DNA from: Cymbidium sinense
Taxonomy: Eukaryota; Streptophyta; Magnoliopsida; Asparagales; Orchidaceae
Reading direction: 5' to 3'
Assembly: GCA_021442155.1 (NCBI GenBank)
Contig: CM038214.1
Location: 318,587,001-318,651,000, forward strand
Length of the DNA: 64,000 nt
In this document: positions 1 to 64,000 of the stretch, piece by piece
How positions within the stretch are numbered: position 1 is the first letter of the stretch
Layout: each line of letters begins with the position of its first letter
Made by a program: the position numbers and the translations under genes
The notes under the pieces: generated by a model
The model's input: only the letters and a program-made list of their open reading frames with translations
The model's database searches: none
What the model was told of the DNA's origin: nothing

Positions 1-1727
1 TAGTGCATTTTCCTTCGCTTTGTCTTTGGCTTGGGCCAACAAAGCACAAAGGGAGTCATATAATGCAATAATATAAAGTATGAGCGGCTTGCCCGGGAGA
101 GGGGCTGCTAGAACTGGTGACATCATCAGGTAATGATTGATGTCTTCGAAGGCATGCTCACACTTATCATCCCACTTGAACTTGGCATCCTTTTTGATAA
201 GTGCTGAGAATGGCTGACATTTTCTTGATATGTTAGATATAAAGTGTCTTAGATATGCCAACCACCCTTGGAATGATCTCAATTGAGTTAAACTTTTTGA
301 GGGTGGAATTTTGAATTTTGCCTTGATCTTCTCCAGATCAATTTCAATTCTCTGGTGTTGGACAACAAACCCAAGGAATTTCCCTGAAGCCACTTCAAAT
401 GCACACTTCACGGGGTTCATTTTGAGGTTAAGTTATCTTAACTATTTGAAAACTACTCTCAAGTCAAAGAGATGGCCTTCCTTTTCTCTACTTTTGACCA
501 CGAGATCATTGGCATAACACTTGACTTGAAGATGAATGAGTTCATCGAAGATTCGAGTGATAACCCACTAGTATGTAACACCGATAATTTTAAGGCTAAA
601 AGGCATGACCATATAGCAATAAATTTTGATCGGGGTTCTAAAGTAGTATTTCTTTCATCTTCAGGGGCTATCTTTATGTTGTTAAATCCAGATAAGTCAT
701 TCATGAAAGCGAAGACTACATGAGATTAGGCAATGACCACTATCAGCTCCGGGATTGGTAGTGAAAATTCATCTTTTAGACTCTGTGAATAGTCAAGAGC
801 TAATCTAGGCATCTCTTCATAACTCCAAGCAAAGTAGTCATTAAACTCTGTGAATAGTCTAACAAAGTCATTAGTTTCAAATTCATTCAACAAAGAACTG
901 ATGTATATCGGGTGTGGATCTTCTTCAGTTCCTAAGTTGATTTTCTTGAGCTTGTCAATGATTGACTTGATCTCTTCATTGAACTCTGGCAGTGCATCTT
1001 TTACTTCAAAATCATCTAGATCATCTGAAGTTTCTAAGCATAGCTCCTCATATGAGTTAATGTGATTTGAAAAGAACCTATCAAATTTCAAATGATTGGT
1101 GATGACAAGCGAATCGCCATCATCAATTGGACCCATCAAAATAATGTCTCGCTTGATTGAGAGCTTTTGTATTTCTTCCATATTCTTTTGAAGTAGTCTA
1201 ACCTATGCTTTGACCAAGTATGGGATTAACCCTTTCTTTAAATAATGAACACAAGGCAAGTACCAATTAAAAGGTAATTCTATTAAATCTTTATATGAAT
1301 CATCCTCAAGTTCTATATAAACTTCTTGGCTTGAGGATGATGCTCCGAGAAAGAACCTCTGATTCTTCACACCTGTGGATGACTTAGGGGCTTCCTTAAC
1401 TACCAAATCCTCAATGTTTTTAGAGGAAAGTGGGGTTAGAGCTAAGGTTCCCAACCATTGCCTAACTGTTTCACATATAGACTTGAATAAACTTATGCTT
1501 TGCTCTGGAGACTAGTCTTCATCACTATCTAGCTCAAGTGCCACCTCTAAGGGAATCTACTGTTGAGAAGAGTTGGCTGGTGTGCTAACCATATAATACT
1601 CATCCTATGAACTATAATCTAAGTCTATATGGATAATAACTATACTCTTGCTAGCAGGAATATATCTTCTATTGGGTGACCAATTATGAGGTTTTCCACC
1701 CTTGGGACTGCCTTTGAACCTGCCTTC
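1..1727 (-). pseudogene. Ty3/Tat-type retrotransposon pol fragment, internally deleted
   Basis: Read on the minus strand this is collinear with the pol region at 23200-25020 of the large element in this window, so it is a second copy of the same family in inverted orientation. From right to left it holds the basic Gly/Arg-rich linker (up to 1700), the acidic linker before RT (1181-726, with the shared stretch TNHLKFDRFF), an RT stretch with SGFNNIKIAPEDERNTT (704-630), the RT catalytic region (516-491) and the start of the RNase H connection (about 300-120). The catalytic motif reads YANDLVV where the other copy has YVDDLVV, so the first aspartate is Asn. About 100 residues of RT are missing: YSQSLKDEF jumps straight to the segment that follows CPKDEF in the intact order. 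Frames change several times. It continues off the left edge and is cut at right by the gap, so element ends are not visible. Confidence 0.85.
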
Positions 1728-1827
1728 NNNNNNNNNNNNNNNNNNNNNNNNNNNNNNNNNNNNNNNNNNNNNNNNNNNNNNNNNNNNNNNNNNNNNNNNN
1801 NNNNNNNNNNNNNNNNNNNNNNNNNNN
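1728..1827. other. Assembly gap of exactly 100 N
   Basis: A run of 100 undetermined bases, the conventional size for a gap of unknown length. It separates the inverted pol fragment from the telomere-like satellite, so these two regions may not be true neighbours. Confidence 0.99.
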
Positions 1828-4800
1828 AACATAAAAAAAAACTAAAATAAAAACCTAAAACCTAAACCTATAAAAATAAAATAAAAATTTAAACCTAAAC
1901 CTAAAATAAAAAATAAAACCTAAACCTAAAAAATGAAATAAAAATAAAACTCAACTAAAAAATAAACCTAAACATTAACCTAAACCTAAAAAAAACTAAA
2001 ATAAAAAACCTAACTAAATTAAATAAACCTAAAATAAATAAACTAAACTAAATAAAAATAAAAATAAACCTAAATAAAAATAAAAAATAAAATATACTAA
2101 ATAAAACTAAACCTACCAATTTACTTAATTTAAAGATAAATAAAAATATAAACAAAATATAAACAAATAAAAAAACCTTAAACCATAAACCCTAAACCTA
2201 CAACCCTAAACCTAAACCCTAAACCCTAAACCCTAAACCCTAAACACTAAACCCTAAAACCTACAACCCTAAAGCCAAAACCCTAAACCCCAAACCCCAA
2301 ACCCTAAACCCTAAACCCTAAAACCCTAAACCCTAAACCCTAAACCCTAAACCTCAAACCCTATACCCTAAACCATAAACCCTAAAAATGTAAACCTAAA
2401 CTATATAAAACCTAAAAATAAAATAAATAAAAAACCTAAACCAAAATAAACTAAAAAAATAAAATAAAATAAAAACCTAAACTAAAACCTAAACTCAAAC
2501 CTAAACCTAAACATAAAAATAAAAATGAAATAAAATAAAAAATTAAAACTAAACTAAAATAAATTAATAAAAACCTAACTAAATAAAAAATTAAAATAAA
2601 CCTAAAAATAAAAAACCTAAATACAATAAAAAACTAATCATAAAAAAATAAACATAAACCTAAAATATATTAAAATAAAATTAAACCTAAAAAATAAACC
2701 TAAAAATTAATAAAAAATCAAACATAAACCTTAAATTTAAAAAAAAAACTAAACATAAAATAAACAAAATAAAATAAACCTAAACCTAAACTAAAATAAC
2801 TAAACTAAAATAAATAAAACCCAAACTTAAACTTAAAATAAACTAAACCTAAACCCTAAACTAAATAAATTAAAATAAACTTAAAATAAACCTAAACATA
2901 AACCAAAAAAATAAAAACCTAAAAAAATTTTAAAAAAAACCTAAACCTAAATCTAAAAAATAAAAATAAAACCTAAACCTAATAAAATAAAAATCAAAAT
3001 AAAACTTAACTAAAAAATAAACATAAACCTAAACCTAAAAAAAAAACTAAAATAAATAAACCAAACTATATAAAAATAAAAAATAAACCTATAATAAATA
3101 AAAAATAAAATAAACTAAAAAAATAAAAAATATATACTAAATAAACCTAAACCTATCGGTTTACTTAATTTTTTTTTTTAAAAAAAACTAAACCCTAAAC
3201 CCTAAACCCTAAATCCTAAATCCTAAAGCCTAAATTGTAAACCCTAAAACAACCCTAAACTTTAAACCCTAAACCCTAAACCTAAAACCTAAATTATAAG
3301 CCCTAAACCTTAAACCCTAAACATTAAACTAACCCTAAACCCTAAACCCTAAACCTACAAACCCTTAAACGCTAACCATAAATCCTAAACCCTAAAAGCA
3401 TAAACCCTAAAACCCTAAACCCTAAACCCTAAACCCTAAATCCTAAACCCTAAACCTAAACTAAACCTAAAACCCTAAACCTAAACCTAAACTCTAAACC
3501 TAAACTTAAATCCTAAACCCTAAACCTAAACCCTAAATAAACTTAAAGCCTAAACCTAAACCTAAACCTAAACCCTAAACATAAACCTAAACCCTAAACA
3601 TAAACCTAAACCCTAAACCCAAAACCCCTAAAAACCTAAAAACCTAAACCTAAACTAAATAATACCTAAAAATAAAATAAATAAATAACCTAAACCTAAA
3701 TAAAATAAATAAAATAAAATAAAAAAAACCTAAACCTAAACCTAAACCAAAACCTAAAAATAAAATCATCTAAAAAAACTAAACTAAAATAAAATAAATA
3801 AAACCTAAAATAAACTAAAAATTAAAATAAACCTAAAAATAAAAAACATAAATAAAATAAAAACTAAACATAAAATAAAAATAAAATAAACTTAACATAA
3901 AATAAAATAATAACTAAACAAAAACCTAAACCTAAAAAATAAACCAAATAATAAAACCTAAAAATAAATAAAAAATAAAACCTAAACCCTATACTAAAAG
4001 AAAAACTAAACCTAAAATAGGCAAAGTAAAATAAACCTAAACCTAAACTAAAATAACTAAACTAAAATAAATTAAACCTAAACCTAAAAAACTAAACCTA
4101 AACCCTAAACTAAATAAAATAAAATAAACTAAAAATAAACCTAAACCTAAACTAAAAAATAAAACCTACAAATAAACCTAAAATAAAAACCTAAAACCTA
4201 AACCCTAAACCCTATAAAGCTAAAAAACTAAACTTATGCTAAACAAAACCTAAAAATAAAATAAATAAAAAACCTAAACCAAAATAAAATAAAATAATAA
4301 AATAAAAAAAAACATAAGCTAAAACCTAAACCTAGAGTAGGAAAATAAAGTAGAAAATAAAAGCTAAACTAAAATAAAATAAATAAAACCTAAACTAAAT
4401 TAAAAAATAAATAACTTGAATAAAATAGAAACTAAACCCAAATTAAAAACAAAAATAAACCTAAAATGATATAAAGTAAAAACTAAATAAAAACCTAAAC
4501 TTAAAAAATAAACCTAAAAATTAAATCTAAAAATTAATAAAAAATAAACCTAAACCCTAAACTAAAAAAAATAAACCTAAAATAAAAATAAAATAAACCT
4601 AAACCTAAACTAAAATAAATAAAAACCTAAACCTAAAATAAACTAAACCTTAACCTAAACCTAAACCTAAACTAAAAATAAAAAATAAAAACTTAAACCT
4701 AAACTAAAAAAATAAAAATTAAGACCTAAACTTAAAAAATAAAATAAAAATAAAACTAAACTAAAAAATAAACCAAACCTTAGCCTAAACCTAAAAAATA

Positions 4801-4978
4801 AACTAAAATAAATAAACTATTGTAAATAAAAATAAAAATAAACCTAAAAAAATAAAAAAATAAAATAAATTAAAATAGATAAAAAACTAAATAAACCTAA
4901 AACTATGAGTTTATTTAATTTTAAAAAAAATAAAAATAATAATAAAGAAAAATCCTAAGCCCTAAACCTAAAACCCTA
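1828..4978. repeat. Telomere-like / AT-rich higher-order satellite, block A
   Basis: Blocks of near-canonical CCCTAAA heptamers (about 2170-2390 and 3185-3640) alternate with degenerate AT-rich blocks built from CCTAAA, AAATAAA and AAACTAAA. Each AT-rich block ends with a landmark resembling GTTTACTTAATTT followed by an A or T run, at about 2121, 3161 and 4911. A second landmark resembling AACTCAACTAAAAA lies 156-172 bp before each (about 1949, 3005 and 4754). This gives unit lengths of about 1.04 and 1.75 kb. No reading frame here is credible. It is not a functional telomere: the heptamers are degenerate and sequence continues on both sides. Confidence 0.9.
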
Positions 4979-4980
4979 TG

Positions 4981-5495
4981 GTGACTATTGTGTTTTGGGC
5001 TCTTTAGTTTATGCATCTTGTTATAGATCCGTAGAAATCTTCTTTGGGATATTTTGAGGAATTTTGTTTGTCCAACAAACCTTGGTTTGTTGGTGGTGAT
5101 TTCAACACTATTTTATTCTCTTCTGAATGAAGTTGTGGTTGCTCTCCCAATATTCATTCCATAGTAGATTTTTCCAATATGATCCTTGATTTTAATTAGC
5201 TTGATATTGTCTTTAAGGGTTCTAATTATACTTGCGAAAACTCTAGACTTTGGCAAAGGTTAGGCCGAATCCTTTTTAATACTCATTAGATTACGTTGTG
5301 GCCTATTACTTCTATTTTTCATTTCAGCAGAACCTTGTCTGATAATGCTCCTCTTATGGTTTCTATTAAAGATAATTCTAATAGATTAAAAATCTCCTCT
5401 GCTTTTAGATTTAAGAACATGTGGATTCAACATATTAATTTTATTGATGTTGTGGCTATTAATTTGAAAGCTCCTTTGCATCCCGATAATTGATT
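4981..5495 (+). pseudogene. LINE-1 endonuclease (APE-type), C-terminal part
   Basis: Translated in pieces this gives VLGSL.YASC.RSRRNLLWD, the FVGGDFN motif (about 5090) and the terminal region with TLSDNAPLMVSI (about 5335-5365). These are the last two-thirds of the apurinic-type endonuclease that nicks target DNA for LINE insertion. In the usual SDH terminal motif the histidine is replaced by Asn (SDN). Several frameshifts and stops make it inactive. The N-terminal half is missing. Confidence 0.75.
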
Positions 5496-6009
5496 ATGGG
5501 GATGAATAGACTTTGGTTTAAACTTGAAAGATTTAAACAAAATTTGGGGTGGAACAAGCATTATTTTAATAACCTTTTGTTAATATTAAAGATATGGAAA
5601 AATTGGTTTGTGATCTTGAAGTCTCATTATATATGATCCTTCTAAGATTAAGGACTGACAAGAAAGATAAACTTGTTAACTTCTAAAATATGGAAGAGAC
5701 TTATTGGCACCAAAAGTAGCAAAAAATATTGGATGGTGATAGAATACTAGCTATTTCCATGCTTTAATTAATAAATAGAGAGCTTTAAATAATATTCAAA
5801 ATTAAAGATGACAATGGAGATTGGATTACATAGAATAATGATATTAAGGAATCTATTAATTACTTTAGAAATATGTTTAATAAGAATTGCTCTTATGAAG
5901 CTATTTCTAAATCGCATTTGATTCCTTCTATTATTACTAATGATGATAATGATTTGCTTACCATTGTACCTAATGAAGATGAAATTTTGAAGTTCTAAAT
6001 AGCATGAAC

Positions 6010-7330
6010 ATAGATTTTTGCTGGTTCTGAGGGTTTCACAACTCAATTTTTCAAAAATGTTGGTTTATCATTAAAAATGATTTGATTGAGGTCGCGGATT
6101 GATTTTTTAATGATAATCCTTTTCCTACATATTTTTCTAGTACTTCTATTATTCTCATTCTTATGAAAGATAATCTAGACTATTGGAGTGATTTTAGACC
6201 TATTAGTCTTTGCACCTTCTTTAATAAGTTGATTTCCAAAATTCTTACCAACAAGCTTAGTCTTTTACTTAATAGATCTATCTCTCTCAACAAAACTAGT
6301 TTTGTTAGAAGTATATCAATTTCTGATAATATTTTACTTGCCCAAGAATCAATTCATGATCTTGATGCTAAGAATAGAGGTGGCAACATTCTTTTCAAAT
6401 TAGATATTACCAAAGCCTTTAACAACATCTCTTGGGATTTTCTTTTCCATATTCTAAATTTATTTGGTTTTTTGATAAATTTATTTATTTTATTAAAAAT
6501 GTATTAATAATGCCTAGTTTTTTATTTTGCTTAATGGTGAAGCCTTAGGTTTCTTTCGCTCTTCCCATGGCTTAAGATTAGGGGATCCTTTATGTCCTGC
6601 TTTATTTATTATCGTTGTTGAGTACTTATCTTGGAGCATCGATGATTTATTCTTAAAAAATCATAGTATGTACTATAGAACTCTTGGTGGTCTTCATGTT
6701 TCCCACTTAAGCTTTGCAGATGATTTCATTATTTTTTTGCAATGCTTGTATTCATCATATCAGGAATCTCAAGAATTTTATAAATAAATTTGGTTGAGAA
6801 AGTGGCCTTTCTATCTATGATAACAAAAGCTATTTTATCACCTCCTCTCATATCTCCAATAATAAAATCAATCAAATCTTGCATATCACTAATTTTAAAC
6901 ATCAACGCTTACCTCTAAGGTACTTGGGTGCTCCTCTCTTTAAAGGCCCAGAACGATCCCATCTTTTGATGAGTTAATTCAAAAAAATTTTAAAAATTTT
7001 TTGCTTGGGAATTCCATTTGCTTTCCTTTGGTGGTAGGCTCACTATTTTTAAAAGCACTCTTAATTCAATGCCTCTTTCTTTGATTAGGACTATTATCCC
7101 CACTAATGCTACACTTGTCAGAATTGATCTTTTGCTTAATAAATTTTTTTGGGGCTCCAATAATTCTACCAAAAGAATGCATTGGACATCTTGGCATAAA
7201 TGTTGTGGTATTTTTGGTGATGGTGCTCTTGCAAACCTATTGTGAAGCTATCACCGCTTTCTCTCATAAGCTCTGTGGAATTTTAGAAAGAATGATAGCC
7301 TTTGGGCTAATTTTATGATGGAAAATATTG
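6010..7330 (+). pseudogene. LINE-1 reverse transcriptase remnant
   Basis: The segment 6163-6507 encodes the fingers and palm of a LINE reverse transcriptase, with DFRPISLC, SISDNILLAQESIHDL and GGNILFKLDITKAFNNISW. The segment 6527-6787 continues with GLRLGDPLCPALFIIVVEYL and the catalytic box FADD (6713-6724, both aspartates kept). Further thumb-region matches continue to about 7330, including LPLRYLGAPLFKGP in the 6900s. The stop and frame change near 6508, the stop at 6785 and later breaks show it is a dead copy. The enzyme class copies LINE RNA at the nicked target. Confidence 0.88.
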
Positions 7331-7649
7331 CCAAGGTAAACAAACTCTTATGCTTATAAAGTTGGTGACTCTAAGGTTTGTAAAAGGCTTTGCCTCATTA
7401 AATGAAATCCTTAATATCTTGGGTATTCATTCACATTCTTCTTTCTTTTGCAAGACAATTGGATTGGCAATGGCTCTATTAATACCCTTTATCTACCCAC
7501 TCTACTATCGCTTATCAAAGTGAAAGCTAACTTGAGAATTATATCCCTATTTCTATTTTGACAACTTTAGAAATATCCCCATTTCTTCTAACAAACCTAA
7601 TCAAATTCTTTTTAAGCTTTCTTATAATGGTGATTTTGTTCTGAAAAAG

Positions 7650-8068
7650 GTTTGGAATTTTATTAGAGATAAATAGAACCCCTCTAATGTCTTTACTAAA
7701 CTTTGGAACAATATCATTCCCATATCCTATTCAGTTTTAGCATTAGAGGATTTTGAATAACTTTGTTCTGTGGACTCTTTGCTCTAGATTAAAGCATTTT
7801 ATTTACCATCTAAGTGCTATTGTTGTTTCATATTGAAAATATAAATCATATTTTTGTCAATGGTGCAATTTCTTCTAAATTATGGCTTTGGTATGATGAT
7901 TTATTTAATACCAACTATTTTCATGGTTCTCTTTCTTTATATCAACTTCTTAAAGTTTGTTTCAAAAAAATTGTGAAAGGTCATATCAAAGTTTTAATTG
8001 CTATTACCCTTATCTGATTCATCTGGATGGATGGAAATGATGCAAAATATCATGGTACTCCTATGAAC
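7650..8068 (+). pseudogene. LINE-1 zinc-binding (zf-RVT-like) region, cut by LTR insertion
   Basis: The region 7740-8068 matches LINE-2 60570-60905, which carries the Cys/His-rich module found after RT in plant LINEs (CCFHTENVNHVFVNG in LINE-2). Here it is frameshifted; YDDLFNTNYFHGSLSLYQLL is recognisable (7894-7953). Coding ends abruptly at the LTR element's target site. Confidence 0.75.
8064..8068. repeat. Left target-site duplication TGAAC
   Basis: Five bases immediately before the LTR's 5' TG. The partner at 37717-37721 is TGACC (one mismatch). The uninterrupted LINE-2 sequence at 60895-60912 reads CCTATGAATCATAAAAGG and shows the empty-site arrangement. Confidence 0.8.
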
Positions 8069-8369
8069 TGTTGACCTCGCCTTAGAATGAGCTCTCAACC
8101 CCTCCATCTTAAACATATGACTCTAAGGACTCTCAACCCTAGAGACTTAGAAGATAGCCATGGAATAGGTCATGCCTTGGGTGTTAGGAAAATTTCCTAC
8201 CCTTAGCTTAAACAATTCCTCACTTTCCTTCTTTCAAGTCAAACTCCAAATCAATCTTAATTGATTGTCTCCAAATTCAAATCAACTCCATATGATTGAA
8301 ATCCATGATTGAAATCTATGATTGAAACCCATGATCAAAATCCATTAAAATAAGTTCAAATTTTTTCCC

Positions 8370-9060
8370 AAGTCCTTAATCTCCTCTTAAGGACTTAACC
8401 AAAATCATGATCAAAACCTATTCAAATTATTGAGATTTTGTCAAAATCCATTTATATTCTCATTTATATTCATATATAAAAATGAAATATAAATTCAAAT
8501 CAATCAAACTAAACTCAAAATTCCAAATTTAAAATCCTTGAAATTTCCTATGTCATTAATTCTCCATTAATGGACTTAGCCTAAACCTTGATCATATCAA
8601 TTCAAATCCTTGGGATTTTCTCAAAACTCATTTTTATTCTCATTTTTATTCATAAATATAAATGAAATATAAATATAAATCAATCAAATCGAATCCAAGA
8701 ATTAAATTCTCAATTTAAAATCGCTTTGTCTTAATTTTCCATTAATGAACTTAGCCTAAACCATCATCAAACCATATCAAAGTCATAGAATTTTCTCATA
8801 ATTCATTTATAATCTCATTTATATTCACATATATAAATGAAATATAAATATAAATCAATCAAACCAAATTCAAAAATTCAAAACCCAAATTCCAAAATTT
8901 TCCTAAGTCCCTTAAATCCTTCTTAATGGACTTAGCCCAAATCATGGTCAAATCACTTCAAACCCTTGACATTTTCTCATGATCCATTTATATTCCCATT
9001 TATATTCACATACATAAATGAAATATAAATTCAAACAATCAAAACCAATTCCAAAAATCA
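8370..9060 (+). repeat. Tandem repeat of about 175 bp, four units, in left LTR
   Basis: Each unit ends with an AT-rich core CATTTATATTCA followed by ATAAATGAAATATAAAT and CAATCAAA. Cores lie at about 8460, 8640, 8815 and 8992. Units also share a GACTTAGCC element and a TTTTCTCA element. The same array occurs at about 30110-30790 in the right LTR, so it predates insertion. Confidence 0.8.
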
Positions 9061-9383
9061 AACTCAAACCAACTCAAAATCCAATCTAAGCCTTTCAAGT
9101 CAAAATCTTGAACTTAGCCAAATCAATTTCAAATCATGCCAAACTCTTGATTTTCTCTCATGGTTCAATCAACCCTACAATCATGAGCTCATATATAAAT
9201 CCAAACTTCAATCAAACAATCAAAACCTAAGTCAAAAATCGAAACCAAAACCCTTTCATATTCTTCCTTTGAATATGAAATTGTCAAATGGATCTAAACC
9301 CATTTGACTTCAAACCACTTGTAAATGGATTTATATTTCAATCACGAGTCCATATACAAGATCAACCAACTTCAAATCAAGCT

Positions 9384-10204
9384 TTGACCAGGCCACTTGA
9401 CCCACTTAGGCTCACTTGACCCAAAGTGACCTAAAGTACCCTTATGAGCCAAATTTTGATCCTAACCAAATTGGATTGAACCAAACTCATATATCCCTCT
9501 CATCATGATCAATTAATCAAATTGGGTCAAACTAAGTCAAACCTAAGGGTTGACCAAGTCAACACTTAACCCAAAATGAAATCTTACATAGCCAAATTCT
9601 ACCATAGGCCAAATTGATTGAAACTATTGATCTAAGTTCCCTCATGACCTATGTTTGAACTTGACCAAGCCAACATTTGAGCCTAATAGCCCAATTGGCT
9701 CACTTGACCAAGTTGACCCATTTTGACCTAAAGGGTCAAAATTTGTCAAAACTTGATCTAAGCCAAATTGATTGAAACCAATGGGTCAAGTCCATTCCAA
9801 ATCTTGTGGAACTTGACCAAAGCCTCAATTGGCCAACTAGACCCAACCTAGCCCAATTGACCTTAGACCCAACATGACCTAAAGGGGTCATGTTGAGCCA
9901 AAATTGAACTTAACCAAAATTGATTGGAAACAAAGATACCAATCCACTCCATATGACTAACCTATCCTAAACCTACCCTTGACCTACCTCAAATAGGTCA
10001 AATGGGTCAAATAGGTCAACTTGACCCATTTGACCTAAATGAAGTCATATGAGCCAAATTCAAAACTATACCAAATTGAATCAAACCAAAGCCACCAAGA
10101 CATTTCAAATGGCCATATGAACTTGACCAAACCCTTGGTTTGACCCAATTTGACCTATTGGTCAACTTGACCCAAGTTGACCCATTTTGACCTAAATGGG
10201 TCAA
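9384..10204. promoter_or_regulatory. Dense cluster of TTGAC (W-box-like) cores in left LTR
   Basis: I count about 30 TTGAC or GTCAA cores on the two strands in about 820 bp, most of them TTGACC. This matches the W-box core (TTGACY) bound by WRKY transcription factors. Chance would give only about two. The cluster lies in the first third of the LTR, where retrotransposon enhancers usually lie. A regulatory role is inference; the pattern may partly come from tandem duplication of a TTGACC-rich unit. Confidence 0.6.
9995..10036. repeat. Perfect 16-bp inverted repeat within the TTGAC cluster
   Basis: Left arm AGGTCAAATGGGTCAA (9995-10010), 10-nt spacer, right arm TTGACCCATTTGACCT (10021-10036), exact reverse complements. 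In the right LTR it is kept at 31753-31794 with one mismatch. Confidence 0.9.
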
Positions 10205-11008
10205 CATGAGCCAAACCCTATCAAATGAATTCCAAATCTCATGAAACTTGGCCAAACCTAGTTTCTCCACATACCCAACATGTCCAAAGTGGAAAAATAG
10301 CAAAATGACCATCCTACCCCTAGGCCATAGAACAAATTTGGCTTGATCCATGGGTAATTTGGTCATACCCTCCTCACATTCACTTGAAGCTTTCCTAAAA
10401 GCTCAAGGGGACCTAGTGATGAGTGGTGCACCCAACCCAATGGGTTTTTAGCCCATTTGGTCCCTAGACCAAACCCACCCTATGGTCAAAAAATTGGAAA
10501 TTCAAACTCCTCTCAAGCTCAAATTCAAGCACATGGGAGGCGGAAATCCTCTTGGCTCAAATTGACCATGTGCACACTCCTAAGTGATCAAACCTCTATG
10601 ATCAATTGGATCAAAATGGCATGTCCATTATCAATCGCCCGATCCTTCAAGGGGAGATATACTCCCCCTAAACAAACTCAAATGCATCATTCCATAACTC
10701 GATTGAGTGCTAGACCTAGGAGCCATCAGAGAGTGATAGAAAGCATCCTACAGCTCATTCCATTCCCCCATTTCTCAATTTTTCAAACAATGAAAATAGG
10801 GGATGCCAATTGAATTTCCAACTTCTTCCACACTTCATTTCCTTCTAATTCCTTTTGCACACAGGTGACCAAGTCAACCTCACCTAAGTTGATTCCCAAG
10901 TTCTAAAGGCAAGGGAGGATTGAATTATATTAAAGCTGCAAGCAACCTAAGGAGGAGTTGGTCTATACATTGATCCACTCAACCTCAAGTGCTTATACTC
11001 TCAACAAG

Positions 11009-11031
11009 GCTTCTTCTCAACCAGATGAAGC
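11009..11031 (+). other. Conserved LTR hairpin, left-LTR copy
   Basis: Arms GCTTCTTCT and AGATGAAGC around the loop CAACC, 8 of 9 positions pairing. The equivalents at 32780-32802 (right LTR, GCTTCATCT/AGATGAAGC) and 53570-53594 (solo LTR, GGCTTCATTT/AAATGAAGCC) show a paired C-G to T-A change. Confidence 0.55.
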
Positions 11032-14000
11032 TTCTAAGGAATCGAGCATCGGTGATCACCGCCGATGAGGTATGAGATTTTTTTAGCATTAAACTCAATG
11101 TGGTGTGGAGCTTTGTGAAGCAAATTTTTACCCCATCGATTTAGACCATTATATTTGCCACTCTCTATCTTTAGATGGCGTGGGTTGAATTTGGTTTGAT
11201 TCCATGCTGACAGTTGATCTTCGATCATGGACATTGATCAAGGGGAAGAACTTGATGTTCTCGCCATCCATCCGCATGTTTTAGATGACCGAGATAATTC
11301 AACACATTTAGATTTCCTTTATCCATTTAAAACATGGGAGATCCCTGCCATCGATCTTTGATGAGATTAAAGCGCACCGCTAGCCACCCTCGTGATGTGA
11401 TGACTTAAGTAATCTCCTCACAGCATGACGCGTGTAAAGCGCGTTGCCGCCATGCATCGCATTGTTAGCCAGGGATTAGTTAGGGATTATTTAAAATGCT
11501 TAATTAATTCCTAATACACTTAAAGATCTTATTCATAACTCAAGAAAATTCAAAAAAAATGCAAAATAAAATCCTATGGATAGATAATTAAACCTAGAAC
11601 ATTTTAAAATTAATTTCAATGGGTTTTGAATTATGATTTTCTCTGAATTTGGGTTTTATTAGAAATTTATTTTGCTAATTACTTTTTAATTAGGCCTCTG
11701 ATTAATCCAAAATTTCTTGGGTAAGTTTTAGGGGATGACTTCTATCTCCCCTAATTTTCTTGGGATTTGTTGAATGCTTGATTAGAATAATGGCATATGG
11801 TTTCCTTAATTATCATCCTTATGTAATTAAGTATAATTAAGGTATGATTAGTTATTTTAACATATGATTAGGGTTGATTAAGGTCAGATCCAGTAAGTAG
11901 GAGGTTTATGGAATATTTTGGGGCATTTCCCCTATGTTATTCCCTAAACCCCCCTCTTCTCTCCTTAATGTCCTCTTAATTAAAAGTTAATTCATTAATT
12001 ATCCCCTTAATCAATTTCTAAAAATTCTAAAAAGTCCTCCAACATAATTAATCTACTTTGGGTAGATGCTTAGGTATTTAATAGACTAAGTTCAATTAAG
12101 GAAATCAAAACCCAATTCATAAGTATGAAGGGGTGTTTTGAAATAACTTAAGCTAAATATCTTAGCTTAATTAACTTTTAATTATGAGCCAAATTATATT
12201 AGACCCTTTTTTATTAGGTGCATTGAAAATTTAAATTATGGGTTTTATGTCATCTCATTGGCTCATAATTATTTAGTTAATTCTTCTAAGGTGGTGTAGG
12301 TGTTAATTAAGCTACTTAATTCATACCTTAACCTAATCAATGCATAAAAAATGGATCTAATTATCTAAAAATTAAACAAAAAAATATCAAACATATGTGG
12401 GAATGGGTTAGGAACAACAAACTCAACTCACCTTTTGAAAAATTAAATCAAACTTCAAACTAAACAAAAATCACTTTGAAATTCACTTTGATTTATTTTA
12501 AACTTTATTATTCCATAAGAATGTCTTTAGGATCTAAGTGAAGTGAGTTTGTTTACATGCTTTCATTGTTTGGATCTTTCCCCAACATGTTAAGTTGTAT
12601 GCCATGTGATTTCATGCATTCATAATTTTGAAATTCAAATTTTAAAATGAAATTGTTTACTTTATGTAAATTTTCATGTGTTGGCTAAAGTAGAAATATG
12701 AATGGCAATTAGCACTACTAAATCCAAATTATTTTCAAAACATATAAGTAAAATACCAAATCTAAAAGTATGCTACTTATATCTTAATTATGAGTCTGCA
12801 TGTGATAGATTATAAAGGCATGCTTAGCATAGGTTTCCTTTCTTTCTTATGTTGGTATAGTTTTGAATAGGAGTTGGTAAGATGTAGGGTTCTTTTGAAA
12901 AGAACCCAACACTTACATAATTTCATACCCTATTCATTCCTGTGCTATCACCTAAAAAGGTTTTCCTATATCTACATACATAAATTGCATAAAATAAAAT
13001 GAATCCATTAAACAACTTTTGCATTCTCCTTTTATATTTCATTTCTTTTATACATATGTTTGTATTTAAGAAAAGTGGTATATTAGTCTGAACAACCTCG
13101 AGGTTGCGAGGCTTTAAGTAGCCCTAAGTAGGTCTTGTACCTTACACCTTTGGTTAACAATGGCATTGTATTCACTTATGCCTTTCTTACTTTCATGTGT
13201 GTATGTGAAAATTTGGATAAGAAAACCCTTTTACTTAAGAAAATCATGCATACTAATCTTCTAAATTTCCCTAAATAGATTACTTAGCATGCATCATAAA
13301 GTGTGTTAAATATTCTCATTTGCATGTTATATATGTTAGGAAAGAAATGAAGTAATGTATGCTATGTGAATTTTGATACATTTTATTTAATCTTAAAATG
13401 CCTTTCTTTTTGAATAGGTTTATTTAGAGTTTATCTAAACTTAGGATTAATTAAAAGATTTAATCAAAAAATTCACCTAAATGAAACTAAAATGTGAATC
13501 TACTTTAGAAATTACTTAGGTTAGGGAAGGAAAGAGAAGTTATCTTCTCTTTCCCTCTCTTCATAACCTAGTAATTAATTGTAGCATCAACTTAAACCAA
13601 ATCAAAACATGAAATAAAATTAACCCAAAATGATTAAACAACTTAAATTAAACCTTCGCTAAGTTGAACATGTTCTTCACACTTAGAAAATTTGAACCTA
13701 AAGCCATAGTTAAGCATACCACACAAACCTTCAAAACACACACATTAGCCTAAGTCACCACTTCTAGCCTTAGGTTGGTGCATGGTTTGATGCTTGTTTA
13801 TTTTGTGATCTATGTTTTAGACTGGATGTGTGTATGCTCATAGAATGAATGGTAGGACACTTTAGTCTAACTATTCTTTTGTAGGGATTGTGCGGGTGCT
13901 ATCATAAATAAAAATATAAATGCTTAGTGCTTTATACCCCTAAGCATAATCCATAGAGTGGACTTAGTCACCCATGTGGGGTGATAAGTCCAATATACAT

Positions 14001-15848
14001 GCTTGGGATTTGTGTGGTTTATTTTAGCTAACCTTTGTTTTGTAGGTGTTAGTTAGATTTCCACTTTTCCTTTTCATGTAAATTTGTATAATTAGGATTT
14101 TGGAATGATTGTTATGGGGATTAGGATGAACATTGGTCATAATGTCCTATCTTATGCATCATGTGAAGACTTGGAGCATCTACCATCCAACCATCCAAAA
14201 GAAGTAACCAAAAGAAGAAATAAAGAAGAAAAGAAGAAGAAAGAAGAATGAAGCTTGAAGACCCCCATAATAATGTATTCCTTCCTTAATTGTAATTTAA
14301 TTCATTTATAACTGGTTGTATGGGTAGAGCTCGGCTACCCATATTTGATATTTTCGTTTGTGGTGCCACCACAATGGCCATTTATTCTTTTTGTGATTAG
14401 CTTCATAAATTGATTGATGATTTGTTTAGCTTTTGCATTAAGTGGCATGATTTTCCTAGTTTCTTCCTTGCTTTATGTATGGCCTAATGTGGATTAGACT
14501 CTTTAAGAAAAAAAAATCTTTTACCCAACTTAACAACTCAAACTATAATTAAATAACTCATAACCTCACCTAAAGTTTAGGTTTAAAATCAGGATAAAAG
14601 AATCCCTTAGCTGGATGATCATTTTTTTATAATATCATGCACAAATGCATCTTATTTCACTTTTGGTTGGAGGGCTTCCACCTTGCTGTGAGAAACAGCT
14701 TGACCTTTGAGAGCCATGGTGGAAACTCACCTCCCCTTCTCTGATTTTGGCCAATAACTCTATTTCTCATGCATTAGTCATATGAATCCAATTAGCCTAA
14801 GTCAAAATAATTGTCCAAAATGAAAATAAAAAATAAAATTTGAACTACATTAGATTTAAGTCATTTGAAGCATGCCCTTTACATGATCTAGTCTCTTTAT
14901 GGAGTGAGTTTAAGGACTTAGTCTCTTTCTAAATAATAATAGCCTAGCTATCTTGCATAAGCATAAAGACTTGCCTACATGTATTTAAAATCATAGGAGG
15001 AGTTAGTTGGTGGCCACCCCTGTGGTTGTAAGTCCAAGTTTGGGTGGTTTGTCCTCTCTTGTGGAGGCAAACCAATACCCATTTTCTCCTTAGATGGTTG
15101 GCTACCCAAAGCTCCCTAGATTTAGGTTCTGAGTTTGCTTCTCCTCTTTGTAGGCCATAAGTTTAATTCCTCACCTCTTAGGCATTTTCTTAATCTTATG
15201 TTAAGGAATCTTAAGTCCTAAATTTATAATGAAAAATGTAACTCAAACAAACTAAATCAATTACTAAAATGTAAAGCTCAACTATAGGATAGTTTGAGAT
15301 GCTCGCTATGTTTCCTAGCATCCTAAGCATCTTCTACTTATCTCCCATTTTGGCTTTGATAATAACTCCCTCTTTTGATCAATCTCATTTGATCTTCAAA
15401 CATAAACTAATCGATTGATAGTCCTTCCCTATTGAAATCTTCAAAGACAATGATCATTTACCTTAATCGAGAGTTTTCATAAGGGATCCCATCCCTTAGG
15501 ATGTAATTAACTATGGGAGCTTGCCCCTGTAGGAAACTTAATGAAGCTGTTTAAAATAAACCTTGCTTTACTTTTTCATGTAAAGTAGGGGAAGAATCTC
15601 TGGTACATAAGCAGACCCTTCATCCATAGGAGTCCTTATTAAGGTGATTAGGTCCATTAAAGGGTAGTGATTTTTGTCTTTTGAGATAGTACACTATTTC
15701 CTTGATGATGTACTTGATCACCTGAATAAGTACATCTATGGATCTGTGTGGCATCCTAAAAAGATGAATTTCTACAAGGTCTTGCCTTTCTTTCTCTCCA
15801 CAGATTTGAAGGTGACCCCTAATAGGAATTTTAAACCAACAAATTTTT

Positions 15849-15867
15849 CAAGTGACTCCACTGGAGA
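15849..15867 (+). other. Probable primer-binding site
   Basis: Starts 7 bp after the left LTR's terminal CA. The core TGACTCCACTGGAGA resembles, from memory, the TGGCGACTCCACTGGGGA type of tRNA-complementary site common in plant Ty3 elements, with several mismatches at its 5' end. Position and resemblance support it; the tRNA is not assigned. Confidence 0.45.
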
Positions 15868-16319
15868 TGGTTCCTCTCTCCATCTTTGGTAAATGATCAT
15901 TGTCTTTGAATATCAATAGTGGGTTTGTACTTTGGTTTGAATCCAAGACTATCTTTCTTTCCATTGGCACTTAGCTCATTTCATTCTTGAGTTAAGTTAG
16001 CCAACATCTTTAGGTTTTAGGACCGCATTCCTTGTTGGTCTTAAAACCCCCTTTGGGTTCTGCAATGGGTAAAATTAAAATATCTAAATAAAAAGAGAAA
16101 ACATCTTTTAAAGACTTCCTCATTATCATTTTCATGATAAGGAAAGGTTCATCCTAAAATAATAAATCTTCCATAAAAGAACTTTGCTTTTCAAAAGCAT
16201 CTTTTCTTAAAATTGCACATAATAAAATTTTTCACAAAATTTTGTCACCCTCATTTTAACAATTCCCATAATTGTTACATGTAGGGATTTTCAAAAATAA
16301 AACTAAACAACATTTCTTC
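15868..16319 (+). other. Leader between primer-binding site and hairpin array
   Basis: About 450 bp of AT-rich sequence downstream of the probable primer-binding site. I see no gene. Short TTTTCAAAA-type stretches toward the right end lead into the hairpin array. Confidence 0.4.
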
Positions 16320-18335
16320 AAAAGCATAAATGAATATCTTCTTTCAAGTCACTTTGATGAAGATTTCATTTTCAAAATAAAATGAACAACTCTTTTCCAA
16401 AAAATTAAAATCATAATCATAAAATTTTCAAAAAAGCACATGGATTTTTTTCTATTCAATACACTCACACTTATTGAATGGAAATTTCATTTATAAACAA
16501 AATTAAAATTTTCAAAAAAAACACACATGAACATCTTCATTTAATATACTCAAGTTTATTAAATGAAGATTTCATTCCCACCTAAAAAGAAAATATCTTT
16601 TAGGAAATCCCACTTAAAAATATCTCACATATGTTTTAAGTTGGAATTCCTCCCTTTCAAAAAGCAATAATCACACACAAAAATTTCATATTTCAAAAAT
16701 AAAATTGATCTCCATTCTAGATACTTAAATTTGTTGAATGGAAGTCCTCTTTTCAAAACATTAAAACTTCAACAATCATATTTCAAAAAAATTTCAAACA
16801 ACATTTGGAACTTCATTTAACATACCCAAATTTGTTAAGTAAAGTTTCCAAATCCAAAAAAAATTTCAAACAACATTTTGGAACTTCATTTAGCATAATC
16901 CAATTTGCTAAGTGAAGTTTCCAAATTCAAAATCAAAATCAACAATTATATTTCCAAAATTTTCAAACATTTGGAACTTCATTTAACATATCCAAATTTG
17001 TTAAGTGAAGTCTCCAAATTCAAAATCTAACAAAATTTTCAAACAACATTTGGAACTTCATTTAACATACCCAAATTTGTTAAATGAAGTCTCCAAATTC
17101 AAAATCTAACAAAAATTTTCAAACATACATTTGGAACTTCATTTAGCATAATCAAATTTGCTAAGTGAAGTTTCCAAATCCATAATCAAAATCAATAATC
17201 ATATTTCAAACTTTTCTAAACACATTTTGGAATTTTACTAAACTTACCCAAATTTGTTAAGTGAAGTTTCCAAGTCCAAAAATTCAAAATCAACAATCAT
17301 ATTTCAAAATTTTGAACACATTTGGAACTTCATACACCCAAATTTGTTAAGTGAAGTCTGCAAATCTAAAATCCAAAAAATTTTTCAAACAACTTTTTGG
17401 AACTTCATTTAGCATGCTCAAATTTGCTAAGTGAAGTTTCCAAATCCCAAAATCAAACATTTTCAAAACATATATTAGAACTTCACCTAGCATACCCAAA
17501 TTTGCTAAGTGAAGTTTCCAAAATCAAAACCAAAATTTCAAACACCTTTTGAACTTCTTCCTTAGCATACCAAATTTGCTAAGGAGAAGTTTCCATTTTC
17601 AAAACCAAAACAAATCACAATTTTGAACACACAATGTGAATTTCATTTAGCATACTCAAATTTGATAAGAGAAATTTCCATTTAACAAAACTAAGTGGGA
17701 CTTCATCTTTAGCATACCAAATTTTCTAAAGTTAAGTCTTCACTTTCAATCACATCAAAAACTAAACAAAACACTTAGGATTCCCTTAGCATACCAAATT
17801 TGCTAAGGATCCTACCCTTTTCAAAAATCAAAACATTCCAAACAAAAATGAAACACTTAGGATTTTCTTAGCATACTTAAATTTGCTAAGAATCCTATTT
17901 TCAAAAATCAAACAAAACTTAGATTCTTCACAAAGCATACCTAAATTTGCTAAGTAAGAATTCTAAATTTTCCAAAATTAAAACAAAATTCACAAAAAAA
18001 AAAACGAAAATCATTCTCAAACACTTCACTTAGCATACATAAATTTGCTAAGTAAAATTTCCAAAATGATAAAAAAAAAAACAAAATCACTTGACCCTTA
18101 GTTTAACATACCTAAATTTGTTAAAGGAAAGGGTCCTCAAAATCATAAAAATTCAAATTTCAAAAAAAATAATGAACCTATGGAAGCATCTTATCAAATT
18201 TTGAATCCATATTTCAACGTACTTAAATTTATTGAAGTTTGGATTCATATTAAAATTCCTCTTTCAATCGATCTTCTCAAATCCATTTGAATCTCACTTA
18301 ACACTTCTAAGTTGTTGGATGTGGGTTCAAATTTT
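16320..18335 (+). repeat. Array of about 24 tandem covarying hairpins in the element's leader
   Basis: Units of about 75-110 bp each hold an inverted repeat whose loop is conserved (about TACCCAAAT) while its stem changes in both arms together. Examples: AACA/TGTT in 17051-17094; AGCA/TGCT in 17399-17442; CCTTAGCA/TGCTAAGG in 17550-17594; TAGGAT...CCTTAGCA pairing with TGCTAAGGATCCTA in 17776-17814; GACCCTT/AAGGGTC in 18093-18135; TGAATCCA/TGGATTCA in 18202-18247. Common stems keep a T opposite G, a wobble pair only in the sense RNA. The array lies between primer-binding site and gag, in transcript orientation. Its function is unknown to me. Confidence 0.85.
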
Positions 18336-20405
18336 TAAAATTCAAAATCTATGGAGATAGAAATATGATACAAGTTCATTTTTCATTATAGATTCTTTAT
18401 AGTCAGTATAATATAGTTCAGTTTCAGTCTACTATAGTTTTGGAAATGTCTGGTTCTTAGAAATTTGTCTTCACCTTCCCCCACAGTATGGATCTAGCTT
18501 TAGATCAGGCTGACTTCCCCTGTTTGGACCATACCCACCTGATTCACTTTGCAGAGGATTTGAGGGGGCCAAGATCACTTGTGAGGGCATTCCCCTCACC
18601 ACAGTCAGTAGGACAAAGGTGACCGAGAAGAAGCCAGTCATTAGGATAGACTTATCTTATGATTCTGATGTCTCCTCACTGAAGAGGAAAGCTGTGGTAG
18701 TAGCACAAACTTTATTTACAGTGCCAGGCAGTACCAGCTCTAGTTACAGTTCATCCCAGAGTTGCACATGTTGCCCCAGTGCGGGCTAGTACCCTACCAT
18801 CTGTACCCTCTAAGGGTAAGGCTCCTCTAGTTTCAGGGCTTGCCTCCCTGAAATTTGAGTATGGGTCTCACACTCCTCATCCTACTCATAGAGCATAGGA
18901 ACAAGAACTGTATGATCAAACGGTTCCACACTAGGATAGCTAGGGAGCTAGAGGCAGCAACTCGATCAGCCATTGATGAGTCTCCCATTATCACTTCATC
19001 ACTGGTTATAGAAAACTAGTTCCATCCTCTCTCTAGATTAGATAGAGAGGATGCCTGGAGGATCCGTTCATCACCTCCTCCAGTTGTGCACTTGCAGCCA
19101 ACCGTTTCTAGGAGTAGGAGGTCGTACGCCAACCTCCGATCTATTCTATGCCAGGTAGGTGAAGCATATGGATGCTCAGAGTCGACATAGTTTGACCTTT
19201 GATCTATTATCCCCATAGTGTAGGGAGGTAGATTCATTAGGAGAGGGCCCGTGAGGCCCATACATCACATGTACTAGCAGAGAGCAATGAAGGTTCAGCC
19301 GTCAGTTTGACTCTTTTGCTTTGATTAATTTTCCAGCTCGGCGTGCTACCCGTGTTGACCATACTGACAGTATCCTTCTCACTAGGACCAGCCACCACAG
19401 GAGGATAGTTCCTGTACATAGAGAGTCGGTAGTGTCTCCACCCCACTGCTCTACCCCTCATCCACCATCACCAGTGCAGTTTATAGCATCTCCCATTCCA
19501 TCTAAGGCCATGAAGGCGCATCCGAGGAAAAGCACTGGTGGTGATTGACTATGACCAAGGGAACCTCCTCACACCACCCATTATGGTAGGGCCAGCTCTT
19601 GCTCAACCTTCTTCCCCGTGGTGTGGAAGGAGCGATCCAAGCATCGGTCATCCCTTCACCAACTCCCATACCGGATGTGGAGATGGTGATAATTATCACG
19701 ATATTCTAGATGACGCTGGGCAAGAAGTGGTAGAATTATCCTAGGATTGTTACCCCTCTTACAGCTAGTAGTAGTCAGGAGTATCATTCATCTAGTGAGT
19801 ATTCCGCAGTGATTGAATCTCCGATGTGTGAGGTCATGCCTCAATGCATGATAGATCACACCGGATAGAAACTATTTGTACTCGAGTTGGATCATTCTTT
19901 AGATGAGATAGTTGCACACTATTTCATGGAGAAGAAGGATCTTGGGGTATACTTGGTCCGATGAAAGAGAGTCACCCGATCCCAATGAAGATGACTTGAT
20001 GGGGGATTCAGCTGGGGTATGCTTGGTTGACTCTAGAGGATCTCTTCTTAGGGAGCAACAGGCCATGGAAGGTGATGAGGTTGATCAAGAAGACATCACA
20101 GAATAAGCCTAGCACCTCTAACTTTAGTTAAGGTAGAAGGTTAAGTAGATTGATAGGATGGCACGTCAGTTACAGGACTTGTTAGCCGTAATGTCAATGC
20201 TTCAGAAATAAGCCCCTCCAGTTCATCCTATTACAGTCAATGTCACTAAGTGCATGTCTTGGACCCACCAAGATTATACCTCCCATTGAGCAAGGTAGCA
20301 GCATGTATAGAAGGTAGAAAGTACCTCCATACAAGAAAAGATTTAAAATCCATGGTTGAGCGGAAAGAAGCTTTGGCTCAAACCTGGGAGGATCATCCCC
20401 AAAGG
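18336..20405 (+). pseudogene. Unrecognised region upstream of gag, possibly a degraded extra ORF
   Basis: Base composition shifts from the AT-rich leader to mixed, Ser/Pro-rich coding-like sequence at about 18450. Short open pieces exist on both strands (such as 19538-19744 and 19912-20106 plus) but none is long and none matches a family I know. Tat/Ogre elements often have an additional ORF before gag, so a broken version of that is a reasonable guess. I cannot support a function. Confidence 0.35.
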
Positions 20406-21480
20406 GTAGACCCTACCTAGAGGAATTTGATGTTATCCAATATCCCAAGGGTTTCATGCCTCCTTCCTTCAAAAGCTTCGATGGCAGTGGAAACCTGAGG
20501 CAACACATAGCACATTTTTGGGCCAATTGTTATAATGTGGTGCAATGATGCTTTACTCTTTAGACTCTTTATCAGTAGCCTAGCTGTATCACTTTTGATT
20601 GGTATGCTGAATTGCCCAATGGTTCAGTAAAGACATTTGTTGAGTTAGAGTAACTCTTCATCAAGAGGTTTGTTGGAGCTCAGCAAAGGGTTACTGTAGG
20701 TGATCTTGTTGTAGCACAACAACACTCTAGTGAGTCACTTGTTGATTATATTCTCGATGGCATAACTTGAGTATGAAGTGTGAATCGCTGCTACCTGAAT
20801 AGCATGCCATTGAGATTCTTTAAAGAATATCCATGGCCCGGTTGCCTTCATGTTTAATGGCTTCACTATCAAGATATTTGAGAAGCTTATCAACAAGGTA
20901 GCTAGTCTACAAGAAGAGGCCAAATAGTTGCCTTTTCAAGATCAGTTACCCAAGAAGAAATCCCAAAAGGTCTATGTGAAGAAACATGAAGCAGTAGAAG
21001 TGGTTGACAAGGGAAGCAACCAGCTAGAGATCAGTCTGAGAGACCATGACCTCAGCAGCCTCCACCTCCTTTTCCACCACCGAGGAAACCCTATCGGCTT
21101 TCACCATAGCCTCCATGGCCAGCACAGCCACCACTTCAGCCATACCACCACCAACAATGGCATGCATATCCACCGCCAAGTAGCTCTGGTCCACCTACTC
21201 TTATAGATAAGTTAAACAAACCTTATTCTTTTAAGAGGATGGTAAAAAAGAAAATCTTTAAGAATCTCTTAAAGAAACTTGATTTTTGGCTACCCAAGCC
21301 TAGGAGACCGGAGGAAGTTGGCAAAAGTCATGATCCAACTTTTACCCTTACCACCGTATGCTAGGCCACATTTTGGAGGATTATTTCACATTCAAGGACT
21401 GGTTTGAAAACAGTTTCAAGATCGGTGTTGTAGTTATCCCAAAGGAATAACTTATGGAATAACCTTCGAGTTTCATTAGG
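20406..21480 (+). pseudogene. Retrotransposon gag remnant
   Basis: Translating across frames gives FMPPSFKSFDGSGNLRQHIA (about 20455-20515), FDWYAELPNGSVKTFVELE (about 20593-20650), an IKRFVGAQQRVTV block and SLVDYILDG. This is the order of the plant Ty3 retrotrans_gag (capsid) domain, the structural protein that packages element RNA. It is followed by a Pro-rich stretch (about 21050-21190). Near 21390 a sequence resembling GHTLEDCFTFKDWFE matches the region after gag in Tat-type elements, without a complete CCHC zinc knuckle. In-frame stops after VVQ and ELE and several frameshifts disable it. Confidence 0.8.
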
Positions 21481-22100
21481 GTAATCCTTGGGGATACAAG
21501 TGATCCTACCAAAACCAAAGAAGGTTGGGACATTTCTTTGTCTAAAACCTCTAAGAAAATAATTCAGAAGATTAAGAAGCTTTCCTTGCAGTGCTTGAGA
21601 CAGCTCAAACCTCCAACATCAAGGCAGGTTTGCAAGTTTCCAGTGCCAACTCTAGGAAAGTGGGAGCTCACTAGTAGCAGCAACAGCAATAGCATGTGTT
21701 GGCATGAGATATCCCCTTAGAATAGCCACCGACTGTGTCCAACCCCTAGCCTTCAGTGATAGCTTCCACACCGGTGACTTCTTCCATTCCAGCTAGCTAT
21801 TCTATTTCTTTTACTAGTAGAACTCTTGTATCAGTGGATAAGGGCATCAAATCCCTTACTCCACTCACTCTACTTGACTTCTACTTTGTACCTCCAAATA
21901 ATTCCAAGAAATTGAAGAAAAAGCTAGTTTGAATTACATTTGTGTCTCTTCTGATGAGTTATTTTCTTCTATTCCTAACGATAACTCTTCAAGTCTAATT
22001 AACTATAACAATTTTGATCTTCCTCTTTCTGATTCAGAGTTAGACTTTCCAACTCTGAATACTATGGGTTCACCTCCTGAGATAGACTTGGAATCATGAT
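21481..22100 (+). pseudogene. Degraded gag-protease linker
   Basis: Ser/Thr/Pro-rich coding-like sequence between gag and protease, with an open piece at 21538-21720. No domain is recognised. Position suggests it is polyprotein linker. Confidence 0.4.
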
Positions 22101-22925
22101 GAGAGTCCCATAGGAGAAGTTATAGATGAGCCTGAAGTGCAGGTAGAACCTTCCACCACCTTGCCTCAAGAGATTACCGAAGTCAACCTTCGTAGTGGCA
22201 AGGTTCTACCTCCTAGGGCAGCACCTCAAGATAGAGGGAAATAAGTTATTGGTACTAAAGATCGAGAAGCCCTTCCACAGGATGCTCCACCCTTGGATAT
22301 GCTTGTGGAAGACCAGCCGAAGGTGGACTACAATGTCCTTTCTCATCTAAGAAAGTTACCATCTAAGCTAAGCATATATGATGCCCTTGTCTTATCCAAA
22401 GAGATGAGGGAATCACTAATCAAGGCCCTCCTTTATCCCTAAATATGCTTAGCTCAACTAACCGCTATAGGTGAGGAAGCACATTATGTAAAAGAAGCCC
22501 AAGGGATCACCTTCATAGATGAAGACCTTCTCCTGGGGGACTTGGAGCACAATTGTCCCCTCTACATCATAGTTGACATGGATAGGTTTAGACTCACTAG
22601 GGTTCTCATGGATTCAGGTGCATTAGTAAACATTATGAGTCTAAAGACCCTTGCCTATTTGAAGATTGACATCTCTACACTCTGAGGAGATAGAATGATG
22701 TTGAGAGGATTCAATGATCAAGGTGAGTGGGCTTTAGGTTCTATAGTGTTGCCTTTGGAGATAGGTGACTAGAAAACTAAGCCAAGTTCTACATCATTGA
22801 TTCAAATACTTCATTCATTGCTTTGCTTGGTAGGCCTCAGATACATCAGAACAAGATCGTTTCATCCTCCCTTCATCAGTGCATCAAGTTCAAAAAGATG
22901 AAATTGAGTACCATGTCAATGTAAA
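22101..22925 (+). pseudogene. Retroviral-type aspartic protease remnant
   Basis: The upstream segment reads EITEVNLRSGKVLPPRAAP and then DYNVLSHLRKLPSKLSIYDA, a typical lead-in for plant Tat proteases. The catalytic DSG is intact at 22611-22619 within VLMDSGALVNIMSL. The C-terminal hallmark [10 protein letters not shown] / [20 protein letters not shown] is recognisable at about 22820-22890 across a frameshift. The enzyme would cut the gag-pol polyprotein. Stops at about 22441, 22684 and 22771 and the frameshift make it inactive. Confidence 0.82.
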
Positions 22926-23149
22926 AAAGCCATTTTAGTTAGAAGGTTGAGATCTATGAGGATGCAACCTACTATCTTCCTCAAAACACCCTTTCTCATG
23001 AACTTGGACAAAATTTAAATGAAAATACAAAAGCAAAGGAAAATGAAGTAAAAGAAAAGATAAAAGAAAATGAAAAGCAAAAATAAAAGTCTAAGTGAGA
23101 ACGAAAGGGGAATTGAAGGAGAAATAGATTAGCATATCACATTCCACCC

Positions 23150-24118
23150 ACAGTTCATTCCATCATATGAACATGTGGGTAGGATGGCTCAACCTCCACC
23201 AGGCAGAGGCAGAGGCAAAAATAGAGGTAGTCTTAGAGGTGGAAGACCCCCTAGTTGGCCTTCAACCAATAAAGGTCGTGTTCTAGTTCATAGAATTACC
23301 CCTACTATTCACATAGACTTGGAATCCATCTTAGAGGATGAGTCTAATGTGATTAGTATACCGAACCCCTCTCGGGTTCCATTGGAGGTGACTTTGATCT
23401 GAGACAGATGAAGACCGTGCCTCAAGCAAAGCAAAATATTCAATTTGGTTTATGTGAAACTATTAGGTAGAAGCTTGGGAACCTTAGCTCTTACCTCACT
23501 TACATCTCAGAAAGTTGAAGGTTTAATAGTTAAGGAAGTCCCTAAATCTTCCAATGACATGAAGTAGAAGAAGTTCTTTTGGGATCATCATCCTCAAGCC
23601 CTGAAGTTGATGTAGAGCTTAAGAAAGATACTTTTAAAGAATTAATGGAATTGTCTTTTAACTTTTACTCACCTTGTGTTCAAAATCTTATCCAAAAAGG
23701 TTTAGTTCCTCACACATGGTCCAAGCACAAGTCAGAATACTTCAAAAAGCTATGGAACAATATAGGAAGGGAAGCACAATCAAGAGTAGGACTAGAATTC
23801 AGTACAGTGGGTCTAGTCGATGATGAAGATTATTGCCTAATTGTTACTAACCATTTAAAATTTGATAGATTCTTCTCACACATCCCCAACTCTTATGAGA
23901 ATGTGTGTTTAGAAACTTCAGATGATCCAAATGATCTCCAAGTTAAAGAGGCACCACCAGAATTTGAAGAGGAGATTCATTCAATAATCAAGCTTAAAGA
24001 AATCAACCTCAGGATAGAAGAAAATCTTCGCCCAACATACATCAGTTTGTTACTGAATGAAGAAGAAACCAATGACTTAGTTAGGCTATTGACCGAGTTT
24101 AAAAATTTTTTCACATAG
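23150..24118 (+). pseudogene. Protease-RT linker: basic then acidic segments
   Basis: The segment 23175-23402 is open and begins with a Gly/Arg-rich tract (GRGRGKNRGSLRGGRPP); 23579-24118 is open for 179 codons and is acidic, with TNHLKFDRFFSHIPNSYENV and DPNDLQVKEAPPEFEEEI. Both are shared with the inverted fragment at 1-1727, so they are real polyprotein segments. I know no enzymatic domain for them. The second ends at a TAG immediately before SYEEMPRL, the lead-in to RT. Confidence 0.7.
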
Positions 24119-24800
24119 AGTTATGAAGAAATGCCCAGATTATCTCCTGACATAATAGTCCACAAGCTAGCAATAGATCTTAACATTAAGCAAGCTCCTA
24201 GACGCATGCAATTGGAAATTAAATAACAGGTCATTTTTGAAGTGAAAAAATTGATCGATGCTGGTTTCATCAGAGGAAAAAAATATCCTACCTGGTTAGC
24301 TAGTGTCATCCCACTTAAGAAGAAGAATGGCCAAATTTGTAAATGTGTCAATTTTAGGGACTTAAATAAGGCATGTCCTAAGGATGAGTTTCCTCTTCCT
24401 ATATCAGAGTTAATGGTGGACATCACCTCATCTCATGCTATCTTCTCTTTCATGGATGGATCATCTGGCTATAACCAAATCAAGATGTCTCCTGAAGATG
24501 AAAGAAACACTACTTTTTGAACCCCGATCAGAATCTTCTATTATAGGGTCATGCCTTTCGACCATAAAAATGCTCGTGCTACATACCAACGAGCCATGAC
24601 TCAGATCTTCAATGAACTCATCCATCATCAGGTTGAGTGCTACGTTGATGATCTAGTAGTCAAAGGTTTAGAAAAGAAAGACCACCTCTTTGACTTGAGA
24701 ATAGTTTTCGAATGGTTAAGATAATATAACCTCAAAATGAATCAAGTGTGCATGAGTAGCTTAGGAAAATTCTGGGTTTGTTGTTGACACGGGAAATAGA
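24119..24800 (+). pseudogene. Ty3/Tat reverse transcriptase remnant
   Basis: Contains SYEEMPRLSPDI, an IDAGFIRGKKYPTWLASVI block, VNFRDLNKACPKDEFPLP, SFMDGSSGYNQIKMSPEDER, YRVMPFDHKNARATYQRAMT and the catalytic CYVDDLVVKG with both aspartates (YVDD at 24641-24652). The order and wording are those of Tat-lineage RT, which copies element RNA into DNA. Breaks include a stop at 24225 within LEIK*Q and a stop at 24518, followed by further stops around 24720-24800. The family signature is very clear but no continuous ORF remains. Confidence 0.93.
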
Positions 24801-25400
24801 AATAAATCCTGAAAAGATTAAAGCTATCTTAGAAATGCCACCTCCTAAGAGTTTAACTCAACTCAGATCCTTTCAAGGATGGTTGTCATATCTAAGATGC
24901 TTTATCTCAAACCTATCAGGGAGATGAAAATTATTCTCAGCACTTATCAAAAAGGATGCCAAGTTCAAGTGGGATGACAAGTGCCAACATGCTTTCGAAG
25001 ACATCAAAGAGTACTTGGTGAAGCCGCCTAGACCCTAATCCCGTGTGCCACTCATCCTTTACACTATTGCATGACAATTTATCGACACTCTGGCCCAAGC
25101 CAATGATGAAGGGAAGGAGAGCTCTACCTCGCCATCATCTGATCCCAAACTATCCACCTATTGAGAAACATTGCTTAGCTTTGATCTTTGCATCTTAGAA
25201 GCTATGGCACTACATGCTTTCATAAGGTGAACTTGATCTCCCAAACCAATCAACTCAACTACAGTACCTCATGACACAGCCAACACTTTCCAAATGTTTG
25301 GCTCATTGGTCCATGATACTCTTGCAATTTTATATCACATTTGTACCCCTCTGTGCGGTAAAAGGACAAGTACTAGTAGATTTCTTAGCAACACACCCAC
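24801..25400 (+). pseudogene. RT connection and first RNase H domain remnant
   Basis: Matches PPPKSLTQLRSFQGWLSYLR-like connection sequence at about 24840-24895, KKDAKFKWDDKCQHAFEDIKEYL (in pieces, 24950-25020) and CLALIFAS*KLWHYML at about 25172-25220, ending with AVKGQVLVDFLATHPLPVDY (25357-25410). The domain removes RNA from the RNA-DNA hybrid during reverse transcription. Several frameshifts and stops are present. Confidence 0.8.
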
Positions 25401-25439
25401 TTCCTGTTGATTATTCGCTTAGTGACGATCTTCCCGATG

Positions 25440-25911
25440 AACAAATCATGAACTTAGGGGAGGCCGACAACCACCGATGGGAGATGTATTTTGATGGTGC
25501 TACTTCTTTTCTTAAAGGTAAAGCACCATGATCTACTCTTCTGGGAAAGGCAGGGGTAGAATAGTTCTTCTAACTCCAAACCACGATGTGATGAGATTCT
25601 CATACTATCTATCCAACCCCTACACCAACAATGAAGCTGAGTATGAGGATTTGATTGCCGGTTTGGAGTTAGCCATCACTATCAATGTCAAGAGCATCAA
25701 TATCCTAAGGGATTCTCACTTGGTCATCAACCAGATTGCTAGATCCTACCAGGTTCTCAAACCCAAGCTTTATCATTACTACGAGTATGATAATAAGCTA
25801 TTAGCCCAAATTCCAAGTCACCATCTAAGGTTCCCCGAAAGCAGAATGCAGATGCTTTGGCCAAACTTGCTAAAGAATTGGCATGTCCGGAAGTTGAGTC
25901 CATTTCAGTAA
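25440..25911 (+). pseudogene. Second, archaeal-type RNase H (Tat-lineage hallmark)
   Basis: Starts with WEMYFDGATSF (25478-25510), shifts frame at about 25530, then runs 127 codons with GRGRIVLLTPNHDVMRFSYY, YTNNEAEYEDLIAGLELAI and SINILRDSHLVINQIARSYQ. Positions equivalent to the acidic catalytic residues can be seen in YFDGA, NEAEYE and RDSHL. This extra RNase H after the first is characteristic of the Tat clade of plant Ty3 elements. One frameshift separates the first acidic residue from the rest. Confidence 0.85.
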
Positions 25912-25949
25912 GAGTCCTAGACAAGTCTTATCCCTTATTAATGCCGAAC

Positions 25950-27226
25950 TCATCGAGAGACTTTCTCTTGAAGGGGAGGTTGCAAAAAAATGGACAAGGA
26001 GCTAGATTGGAGGCAACCATTCAGATTACTTGAACAATGGCAAACTACCAAGATAAATCACAAACCCATCGTGAAATAGAGAGCTCTCTACACTCTTGTT
26101 GATGGCACCTTGCACCATCCATCATTTGACCAAATGTAGTTACATTATTTAGACAAACACGAAGCTCATGGAATTATAACTGAGTACACTCAGGTCTATG
26201 TGGAGCGCATCAATCCAATCTGAAGATGAAGAGAAAGATCAAAAGACTTGGATACTACTAGCCTTCGATGATCACAGATTATATGGATGTAGCTAGGAAA
26301 TGCCATCAGTGTCAGGTGCACAGTGTGGTCCTCCACTAGCCACCCAACATTCTACACCCTACTTTGGCTTCATGGCCATTTGAGAGTTGAGGTACCAACA
26401 TTATAGGTCCGATTGATGCTCCTTCTTCCAAGGGGCATCGATTCATCTTAGCTACCACCGAATACTTTTCCAAGTGGGCGGAAGCTATCCCACTCAGAGA
26501 TGTCATAGCTCACCATGTGCTTCAATTTTTTAGGAACCATATTGTATATAGGTTCAGGGTGCCTTGACAAATTATATCCAATAATAGTACTACATTCAAA
26601 AGCATGAAGATCAACAGCTTTTCCAGGAGACAAAATATAGATTGAGATACTCCACTATCTACTACCCTAGAGCTAATGGCTTAGCATAAGCATTCAACAA
26701 AACTCTCATCTAGATACTGAAGAAGACTCTTGATGATAATAAATGATAGTGGAATGAGCAGTTGGTTGTAGCTTGTGGGCCTACCACACCACATTCCGAA
26801 CTCTAACTCAGTCTACCCTATTTACCTTAGTGTATGGGTCTGAAGCCATTCTTCCTTTAGAAGTTCAACTCCCGTCAATAAGGATATCATTGGGTAATAA
26901 GATCACTATAGAGTAAATTACAAAGTTGAGGTTGGAAGAGCTCGAGGGAGAGGTTGCTAGAACCTCGAGTTATACAAAGCCAAAATGATTCAAGCTCACA
27001 ATAATTTGGTCTGCCTTAGGTCTTTCCAAGTAGGAAAACTTGTGTTAGTCCTATGGAGACTAATTATTACCCATCGAAAGATGGGAGACAAGTTTGAACC
27101 CACTTGGGAAGGCCCCTATGTCATAGAGAAGGCCAACCAAGGAGGATCTTATTAGCTTATTGATTGTAAAGGGTAACACTCGATGCTTCCAATTAATGGG
27201 ATCTATTTAAAGAAATATTACCCATG
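25950..27226 (+). pseudogene. Integrase remnant with all three catalytic positions lost
   Basis: The zinc-binding half ends with ARKCHQCQVH (CHQC at 26301-26312). The core shows IIGPIDAPSSKGHRFILATT and EYFSKWAEAIPLRD. The expected first Asp is Asn in GTNIIG (codon 26397-26399), the second is Asn in SNNSTTF (26580-26582; SDNGT expected) and the catalytic Glu is a TAA stop in NGLA*AFNKT (26687-26689). The C-terminal part has KMGDKFEPTWEGPYVIEKA (about 27078-27134) and ends ING.YLKKYYP. Integrase inserts element DNA into the genome; this copy cannot. Confidence 0.88.
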
Positions 27227-29727
27227 AAACAAATCATGTTTAAAAATAATCATCAATAAAAAGAATAAAAATCTAATTCTATTCATCAATCTTCTCATCT
27301 TTCAAAGTGTTGTTTACTTGTCTTGCGATCCACAGCGTGTTTAGGTTAGGTGTAAGAGTCCCCCAGTGGCATCCTATCCCTCTTTCACAACATAAACACA
27401 ATCTCCTGATACTATTAGAATAGGTGTAATAGAACCTAAGAGGCATCCTATTTTTATTAGCATAACTAAGTTACCTGTGAGAGAACCCAAGCTACATCCT
27501 TTCTTAGTGGGAATTCTTGTTTCCATCCGTGGCATCATTTCATAATTCCCCAATGTTTTAAGTTAGGTGTAAGAGTCCCCTAAAGGCATCATATTCATTT
27601 TAGCACATACACACAATAAACACAAATCTTTTGTCTTGAGTTGCTTTGATGTGGGAGCAAGCCCCTTGTGGCACTCACTCATTAGCTGCTCTAGGTCGGT
27701 CTACATGCTACTTCACTAGTATGTCACCCCAGTTGTCATTTGTTAGAAGATGTGAGTCTCTGAGCTTTCTTCCTAACTTGACCATTGCAAACCAATGAGT
27801 GACTTGTTAGTATGATAGGCTTCACTGCCCAGTCAATAAGCTACCTCGTGTTGATTTTTTTTAAGAGGATGTGAGTCCCACACTTTCTTCTTGAACTAAC
27901 CATCATGATCTAACTAGGTCAAGTATATCTGAGGTTTAAGATAAGTCCCCCAGAGGCTCCTTTCCTTTTGAGTACATTTAAGTCAATATAAGTTCCCTAG
28001 TGGCATTCATTCAGTATTCGCCCTAAGTTGGATAGCACTTGTTGAGCCAAAGATAGACTATCCCAGTAATCAGTTCCGTTGTAGGAGGATGTGAGTCCCT
28101 GAGAATTTTTCTTAGGCTGATTGTTGCAAATCGATGGGCACCTTAGGTTGGTTGATGTTTACTATACTGACAATGACTCACTTAGTGAGTACACCACTCT
28201 CGGCAGATATGAGTCTCCGCACTTTTTCCTTGAGTTGGACACCGAATACCTATTGGATATATGACTAGCCATGTCATTCTCGTGGTGTTGATTAAGCCCT
28301 ACCTCCATCCAAGGCACTCTATTTGGATCAAGTCCTTTGTGACTCCATTTAGACACTACTCGAGTTACTTTTTGATTAGACATTCCCCTTTTCTTAATAG
28401 CCACCCATGTTGTTGGAGAATTTGTTCAATGGATGTGCAGATTCTCCCTTGGTTCAGTAAATCTGAGATAGGTCTAGACTGATATGAGCTCCTTCTTAGT
28501 TTGATCCCTCCCAAACTAATAGGGTCCATGATAAAACTACTAAAACAAGCTAAAACAAATAAACAAAAAATTAATTCACTTGTGGATTAGGAATTCAAAC
28601 CCACAAAGGGCCCATTCTCCCAAGTAGGCATCCTATCTTTAGGGCGTCGAAAACTCCTATAGAATAGCCTAACTACGAGTGAGATAAATCCCTGCTGGTA
28701 CTCACTCCATAGTCCCTTAGTCGGGTTCAATCTATTTTTCATAAGGTTACCCTAATAGTCATTCCGCTTTGAAAGATATAAGACTACACATTCTTTCTAG
28801 CATTATCACAAACCGGCCCTTAGGTCGTTTGATTTTTGCCCAAAGTAACCAATCACCCCAAGGATCTTTTCTAGTGAAGATGTGAGTCCGAGCTTTCTTC
28901 CCTTTAATTGATCTTGCAAACCGAAAGCCACCCTTTGGTCGATAGTTCTCCCATCAGGAAGCTACTCCTTTGAATCGAGATAGGTCTAGGCTTCTACAAG
29001 CTCCTTCTCTCGCTTGATCCATCACAAATTGATGGAATCCATCAAAGCAAACAAATTTAAAAATGAAATCAATTTTGACTATCCTTGTGCTGATCTAAGT
29101 CCCCAATGGCATTCACTCATAGTCACTTGGGTTCAATCTATTGCCTTGCCAATAGATTACCCCTGGTCCTTACTTTGGAGGATGTAAGTCTACTATGCTT
29201 TCTTCTTAGTACAGCTGCTACATACCAAAAGGCATCCCTTTGGTTGGCTAGTCCTACTATGTGCTTAGTAGACTACCCCTTTAGATATATAAATCTGAGT
29301 TAGGTTCTAGCCTCCGTGGCTCCTACTTAGTGCAGTCCATCTTAAACCAATAGGGTTCATCCTAAAAAAAATCTAAGCCTAACAAAAAATTAAAACAAAT
29401 TCAAGCCTCTTCCCTAGTGAAACAAATCAAATCTTTCTCTCCTCAGTGAGAATCAAATCAAACCTCTCATCCCCTTGTGGATGGCTTGAACCTATTTCCC
29501 TAGTGGAAGGTTCACACTCTATCCCTTAGTGGATTGTTCTCTCTCTCTTATGTCTTGGACATAAGTAGAGCCACATTGCACTAAGCTCTAGATTATTTCT
29601 ATGCCTTTGGTTAAGGATAGATTGTTTTTATTTGTGCTTTTGATCTCTCGGTATTGTTGATCATTTCGATCAATACCAATACGTGCGGTGTTCCTTGTCA
29701 GTCACACTACACCTATTGGGCACCATT
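27227..29727 (+). repeat. 3' noncoding region with two families of degenerate short repeats
   Basis: About 2.5 kb between integrase and the right LTR without credible coding. From 27340 to 27620 a module resembling AGGTGTAAGAGTCCCC plus GGCATC recurs (about 27349, 27421, 27472 and 27563). From 27747 to 29210 a module resembling GGATGTGAGTCC, followed about 10 nt later by CTTTCTTC, recurs at least seven times (about 27747, 27867, 28086, 28205, 28766, 28877 and 29179), some with a CAAACCGA or CAAATCGA tail. Variable minisatellites in this position are known for Ogre-like elements. I do not see a convincing polypurine tract before 29728. Confidence 0.65.
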
Positions 29728-30109
29728 TATTGACCTCATTTTTAGAATGACCTCTCAACCCCTCCATCTTAGATATATGACTCCTCTTAGACTTTAAGAT
29801 TTCCTTAGTATTAAGGTACAACTAGTGAATAGGTGGACACTCAACCTAGGTGGACCCTCAACCTAGCCCTAGAGACTTTGAAGCGTTAGCCATAGAAATA
29901 AGTCATGCCTTAGGGGTGTTAGGAAAATTTCCTACCCTTAGCTTAAACCATTCTCACTTTCCTTCTTTCAAGTCAAACTCCAAATCAATCTTAATTGATT
30001 TTCTCCAAATTCAAATCAACTCCATATGATTGAAATCCATGATTGAAATCTATAATTGAAACCCATGATCAAAATCCATCAAAAATTCCTAAGTCCAAAT
30101 TTTGCCAAA

Positions 30110-30800
30110 GTCCTTAATCTCCTCTTAAGGACTTAACCAAAATCATGATCAAAACCTATTTAAATCTTTGAGATTTTCTCATAATCCATTTATATTCTCA
30201 TTTATATTCATATATATAAATGAAATATAAATTCAAATCAATCACACTAAACTCAAAATTCCAAAATTAAAATCCATGAAATTTTCTAAGTCATTACTTC
30301 TCCATTAATGGACTTAGCATAAACCTTGATCATATCAATTCAAGTCAATGGGATTTTCTCAAAACTCATTTATATTCTCATTTATATTCACATATATAAA
30401 TGAAATATAAATATAAATCAATCAAATCAATCCAAGAATTAAATTCCCAATTTAAAATCTCTTTAAGTCATTTTCCATTAATGAACTTAGCCTAAACCAT
30501 CAAAACCATATCAAAGCCATGGGATTTTCTCATAATTCATTTATATTCTCATTTATATTCACATATATAAATGAAATATAAATTTAAATCAATCAAACTA
30601 AATTCAAAAATTCAAAACCCAAATTCCAAAATTTTCCAAAGTTCCTTAAATCCTTCTTAATGGAGTTAGCCCAAATCATGATCAAATCAATTCAAACCCT
30701 TGAAATTTTCTCATGATCCAATTATTTTCTCATTTATATTCACATATATAAATGAAATATAAATTCAAACAATCAAAACCAATTCCAAAAATCAAACTCA
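30110..30800 (+). repeat. Tandem repeat of about 175 bp in right LTR
   Basis: Same four-unit array as at 8370-9060, with the CATTTATATTCA / ATAAATGAAATATAAAT core at about 30200, 30380, 30555 and 30735. Confidence 0.8.
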
Positions 30801-31116
30801 AATCAACTCAAAATCCAATCTAAGCCTTTCAAGTCAAAATCTTAAACTTAGCTAAATCAATTTCAAATGAAGCCAAACTCTTGATTTTCTCTCATGGTTC
30901 AATCAACCCTACAATCATGAGCTCATATATAAGTCCAAACTTCAATCAAACAATTAAAACCTAAGTGAAAAATCAAAACCAAAACCCTTTCATATTCTTC
31001 CTTTGAATATGAAATTGTCAAATGGATCTAACCCATTTGACTTCAAACCACTTGTAAATGGATTTAGATTTCAATCATGAGTCCATATACAAGATCAACC
31101 AACTTCAAATCAATCT

Positions 31117-31962
31117 TTGACCAAGCCACTTGACCCACTTAGGCTCACTTGACCCAAAGTGACCTAAAGTACCCTTTTGAGCCAAATTTTGATCCAAACC
31201 AAATTGGATTGAACCAAACTCATATATGCTCTTATCATGATCAACAATCATCATGGGATGATCAATTAATCAAATTGGGTCAAACCAAGTCAAACCTAAG
31301 GGTTGACCAAGTCAACACTTAACCTAAAATGAAATCTTACAAAGCCAAATTCCACCATAGGCCAAATTGATTGAAACCATTGATCTAAGTTCACTCATGA
31401 CCTATGTTTGAACTTGACCAAGCCAACATTTGAGCCTAACCTAGCCCAATTGGCTCACTTGACTAAGTTGATCCATTTTTGACCTAAAGGGTCAAAATGT
31501 GTCAAAACTTGATCTAAGCTAAATTGATTGAAACCAATGGGTCAAGTCTATTCCAAATCACTTGTGGAACTTGACCAAAGCATCAATTGACCAACTAGAC
31601 CCAACCTAGCCAGATTGATCTTAGACCCAACATTACCTAAAGGGGTCATGTTGAGCCAAAATTAAACTTAACCAAAATTGATTGGAAACAAAGATACCAA
31701 TCCACTCCATATGACTAACCTAACCTAAACCTACCCTTGACCTACCTCAAATAGGTCAAATGGGTCAAATAGGTCAACTTGACCCATTTGACTTAAATGA
31801 AGTCATAAGAGCCAAATTCAAAACTATACCAAATTGAATCAAGCCAAAGCCACCAAAACATTTCAAATGGTCATATGAACTTGAGCCAACCCTTGGTTTG
31901 ACCCAATTTAACCTATTGGTCAACTTGACCCAAGTTGACCTATTTTGACCTAAATGGGTCAA
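31117..31962. promoter_or_regulatory. TTGAC (W-box-like) cluster in right LTR
   Basis: Counterpart of 9384-10204 with most TTGACC/GGTCAA cores retained. The inverted repeat lies at 31753-31794 with one substitution in its right arm. Confidence 0.6.
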
Positions 31963-32779
31963 CATGAGCCAAACCCTATCAAATAAATTCCAAATCTCAT
32001 GAAACTTGCCCAAACCTAGTTTCTCCACATGCCCAACATGTCCAAAGTGGAAAAATAGCAAAATGACCATCGTACCGCTAGGCCATAGAACAAATTGTGG
32101 TTTAATCCATGGGTAATTTGGTCATACCCTCTTAATATTCACTTGAGCCATTCGTAAAAGCTCACTGGGACCTAGTGATGAGTGGTGCACCCAACCCAAT
32201 GGGTTTGGGTCAGCCCATTTGGTCCCTAGACCAAACCCGACCCTATGGTCAAAAAAATTGAAAATTCAAACTCCCTCTCAAGCTCAAATTCAAGCACATG
32301 GGAGGTTGGCAATCCACTCCTTGGCTCAAACCAACCATGTGCACTCCTAACTGATCAAATAGCCCTTAGCCTATGATCAATTGGATCAAAATGCATGTCC
32401 ATTGTCGATCGTCTGATCCTTCAAGGGGGAGATATACTCCCCATAAACAAACTCAAATGCATCATTCCCTAATTCGATTGAGTGCTAGTGAGAGTGGAGC
32501 CATCAGAGTGATAACAAGCATCCTAGAGCTCATTCCATTCTCCCATTTCAATTTTTCAAACAAAGGAAAGGAAGCCAATTGAATTGCCAACTCTTCCACA
32601 CTTCATTTCCTTCCAATTCCTTTTAAGGCACTTAGGTGACCAAGTCGAGCTCACCTAAGTTGATTTTGAAGTTCTAAAGGCAAGGGAGGACTAAATTGGA
32701 TCAAAGCTGCAAGCTACCTAAGGAGGAGTTGGTCCATACATTGGTCCACTCAACCTCAAGTGCTCATACTCTCAGCAAG

Positions 32780-32802
32780 GCTTCATCTCAACCAGATGAA
32801 GC
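32780..32802 (+). other. Conserved LTR hairpin, right-LTR copy
   Basis: GCTTCATCT, loop CAACC, AGATGAAGC: a perfect 9-bp stem. It matches 11009-11031 and 53570-53594. Confidence 0.6.
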
Positions 32803-35800
32803 TTCTCCAAGGGAATTGAGCACTGGTGATCACCTTTGGTGAGGTATGGGATTTTTTGACCATTAAACTCAATGTAGTGTGGAGCTCTGTGAAAGAAATT
32901 TTCACCCCATCGATATTTTACCATTGGATTTGCCTCTCTCTATCTTTAGATGGTGTGGGTTAAATTTAATTTGATTCCATGCTAAATCGAGCTTGGATCT
33001 TCCCCTTGATCATGGATGGTCTCCATCAATCAAGGGAAAGAACTTGGATGATCTCAGCCGTCCATTTGCATGTTTTATATGGATGGCTAAGATAATTCAA
33101 CACATTTATATTTCCTTTTATTTGATTTAAAATGTGGGGAGATCCCTGGTTGTCCGATCTTTGATCAGATGATAGATGATTAAAGCAAGTGTGCGCACCA
33201 CCCCGTGATGTGACTTAAGTAATCCCTCACGCACAAGTGTAAAGCACCACCGCCACCATGACGCGCCATGAGCTGTGGATTAGTTATAGATTATTTAAAT
33301 GCTTAATTATTTCCTAATTCACTTAGAGATCTTCCAAAATTATAACTCGTCTGAAAATTCAAAAAATGTGAAATAAATCCTATGATAGATAATTAAACTT
33401 AGAACATTTTAAAATTAATTTCAATGGGTTTAAATTATTATTTTCTCTGAATTTAAGTTTTATTGGAAAGTTTATTTCACTAATTAGTTTTTAATTCCTG
33501 ATTAATCACAAATTTCTTGGGTAAGTTTTAGGGGATGACTTGTACCTCCCTAATTTTCTTGAGATTTGTTGAAGGCTTGATTAGAATAGTTGCATATGGT
33601 TTCCTTAATTACCCTCCTTATATAATTAAGCATAATTAGGGTATGATTAGTGATTTTAACCTATGATTAGGGTTCATTAAGGTCGATCAGTAAGTAGGAG
33701 GTTTATGGAATATTTTGTGGCATTTCCCCAAGCTATTCCCTAAACCCCTCTTCTCTCTCCTTAATCTCCTCTTAATTTACTTCATTAATTATCCCTTAAT
33801 CAATTTCTAAAATTCTAAAAGTTCAACTTAATTAATCTACTTTAACTAGATGCTTAGGTGTTTAATAGCCTAAGTTTAATTAAGAAAATCAAATCCCAAT
33901 TCATAAGCAAGAATGTGTGTTTTGAAATTACTTAAGCTAAACCTCTTAGCTTAATTAACTTTTAATTGTGAGGCAAATTACATTAGGCCTTTTTCTTATT
34001 GGGTGCATTACAAATTTAAATTCCTTATGGGTTTTATGTCATCTCATTGGCTCATAATTATTTAATTAATTCTTCTGTGTGTAATTGTTAATTGCTACTT
34101 AATTCACCTTAACCTAATCAATGCATAAAATGGATCTAATTATCTAAAAATAAAACAAAAAATTATCAAACACATGTGGCAATGGGTTAGTAACAGCTAA
34201 CTTATCTCACCTTTTCAAAAATTAAATCAAACTTCAAACTAAACAAAAATCACTTTGAAATTCACTTTGATTTATTTTAAACTTTCTTATTCCATAAGAA
34301 TATCGTTTGGATCTAAGTGAAGTGAGTTTGTTTATATACTTTCATTGCTTTGGATCTTTCCCCAACATGTGAAGTTGTAATTCATGTGATTTCATGCATT
34401 CATAATTTTGAAATTCAAATTTTAAAATGAAATTATTTACTTTATGTCAATTTGTATTTGTTTGCTAAAGTAGAAATATGAATGGCTATTAGCACTACTA
34501 AATCCAAATTATTTTCAAAACTTATGAATCAAATACCAAATCTGAAAGTATGCTACTTATATCTTAATTATGAGTTTGCATGTGATAGATTATAAAGGCA
34601 TGCTTAGAATAGGTTTCCTTTCTTTCTTATGTTGGTATAGTTTGAATAGAGTTGGTAAGATGTAGGGCTCATTTGAAAAGAACCCAACACTTACTTAATT
34701 CATACCCTATTCATCCCTATGCTATCACCTATGAAGGTTTGCCTATATTTACATACACAAATTGCATAAAATAAAATGAATCCATTAAACAACTTTTGCA
34801 TTCTTCTTTTCTATTTCATTTCTTCTATGCATATGTTTGTATTTAAGGAAAGTGGTATATTAGTCTGGACAACCCTGAGGTTGTGAGGCGTTAAGTAGCC
34901 CTAAGTAGGTCTTGAACCTTACACCTCTGGTTAGCAATGGCTCTATACTCACTTATGCCTTTCTTACTTTCATGTGTTTATGTAAAAATTTGGATAAGGA
35001 AAACCCTTTTTACTTATGAAAGATCATGCATATTCAACTTCTAAATTTCCTTAAATAAATTACTTAGCATGTATCATAAAGTGTGTTAAATACGCTCATT
35101 TTCATGTGTAGATATGCTTAGGGTCCATCCATATGCATGTTATATATGTTGGGAAAGAAATGAAGTAATGTGTTTTATGTGAATTTTGGTTCATTTTATT
35201 TAATCTTAAATTGCCTTTCTTTTTGAATAGGTTTGTTTAGAGTTTATCTAAACTTAGGATTAATTATGAGATTTAATAAAAATATTCACCTAAATGAAAC
35301 TAAAATGTGAATCTACTTTAGAAATTACTTAGGTTAGGGAAGGAAAGAGAAGTTCTCTTCTCTTTCCCTCTCTTCATAACCTAGTAATTAATTGTAGCAT
35401 CAACTTAAACCAAATCAAAACATGAAATAAAATTAACCCAAAATGATTAAACAACTTAAATGAAATCCTCCTCTAAGTTGAACATGTTCTTCACACTTAG
35501 AAAATTTGAACCTAAAGCCATAGATAAGCATACCACACAAATCTTCAAAGCACGCACATTAGCCTAAGTCACCACATCTAGCCTTAGGTTAGGTCGTTCC
35601 ATGGTTTGGTGCTTGTTTAGTTTTGTGATCTATGTTTTAGACTGGATGTTAGGGTGTATGCTCATAGAATGAATGGTAGGACACTTTTAGTCTAACTATT
35701 CTTTTCTGTAGGGATTGTGCTTAAGGGGTGCTATCATAAATAAAAATATAAATGCTTTTGCTTACAGGTGCTTTATACCCCTAAGCATAATCCATAGACT

Positions 35801-37716
35801 AGGTGGACTTAGTCACCCATGTGTGGGGTGATAATTCCAATATATATGCTTGGAATTTCTATGGTTTATTTTAGCTAACCTTTATTTTGTAGGTGTTAGT
35901 TAGATTCCCACTTTTCCTTTTCATGTAAATTTGTATAATTAGGATTTTGGAATGATTGTTATGGGGATTAGGATGAACATTAGTAATATGATCCTATCTT
36001 ATGCATCATCTGAAGCCTTGGAGCATCTACCATCCAACCATCCAAAAGAGGTAACCAATAGAAGAAAGAAAGAAGAAAAGAAGAAGAAAGAAGAAAAGAA
36101 GAAAGAAGAATGAAGCTTGAAGACCCCCATAATAATGAATTCCTTCCTTAATTGTAATTTAATTCATTTATAATCCGAGTTGTATAAGGGTAGAGCTCGA
36201 CTACCCATATTTGATATTTTTGGGTTTGTACGGTGGTGCCCGACCACAACGGCCATTTATTCTTTTTACGATTAGCTTCATAAATTGATTGATGATTTGT
36301 TTAGTTCTGCGTTAAGTGGCATGATTTTCCTAGTTTCTTCCTTGCTTTATGTATGGCCTGGATGTGGCTTAGACTCTTCAGAAAAAGATTAATATTTTAC
36401 CCAACTTAACAACTCAAACTAAAATTAAATAACTCATAACCTCACCTAAAGCTTAGATTTGAAATCAAGATAAAAGAATTAACAACCCCTTAGCTAGATG
36501 AGCTTTTCTTTTATAATATCATGCACAAATGCATCTTATTTCACTCTGATTGGAGGGCTTCCACCTTTACCGAGAAACTGCAACCTTTGAGAGCCATGGT
36601 GGAAACTCACCTCCTCTCTCTTTTTGATTTTGCCAATAACTCTATTTCTCATGCATTAGTCATATGAATCCTATTATTGAGTCAAAATAATTGTCCAAAA
36701 TGAAAATAAAAAATGAAATTTGAATTGCATTAGATTTAGGTCATTTGAAGCATGCCTTTTACATGATCTAGTCTTTTTAGGGAGTGAGTTTAAGGACTTA
36801 GTCTTTTTTTAAATAATAATAACCTAGCTATCTTACATAAGTATAAAGACTTGCCTACATGTATTTAAAATCATAGGAGGAGTTAGTTGGCCACCCAGGC
36901 GGTTGTGTGTGATTTGTCCTCTCTTGTGGAGGCAAACCAATTACCCATTTTCTCCCTAGATTCAGGTTATGTTTTCAACCCTCGCCAAAGCTCCCTAGAT
37001 TTAGGTTTTGAGGTTGCTTCTCCCCTTTGCAGGCCATAAGTATAATTCCTCACCTCTGAGGTATTTCCTTAATCTTATGTTAAGGAATCTTAAGTCCTAA
37101 ATTTTTAATGAAAATGTAACTCAGACAAACTAAATTAATTTATAAAATGTAAAGCCCAACTATAGGATAGTTTGAGATGCTCGCAAGGTTTTCTAGCATC
37201 GTGAGCATCTCCTACTTATCTCCCATTTTGGCTTCAATAATAACTCCCTCTTTTGATCAATCCCATTTGTTCTTCAAACATAAACCAATCGATTGAGAGT
37301 CCTTTCCTATTGAAATCTTCAAAGACAATGATCATCCTTAATCGAGAGTTTTCCTAAGGGATCCCATCCCTTAAGATGTAATTAACTATGGAGGCTTGCC
37401 TCTATAGGGAACTTAATGAACCTGATTTAAAATAAACTCTGCTTTACTTTCCCATGTAAAGTAAGGGAAGAATCTCTGGTACATATGCAGACCCATCGTC
37501 TTTATGAGTCCTTATCAAGGTGATTAGTTCCATTAAAGGGCAGTGATATTTATCTTTTGAGAGAGTACACTATTTCATTGATGATGTACTTGATTACCTG
37601 AATAATTACATCTTTGGATCTTCATGGCATCCTAAAAAGATGAATTTCTATAAGGTCTTGTCTTTCTTTCTCTCCACAGATTTGAAGGTGACCCTAATAG
37701 GAATTTTAAACTAACA

Positions 37717-37721
37717 TGACC
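37717..37721. repeat. Right target-site duplication TGACC
   Basis: Immediately after the right LTR's CA; partner of TGAAC at 8064-8068. Confidence 0.8.
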
Positions 37722-38216
37722 ATAAAAGGATCTTGGCTAGAACTAAAGAAAAAAATTCATGCTCTATTTAATGCCAATCTGATTAGTAACATTCATTTTA
37801 AAGGTTAAAAATTTGTGGATATAAAATTGGGTATCATTCTGCCTGATTTTGATCCTTATAAAGGTGTTAGGATTATCCATTGGATCAAACCTAAAGATAA
37901 CTTGGTTAAAGTGAATATTGATGGTTCTGTGGCTTCTAATAAATATGGTTGTGGTGGTATCCTTAGGGATTCTAAAGGTACTATCATCTGTGGTTTAGCA
38001 TATTCTTTCAAAGCCTGTTCTATTATTTTTGCTGAGCTTATGGATGTTAATAAAGCTTTTAGAACTTATTTGAATAGAGGTTTCCTCAACATATAAATTG
38101 AAGTTGATGCTCTCTTGCTTCTTCACATGCATAATTCTAATAGAAATGAATGAGTTTTTTTTATCTTCTTAATCATATAAAAAATCTTCTTTCTCAAGTA
38201 TGTTTTAAAATTTCCC
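37722..38216 (+). mobile_element. LINE-1, second segment, with RNase H remnant and lost 3' end
   Basis: Continues LINE-1 after the LTR element. The piece at 37815-38096 is open for 93 codons and encodes an RNase H-like domain (RVT_3 type): IIHWIKPKDNLVKVNIDGSV, then YGCGGILRDSKGTIICG and FAELMDVNKAF, with the first catalytic Asp in NIDGS. It continues as NIEVDALLL after a stop. The LINE stops at about 38216 inside the RNase H end (KISHI) and goes directly into telomere-like repeats. The remaining C-terminus, 3' UTR and poly(A) are absent. Confidence 0.88.
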
Positions 38217-38874
38217 ATATCCTAAACCATAAAAAATAAACGTAAAAATAAATAAAAAATAAAACCTAAACCGTAAACTAAAAAAACCTAAACTTAAAAT
38301 AAAAATAAAATAAACCTAAACCTAAACTAAATAAACTAAAGTAGAATCAATAAAACCTAAACCTAAACCTAAACCATACACAAAGTAAAATAAACTAAAA
38401 ATAAACCTAAACCTAAACTAAAAAATAAATCTTAAAATGAACCTAAAATAAAAATCTAAGGCCTAAACCTAAAAAAATAAAATTAAAACCTAAACCTAAA
38501 AAATAAAATAAAAATAAAACTGAACTACAAAATAAACCAAAACCTAAACCTAAAATAAAAAACAATAAACTAAAATAAAAAACCTAAACTAAAATAAATA
38601 AACCTAAAATAAATAAACTTAACTAAATAAAAATAAAATAAACCTAAAAAAATTAAATTTAAAATAAAATAAAATATAAAAAAAATAAACTAAATAAACC
38701 TAAACCTATGAGTTTACTTAATTTAAAAAAAGTAAACAAAAATTGAAAAAAAAACCTTAACCCTAAACCTTAAACCTACAACCCTACACCCTAAACCCTA
38801 AACCTTAAAACCCTAAACCCTAAAACCTAAACCCTAAACCCTAAAACATACAACCCTAAACCTTCAATAATAAA
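38217..38874. repeat. Telomere-like / AT-rich satellite, block B
   Basis: AT-rich CCTAAA/AAATAAA block with the second landmark at about 38520 (AACTGAACTACAAAA) and the GTTTACTTAATTT landmark at about 38714, then CCCTAAA heptamers from 38757. No coding. Confidence 0.9.
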
Positions 38875-38886
38875 CCCTAAACACTA
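38875..38886. repeat. Target-site duplication CCCTAAACACTA, left
   Basis: Identical to 40685-40696, so a 12-bp duplication flanks the minus-strand LINE. The sequence is a variant telomere-like heptamer, so chance identity is possible but unlikely at these exact boundaries. Confidence 0.7.
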
Positions 38887-40684
38887 CAACAACAACAACA
38901 ACAAAAACAAGCCTTAATCCCACTAGGTGGGATCGGCTACATGAATCCTTCATCTCCATTGTGTTCTATTATGTGTCAAATTCTCATTTAATTCAAGTAT
39001 ACTAAGATCATTTTTTATACATCTTAACCAAGTCTTTTTAGGTCTACCTCTACCTTTCTTAACATAAGGAAAATCTAATGCATCTACTCTCCTAATCGGG
39101 TCATCGACGGCCGACGCTTTATGTGGCCAACCCATCTAAGGAGACTCTCCCTAATCTTATCTACCACTGGAGCTACTCCAACTTTTTCTTGAACATACTC
39201 ATTTTTTAATCTATCTCTAAGAGTAAAGCCACTCATCCACCTGAGCATCCTCGTCTCTGTAACACTTAACTTAGTCTTATGCTTCTCTTTATTGGCCAAC
39301 ATTCTCGCACCATAAGTCATAGGTCTTACCACCATCTTATAAAATTTTCCTTAAGTTTAAGTGGAACTTTTCTATCACATAATAGGCCAAATTCATTCCT
39401 CCACTTCAACCATCCAACTTGAATTCTACTAATAACGTCTCCATCTATTTCACCATTATTTTGAACAATAGAGCCTAAATATCTGAATTGCTCACTCTTA
39501 TTAATGACTTGATCACCTAAAGTCACAACACTATCACTAAAACTTCTACAACTAAAATTACACTCCATATATTCAGTTTTAGATCTACATAAATGAAAAC
39601 CTTTAGAATCTAAAGTTGACCTCCATAATTCAAGTTTATGTTGGACTCCTCTAGTCTTATCAACAAGAAGAATGTCATCAAGAAAAGCATACACCAAGGT
39701 ACATCTTCTTGTAAATGCCTCGTAAGAACATCCATAACTAAAGTAAAAAAAGATAAGGGCTTAATGTTGATCCTTGATGTAATCCAATAAATAGGAAAAT
39801 ATTTTGTCTCCTCGTGTTTGGACACAAGTAACAACTCTAGTATACATATTCTTAATGACTTGAATATAACCAATATTAACTCCTTTATGTTCTAGAACTC
39901 TCCAAAGAACATCTCTTGAGACTTTATCATAAGCTTTCTCTAAATCAACAAATATCATATGCATATCCTTCTTACTTTCTCTATGCTTCTCCACCAAACC
40001 TCTTAACAAATGTATAGCATCCATAGTAGATCTACCGGCATGAAACTAAACTAGTGAGAAACTTCATCACATCGTAACCTATGCTCAATTACTCTCTCCA
40101 ATAATTTTAATGTATGGCACATCAATTTAATTCTATAATTTACACTCTTGTGCATCACATTTATTCTTAAATATAACCAACAATCTCTTTCTCTACTCAT
40201 CTAGCATCTTTTAGTCTTTAAAATAACATTAAAAGATTTGTAAGCCAAGAAATTCCTTGATCCCTAAACATTTCCACACATCTATTGGAATATTATCCGT
40301 CCTATGCTTTTCCACATTTCATTTTCTTTAAAGCTTCACTAACTTTATTTACTAATATGACGATAGAAATGAAATTTCTATTTTTGTTTAGGGTATTAAG
40401 GTTGCTAAAATCAATCGTACTTTACTCTTCACTAAAAAAGTTTATCAAAATAATCCACCTATTTTCAATATCTTTTCTAAGAAAAGTACTTTATTATTTT
40501 CATCCTTAATACCCACTTGAACCATGTCTTTACTTCTCCTATCTCTTTGGCTAATTTATACATACATCTTTCACCTTCTTTGGTATCTAATCTATTGTAT
40601 AAATCACTAAAAGTTAAATTTTTTGCATCATATATTGCTTTCTTAGAATCTCTACAAGCCACTTTATATCTAATCTATTTTCAT
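38887..40684 (-). mobile_element. Minus-strand LINE with TTG-repeat 3' end, 5'-truncated
   Basis: On the minus strand its 3' end is a (TTG)n tail (38887-38905), preceded by the typical 3' stretch ATCCCACCTAGTGGGATTAA. Coding runs from about 40680 down to 38940: a segment before RT (KKAIYDAKNLTFSDLYNRLD, 40660-40590), RT (40024-39640) and a long C-terminal region (39600-38950). It lies entirely in the satellite with a 12-bp duplication at its ends, as expected for target-primed insertion. It is unrelated to LINE-1 and LINE-2. Confidence 0.88.
38950..40662 (-). pseudogene. RT and C-terminal protein of the TTG-tailed LINE
   Basis: Pieces in order on the minus strand: DLYNRLDTKEGERCMYKLAK (near 40600-40550), MDAIHLLRGLVEKHRESKKD and MIFVDLEKAYDKVSRDVLWR (40024-39900), FTLVMDVLTRHLQEDVPW (near 39760-39710), FLDDILLVDKTRGVQHKLEL (from 39685; both aspartates present, the usual FADD changed to FLDD), KTEYMECNF, EQFRYLGSIVQNNGEIDGDV, RMLRWMSGFTLRDR and GRPKKTWLRCIKNDL (near 39040). 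Together they match the abundant plant endonuclease-reverse transcriptase family. At least four frame changes break it. Confidence 0.87.
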
Positions 40685-40696
40685 CCCTAAACACTA
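40685..40696. repeat. Target-site duplication CCCTAAACACTA, right
   Basis: Exact copy of 38875-38886, directly after the truncated 5' end of the minus-strand LINE. Confidence 0.7.
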
Positions 40697-41654
40697 AAAA
40701 CCTAAAAACCTAAACCTAACCTAAATAAAACCTAAAAATAAAATAAATTAAAAAACATAAACCTAAATAAAAGTAAATATAAAATAAAATAAAAACCTAA
40801 ACTAAAACCTAAACCAAAACATAAACCTAAACCTAAACCTAAATGTAAAAATAAAATAAAATAAAAAATAAAAACTAAACTAAAATAAAATAAATAAATA
40901 TCTAAACTAAACTAAAAAATAAAATAAATCTAAAATTAAAAACCCAAATAAAATAAAAACTAAATCTAAAATAAAAATAAAATAAATCTAAAAAAAAAGA
41001 AAAACTAAATAAGAACCTAAACTTAAAAAATAAACCTAAAAATAAATAAAAAATAAAACCTAAACATAAAACTAGAAAAAAAAAACTAAACCTAAAATAA
41101 TCAAAATAAAATAAACCTAAACCTAAACTAAAATAAACTAAACTTAAATAATAATAAAAACCGAAACCTAAAAAAAACCTTAAAACCTACCCCTAAATCC
41201 TAAAATTATTCCTAAACCCTAAATCGTAAAACAAGAACCCTAAATCCTAAACCGTAAACCTAAAATCCTAAACTCTAAACCCTAACCCCTAAACCCTAAA
41301 CCATAAACCCTAAACCCTAAACCCTAAATTTTAAACCCTAAACCCTAAATACTAAACCCTAAAATTAACCCTAAACCCTAAACTCTAAAACCTAAACCTA
41401 CAACACTAAACCATAAACCCTCAACCCTAAACCCTAAAAAACCTTAAATCCTAAACCTTAAACGTTAAACCATAAACTCTAAAACCTACAAGCCTAAACC
41501 ATAAACCCTAAACCCCAAACCCTAAACCCTAAAAACCTAAAAATTGAAACCTAAACTATAAAAAATCTAAAAATAAAATAACTCAAAAACTTAAAACCTA
41601 AATAAAATAAAATAAATTAAAAGCCTAAACTAAAACCTAAACCTAATCCTAAAC
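40697..41654. repeat. Telomere-like / AT-rich satellite, block C1
   Basis: Continuation of the array: AT-rich part to about 41160, then CCCTAAA heptamers with many one-base variants to about 41530, then AT-rich again. No landmark pair is seen in this piece and no coding. Confidence 0.88.
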
Positions 41655-41663
41655 CTAAACCAA

Positions 41664-41807
41664 CAACAACAACAACAACAACGACGACGACAACAAGCCT
41701 TAATCCCACTAGGTAGGGTCGGCTACATGAATCCTTCGTCTCCATTGTGTCCTATTATGTGTCAAATTCTCATTTAATTCAAGTATACTAAGATCATTTT
41801 TATACAT
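41664..41807 (-). mobile_element. 144-bp 3' fragment of the TTG-tailed LINE
   Basis: Nearly identical to 38887-39035: (TTG)n tail with a TCG-variant section, then the conserved 3' stretch and the WDKG-equivalent region. The sequence CTAAACCAA occurs at both ends (41655-41663 and 41808-41816), a possible 9-bp target duplication, although the LINE itself has similar bases at the right boundary. Same orientation as the longer copy. Confidence 0.8.
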
Positions 41808-41816
41808 CTAAACCAA

Positions 41817-44800
41817 TGTGTAAAAATAAGATAAAATAAAAAATAAAAATAAAACTAAAATAAAATAAGTAAAAATGTAAACTAAACTAAATAAAATAAA
41901 ATAAACCTAAAAAAAAAAAAAAACTAAATAAAATAAGAACTAAACATAAAATAAAAATAAAATAAACATAAAATAAGATAAAAGAAAAACAAAATAAAAA
42001 CCTAAACCTAAAAAATAAACCTAAAAATAAAACCTAAAAAATACCTAAACCCTAAACTAAAAAAAACCTAAACCTAAAATAACCAAAATAAAATAAACAT
42101 AAACCTAAACTAAAATAAACTAAACCAAAATAAATAGAACCTAAACCTAAACCTAAAATAAACTAATCCTAAACCCTAAACCAAAAATAAACCTAAACCT
42201 AAATTAAAAAATAAAACCTAAAAATATACTTGAAATTAAGACCTAAAACCTAAACCTAAAAATAAAAAATAAAAACCTAAACTTAAACCTAAAAAATAAA
42301 ATGAAAATAAAACTCAACTAAAAAATTAACCTAAACCTAAAAAAGAAACAAAAATAAAATACCCAAACTAAAATAAATAAACTAAACTAAATAAAAAAAG
42401 AAACCTAAATAAAAGTAAATAAAATAAAATAAACTCAAACAAATAAAAAATAAACTAAATAAACTAAATAAACCTAAATATACCGGCGTACTTAATTTTT
42501 TTTAAAAAAAAACCCTAAACCCTAAACCCTAAACCATAAAACCCTAAACCCTAAACCCTAAAATCTAAACCCTAAACCCTAAATCCTAAATCCTAAGCCC
42601 TAAACTCTAAACCCTAAACTATAAAATTAACCCTCCTAAACCGTAAACCTTCAACCCTAAACCCTAAACCTTAAACTGTAAAACCCTAAACCTTAAACCC
42701 TAAACCCTAAACCTTTAACCCTAAAATCTAAACCCTAAACCCTAAACCCTAAAACATAAAATTAACCTGCCTAAACCTTAAACCTTCAACGCTAAACCCT
42801 AAACCTTTAACCTTAAAAAACCTTAAACCTTAAACCCTAAACTAACCTACAACCCTTAACCTACAACCCTAAACCCTAAACCCTAAACCCTAAAATCCTA
42901 AAAACATAAACCTAAACTACCTAAAACTTAAAAATAAAATAAACAAAAAAACATAAACCTAAATAAAATTAAATAATAAAAATATAGAAACCTAAACTAA
43001 AACCTAAACCTAAACCTAAATGTAAAAATAAAATAAAATAAAAAATAAAAATTAAACTAAAATAAAATAAATAAAAATTTGAACTAAACTAAAAATTAAA
43101 ATAAACCTAAAAATAAAAAACTTAAAATAAATCTAAACCCTAAACTAAAAAAAAAAACCTAAACCAAAAATAAATAATATAAAATAAACATAAACCTAAA
43201 CTAAATAAAACTAAACTAAAATAAATAAAACCTAAAACTAAAATAAACTAATCCTAAACCCTAAACTAAATAAAATAAAATAAACTAAAAAAAACTAAAC
43301 ATAAACTAAAAAAAACCTAAAAATAAACCTGAAATAAAAACCTAAAACCTAAACCTAAAAAAATAAAATAAAAACCTAGACCTAAACCTAAACTAAAAAA
43401 TAAAACCTAAACCTAAAAAATAAAATTAAAATTAAACTCAACTAAAAAGTAAACCTAAACCTAATAAATAAACAAAAATTAAAAACCCAAACTAAAATAA
43501 ATAAACTAAACTAAATTAAAAAGAAACCTAAATAAAAATAAAAAATAAAAAATATTGAAATAAATAAAAAATAAACTAAATAAACTAAATAAACCTAAAT
43601 CTATGAGTTTACTTAATTTAAAAAAAAACCTAAACCTTAAAACCTAAAACTATCCCTAAACCCTAAACCCTAATCCTACAACATTAAATCCTAAACCCTA
43701 AACCCTAAAATCCTAAACCCTAAACCCTAAACCCTAAAACCTAAACCCTAAACCCTAAACCCTAAATCCTAAATCCTAAACCCTAAACTTAAAATTAACC
43801 TAAACCTAAACTAAATTTAACTTAAACCTAAATCAAAACCCTAAACTATAAACCCTAAACCTGGCCATAAACTCCTAACTCTAACCTTAAACTATAACCC
43901 TAAACTAAACTAAAACCTAAACTCCTGAACCCTAAACTAACCTTAAACCTTCAAAACCCTAAACCCTAAAGCCTAAAGCCTAAACCCAAAACAAACCATA
44001 AACCTAAAGCTAACCTTAAAACCTAAACTAACCCTAAACCCTAAGCTAACCCTAATCGCTAAACCCTAAACCCTAAAGCCTAAGCACTAAGCCATAAACC
44101 CTAAACCCTAAACCCTAAGCCCTAAAAACCTAAAAACCTAAACCTAAACTAAATAAAACCTATAAATAAAATAAATAAATAAACCTATACCTAAATAAAC
44201 TAAAAATAAAATAAAATAAAAACTAAACTTAAATAAAAGAAATAAAAACATAAACTTAATCAAAAAATAAAATAAACCTAAAATAAAAAAAACCTAAATT
44301 AAATAAAACTAAATGTAAAATAAAAATAACATAAACCTAAAATAAAATAAACTAAAAACTAAATAAAAATCTAAACCTAAAACATAAACCTAAAAATAAA
44401 TAGAAAAATAAAACTTAAACCCTAAACTAAAAAGGAAGAATAACCTAATCTTAATAAACAAAATTAAATAAACCTAAACCTAAACTAAAAGAAACTAATC
44501 TAAAATGAATGAAACCTAAACCTAAACCTAAAATAACTAAACCTAAACCCTAAACTAAATAAAATAAAATAAACTAAAAATAAAGCTAAGCCTAAACTAA
44601 AAAAAATAAAACATAGAAATAAACCTAAAATAAAAACCTAAAACTTAAATAAAAATAAATAAAATAAAAACAAAAACTTAAACCTAAAAATAAAAAATAA
44701 ACCTAAACCTAAAAGAAAATAAAAAAAAGCTAAAAAATAAATAAAACCCTAAACCTAAACCTAAAAATAAACTAAAATAAAAAACCTAAACTAAAATAAA

Positions 44801-46578
44801 TTAATCTAAAATAAATAAACTAAACTAATAAAAATAAAAAAATAAAATAAACTAAAATAAATAATAAATCAACTAAATGAACCTAAAACCACTAGTTTAC
44901 TTAATTTTTTTCAATAAAAAAACCCCTAAACCCTAAACCGTAAATCTTAAACACTAAATCTTAAACCCTAAAACTAATGCTAAACCCTAAACCCTAAACC
45001 TACAACCCTAAACCTTAAACACTAAAAAAACCCTAAACCCTGAACTGACCCTAAACCCTAAACTATAAATCCTAAACCCAAAACCCTAACCCTAATCGAA
45101 AGCCCAAAACACTAAAACCCTAAACCTTAAACCCTAAACTAACCTTAAACCCTAAAACCCTAAACCTTAAACCCTAAACTAACCTAAACCCTAAGCTAAC
45201 CCTAAACCCTAAACCCTACAAACCCTAAACCTTTAAGCCTAAACACTGAACCCTAAACCCTAAACCATAAACCCTAAGCCTAAACCCTAAACCCTAAAAC
45301 TAAATGCTAAAACCCTTAACCCTAAACCCTAAACCATAAAAACTTAAAAACCTAAACTTTAACTAAATAAAAACTAAAAATAAAATAAATAAATAAACCT
45401 AAACCTAAATAAAATAAAATAAAAACTTAAACTAAAACATAAACCTAAACCTAAAAATAGAATAAAATATAAAATAAAAATAAACTAAAATAAAATAAAG
45501 AAAAACCAAAACTAAACTAAAATTTAAAATAAACTTAAGAATAAAAAATCTTAATAAAAAAAAAACTAAACATAAAATAAAAATAAGTTAAACTTAAATT
45601 AAAATAAAATAAAAACTAAATAAAAATGTAAACCTAAAAAAAACCTAAAATAAAACCTACAAATAAATAAAAAAACCCTAAACCTTTAACTAAAAAAAAA
45701 CATAAACCCGAAATAAAAATAAAATAAATAAAATAAAATAAACCTAAACTTTAACTAAAATAAACTAAACTAAAATAAATAACACCTAAACTTAAACTTA
45801 AAATAAACTAAACTTAAACTAAATAAAATTAAATAAACTAAAAATAAACCTTAAATAAAAATATAAAAGCTAAACATAAGAAATTAAAATAAAAACCTAA
45901 ACTTAATCCTAAAAATAAAATTAAAACCTAATTAGAAAAAAATAAAATAATAATAAAACTCAACTAAAAATAAAACGTAAACCTAAAAAATATACTAAAA
46001 TAAAAAACCTAAATTAAAATAAATAAACCTAAAATAAATAAATTAAACTTAATAAAAATAAAAATTAAACCTAAATAAAAATAAAAAATGAAATAAACTA
46101 AAATAAATAAAAAATGGAACTAAATAAACCTAAACCTACCGGTTTACTTTATTTAAGAAAACTAAATCCTAAACCCTAAACCCTAGTCCTAAACCTAAAC
46201 CCTAAACCCTAAACCTACAACCCTAAATCCTAAACCTTAAACCCTAAACCCTAAAAAGCTTAAACCCTAAACCCTAAATCCTAAACCTTAAACCCTAAAC
46301 CCTAAAAAGCTTAAACCCTAAACCCTAAATCCTAAACCTTAAACCCTAAACCCTAAACCCTAATCCTAAACTATAAACCCTAAAAGCATAAACTATAAAA
46401 CCCTAAACCCTAAACCCTAAACCCTACACCTAAATTGTAAACCCTAAACTCTAAACCATAACCCTAAACCTTAAACCCTAAACCCCAAACCCTAAACCTA
46501 AACCTAAAGTAAGTAAATAAATTTATTTTAAAAAAATCTAAACCCTAAAACCTAAAAAACATAAACCTAAACCCTAAA
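41817..46578. repeat. Telomere-like / AT-rich satellite, block C2
   Basis: About 4.8 kb with the clearest higher-order structure. GTTTACTTAATTT-type landmarks fall at about 42490, 43609, 44897 and 46144, giving periods of 1119, 1288 and 1247 bp. The second landmark lies at about 42311, 43436 and 45960; it is eroded in the unit ending 44897. After each landmark comes an A/T run, then 300-700 bp of CCCTAAA heptamers, then an AT-rich block. A 51-bp duplication with AAGCTT at 46256 and 46307 lies in one heptamer block. No genes. Confidence 0.9.
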
Positions 46579-46900
46579 AATGGACAGAACCTTGACGACA
46601 TGAACATTACTATCAACTAGGCTCAGTCTAGATCTGGCTATGAAGGTGAAGGTAGACATGATGGTTATCACAGTGGTGGTGGGGGATCTGGAGGTGCTAG
46701 TAGATATGGTGGTGGTGGTCAGAGCAGTGGTGGTTATGCAGGTGGGAGGAGCGACGAAGGTTATAGCCGTGGTGGTGGCGGATGGAGAGATCGGGGATAT
46801 GATGGTGTATCCTGTTACTTGAGAGGCCGGGGTGGTTCTGATGGGAATTGGAGAAATTGAAGAATGGCCAATCTGATCTACTATTTATGGAACTGTCTTT
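46579..46900 (+). pseudogene. Glycine-rich RNA-binding protein fragment, copy A
   Basis: Reads NGQNLDDMNITIN*AQSRSG, then a Gly-rich tail with GGGGQSSGGYAGGRSDEGYS and GRGGSDGNWRN followed by TGA. This is the end of the RNA-recognition motif and the Gly-rich C-terminus of a plant GR-RBP (GRP7-type), which binds RNA in nucleus and cytoplasm. The first 60 or so residues of the RRM are missing and a stop replaces the Glu expected in VNEAQSR. It is embedded in satellite and retains a short 3' UTR. Confidence 0.85.
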
Positions 46901-47748
46901 AAAAATAAAAATAAACTAAAATAAAATAAAGAAAAACCTAAACTGAACTAAAAAAAATAAAATAAACCTTAGAATAAAAAACTTTAATAAAATAAAAACT
47001 AAACATAAAATAAAAAAAGAATAAACTTAAAATACAATTAAATAAAAACCTAAACCTTAAAAATAAACCTAAAAATAAATAAAATATTATAACTGAACCC
47101 TAAACTAAAAAATAAACCTAAACCTAAAATAAAAATAAAATTAACAAAATAAAATAAAATTAAACTTAAATTAAAATAAAATAAACTAAAATAAATAAAA
47201 CTTAAACCAAAAAAACAAAATAAAAATAAAACTCAACTAAAAAATAAACTAGAATAAAAACACTAAAATAAAATAAAAAACCTAAAATAAATAAACTAAA
47301 CTAAATGAAAATAAAAAATAAACCTAAATAAATAAAGTAAAATAAACTAAAATAAATAAAAAAATAAACTAAATAAACCTAAAACTATGGGTTTACTTAA
47401 TTTAAAAAAAAATCCCTAAACCCTAACCCGTAAACCCTAAACACTAAACCCTAAACCCTAAAACTAACCCTAAACCTACAACTCTAAATCCTAAACCCAA
47501 AACCCAAAACCCTAAAAACCCTAAAGCCTAAACCCTAAACCCTAAACACTAATCCTAAACCTTAAACTCTAAAAGAATAAACCCTAAAACCCTAAACTAT
47601 AAACCTTAAACCCTACACCCTAAACCTAAAACCTAAACCCTAAACCCTAACCCTAAACCTCAAAACCCTAAACCCCAAACCCTAAACCTAAACCTAAAGT
47701 AACTAAATAGCTTAAAAAGTAAACCTAAACCTAAACCTAAACCCAAGG
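46901..47748. repeat. Telomere-like / AT-rich satellite between GR-RBP copies A and B
   Basis: AT-rich part, second landmark at about 47231, GTTTACTTAATTT landmark at about 47393 (1249 bp after the previous one), then heptamers to 47700. Before copy B lies CCTAAACCTAAAGTAACTAA, closely matching the flank before copies A and C. Confidence 0.9.
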
Positions 47749-48004
47749 AATGCACAGAACCTTTTCTGGCAAGAACATCACCGTCAACAAGGCTCAGTCT
47801 AGATCTAGCGGTGGAGGTGAAGGCAGAGGTGATGATTATCGCATTGGTGGTGGGGCATCTAGTGGTGCTGGTGGAGATGGAGGTGGTGGTTATGGAGGTA
47901 GGAGGAGCGACGAAGGTTATAGCCGTGATGGTTGCAGATGGAGAGATCAGGGATATGATGGTGGATCCCACTACTCGAGAAAATTGGAGAAACTGAAGAA
48001 CACC
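47749..48004 (+). pseudogene. Glycine-rich RNA-binding protein fragment, copy B
   Basis: Open for most of its length: GKNITVNKAQSRSSGGGEGR, then a Gly-rich tail with GGYGGRRSDEGYS and YDGGSHYSRK. It starts at the same position as copies A and C, and its 3' end is shortened, lacking the GGSDG-type segment. It lacks the RRM core, so it cannot be a functional GR-RBP although a frame stays open into flanking satellite. Confidence 0.85.
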
Positions 48005-48994
48005 AACCCTAAATCCTAAAACCCAAAACCCTAAAACCGTAAACCCTAAACCCTAAACCCTAAACCCTAAGAAGCTAAAAACCTAAAACTAAACTAAATA
48101 AGACCAAACTTAAAATAAAATAAAATAATCAAATAAAATATAATTAAAACCAAAACTAAAACTTAAACATAAACCTAAACCTAAAAAGATAATACAAAAA
48201 TAAAACTAGACTAAAATAAAAATAAATATAAACCTAAACTAAACTAAAAAAATAAAAAACCTAAATAAAATAAAAACTAGACCTAAAATAAAATTAAAAT
48301 AAACCTAAAATAAAAACTAAATAAAAACCTAAATGTAAAAAAATAAACTTATAAATAAAACCTAAAATTAAATGAAAAAAACCTAAACCCTAAACTAAAA
48401 AAAAAACCTAAACCTAAAATAAAAATAAAACACACCAAAACCTAAACTAAAACAAACTAAACTTAAAATAAACTCAAACCTAAATCTAAACTTAAACTAA
48501 ATAAAATAAAATAAACTAAAAATAAACCTAAACTTAAACTAAAAAATAAAACCTAAATAAAAACCTAAACCTAAATCTAAAAATAAAAATAAAACCTAAA
48601 CCTAAAAAATAAAATAAAAATAAAACTCAACTAAAAAGTAAACCTAAACCTAAAAGATAAACAAAAATAAAAAACCTAAACTATACTAGATAATCATAAA
48701 ATAAATAGACTAAATAAACTAAATAAACCTAAACCTACCTATTTACTTAGTTTAAAAAAAACTCTAAATGCTAAATCCTAAACCCTAAACCCTAAACCCT
48801 AAAATTAATCCTAAACCATAAACCCTAAGCCTACAACCCTAAATCTTAAACCTTAAACCCTAAACCCTAAAATCCTAAACTTTAAATCCTAAACCCTAAA
48901 CCCTAAACCCTAAACCCTAAAACCCTAAACCCTAAAACCCTAAACCCTAAACCATAAAACCTAAAACCTACAACCCTATACCCTAATCCCTAAT
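48005..48994. repeat. Telomere-like / AT-rich satellite, block C3
   Basis: AT-rich part, second landmark at about 48625, GTTTACTTAG landmark at about 48743 (1350 bp after the previous), then heptamers until LINE-2 begins. No coding. Confidence 0.9.
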
Positions 48995-48995
48995 C

Positions 48996-50028
48996 ATTTT
49001 GATTTGGATTTCTCTCCTCAATATGCGAATTCATTTTGTTAACCATTAATTTATTTTTGTTGTGAGTGCTTTATTTGGTCATCCATTTCAAATTGATCAG
49101 GCAATGACTATGAAATTCATCCTTCAAGTATCCTTATTGAATTGATATTGGATATTACCAAGAAATGCCCCAAAGAAATTTGGTTTGGATCTAAAATTAT
49201 GGTTACATGTAAAGATTTGAATTTGAAAATTTGATCATCTTTTGTTCTCACGCAAAATCCAGGTATGATAATTGAATGTTTCATTCTTCATCCTCACCTA
49301 AAAAAAGAAAATCCTAAGAAACTGTTCTAACCCTAGGCTGACCACTGTTAAATATCAAAAAGCTACTTCAAAAAAAAGGATTTTTGAATGTTCCTAGTAA
49401 GGTTGTTTTACCTCTTACCTCTTTTGTGCAATTGAAGGCTTCTAATGTGGATAATAATAGTTTTTCTAAACTTTTGGATGACGATTCTATTTCCTCTGAT
49501 TCAATCTCTACATCCTTGTCGGCTTTGATTGATGAAAATGAAGCTTTAATTGAAAATATTAATGAGGATATTAATGTTATGCATCATTCAAATTCTATGG
49601 AGAATATGGTTTTGGTTCCTCATCATAATCAGGTTGCAAAACTTGATTCTAATTTTCAAGTTTAGGATGATTTAAATTCTCAAAAAGATTTGGTTTTGTC
49701 TAATAATTTGGGTATTGAAGAGGAAGGGTTGGGTGTTCACACTTTCCTTCTTAATATATATGTTTCTGCTCCCTCTCTTGCTATACCCGATGCTCATTTG
49801 CCTTTAAGAAACTCTAATGTCTTGGAAGAAGGAGAACTCACTTCTATACAGGAGACTTTTCCTAAATCTGTGACTAATGTTGCTAAATCCTTCTCGGATG
49901 ATGATTATATGGGAAAAGAAAATGGTTTCCAAACTTATCATGCTAATAAGAGAAAGAATGTTAAAAATTTCCCTCCCAAATTGTCAAAAAACACTACATT
50001 TGTTGCACCTCTCTCCTCTCTTAATTAA
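48996..50028 (+). pseudogene. LINE-2 ORF1 (gag-like, zinc-knuckle region) remnant
   Basis: The stretch DITKKCPKEIWFGSK (near 49150-49195), followed by a frameshifted region ending ECFILHPHLKK, corresponds to the end of the plant LINE ORF1 RNA-binding domain and its CCHC-type knuckle. Then come two Ser/Asn-rich open pieces, 49384-49665 and 49690-50028 (93 and 112 codons), separated by a single TAG in the same frame. They are low-complexity linkers without a known domain. Confidence 0.65.
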
Positions 50029-50059
50029 CCTTTTCACGACCCCATTTTATTTCCTTATG

Positions 50060-50784
50060 TTTAATTTTATTATTTGGAATGTTAGAGGGATTGGTACCCT
50101 CTCTATTCGTAACTGTATTAGAAATCTTTGTAGAATTCATATATTTCTTTACTTATTGTTCTAGAGTTTCTTATTCATGCTAATAAAATTAACCATGTTG
50201 CTAGAATGATCGATTTCAATAAATTTTTCTCTAATGTTAGGAATAAGATTTGATGTTTTTTGAGTAATTTTGTTGATGTTTCTATTCTTGATGATTTTCA
50301 ACAAGTAGTCAACACTAAAATCTCTTAGGGTGATTATTGTGTTTTGGGCTCTTTCATTTATGCATCTTGTAATAGATCTGGTAGAAATCTTCTTTGGGAT
50401 AATTTGAGGAATTTTGCTACATCTATCAATAAACCTTGGTTTGTTGGTGGGGATTTCAACATTATTTTATTCTCTTCTGAACAAAGTGGTGGTTGCTCTC
50501 CTAATATTCATTCCATGGAAGAATTTTCCAATATGATCCTTGATTGTATTTTAATTGGTATTGGTTTTAAGGGTTCTAATTATACTTGGCAAAACTCAGA
50601 CTTTGGCAAAAGGTTGGATCAATTATTTTTAATACTCATTGGAATACTCAATGGCCTATTTCTTCTATAGATCATTTAAGTGAACCTTGTCTAATCATGA
50701 TCCTCTTTTGGTTTCTATTAATGATAATTCTAATATATTAAAGAATTTCTCTTTCAGATTTTAACATGTGGATTCAGATATTAA
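50060..50784 (+). pseudogene. LINE-2 endonuclease remnant
   Basis: Begins with the characteristic NFIIWNVRGIG (about 50062-50095). The open piece 50344-50670 has GSFIYASCNRSGRNLLWDNL, FVGGDFNIILFSSE, and GFKGSNYTWQNSDFGKRLDQ. The terminal SDH-like motif is frameshifted. The N-terminal Asn and the GGDFN motif are kept; the frame breaks between 50160 and 50340 make it inactive. The LTR insertion cuts it just after MWI-equivalent sequence. Confidence 0.82.
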
Positions 50785-51560
50785 TGTTGACCTCATTTTT
50801 GGAGTGAGTTCTCAACCTCGTCTTCTTAGACCTAGGGATCTTATAGACACTAAGACTTCCTTAGCTATAAGACACTTCTAGTGATTAGGTGAACAGTTAA
50901 CCTAAACCTAAAGACATAGAAGGGTTAATCATAGGATTAGACTATGCCTTAGGAATTAAGGAGACTCACCTACTCCATAGCCTAAATCTGAACTGTGTTC
51001 ACCTTCTCAAACCAAACCTCAAATTCAATTCAAATATGAAAATCCAAATTCAAATCCAAATCAAATGATTGAAGCCCATGATTGAATCAAAATCAAAATC
51101 CTTCCTAAGACCTATGATTTATCTTATGGACTTAGCCTAAGCCAAATCCAAATCAATCCAAATATAATTGGTTTTCTCAAAGAACATTTCAACCCTTCAA
51201 TCAATTTATCAAATTCAAACTCAAACTCAACTTCAAATCATGATCCAAACCTAAATCCAAATCAAATCAAATCCAAATCCAAACCCTTAAGCCAATTTCA
51301 TGGACTTAGCCAAGTTCTACCTAAAACCAATCAATCCTTCAATCATCATTCAAAGTTCTACCTAAAATCACAATCAAAACCATCAAGTAAATCATTCATA
51401 TTAGAATTCAAAATCAAATGAAATTTTAGTCAAGTTTAAGCCTAAATTAATTCAAATCATGATTTGAATGGTATGTCACTAATATATAAAAAAATGATAA
51501 TAACAAATAACAAATTTTAATTTAACATACACAACCCATTTGAAATCTAAAATGAACTAC

Positions 51561-51563
<3 letters not shown>

Positions 51564-51616
<53 letters not shown>
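51564..51616. repeat. (GA)n microsatellite
   Basis: About 26 GA dinucleotides with one AAAG interruption at the right end. It is complementary to the (CT)n run 420 bp downstream. Confidence 0.97.
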
Positions 51617-52029
51617 TTTAAACCAATTCTAAACATCAAACAAAATTTATGCAGAATTAAATCAAAATAAAACTATAAATAAATGTTATATATACTATAT
51701 TAACCATGAAATCAAAATAATTAATTTATCAAATTATGAATCCATATTATGAATAATTATTAATCATAATTAAAATTATCTTATTTTATACACATAACTT
51801 ATAAATTTTCATTCAATTATTTACTATAGGTATTAAAATTATGTAAAAATTTTTAAATCATTTATTTAAAAAAAATCAGGTTTCACCAAATTTTTTTTAA
51901 AAAAGTGAAAAAGACAAAACTATTAAATGACATACTCCTTGCTAATTTATGTGATCATGACAACATATATAAAATGCAAAAAAAAATAAAAGATAGAACG
52001 TGGGAGAAGTTGGGGCATGTAAGACAAAG

Positions 52030-52035
<6 letters not shown>

Positions 52036-52068
<33 letters not shown>
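52036..52068. repeat. (CT)n microsatellite
   Basis: About 16 uninterrupted CT dinucleotides; the reading frames that run through it are artefacts. Confidence 0.97.
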
Positions 52069-52069
<1 letters not shown>

Positions 52070-52495
52070 GCAGAAAACATGACACACTAAAAAACAAAAA
52101 AATAAAAAATGAGGCCCCTTCAGGCAAGAGAAGCCAAAACCCTCTCATTCCTACTTCACTTGAGAGTGGCTCTCCCATCCCAGTTGACCCTAAAAAAAAT
52201 AAAAAATAAAAAATATCTTTGAGCAACACTCCTCTGCTGGATGCAAAGCTTCAAAGCAAACTCTCCCTCACGTCCATCTCTTCCTCTCAACCAAGCAAAG
52301 CCTAGCTGACCCAAGCAGCATCCATGCCTCCCTCTTCCTCCAGCAGGTGACCTCTCTTACCTCACTTTCTCCAAAATTGAGACACACAGTAGCATGCAGC
52401 AGGTAGCTGATCAAAACTTTTTTGATCCCAACTAGGCCCCATAAATTTGGCTACCTGTAGAAAGCACATGAGACATCCCATGAATTTTATATTGA

Positions 52496-52862
52496 TTGAT
52501 CGAACCATGCCACTCGCATAGCCTAGCTACTAGTGAACTCTCCCTCTATGCCTCCATCATCTTTCATAAAGATCATGACTTGCTAGCCCCAATAGTTGGT
52601 CCCATTCTTCATCACTTCTCCCATTGCATCACTAGTCATAGAAGAACCCCTTCAAAGGTCTCCGCTGGATGGTTCTCTAGATTTAGCATGAAGAAGAAAT
52701 CCCTACCTAAAATTATCAAGGCCAGTGATATGGTCCTCCACGAGCCCGTCTTTGAGGTCTCCTTGGAGGAGATCAGATGGAAGAAGATCCAAAAGTTCAT
52801 AGATGACATGATTTATGCAAGGCTCTGTCACCTCACGCTCCATAGATTGGTATTCCTTTTAG
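52496..52862 (+). pseudogene. Peptide deformylase 1A fragment, N-terminal part
   Basis: The frame shows SAGWFSRFSMKKKSLPKIIKA, then DMVLHEPVFEVSLEEIRWKK and IQKFIDDMI. This matches the mature N-terminus of plant organellar peptide deformylase type 1A, which removes the formyl group from nascent proteins in mitochondria and chloroplasts. The GLAAPQ substrate-binding motif should follow; only a degraded trace and a QIGIP-like codon string (RLVFLL in the open frame) remain before the sequence switches to an unrelated gene at about 52863. A transit-peptide-like Ser/His-rich leader precedes it. Confidence 0.82.
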
Positions 52863-53091
52863 GAAAATGACCTGAATGGCCATGGAATAGGTGCAAGTAT
52901 TGATGCAAATAGTATGCTAGGATTTAATTTCCTTGAAAGCCATCCTCAATGATTTGTACAGAAATTCCAAATCACAGGCACTATCGATAGCTCCTAGAGG
53001 GTTCTTTAATGATCCATAGTGGTATGCTCAGCTTCTAGAGGCTTTTGAACCTAATGTTCTCAATGCCCTAACATATCATATATATAATGTG
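52863..53091 (+). pseudogene. GH79 heparanase-like fragment lodged inside the peptide deformylase copy
   Basis: Translating across one frameshift gives NDLNGHGIGASIDA and then LNDLYRNSKSQALSIAPRGF, FNDP*WYAQLLEAFEPNVLN and [10 protein letters not shown]. These match plant heparanase-like (glycosyl hydrolase 79) proteins, secreted enzymes that cut glucuronic acid-containing polysaccharides. The segment begins at the GNE motif holding the acid/base Glu, here reading as Asp, and ends at HIYN.G. It has a stop and a frameshift. Only about 75 of more than 500 residues are present. Confidence 0.8.
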
Positions 53092-53491
53092 GGTAAAGAT
53101 TATTATTCTTGAAGACACAAAGGAATACATTAGCTATGCTCTTAAGAGTGAAACAGATGCACAAGACCATCGACCTTTTAATCTCCAAGTAATAATTAAT
53201 CCAGAACTTCAGAAGAAGGGAAGCAAAATAGCTTTGTTCTTTGAAAGATGTTTAAGCGTTGATGGATTTAGAGCTATGGTAGAGCAGCATCTACAAGTGA
53301 AGGTCACAAGTCACGATCATTTTGGTCAACCTATCAAAATTGCTGCTTCTGGATGGATGGCTCACATATTACAACATGAGTTTGATCATCTAAATGAGAC
53401 TATATATGTGGATAAGATTCTAAGAACATTTAGAAAAGTCAAGATTTTAGATTTGCCTCTTCTAGTAGGATGCCCAAAGCAGTGTCTATGA
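53092..53491 (+). pseudogene. Peptide deformylase 1A fragment, C-terminal part
   Basis: Open to the TGA at 53489 and beginning [14 protein letters not shown]. It has [18 protein letters not shown], then [16 protein letters not shown] (motif 2; the EGCLS Gly is Arg, Cys kept, 53243-53257), [19 protein letters not shown] with the metal-binding HEFDH intact (53375-53389), and [13 protein letters not shown]. The codon after the GH79 piece continues the protein exactly where the N-terminal part stopped. Missing motif 1 and the altered motif 2 make activity unlikely. Intronless appearance suggests a processed copy. Confidence 0.88.
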
Positions 53492-53569
53492 ACAAGTGAG
53501 GAGGAAGCAACCATAGGAGCAAAGAAAAGAATGCTAACTAAAGTATTGATTTGACCCAACACTCAATAG

Positions 53570-53594
53570 GGCTTCATTTCTTCCAAATGAAGCC
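53570..53594 (+). other. Conserved LTR hairpin, solo-LTR copy
   Basis: GGCTTCATTT, loop CTTCC, AAATGAAGCC: a perfect 10-bp stem at the position matching 11009-11031 and 32780-32802. It marks where LTR homology resumes after the foreign segment. Confidence 0.6.
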
Positions 53595-55361
53595 ACCTCT
53601 TGGTCGGAATCCACGGACATTAGCTATGAGCTATAATTTTAAATGCTTAGAAAGCCTGGGGATCTCATGTTTGATGTGTTGAATGCAGCATCGTTAGATC
53701 CAACCTTTAGAGCTGCACTTTACTCTTTAATTTTCGAGAGTTTAGACAAAAAGTAAGACCATTCATTTTATTTGTTTGAAGTGAATAGTTTTGATTAGCC
53801 AAATGGTGTAGTGATTTGATTGCACCTATCAAGCCATGATTAACTCAAGAGCCATTTGATCTTTGATTGAATGATCACGATTAATCTAATATTTTATTTA
53901 TTATTAAATTCAATCAAATCTAAAAAAAGAGTTAATCAATCTTTAGAATAAAAAAAGAAAGAAATAATATGTGATCAAACAAAATCCAAAAAATGTACAA
54001 ATTAAATTATCATAAAATTTAAGTAAAACTTTGTATAAAAAGATTAACGAACCAATAACATTATAAATATTATAATCAAATATAAAAGTTATTTGAACAC
54101 AATTTATTAATGTCAATTATAAAAATCAATTCAATCCCTGTTATTATAGTTGATCTTAAAAGTCAAAAAATAAAATTTAGTTATGAGACATATCAATTAT
54201 AATTAATTTAACTATTAATTACAATTAACTAAGCTTTATTTGATTAGTTATTCATATAAAATATTGGAGGAAAATGATTAGGACTTCTTTCCTAATTGTT
54301 TCTAATTTATTTCATTAAGAGAGGGATTTATGGAATAGGATTTCCCAACCCATTCCTTAAATCCATTTCATTTGGAGGATAATTAAACAATCTGGCATAT
54401 TAATTAAGAGAAATTGATTAATTAATTAGTGATTTCATTAATCAAATTAAAATTACAATCATATCTGATCTTCATTAATTAATTCATGGGTAGATCTTTT
54501 AGGTGTTTAATAGCCTAAAGAGAGTTAATCAAATTATGCTTTACCCATATGTGTGGGAAAATCATAAAAGTAATTAATTAAGTTTTTTATTCTAATTAAT
54601 CAATAATTGTGAGCTAATTTCATTAGGCCCTTTCATTTCTTAGGATCATTGCAAGTTATTTTCCATGCATATTATGTTGGCTCATAATTATTTAATTAAT
54701 TACTTTAAGGTAACATAAGTAAGGGTTAATTAGTTGATTTAATGCATATTATAGCCTAATTAATCCATAAAATCCACTTTTTTTACATTTTATTAAACCA
54801 AATCAATTCACAAACATGGGAATGGATCAAGCAAACTTTCCTTCATTTCATTAAATCAAATTGAAACATAAAAGTTAAAAGTGACATAAGAAACTTTAGT
54901 TTCCTATAATGATTTTATTTGATATGATTGTCCTTAGGAATTAATTTAATTGAACTAAATCATGTGTTTATGTTTAGTTATTCTTCTCCAATCATATTAA
55001 ATGTTGTATGTCATTTGATTCATGCATTCATCTTTTGCAAAATTAACAAATCAAATGGTTCCCTTTATGTCTAGCTTGCATGTGTTGATCTAATTTAATA
55101 TATGTGGCTATTATCACTATTAAATAAAAGTTATTTTCAAAATTTTATAAGTCAACTACAATATTTGGAGTGATAATAGTTATAAATATTTATAAGCTTG
55201 CATGTGTTTATGGCTTAGAACATGTGATATGGAGTTCTCTTTCTTTAATCTATATGGATTTACATAAAGTTTGAATGTTAACAAGTGTATAGTCCATCTG
55301 AAAAGGACACAACATTTGTTTGAATTCATTCCTATGTATTTCTAAGTTAGAATTTAGAAAG

Positions 55362-55877
55362 AACTTTAGTTCACATGTATAAATAATTCAATTGAAAGAA
55401 ATACAACTTTTGCATGATTTTCCATTCTTGTAGTCACTTGTACATTCATGTGTATTCAAGAATAGTGGGTATATCTAGTCTGGACATTCTAGGGATGTAA
55501 GACTTTAAGTAGCCCCAAGGAGGTCTTTACCTCACTCCCTTGGTTTAACAATGGCGAAGTATCCGCTTAAAACTTTTATACACTTTTATGTGCATTTAGC
55601 TAATGAATGAAAATCTCCTTTTCAACTTTAGCTCACATGTATAAATAATTCAATTTAAAGAAATACAACGTTTTCATTATTTTCCATTCTTGTAGTCATT
55701 TGTACATTCTTATGTATTCAAGAATAGTGGGTATATCTAATCTGGACAATCCAGGGATGCGAAGCTTTAAGTAGCCCCAAGGAGGTCCTTACCTCATTCC
55801 CCTAGTTTAACAATGGCTGCTTAAAACTTTTATACACTTGTATGTGCATTTAGCTAATGAATAAAAATCTCCTTTTC
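55362..55877 (+). repeat. 262-bp tandem duplication inside the solo LTR
   Basis: Two adjacent copies start AACTTTAG at 55362 and 55624. Both carry the AGTGGGTATATCTA and TTTAAGTAGCCCCAAGG blocks that occur once in each LTR of the large element (near 13075-13130 and 34855-34910). The copies differ by scattered substitutions and a short deletion. Confidence 0.88.
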
Positions 55878-58800
55878 TACAAATATACACATCTATCTTA
55901 ATCATCTAAGTGTGCTAAAACATATTGTATGTTTAGGTATATTTAGGATTAATATCATATGCATGTTACATGTGATGGAATGGAATGATTGAACATATGT
56001 CATGTGATAGTAATTTAATTGAATTAATCTTAAGATGTTTTCAAATTAAATAAGATTATTTAAAGTGAGCCTAAACTTAGGATTAAGTTAAAATGTGTAA
56101 TAATCCATTCATTAATGAGAACTAAATCAAATTTTGAAAGTGGCTTATGTAAGGATGAAAGGGGCAATCTTGTTTTCTCTTTATAACACTTAGTTGCTAA
56201 GTGCAATCAAATGAAACAAAAGAAAACACAAATTAAAATTCTCCAATCAATTAAATAACTTCAAGTAAAATTAACCCTTCATGTTAAATTAAATCTTTCT
56301 ATATTTAGAGAACTACAACTCTAATGCCTAGCAAGACATACCACACAAGCCTTAACACACACATTATAATTAAGTTACTACTTCTAGCTTTATGTTAGGG
56401 TGATGCTTGGTATGATGTATATTGGTTTGTGATGTATTATTGTAGACTAGATCTTAGTATGATGTAGACTAGATGTGATTAAATTAATGCTATATTTTAC
56501 ATGCAATTATGCTAAGGCTTTAAACAAGTCGCTTAATCTAAGCATAATCCAAGTTAACAACTGGTCCCATGTGCTAAGTCCAAGTCCATGATATAACTAC
56601 TTGGATTGTATATGTTTAACTAACCTCTATTTTGCAGTGTAGTTAGATTTACTTTTCCCATTCATAATGTAATTTTGCAATTAGGAATTAGGATTAGTGC
56701 TATGGGGATAATATGGATGAGCATTGGTTAGAAGGCTTTTGTCTTGGGAGGCCATGCTTTTTGAAGTGGAGCAAATCAAATCAAAGGAAAGAAATGAAGA
56801 CATGATGAATGAAGAATGAAGACCCCATAAGATTCATTCATTTTAAATTATAATTATTATTTTATAATTTTATTGTATAATGTAGAGCTCTACCCATCTT
56901 TTTTTTAATGGTATACCAGCATCATCCTTTTATTCTTGCAAGTTGTAGAAATTGCTTGATTTGTTTAGATTTGTACTAGAAATGGCATGCTTTTCTTAGT
57001 TTCTTAAATGATTGGTGTTTGAATGTGTGGCCTAGATGTGATTAGGCTCTTAGGAAAAAATAAATCTTTTACCCAACTACAACTCATAATTAAAGTTTTA
57101 AATAATTCATAACATCGCATAAAGCCTAGGCATTAAATCAAGATAATTAAAAGATTTAGCAAACCCCTTAGTCAATGTTGTTTGTCTCACATCATGCATG
57201 CATATTGCTTCACTCTTGCTAAGAGAGGGTTTCCATCCTTGCACGATAGAGGAAAACTTGACCTTTGAGGGCCTCCTCTGTAGAGGAAAACACCTCTTTC
57301 CTGTTGATTTATCCAATAATCTAACTTCATCATGCATATAGGCATACAAAATCCCAATACTTTTATCAAAATGAAGTGTCCAAAATCAAATAAATTTTGA
57401 AAAGATTTGCATTTGTAGATTAAATCATTAGTCATACCACTCATGCTCTAGTCTCTTAGGGAGTGAGTATAAGGACTTTGGTCTCTTTCTAAATTAATAA
57501 CATCCCAATAATCTTACAAATGCATAAGAATTACCTACATGGTTTTAAAATCATAAGAGGAGTTAGTTGGTGGCCACTCTAGGCAATTATAAGCCTAGCA
57601 GTTGGGTGGTTTATTCTCTCTTGTGGAGGTAAACCTTATGCCCATTTTTGCTTAAACCTAGATCGTGCTTTGGCTTATGCCAAAGCTCCCTAGATATAGG
57701 GTCTCAGGTTGTTGTTTCCTTCGGCTACTAGCATAAATCCTCCTGTTTTCCACAACCTTGTATTGTTTGATTGTAAGTCCCATTTATAATAAAATGTAAA
57801 CTTCAATAAAATTAATCTCTTCAACGCCAAACATATAAAGCCCAACCATAGGATAGATTGAATGTTAACTAGGCTTAATATCATGAGCATTTCCTACTCA
57901 TTCTTTTGGCTTCATAATAAGTCTTCCTTAACAATCCTAATTGATTTCCTATATGAATAATCCTTTGATAGTCTAGCTTGAAATCTTCCGCACTTTAATT
58001 TCTACTTTAATCGAGTATTCCAAGGAATTCCCATTCCTTAAGATGTAATTAACTGGGGGTCCCGCCCATAGGAAACTTAATGAACTCAGCTTAAAATAAA
58101 CCATACTTTACTTTTCCATGTAAAGTAAGGGAAAGATCTCTGGTATATTCGAAGACCCATCATGCCTTATTATTAGGTGATTAAGTACATTATAGGGTGA
58201 TGATTTATATCATTCAAGGTAGTGCATCATTCCTTAATTTTGTACTTGATAACTTCCATAAGTACTCCCTAAGATCTATGTGGTGTCCCACATCTCAAAA
58301 AGAAACACCATAATTAATTTTTTAATGTTTTGGCTAACAATTGGAAAGCTCCTATACTTCCTGATAATTTGATTAGGGGGATGAATAGGCTCTAGTTTAA
58401 ATAGAAATGATTAAAACAAAATTTGGTTTGGTGGAATAACTTTTGTTTTAAAAATCTTTTACTAATATCAAGGATATGAAAATTTTGGTTTATGATCTTG
58501 AAGTTTTTATTATGATGAAACCTTCCAAGATTATGGACTTGAATGAGGCAAAGGATAAACAAAATATGGAAGAAGGCATAAAAAATGCTAGTAAATGGAT
58601 TAGCATACGTATATAGATGACATGCTTTAGTTAAAAAGAGAGCTTTAAATAATATTCAAAAATTTAAAATGGAGATTGGATTACGAAGAATAATGATATT
58701 AAGGATTCGGTTATTAATTTTTTTTGAAATATGCTTAATAAGAGTTTCTCTTATGAATCTATTTCGAAATTGTACTAGATTCCTTCTACTATTACCAATG

Positions 58801-58889
58801 ATGAAAATATTTTTCTTACTATTTTTCCTAATGAAGATGAAAATTTTAAGGTTCTTAATAGCATGAGCATAGATTCTATTGCTGGACCA

Positions 58890-59850
58890 GAGGGTTTCAC
58901 TACTTAATCTTTTCAAAAATGTTAGTTTATTATTAAAAATGATTTGATTGATGTTGTGGTTGATTTATTTAATGGTAATCCTTTTCTTAGATATTTTTTT
59001 AGCACTTCTATTGTTCTCATACTTAAGAAAGAAAATCTGAACTATTGGAGTGAGTTTAGACCTATTAGTCTTTGCAACTTCTTCAATAAGCTAATTTCCA
59101 AACTATTGTCACGCTTAGTCCTCTTCTTCATAAGATTATCTCTCTCAAACCAAATTTGTTAGAGGTAGATCTATTTCTTATAATATTTTACTTTCCTAAG
59201 AATTAATTTATGATTTAGATGTTAAGACTAGAGGTGGATACATTCCTTTCAAATTATATATTAACAAAGATTTTGATAATATCTTTTGGGATTTCCCTTT
59301 TCATATTTTGAATTTATTTGGGTTTTCTAATAAATTTATTTTTTCTATTAAAAACTGAATTAATAATACCTTATTTTTTATTTTGCTTAATGGGGAAGCT
59401 TTGAGTTTCTTTCCTTCCTCCCATGGCTTAAGACAATGGAATCCTTTATCTCTTGCTTTATTTATCATTACTATTCAATTCTTATCTAGTCGAGGAGCAT
59501 CAATGAGTTATTCTTAAATAATCCTAATATGTATTACAGAACTATTGGTGGTCTTCTTGTTTCCCATTTAAGCTATGTGGATGATTTTATTATTTTTTAC
59601 AATGCTTATGTTCATCATATGAAGAATCTTAAGAATTTTTTGACTACATTTGGTAGAGAAAGTGGTCTTACTATCAATGATAACAAAAGTTATTTTATTA
59701 CTTCTTCAAGTATCTCCAATAATAAAATCAATCACATTCTGCATGTTACTAATTTTGAACATCAAAATTTACCTCTTAAGTACTTGGGTGCTCCTCTTTT
59801 CAAAGGTCCAAAATTATCCCATATTTTATGATTTAATTCAAAAAAAATTT
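58890..59850 (+). pseudogene. LINE-2 reverse transcriptase remnant
   Basis: The piece 58944-59162 has KKENLNYWSEFRPISLCNFF and NKLISKLLSRLV. After frameshifts, 59529-59831 has YRTIGGLLVSHLSYVDDFII with the catalytic YVDD at 59574-59585 (LINE-1 has FADD here), followed by FGRESGLTINDNKSYFIT and LPLKYLGAPLFKGPKL. Stops and frameshifts are frequent between 59160 and 59530. Confidence 0.87.
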
Positions 59851-60585
59851 AAATAAAATTCTATTTGGGAATTTCATTTACTCTCCAAGCTCACTATTCT
59901 TAAAAGCACTCAATTCAATGCCATTATATTTGATGCAAACTATTATTCCTACTAATTATACTCTTATCAAAATTGATCGCTTGCTTAATAAACTTTTTTG
60001 GGGGATCCAATAATTCTATTAAAAGAATGCATTGGACATCCTGGTATAAATGTTATGGTCCCTTGAAGGTGGTCTTGGTTGCAAACCATTTGTGAAGCTA
60101 ATATTGTCTTCTTCATAAGCTCGTGGAATTTTAGAAATAATGATAGCCTTTGGCTAATTTTGCAAGGTAAACACCCTCTCTATGCTTATAAAGTTGGTGA
60201 CTTTGGGGCTTTTGAATTAAACACGGAACTCATTGGGGTATTCCTTCAAGTTCATCCATCTTTGCAAGACAATTGATTGGAAATGGCTCTATTGACTTCC
60301 CTTTATCTACACACTCCTACCGATGCTATCAAAGTTAACTCTTTTGATTAATAACAATTGAATGAAAACAAACTTGAGAATTATATCTCTCTTTTGATAA
60401 GTTTAGAAATGTCCTCCATTTTCTAATAAACTTGATCAAATTATTTTAAGCTCTCTTACAATGGTGATTTCGCTCTAAAGAAGTTTGGGAATTTTATTAG
60501 AGATAACTAGAACTCCTCTAATGTTTTCATTAAACTTTGGAACAATATCATTCCCATTTCTTATTCTATTTTAGGTTGGAGGATT

Positions 60586-61251
60586 TTGAATAACTTTATT
60601 CATGTAGATTTCTTGCTCTGGAATAAAGGGTTTTATTTACCTTCTAAGTTTTATTGTTGCTTTCATACTGAAAATGTTAATCATGTTTTTGTCAATGGTG
60701 TCATTGCTTCCAAATTATGGATATGGTATGATGATTTATTTAACACTAACTACTTTCATGGTTCCCTTTCTTTATATCAACTTCTTGATGCTTGTTTCCA
60801 AAAAATAGTGAAAGGTCATATCAAAATCTTAATTACTATTACCTATATTTGGTTCATTTGGATGGATAGAAATGATGCTAAATATCATGGTATTCCTATG
60901 AATCATAAAAGGATCCTGGCTAGAACTAAAGAAAAAATTCATGCTTTCTTTAATGTTAATTTAATTAGTAACATCCATTTTAGAGGTTACAAATTTGTGG
61001 CTAAAAAATTGGGCATCATTCTGCCTAATGTTTCTTTGAATAAGGCAGTTACGATTATCCATTGGATCAAACCTAATGATAACTTTATTAAAATCAATAC
61101 TGATGGTTCATTTTCACCTAATAAACATGGTTGTGGTGGTATTATGGGATTCCAAAGGTTCATATTTGTGCTTTTGCTTATCCCCTCAAAGATTGTTCTA
61201 TTATTTATGCTGAGCCTATGGATGTTAATAAAGCTAATGATATTTTTTTGA
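60586..61251 (+). pseudogene. LINE-2 zinc-binding and RNase H region, long open piece
   Basis: Open for 221 codons, the longest coding piece in the window. It begins near the zf-RVT module (CCFHTENVNHVFVNG), continues with YIWFIWMDRNDAKYHGIPMN and KRILARTKEKIHAFFNV, and enters the RNase H-like domain at IIHWIKPNDNFIKINTDGSF and NKHGCGGI. A frameshift at about 61145 corrupts the remainder. Its centre, 60895-60912, shows the unoccupied version of the site where the giant element entered LINE-1. Confidence 0.85.
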
Positions 61252-61258
61252 ACAAAGG

Positions 61259-61381
61259 CCTAACCATTAACACTAAATCCTAAACCCTAAACCCTAAACC
61301 ATAACAATTAACACTAAACCCTAAACCCTAAAACTTAAACCTAAACCTAAAGTAACCAAATAAATAAACCTAAATCCTAAG
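61259..61381. repeat. Short telomere-like stretch between LINE-2 and GR-RBP copy C
   Basis: CCCTAAA heptamers, then the CCTAAACCTAAAGTAACCAA flank that also precedes copies A and B. Confidence 0.88.
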
Positions 61382-61783
61382 AATGGGCAGAACCTTGACG
61401 ACAGGAACATCACCTTCAATCAGGCTCAATCTAGATATGGCTTTGGAGGCAAAGGTGGAGGCGATGGAGGTGCTGGTGGATATGGAGGTGGTGGTCAAAG
61501 TAGTGGTGGTTATGGAGGCGGGAGGAGCAACTGAGGTTACACCCATGGTGGTGGTGGACAGAGAGATTGCTGATATGATGGTGGATCCCGCTACTCGAGA
61601 GGCGAGGGTGGTTCTGATGGGAACAAGAGAAACAGAAGAACGGTTGATCCGAGCCGCTTGAAATTGTTTCTTTATAGTAGACATTCTAGTTATAGGGTTT
61701 TAATTTGCTCATGCTCATTTTGATCTATGTCATGCTTGTGTCCTAGAAAACATGGTGTACTACTTGGTTGATGAAATCAAAAC
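61382..61783 (+). pseudogene. Glycine-rich RNA-binding protein fragment, copy C, with 3' UTR
   Basis: Starts at the same point as copies A and B: NGQNLDDRNITFNQAQSRYG, then Gly-rich GGYGGGGQSSGGYGGGRS with a stop after GRSN, and YDGGSRYSRGEGGSDG. About 140 bp of 3' UTR follow (61650-61783), ending near ATGAAATCAAAACC. This copy keeps the most downstream sequence, so it best represents the original 5'-truncated retrocopy. The RRM core is missing. Confidence 0.85.
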
Positions 61784-63436
61784 CTTAAACCCCTTAAACC
61801 TAAACCCAAACCCTAAACCCTAAACTAAATCTAAACACTAAAAAACCTAAACCCTCAAGCTAAAACCCTAAACCATAAATCCTAAACCCTAAACCCTAAA
61901 ACCTAAAGCTAAATAAAAAAATAAAATAAAATAAAATAAAAAACCTAAACTAAAACCTAAACCTAAACTAAAACCAAAACCTAAACTAAAAAATAAAATA
62001 AACCTAAAAATAAAAAACCTAAATAAAATAAAAACTAAAACAAAAATAAAAATAAAATAAACCTAAGATAAAATAAAATAAAAACTAAATAAAAAGCTAA
62101 ACCTAAAAAATAAACCTAAAAAATAAAAGCTAAAAATAAATAAAAAATTACACCTAAACCTAAACTAAGAAAAACCTAAATCTAAAATAAAAATAAAATA
62201 AACTAAAATAACCTAAACTAAAATAAATAAAACTTAAACCTAAACCTAAACATAAACCTAAACTAAATAAAATAAAATAAAATAAAAATATTAGCCTAAA
62301 CTAAAAAAAATTAAAAATTATACCTAAAATAACAATCTAAAACCTAAACCTAAAAAAGCAAAATAAAAACATAAACCTAAACCTAACAATAAAAAAAACC
62401 TAAACCTAAAAAATAAAATAAAAATAAAACTAAACTAAAAAATAAACCTAAACCTAAACCTAAACCAAAAAATAAACAAAAATAAATATACCTAAATAAA
62501 TCAACTAAACTAAATAAAAATAAAATAAAAAATGAATAAAATAAAATAAACTAAAATAAATAAAAAATAAACAAAATAAAAAAATAAACCTAAACCTACT
62601 AGTTAACTTAATTAAAAAAACACTAATACCTAAACCCTAAACATTGAACCCTAAACCTAAAACCTACAACCCTAAACCCTAAACCCTAAACCTACAACCC
62701 TAAACCCTAAACCCAAAATCCTAAACAACCCTAAACCTTAAATTGTAAACCCTAAAATCCTAAACCCTAAACCCTAAACCCTAAACCCTAGATCTTAAAT
62801 CCTAAAACCCTAAACTTGCCCAAAACCCAAAATCCTAAAACCTAAAGACTAAATCCTAAACCCTAAACACTAAACCCTAAACCTTAAACTAAACCTAAAC
62901 CCTAAACTAACCCTAAACCCTAAACCCTAAAACCTAAACCCTGCTTAAAAACCCTAAACTTAAACTCTAAAACCATAAACCCTAAACTTTAAATTTTAAA
63001 CACTAAACCTCTAAAACCCTAAACCTAATGACCTAAACTTAAACCCTAAACTCTAAACCTAAACCTAACCTAAACTTAAACTTAAAAAACCCTAAACTTA
63101 ACTAACCTCCTAAACCCTACCGCCAAAACCCTAAACTCTAAACTATAAACTAAAACCCTAACCTAAACCCCAAAACCTCAACTTAAAACCCTAAACCCTA
63201 AACTAACCCTAATAGTAAACCTAAATTAAAACTTTAATACCAAACTCTCATAAACCCAAAACCCTATACCTTAAACCCTAAACCCTAAACCTTAAACCTT
63301 AAACATTTTATTCTCTATTAAAAAAAACTAAAAAACTTAAACCCTAAAATAAAACTTGAACCCTAAACCTAAAACCTAAGCCCAAAATCATAAACCCTAA
63401 ACCCTAAATCCTAAACCCTAAATGTTAAACCCTAAA
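61784..63436. repeat. Telomere-like / AT-rich satellite, block D
   Basis: Heptamers to about 61915, AT-rich block with second landmark at about 62430 and the punctuation landmark (GTTAACTTAATT variant) at about 62603, spacing 172 bp. Then about 830 bp of CCCTAAA heptamers with many variants. No coding. Confidence 0.9.
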
Positions 63437-63473
63437 CCCTAAAACTTAAAGGTTTGGCGTTTAAGGTTTAGGG
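63437..63473. repeat. Strand-switch inverted repeat of telomere-like sequence
   Basis: Arms CCCTAAAACTTAAA (63437-63450) and TTTAAGGTTTAGGG (63460-63473) pair at 13 of 14 positions around the 9-nt spacer GGTTTGGCG. Left of it the C-rich strand is shown for over 800 bp; right of it the G-rich strand is shown to the window end. Confidence 0.85.
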
Positions 63474-64000
63474 TTGTAGGTTTAGGTTTAGTTGGGTTTA
63501 CTTATTTTTTTTAGTTTAGTTTAGGTTTTATTTATTTTATTTTAGTTTATTTTTATTTTTTATTTTATTTTATTTTTAGGTTTAGGCTTATTTTTAGGTT
63601 TAAGTTTTTATTTTATTTATTATTTTATTTTATTTAGGTTTAAGTTTTTTATTTATTTTATTTTTAGGTTTTATATAGTTTAGGCAGTTTAGGTTTTGTG
63701 GAGGGTAGGGAGGGATGGAGGGTTGGTAGTTTAAGGTTTGAGGGGTTTAAAGAGGGTGGTTTGGGTGGTGGTTAGGGTTTAGGGGGTTTGGGGAGGGTTT
63801 AGAAGGGTAGGTCAGGTGGGGTCAGGGAGGTTAGTTTAGAGTGGGTTATATATTTTATTTATTTTATTTTATTTTAGGGGTTAGGTTTAGGTTTAAAGTT
63901 TAGGTTTTAGTTTAGGGTTTAGTGTTTAGTTTTTTAATAAAACAAATTCATTATTTTTAACAAGGTTCCCATATATTATGGTTTAGGTTTAGGTTTAGTT
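63474..64000. repeat. Inverted satellite (TTTAGGG orientation) with G-run cluster
   Basis: TTTAGG and TTTATTTTATTTT repeats, the reverse-strand counterpart of the arrays to the left. Between about 63700 and 63835 the sequence becomes strikingly G-rich. No gene. Confidence 0.88.
63703..63722 (+). other. Potential G-quadruplex motif
   Basis: Four GGG runs at 63703, 63708, 63712 and 63720 with loops of 2, 1 and 5 nt, fitting the G3+N1-7 pattern. Further GGG and GGGG runs continue to about 63830. Confidence 0.6.

Follow-up and report, generated by a model that had tools for sequence, protein, structure and literature searches.

A tandem array of covarying hairpins in the leader of a large LTR retrotransposon from the orchid Cymbidium sinense

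The locus examined here raises the question of what keeps the two arms of tandemly repeated hairpins complementary while their sequence diverges. Within the window, by which we mean the whole 64,000-nucleotide stretch of Cymbidium sinense DNA analyzed, the original prediction had described a two-kilobase hairpin array inside a giant element, with arms that change together, a constant loop and a wobble pair that would point to the sense RNA.

Self-comparison of the window identified two LTRs, which delimit an element of 29.6 kb spanning 8069-37716. Its principal parts are the following.
8069..15841, + strand: 5' LTR, 7.77 kb, starting with TGTTGACC and ending in ..CCAACA
15842..15870, + strand: putative primer-binding site (PBS), adjoining the 5' LTR end, from which its position was taken
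22443..27152, + strand: pol remains in broken pieces, from profile matches and from pieces recognised by eye
29731..37716, + strand: 3' LTR, from self-comparison with the 5' LTR, with TGACC directly after it

The LTRs are 91.4% identical over 7671 aligned bases, the 3' LTR end being set at 37708 for this comparison. Their termini read TG..CA, and the flanks TGAAC (5') and TGACC (3') differ at one position and are probably a 5-bp target duplication; such ends and such a duplication are those of a Tat/Ogre LTR retrotransposon. Among the pol pieces, an RNase H-like RVT_3 domain (PF13456; 25522-25908, E 1.1e-8) exceeds the Pfam cut-off, and a weak reverse transcriptase match upstream of it (24227-24517) falls below. 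A protease-like piece at 22443 and integrase-like pieces at 26391-27152 were recognised by eye, the latter having no Pfam match. The RVT_3 domain may be the additional RNase H (aRH) that Tat/Ogre elements have between RT-RH and integrase, and the putative PBS presumably resembles the tRNA-type PBS of that group. The order of the pol pieces agrees with the Ogre/Retand gene arrangement as outlined in PMC6317226, and an LTR of 7.8 kb speaks for Ogre, because Retand LTRs are given as 315-1194 bp in PMC11963269. From these features we infer a Tat/Ogre-like Ty3/gypsy element, and more specifically an Ogre.

The element is inserted in a repeat, an uninterrupted relative of which is present in the window. 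Since this repeat carries a zf-RVT domain, it is probably a LINE, with one copy split by the element (5428-8067 and 37721-38057) and the other at the uninterrupted site (58306-61235). Other relatives of the element are also found in the window: a fragment at 56957-58265, which shares about 72% identity with the end portion of its LTR and represents an older relative, and a minus-strand fragment at 137-1555, 73-77% identical to its pol region (23377-25007). Long degenerate telomere-like arrays, consisting of AAACCCT with AAAATAAACCT variants, lie between the transposons at 2000-5000, 38200-38900, 40700-49000 and 62000-63000.

The hairpin array follows the 5' LTR and precedes the coding region, with every pol piece downstream of it, and comprises the following features.
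15964..16004, + strand: upstream hairpin with a 9-nt loop, one G-U and no A-C, outside the alignable array
16013..16048, + strand: upstream hairpin with a 12-nt loop, one G-U and no A-C, outside the alignable array
16104-16181: weaker fold, upstream of the alignable array
16239..16752, + strand: divergent 5' units, six hairpins (from alignment A1 and fold energy), stems kept, loop sequence lost in some
16799..17527, + strand: array core, nine hairpins with at most 19 stem pairs and a loop close to TACCCAAATT
17543..18335, + strand: divergent 3' units, ten hairpins, stem sequence replaced in several

The original prediction of about 24 hairpins at 16320-18335 was thus right about the array but drew it too short: 25 tandem units can be aligned on the + strand at 16239-18335 (alignment A1), and two further hairpins precede them. 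Its placement between PBS and gag holds in that the array stands after the 5' LTR and ahead of the coding region, PBS and gag themselves being presumed. The A1 consensus is a 19-pair stem with a loop of about 10 nt, and loop centres are spaced 85 nt apart on average (range 61-121). Core units are close relatives of one another, and the flanking units are more divergent; the 5' part, the core and the 3' part are each found in other copies. One half of the loop, AAAUU, is constant, and mean pairwise identity among 17 of the 25 units is 0.84 in the loop vs 0.64 in the mid stem, with the conserved loop and inner stem sitting on a drifting outer stem. The loop, described at first as constant, is accordingly conserved in most units and lost in some outer ones. 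A covariance model built from A1 recovered its 25 units on the + strand, as it must by construction, and beyond the array gave no convincing match in the window (lowest E 0.14). Rfam 15 returned no match at gathering score in the window, the rest of the element holds no full 10-nt complement of the loop on the + strand, and a pattern scan of viral contigs gave no match.

Folding is far stronger than base composition would provide. Local fold energy over 16100-18340 is -414 vs -188 ± 9 in 40 dinucleotide shuffles, corresponding to z -26 on the + strand, with z -9 on the minus strand. The divergent parts yield z -8.3 (16100-16780) and -9.1 (17620-18340); among the comparison stretches, two from the LTR and two coding ones range from -1.7 to -6.0, and one flank gives -0.7. 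Standard pairs occupy 79.8% of the 455 A1 cells, as against 28.8-50.9% when the partner is slid by 1-3 columns. The A1 units were hand-picked around hairpins and the structure was derived from those of the core; for this reason, the number of two-sided changes carries more weight than the share of paired cells.

Covariation was assessed against a null in which the tree and the number of substitutions per branch are kept and the columns of the substitutions are moved, using a custom script rather than R-scape. None of 400 such nulls reached any of six pairing measures in A1, Watson-Crick cells amounting to 73% vs 45 ± 5%. Two-sided Watson-Crick replacements along branches numbered about 16.6 vs 1.25 ± 1.13 with a FastTree tree and 16.0 vs 1.23 with an IQ-TREE tree (0/300 nulls each), and 12.9 vs 0.90 (0/300) when only one unit per close cluster was kept (16 of 25). 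Per-pair power is low, and two of the 19 single pairs are clear (columns 27-45, 0/400; columns 20-50, p 0.003), with p 0.03-0.052 for four others and p of at least 0.07 for the remaining thirteen; used on its own, RNAalifold predicts just 7 pairs from A1. The claim that the arms change together is therefore borne out above a phylogeny-preserving null.

To place the array in its family, the 3.53-Gb genome of the species was searched with the array core and the array 5' part as queries, and the best 40 of 2800 (core) and the best 40 of 4354 (5' part) first-look candidates were scored. Sixty loci were fetched and 52 retained as distinct copies, all located via the array itself; one locus (L002), at a separate place and 99% identical over the query, was dropped. 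An array-independent query was taken from downstream of the array (18400-19160), and the best 40 of 8371 candidates were scored. Ranks 1 and 2 were the window and a copy already in the set, and upstream sequence was read for ranks 3-16, 18 and 19, rank 17 being omitted because it lay about 2 kb from the match of L045. All 16 further copies picked by downstream sequence carry the array in the same orientation, model matches in one of them (L072) being confined to the 0.9 kb closest to the query. The array is shared by the family, and the inverted arms, whose loss in other family members the original prediction had named as its own test, are kept in each of these 16 array-independent copies. Some array-bearing places lie close together, namely L010, L014 and L015 on contig C4 and matches near C12:119.49-119.61 Mb and C11:76.9-79.8 Mb; being a few hundred kb to a few Mb apart, they are perhaps clustered or segmentally duplicated.

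Each unit of a copy was set against its counterpart in the window copy, giving 1300 copy-unit cases; 1017 of them passed an orthology check, 163 did not, and the remaining 120 had too little sequence. The 50 of 52 copies with more than 800 usable bases entered the branch analysis. The internal-to-terminal counts of substitutions are 281:734 for stems, 110:260 for loops and 552:815 for linkers, that is, ratios of 0.38, 0.42 and 0.68 (Fisher p vs linkers 1.2e-10 for stems and 1.8e-4 for loops). Per site, terminal changes are similar (stems ~1.08, loops 1.06, linkers 1.22), and internal changes in stems (0.41) and loops (0.45) are half those in linkers (0.82). The contrast persists with transversions only, with changes from A or T, and with linker-only or stem-only trees, being weakest with stem-only trees (p 0.04 for stems and 0.07 for loops among changes from A or T). 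Pairwise diversity is likewise 0.094 in stems, 0.088 in loops and 0.134 in linkers. Purifying selection on stems and loops during active life, followed by neutral decay after insertion, would give this pattern. The linker comparison replaces an earlier test of whether G-U, A-C and other mismatches are depleted on internal branches, run on a global alignment of 25 of 30 rows (five with identity <0.80 left out). Depletion was strong there, but the test was dropped as its outcome hinges on how changes are split between branches. With covariation above the tree null, inverted arms kept across the family, and stems and loops constrained while active, the original argument that tandem duplication alone is insufficient stands.

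Between copies, 24 two-sided Watson-Crick changes were counted vs 5.6-6.5 in two nulls; nulls reached the observed number in 0 of 60 cases on terminal branches and in 4-5 of 60 on internal branches. Half of these changes (12 of 24) fall at columns 27-45, a pair that alternates between A-T and G-C from unit to unit, and unit exchange may explain them. For comparison, hairpins in the LTRs offer 495 pairs, 71 of them changed since insertion, with no Watson-Crick-for-Watson-Crick swap, a control that is only indicative because the LTRs have diverged less (0.09) than the units have from one another (0.17-0.30). The LTRs contain an array of their own.
8363..9162, + strand: tandem array of ~180-bp units in the 5' LTR, with its 3' LTR counterpart at 30108-30903 and one hairpin in most units

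This array is G-poor, as is the leader array, and shows no two-sided change; with only 0.2 expected, it has low power as an internal control. A separate run of strong hairpins on TTGACCC/GGGTCAA, nearly perfect in both LTR copies, is located at 9700-10214 and 31468-31971.

Which strand is selected is a further question, for which wobble pairs had been offered as evidence of sense RNA. The T opposite G is real, occurring in 6 of 25 units at columns 21-49 of A1 (T-A 9, T-G 6, C-G 9, C-A 1), mostly as one inherited state; as evidence it is weak, since new G-U pairs arise as often as new A-C pairs. Among the 50 copies, Watson-Crick pairs turned into G-U as often as into A-C on both internal (72.9 vs 74.5) and terminal (169 vs 179) branches. 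Over all A1 cells G-U and A-C count 31 and 28; A-C is depleted against the tree null (58 ± 12, 0/300 as low), and depletion of G-U is not clear (47 ± 12, 30/300 as low). Reversions from A-C to Watson-Crick on internal branches number 15.6 vs 6.3 expected (0/60 nulls within stem columns), and those from G-U equal expectation (6.0 vs 6.0). Two other wobble counts were set aside: a strand-symmetric stem finder gave 19 G-U vs 20 A-C in 33 hairpins of the window, and the 159 vs 95 cells in 126 strong hairpins of the 16 array-independent copies were not used as proof of sense, because cells are inherited and new-pair events are equal.

Base composition is also asymmetric. In A1, G makes up 144 of 926 stem bases (15.6%) and 24 of 1171 other bases (2.0%), so that 144 of 168 G lie in stems; C is found 147 times in stems and 232 times elsewhere (19.8%), and linkers are 56% A. 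SIV and HIV-1 RNAs are described similarly, with G-rich paired regions and unpaired regions that are half A (PMC3616985). An excess of paired G is seen in the LTR array as well, to a lesser degree (0.64 vs 0.45 in shuffles). Mutation after insertion is strand-symmetric in the LTR pair (C/T 194, A/G 171), which implies that G was lost earlier, through selection or strand-specific mutation of single-stranded cDNA. Sense folds better than antisense (0.63 vs 0.40), largely as a consequence of composition, and the strand difference in fold energy (z -26 on + and -9 on -) was rejected as a sign of sense selection for being a composition effect. Negative design of linkers was rejected as well: linkers with balanced G and C left the predicted hairpins unharmed (0.64), so misfolding avoidance does not explain G-free linkers in that folding model. 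Together, A-C reversion and the confinement of G to stems lend weak support to sense RNA, which is probably the selected molecule.

The array is very probably a selected structure. As we would reconstruct it, it forms a modular domain of the element's genomic RNA, with some 25-27 short hairpins strung like beads, stems of up to 19-20 bp and loops of about 10 nt on A-rich, nearly G-free linkers. Tandem duplication would have spread the hairpins, and while the element replicated, purifying selection may have preserved the pairing of the arms and the constancy of the loops despite drift in stem sequence, each array copy decaying freely after insertion. The hairpins could then serve as multivalent Gag-binding sites for packaging or dimerisation, as suggested by an array at the retroviral packaging-signal position with many near-equal copies, a conserved loop and a drifting stem. 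By position, covariation and constraint, it is a conserved RNA structure between PBS and gag, as a packaging signal would be, with both landmarks presumed. Gag binding as such is a plausible but tentative assignment; the whole reading, a selected modular domain in the leader whose sense strand binds Gag multivalently, is on balance the one we favor.

An unlikely though credible alternative accepts a selected RNA with another ligand, namely a translation or export leader that promotes ribosome bypass (shunt or internal entry) or recruits a nuclear-export factor. The leader has at least 26 ATGs in 15842-18520 and hence many short upstream ORFs, which makes plain scanning unlikely, and structured leaders act in this manner in plant pararetroviruses (PMC5902531, PMC12786077). 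On the other hand, the pararetrovirus leader described in these sources is one large stem-loop, vs 25 small ones here, and ATG is not clearly depleted in 16320-18335 (17 vs 21.9 ± 3.7, z -1.3). At this z, upstream-AUG avoidance was also discarded as a cause of the wobble.

Palindromes acting at the DNA level, whether as binding sites or as satellite-like repeats, with no role for RNA, are improbable. Such motifs have precedents in the repeated palindromes of Sirevirus LTRs, proposed as cis-elements (PMC2829016), and in Tat/Ogre arrays that seed satellites (PMC7004042), and constraint on stem and loop alone would fit a DNA site too. Here, however, pairing is kept while stem sequence changes, the reverse of what a sequence-specific DNA site would show, and base composition is strand-asymmetric by pairing state.

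Mutational upkeep without selection is very improbable. Hairpin-templated template switching, most plausibly by the element's reverse transcriptase, would copy one arm to the other; template switching in DNA replication has been argued for RNA genes (PMC8794818), and columns 27-45 do show two-sided states without intermediates (A-T 12, G-C 10, G-T 0, A-C 0). Columns 21-49, by contrast, display the stepwise route (T-A 9, T-G 6, C-G 9), and the LTR hairpins bear no trace of such switching in host DNA. Nor would it conserve loops or slow stems and loops relative to linkers in active lineages only, and the internal-branch deficit therefore argues against purely mutational upkeep.

A small-RNA source or decoy supplying Dicer-like enzymes is least credible, given that stems of ~19-20 bp around a 10-nt loop are short for Dicer-like processing and that Rfam, with no match at gathering score, gave three sub-threshold miRNA matches, all on the minus strand, even if CaMV and RTBV leaders are described as dsRNA decoys (PMC5902531).

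A selected, Gag-binding RNA domain can be set beside several known systems. Large Tat-lineage elements (Tat/Ogre, Retand) likewise carry family-specific tandem arrays in a non-coding internal region, as described in PMC7004042 and PMC11963269, but those arrays lie between pol and the 3' LTR. The present one is in the 5' leader upstream of the pol pieces, its units are covarying hairpins, and none of the TRF matches listed falls between 23089 and 29830. In the available text of both sources the word 'hairpin' is absent, and 'palindrom' occurs only in a reference of one. By those papers' descriptions, leader position and covarying hairpin units set the array apart from Tat/Ogre arrays downstream of gag-pol. 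The repeated motifs (RM) of Sireviruses are palindromes too, present several times in non-coding regions of these plant LTR retrotransposons; they are short (11-17 nt among those listed in PMC2829016) and sequence-conserved, lie in the LTR upstream of the TATA box and near env, and are proposed as DNA cis-elements. Our hairpins lie in leader RNA outside the LTR and vary in stem sequence. HBV, with many stem-loops sharing a loop motif and proposed to bind core protein, resembles the array; in RNA viruses and HBV, though, packaging stem-loops are dispersed over the genome and assembly has been assayed, while here they form one tandem array recognised from sequence alone (PMC7612645, PMC7793301, PMC3593212). 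Plant pararetroviruses share a long structured leader with short ORFs in a reverse-transcribing element, yet theirs is one large stem-loop, with the CaMV PBS downstream of it (PMC5902531). The orchid array, unlike that of CaMV, consists of many small hairpins downstream of the LTR and probable PBS. Among the titles listed in our search, which left the original Ogre papers mostly outside, none dealt with covarying hairpins in tandem within a retrotransposon leader.

Plant LTR retrotransposons make up much of many plant genomes, and their leader structures are little known; the review PMC12786077, in the part available, names no plant packaging structure. A more specific and more doubtful proposal is that the array is an expandable scaffold of about 25 near-equivalent Gag-recognition hairpins, which gains members through tandem duplication while their stems drift within the limits of pairing. 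If true, a packaging signal would be built in the manner of a satellite repeat. Many copies, each with about 25 paralogous hairpins, would provide a ready-made set of natural variants of one RNA contact, in which linkers and post-insertion decay are built-in neutral controls. More broadly, a tandem array within a retrotransposon can be a selected structured RNA, not a passive repeat.
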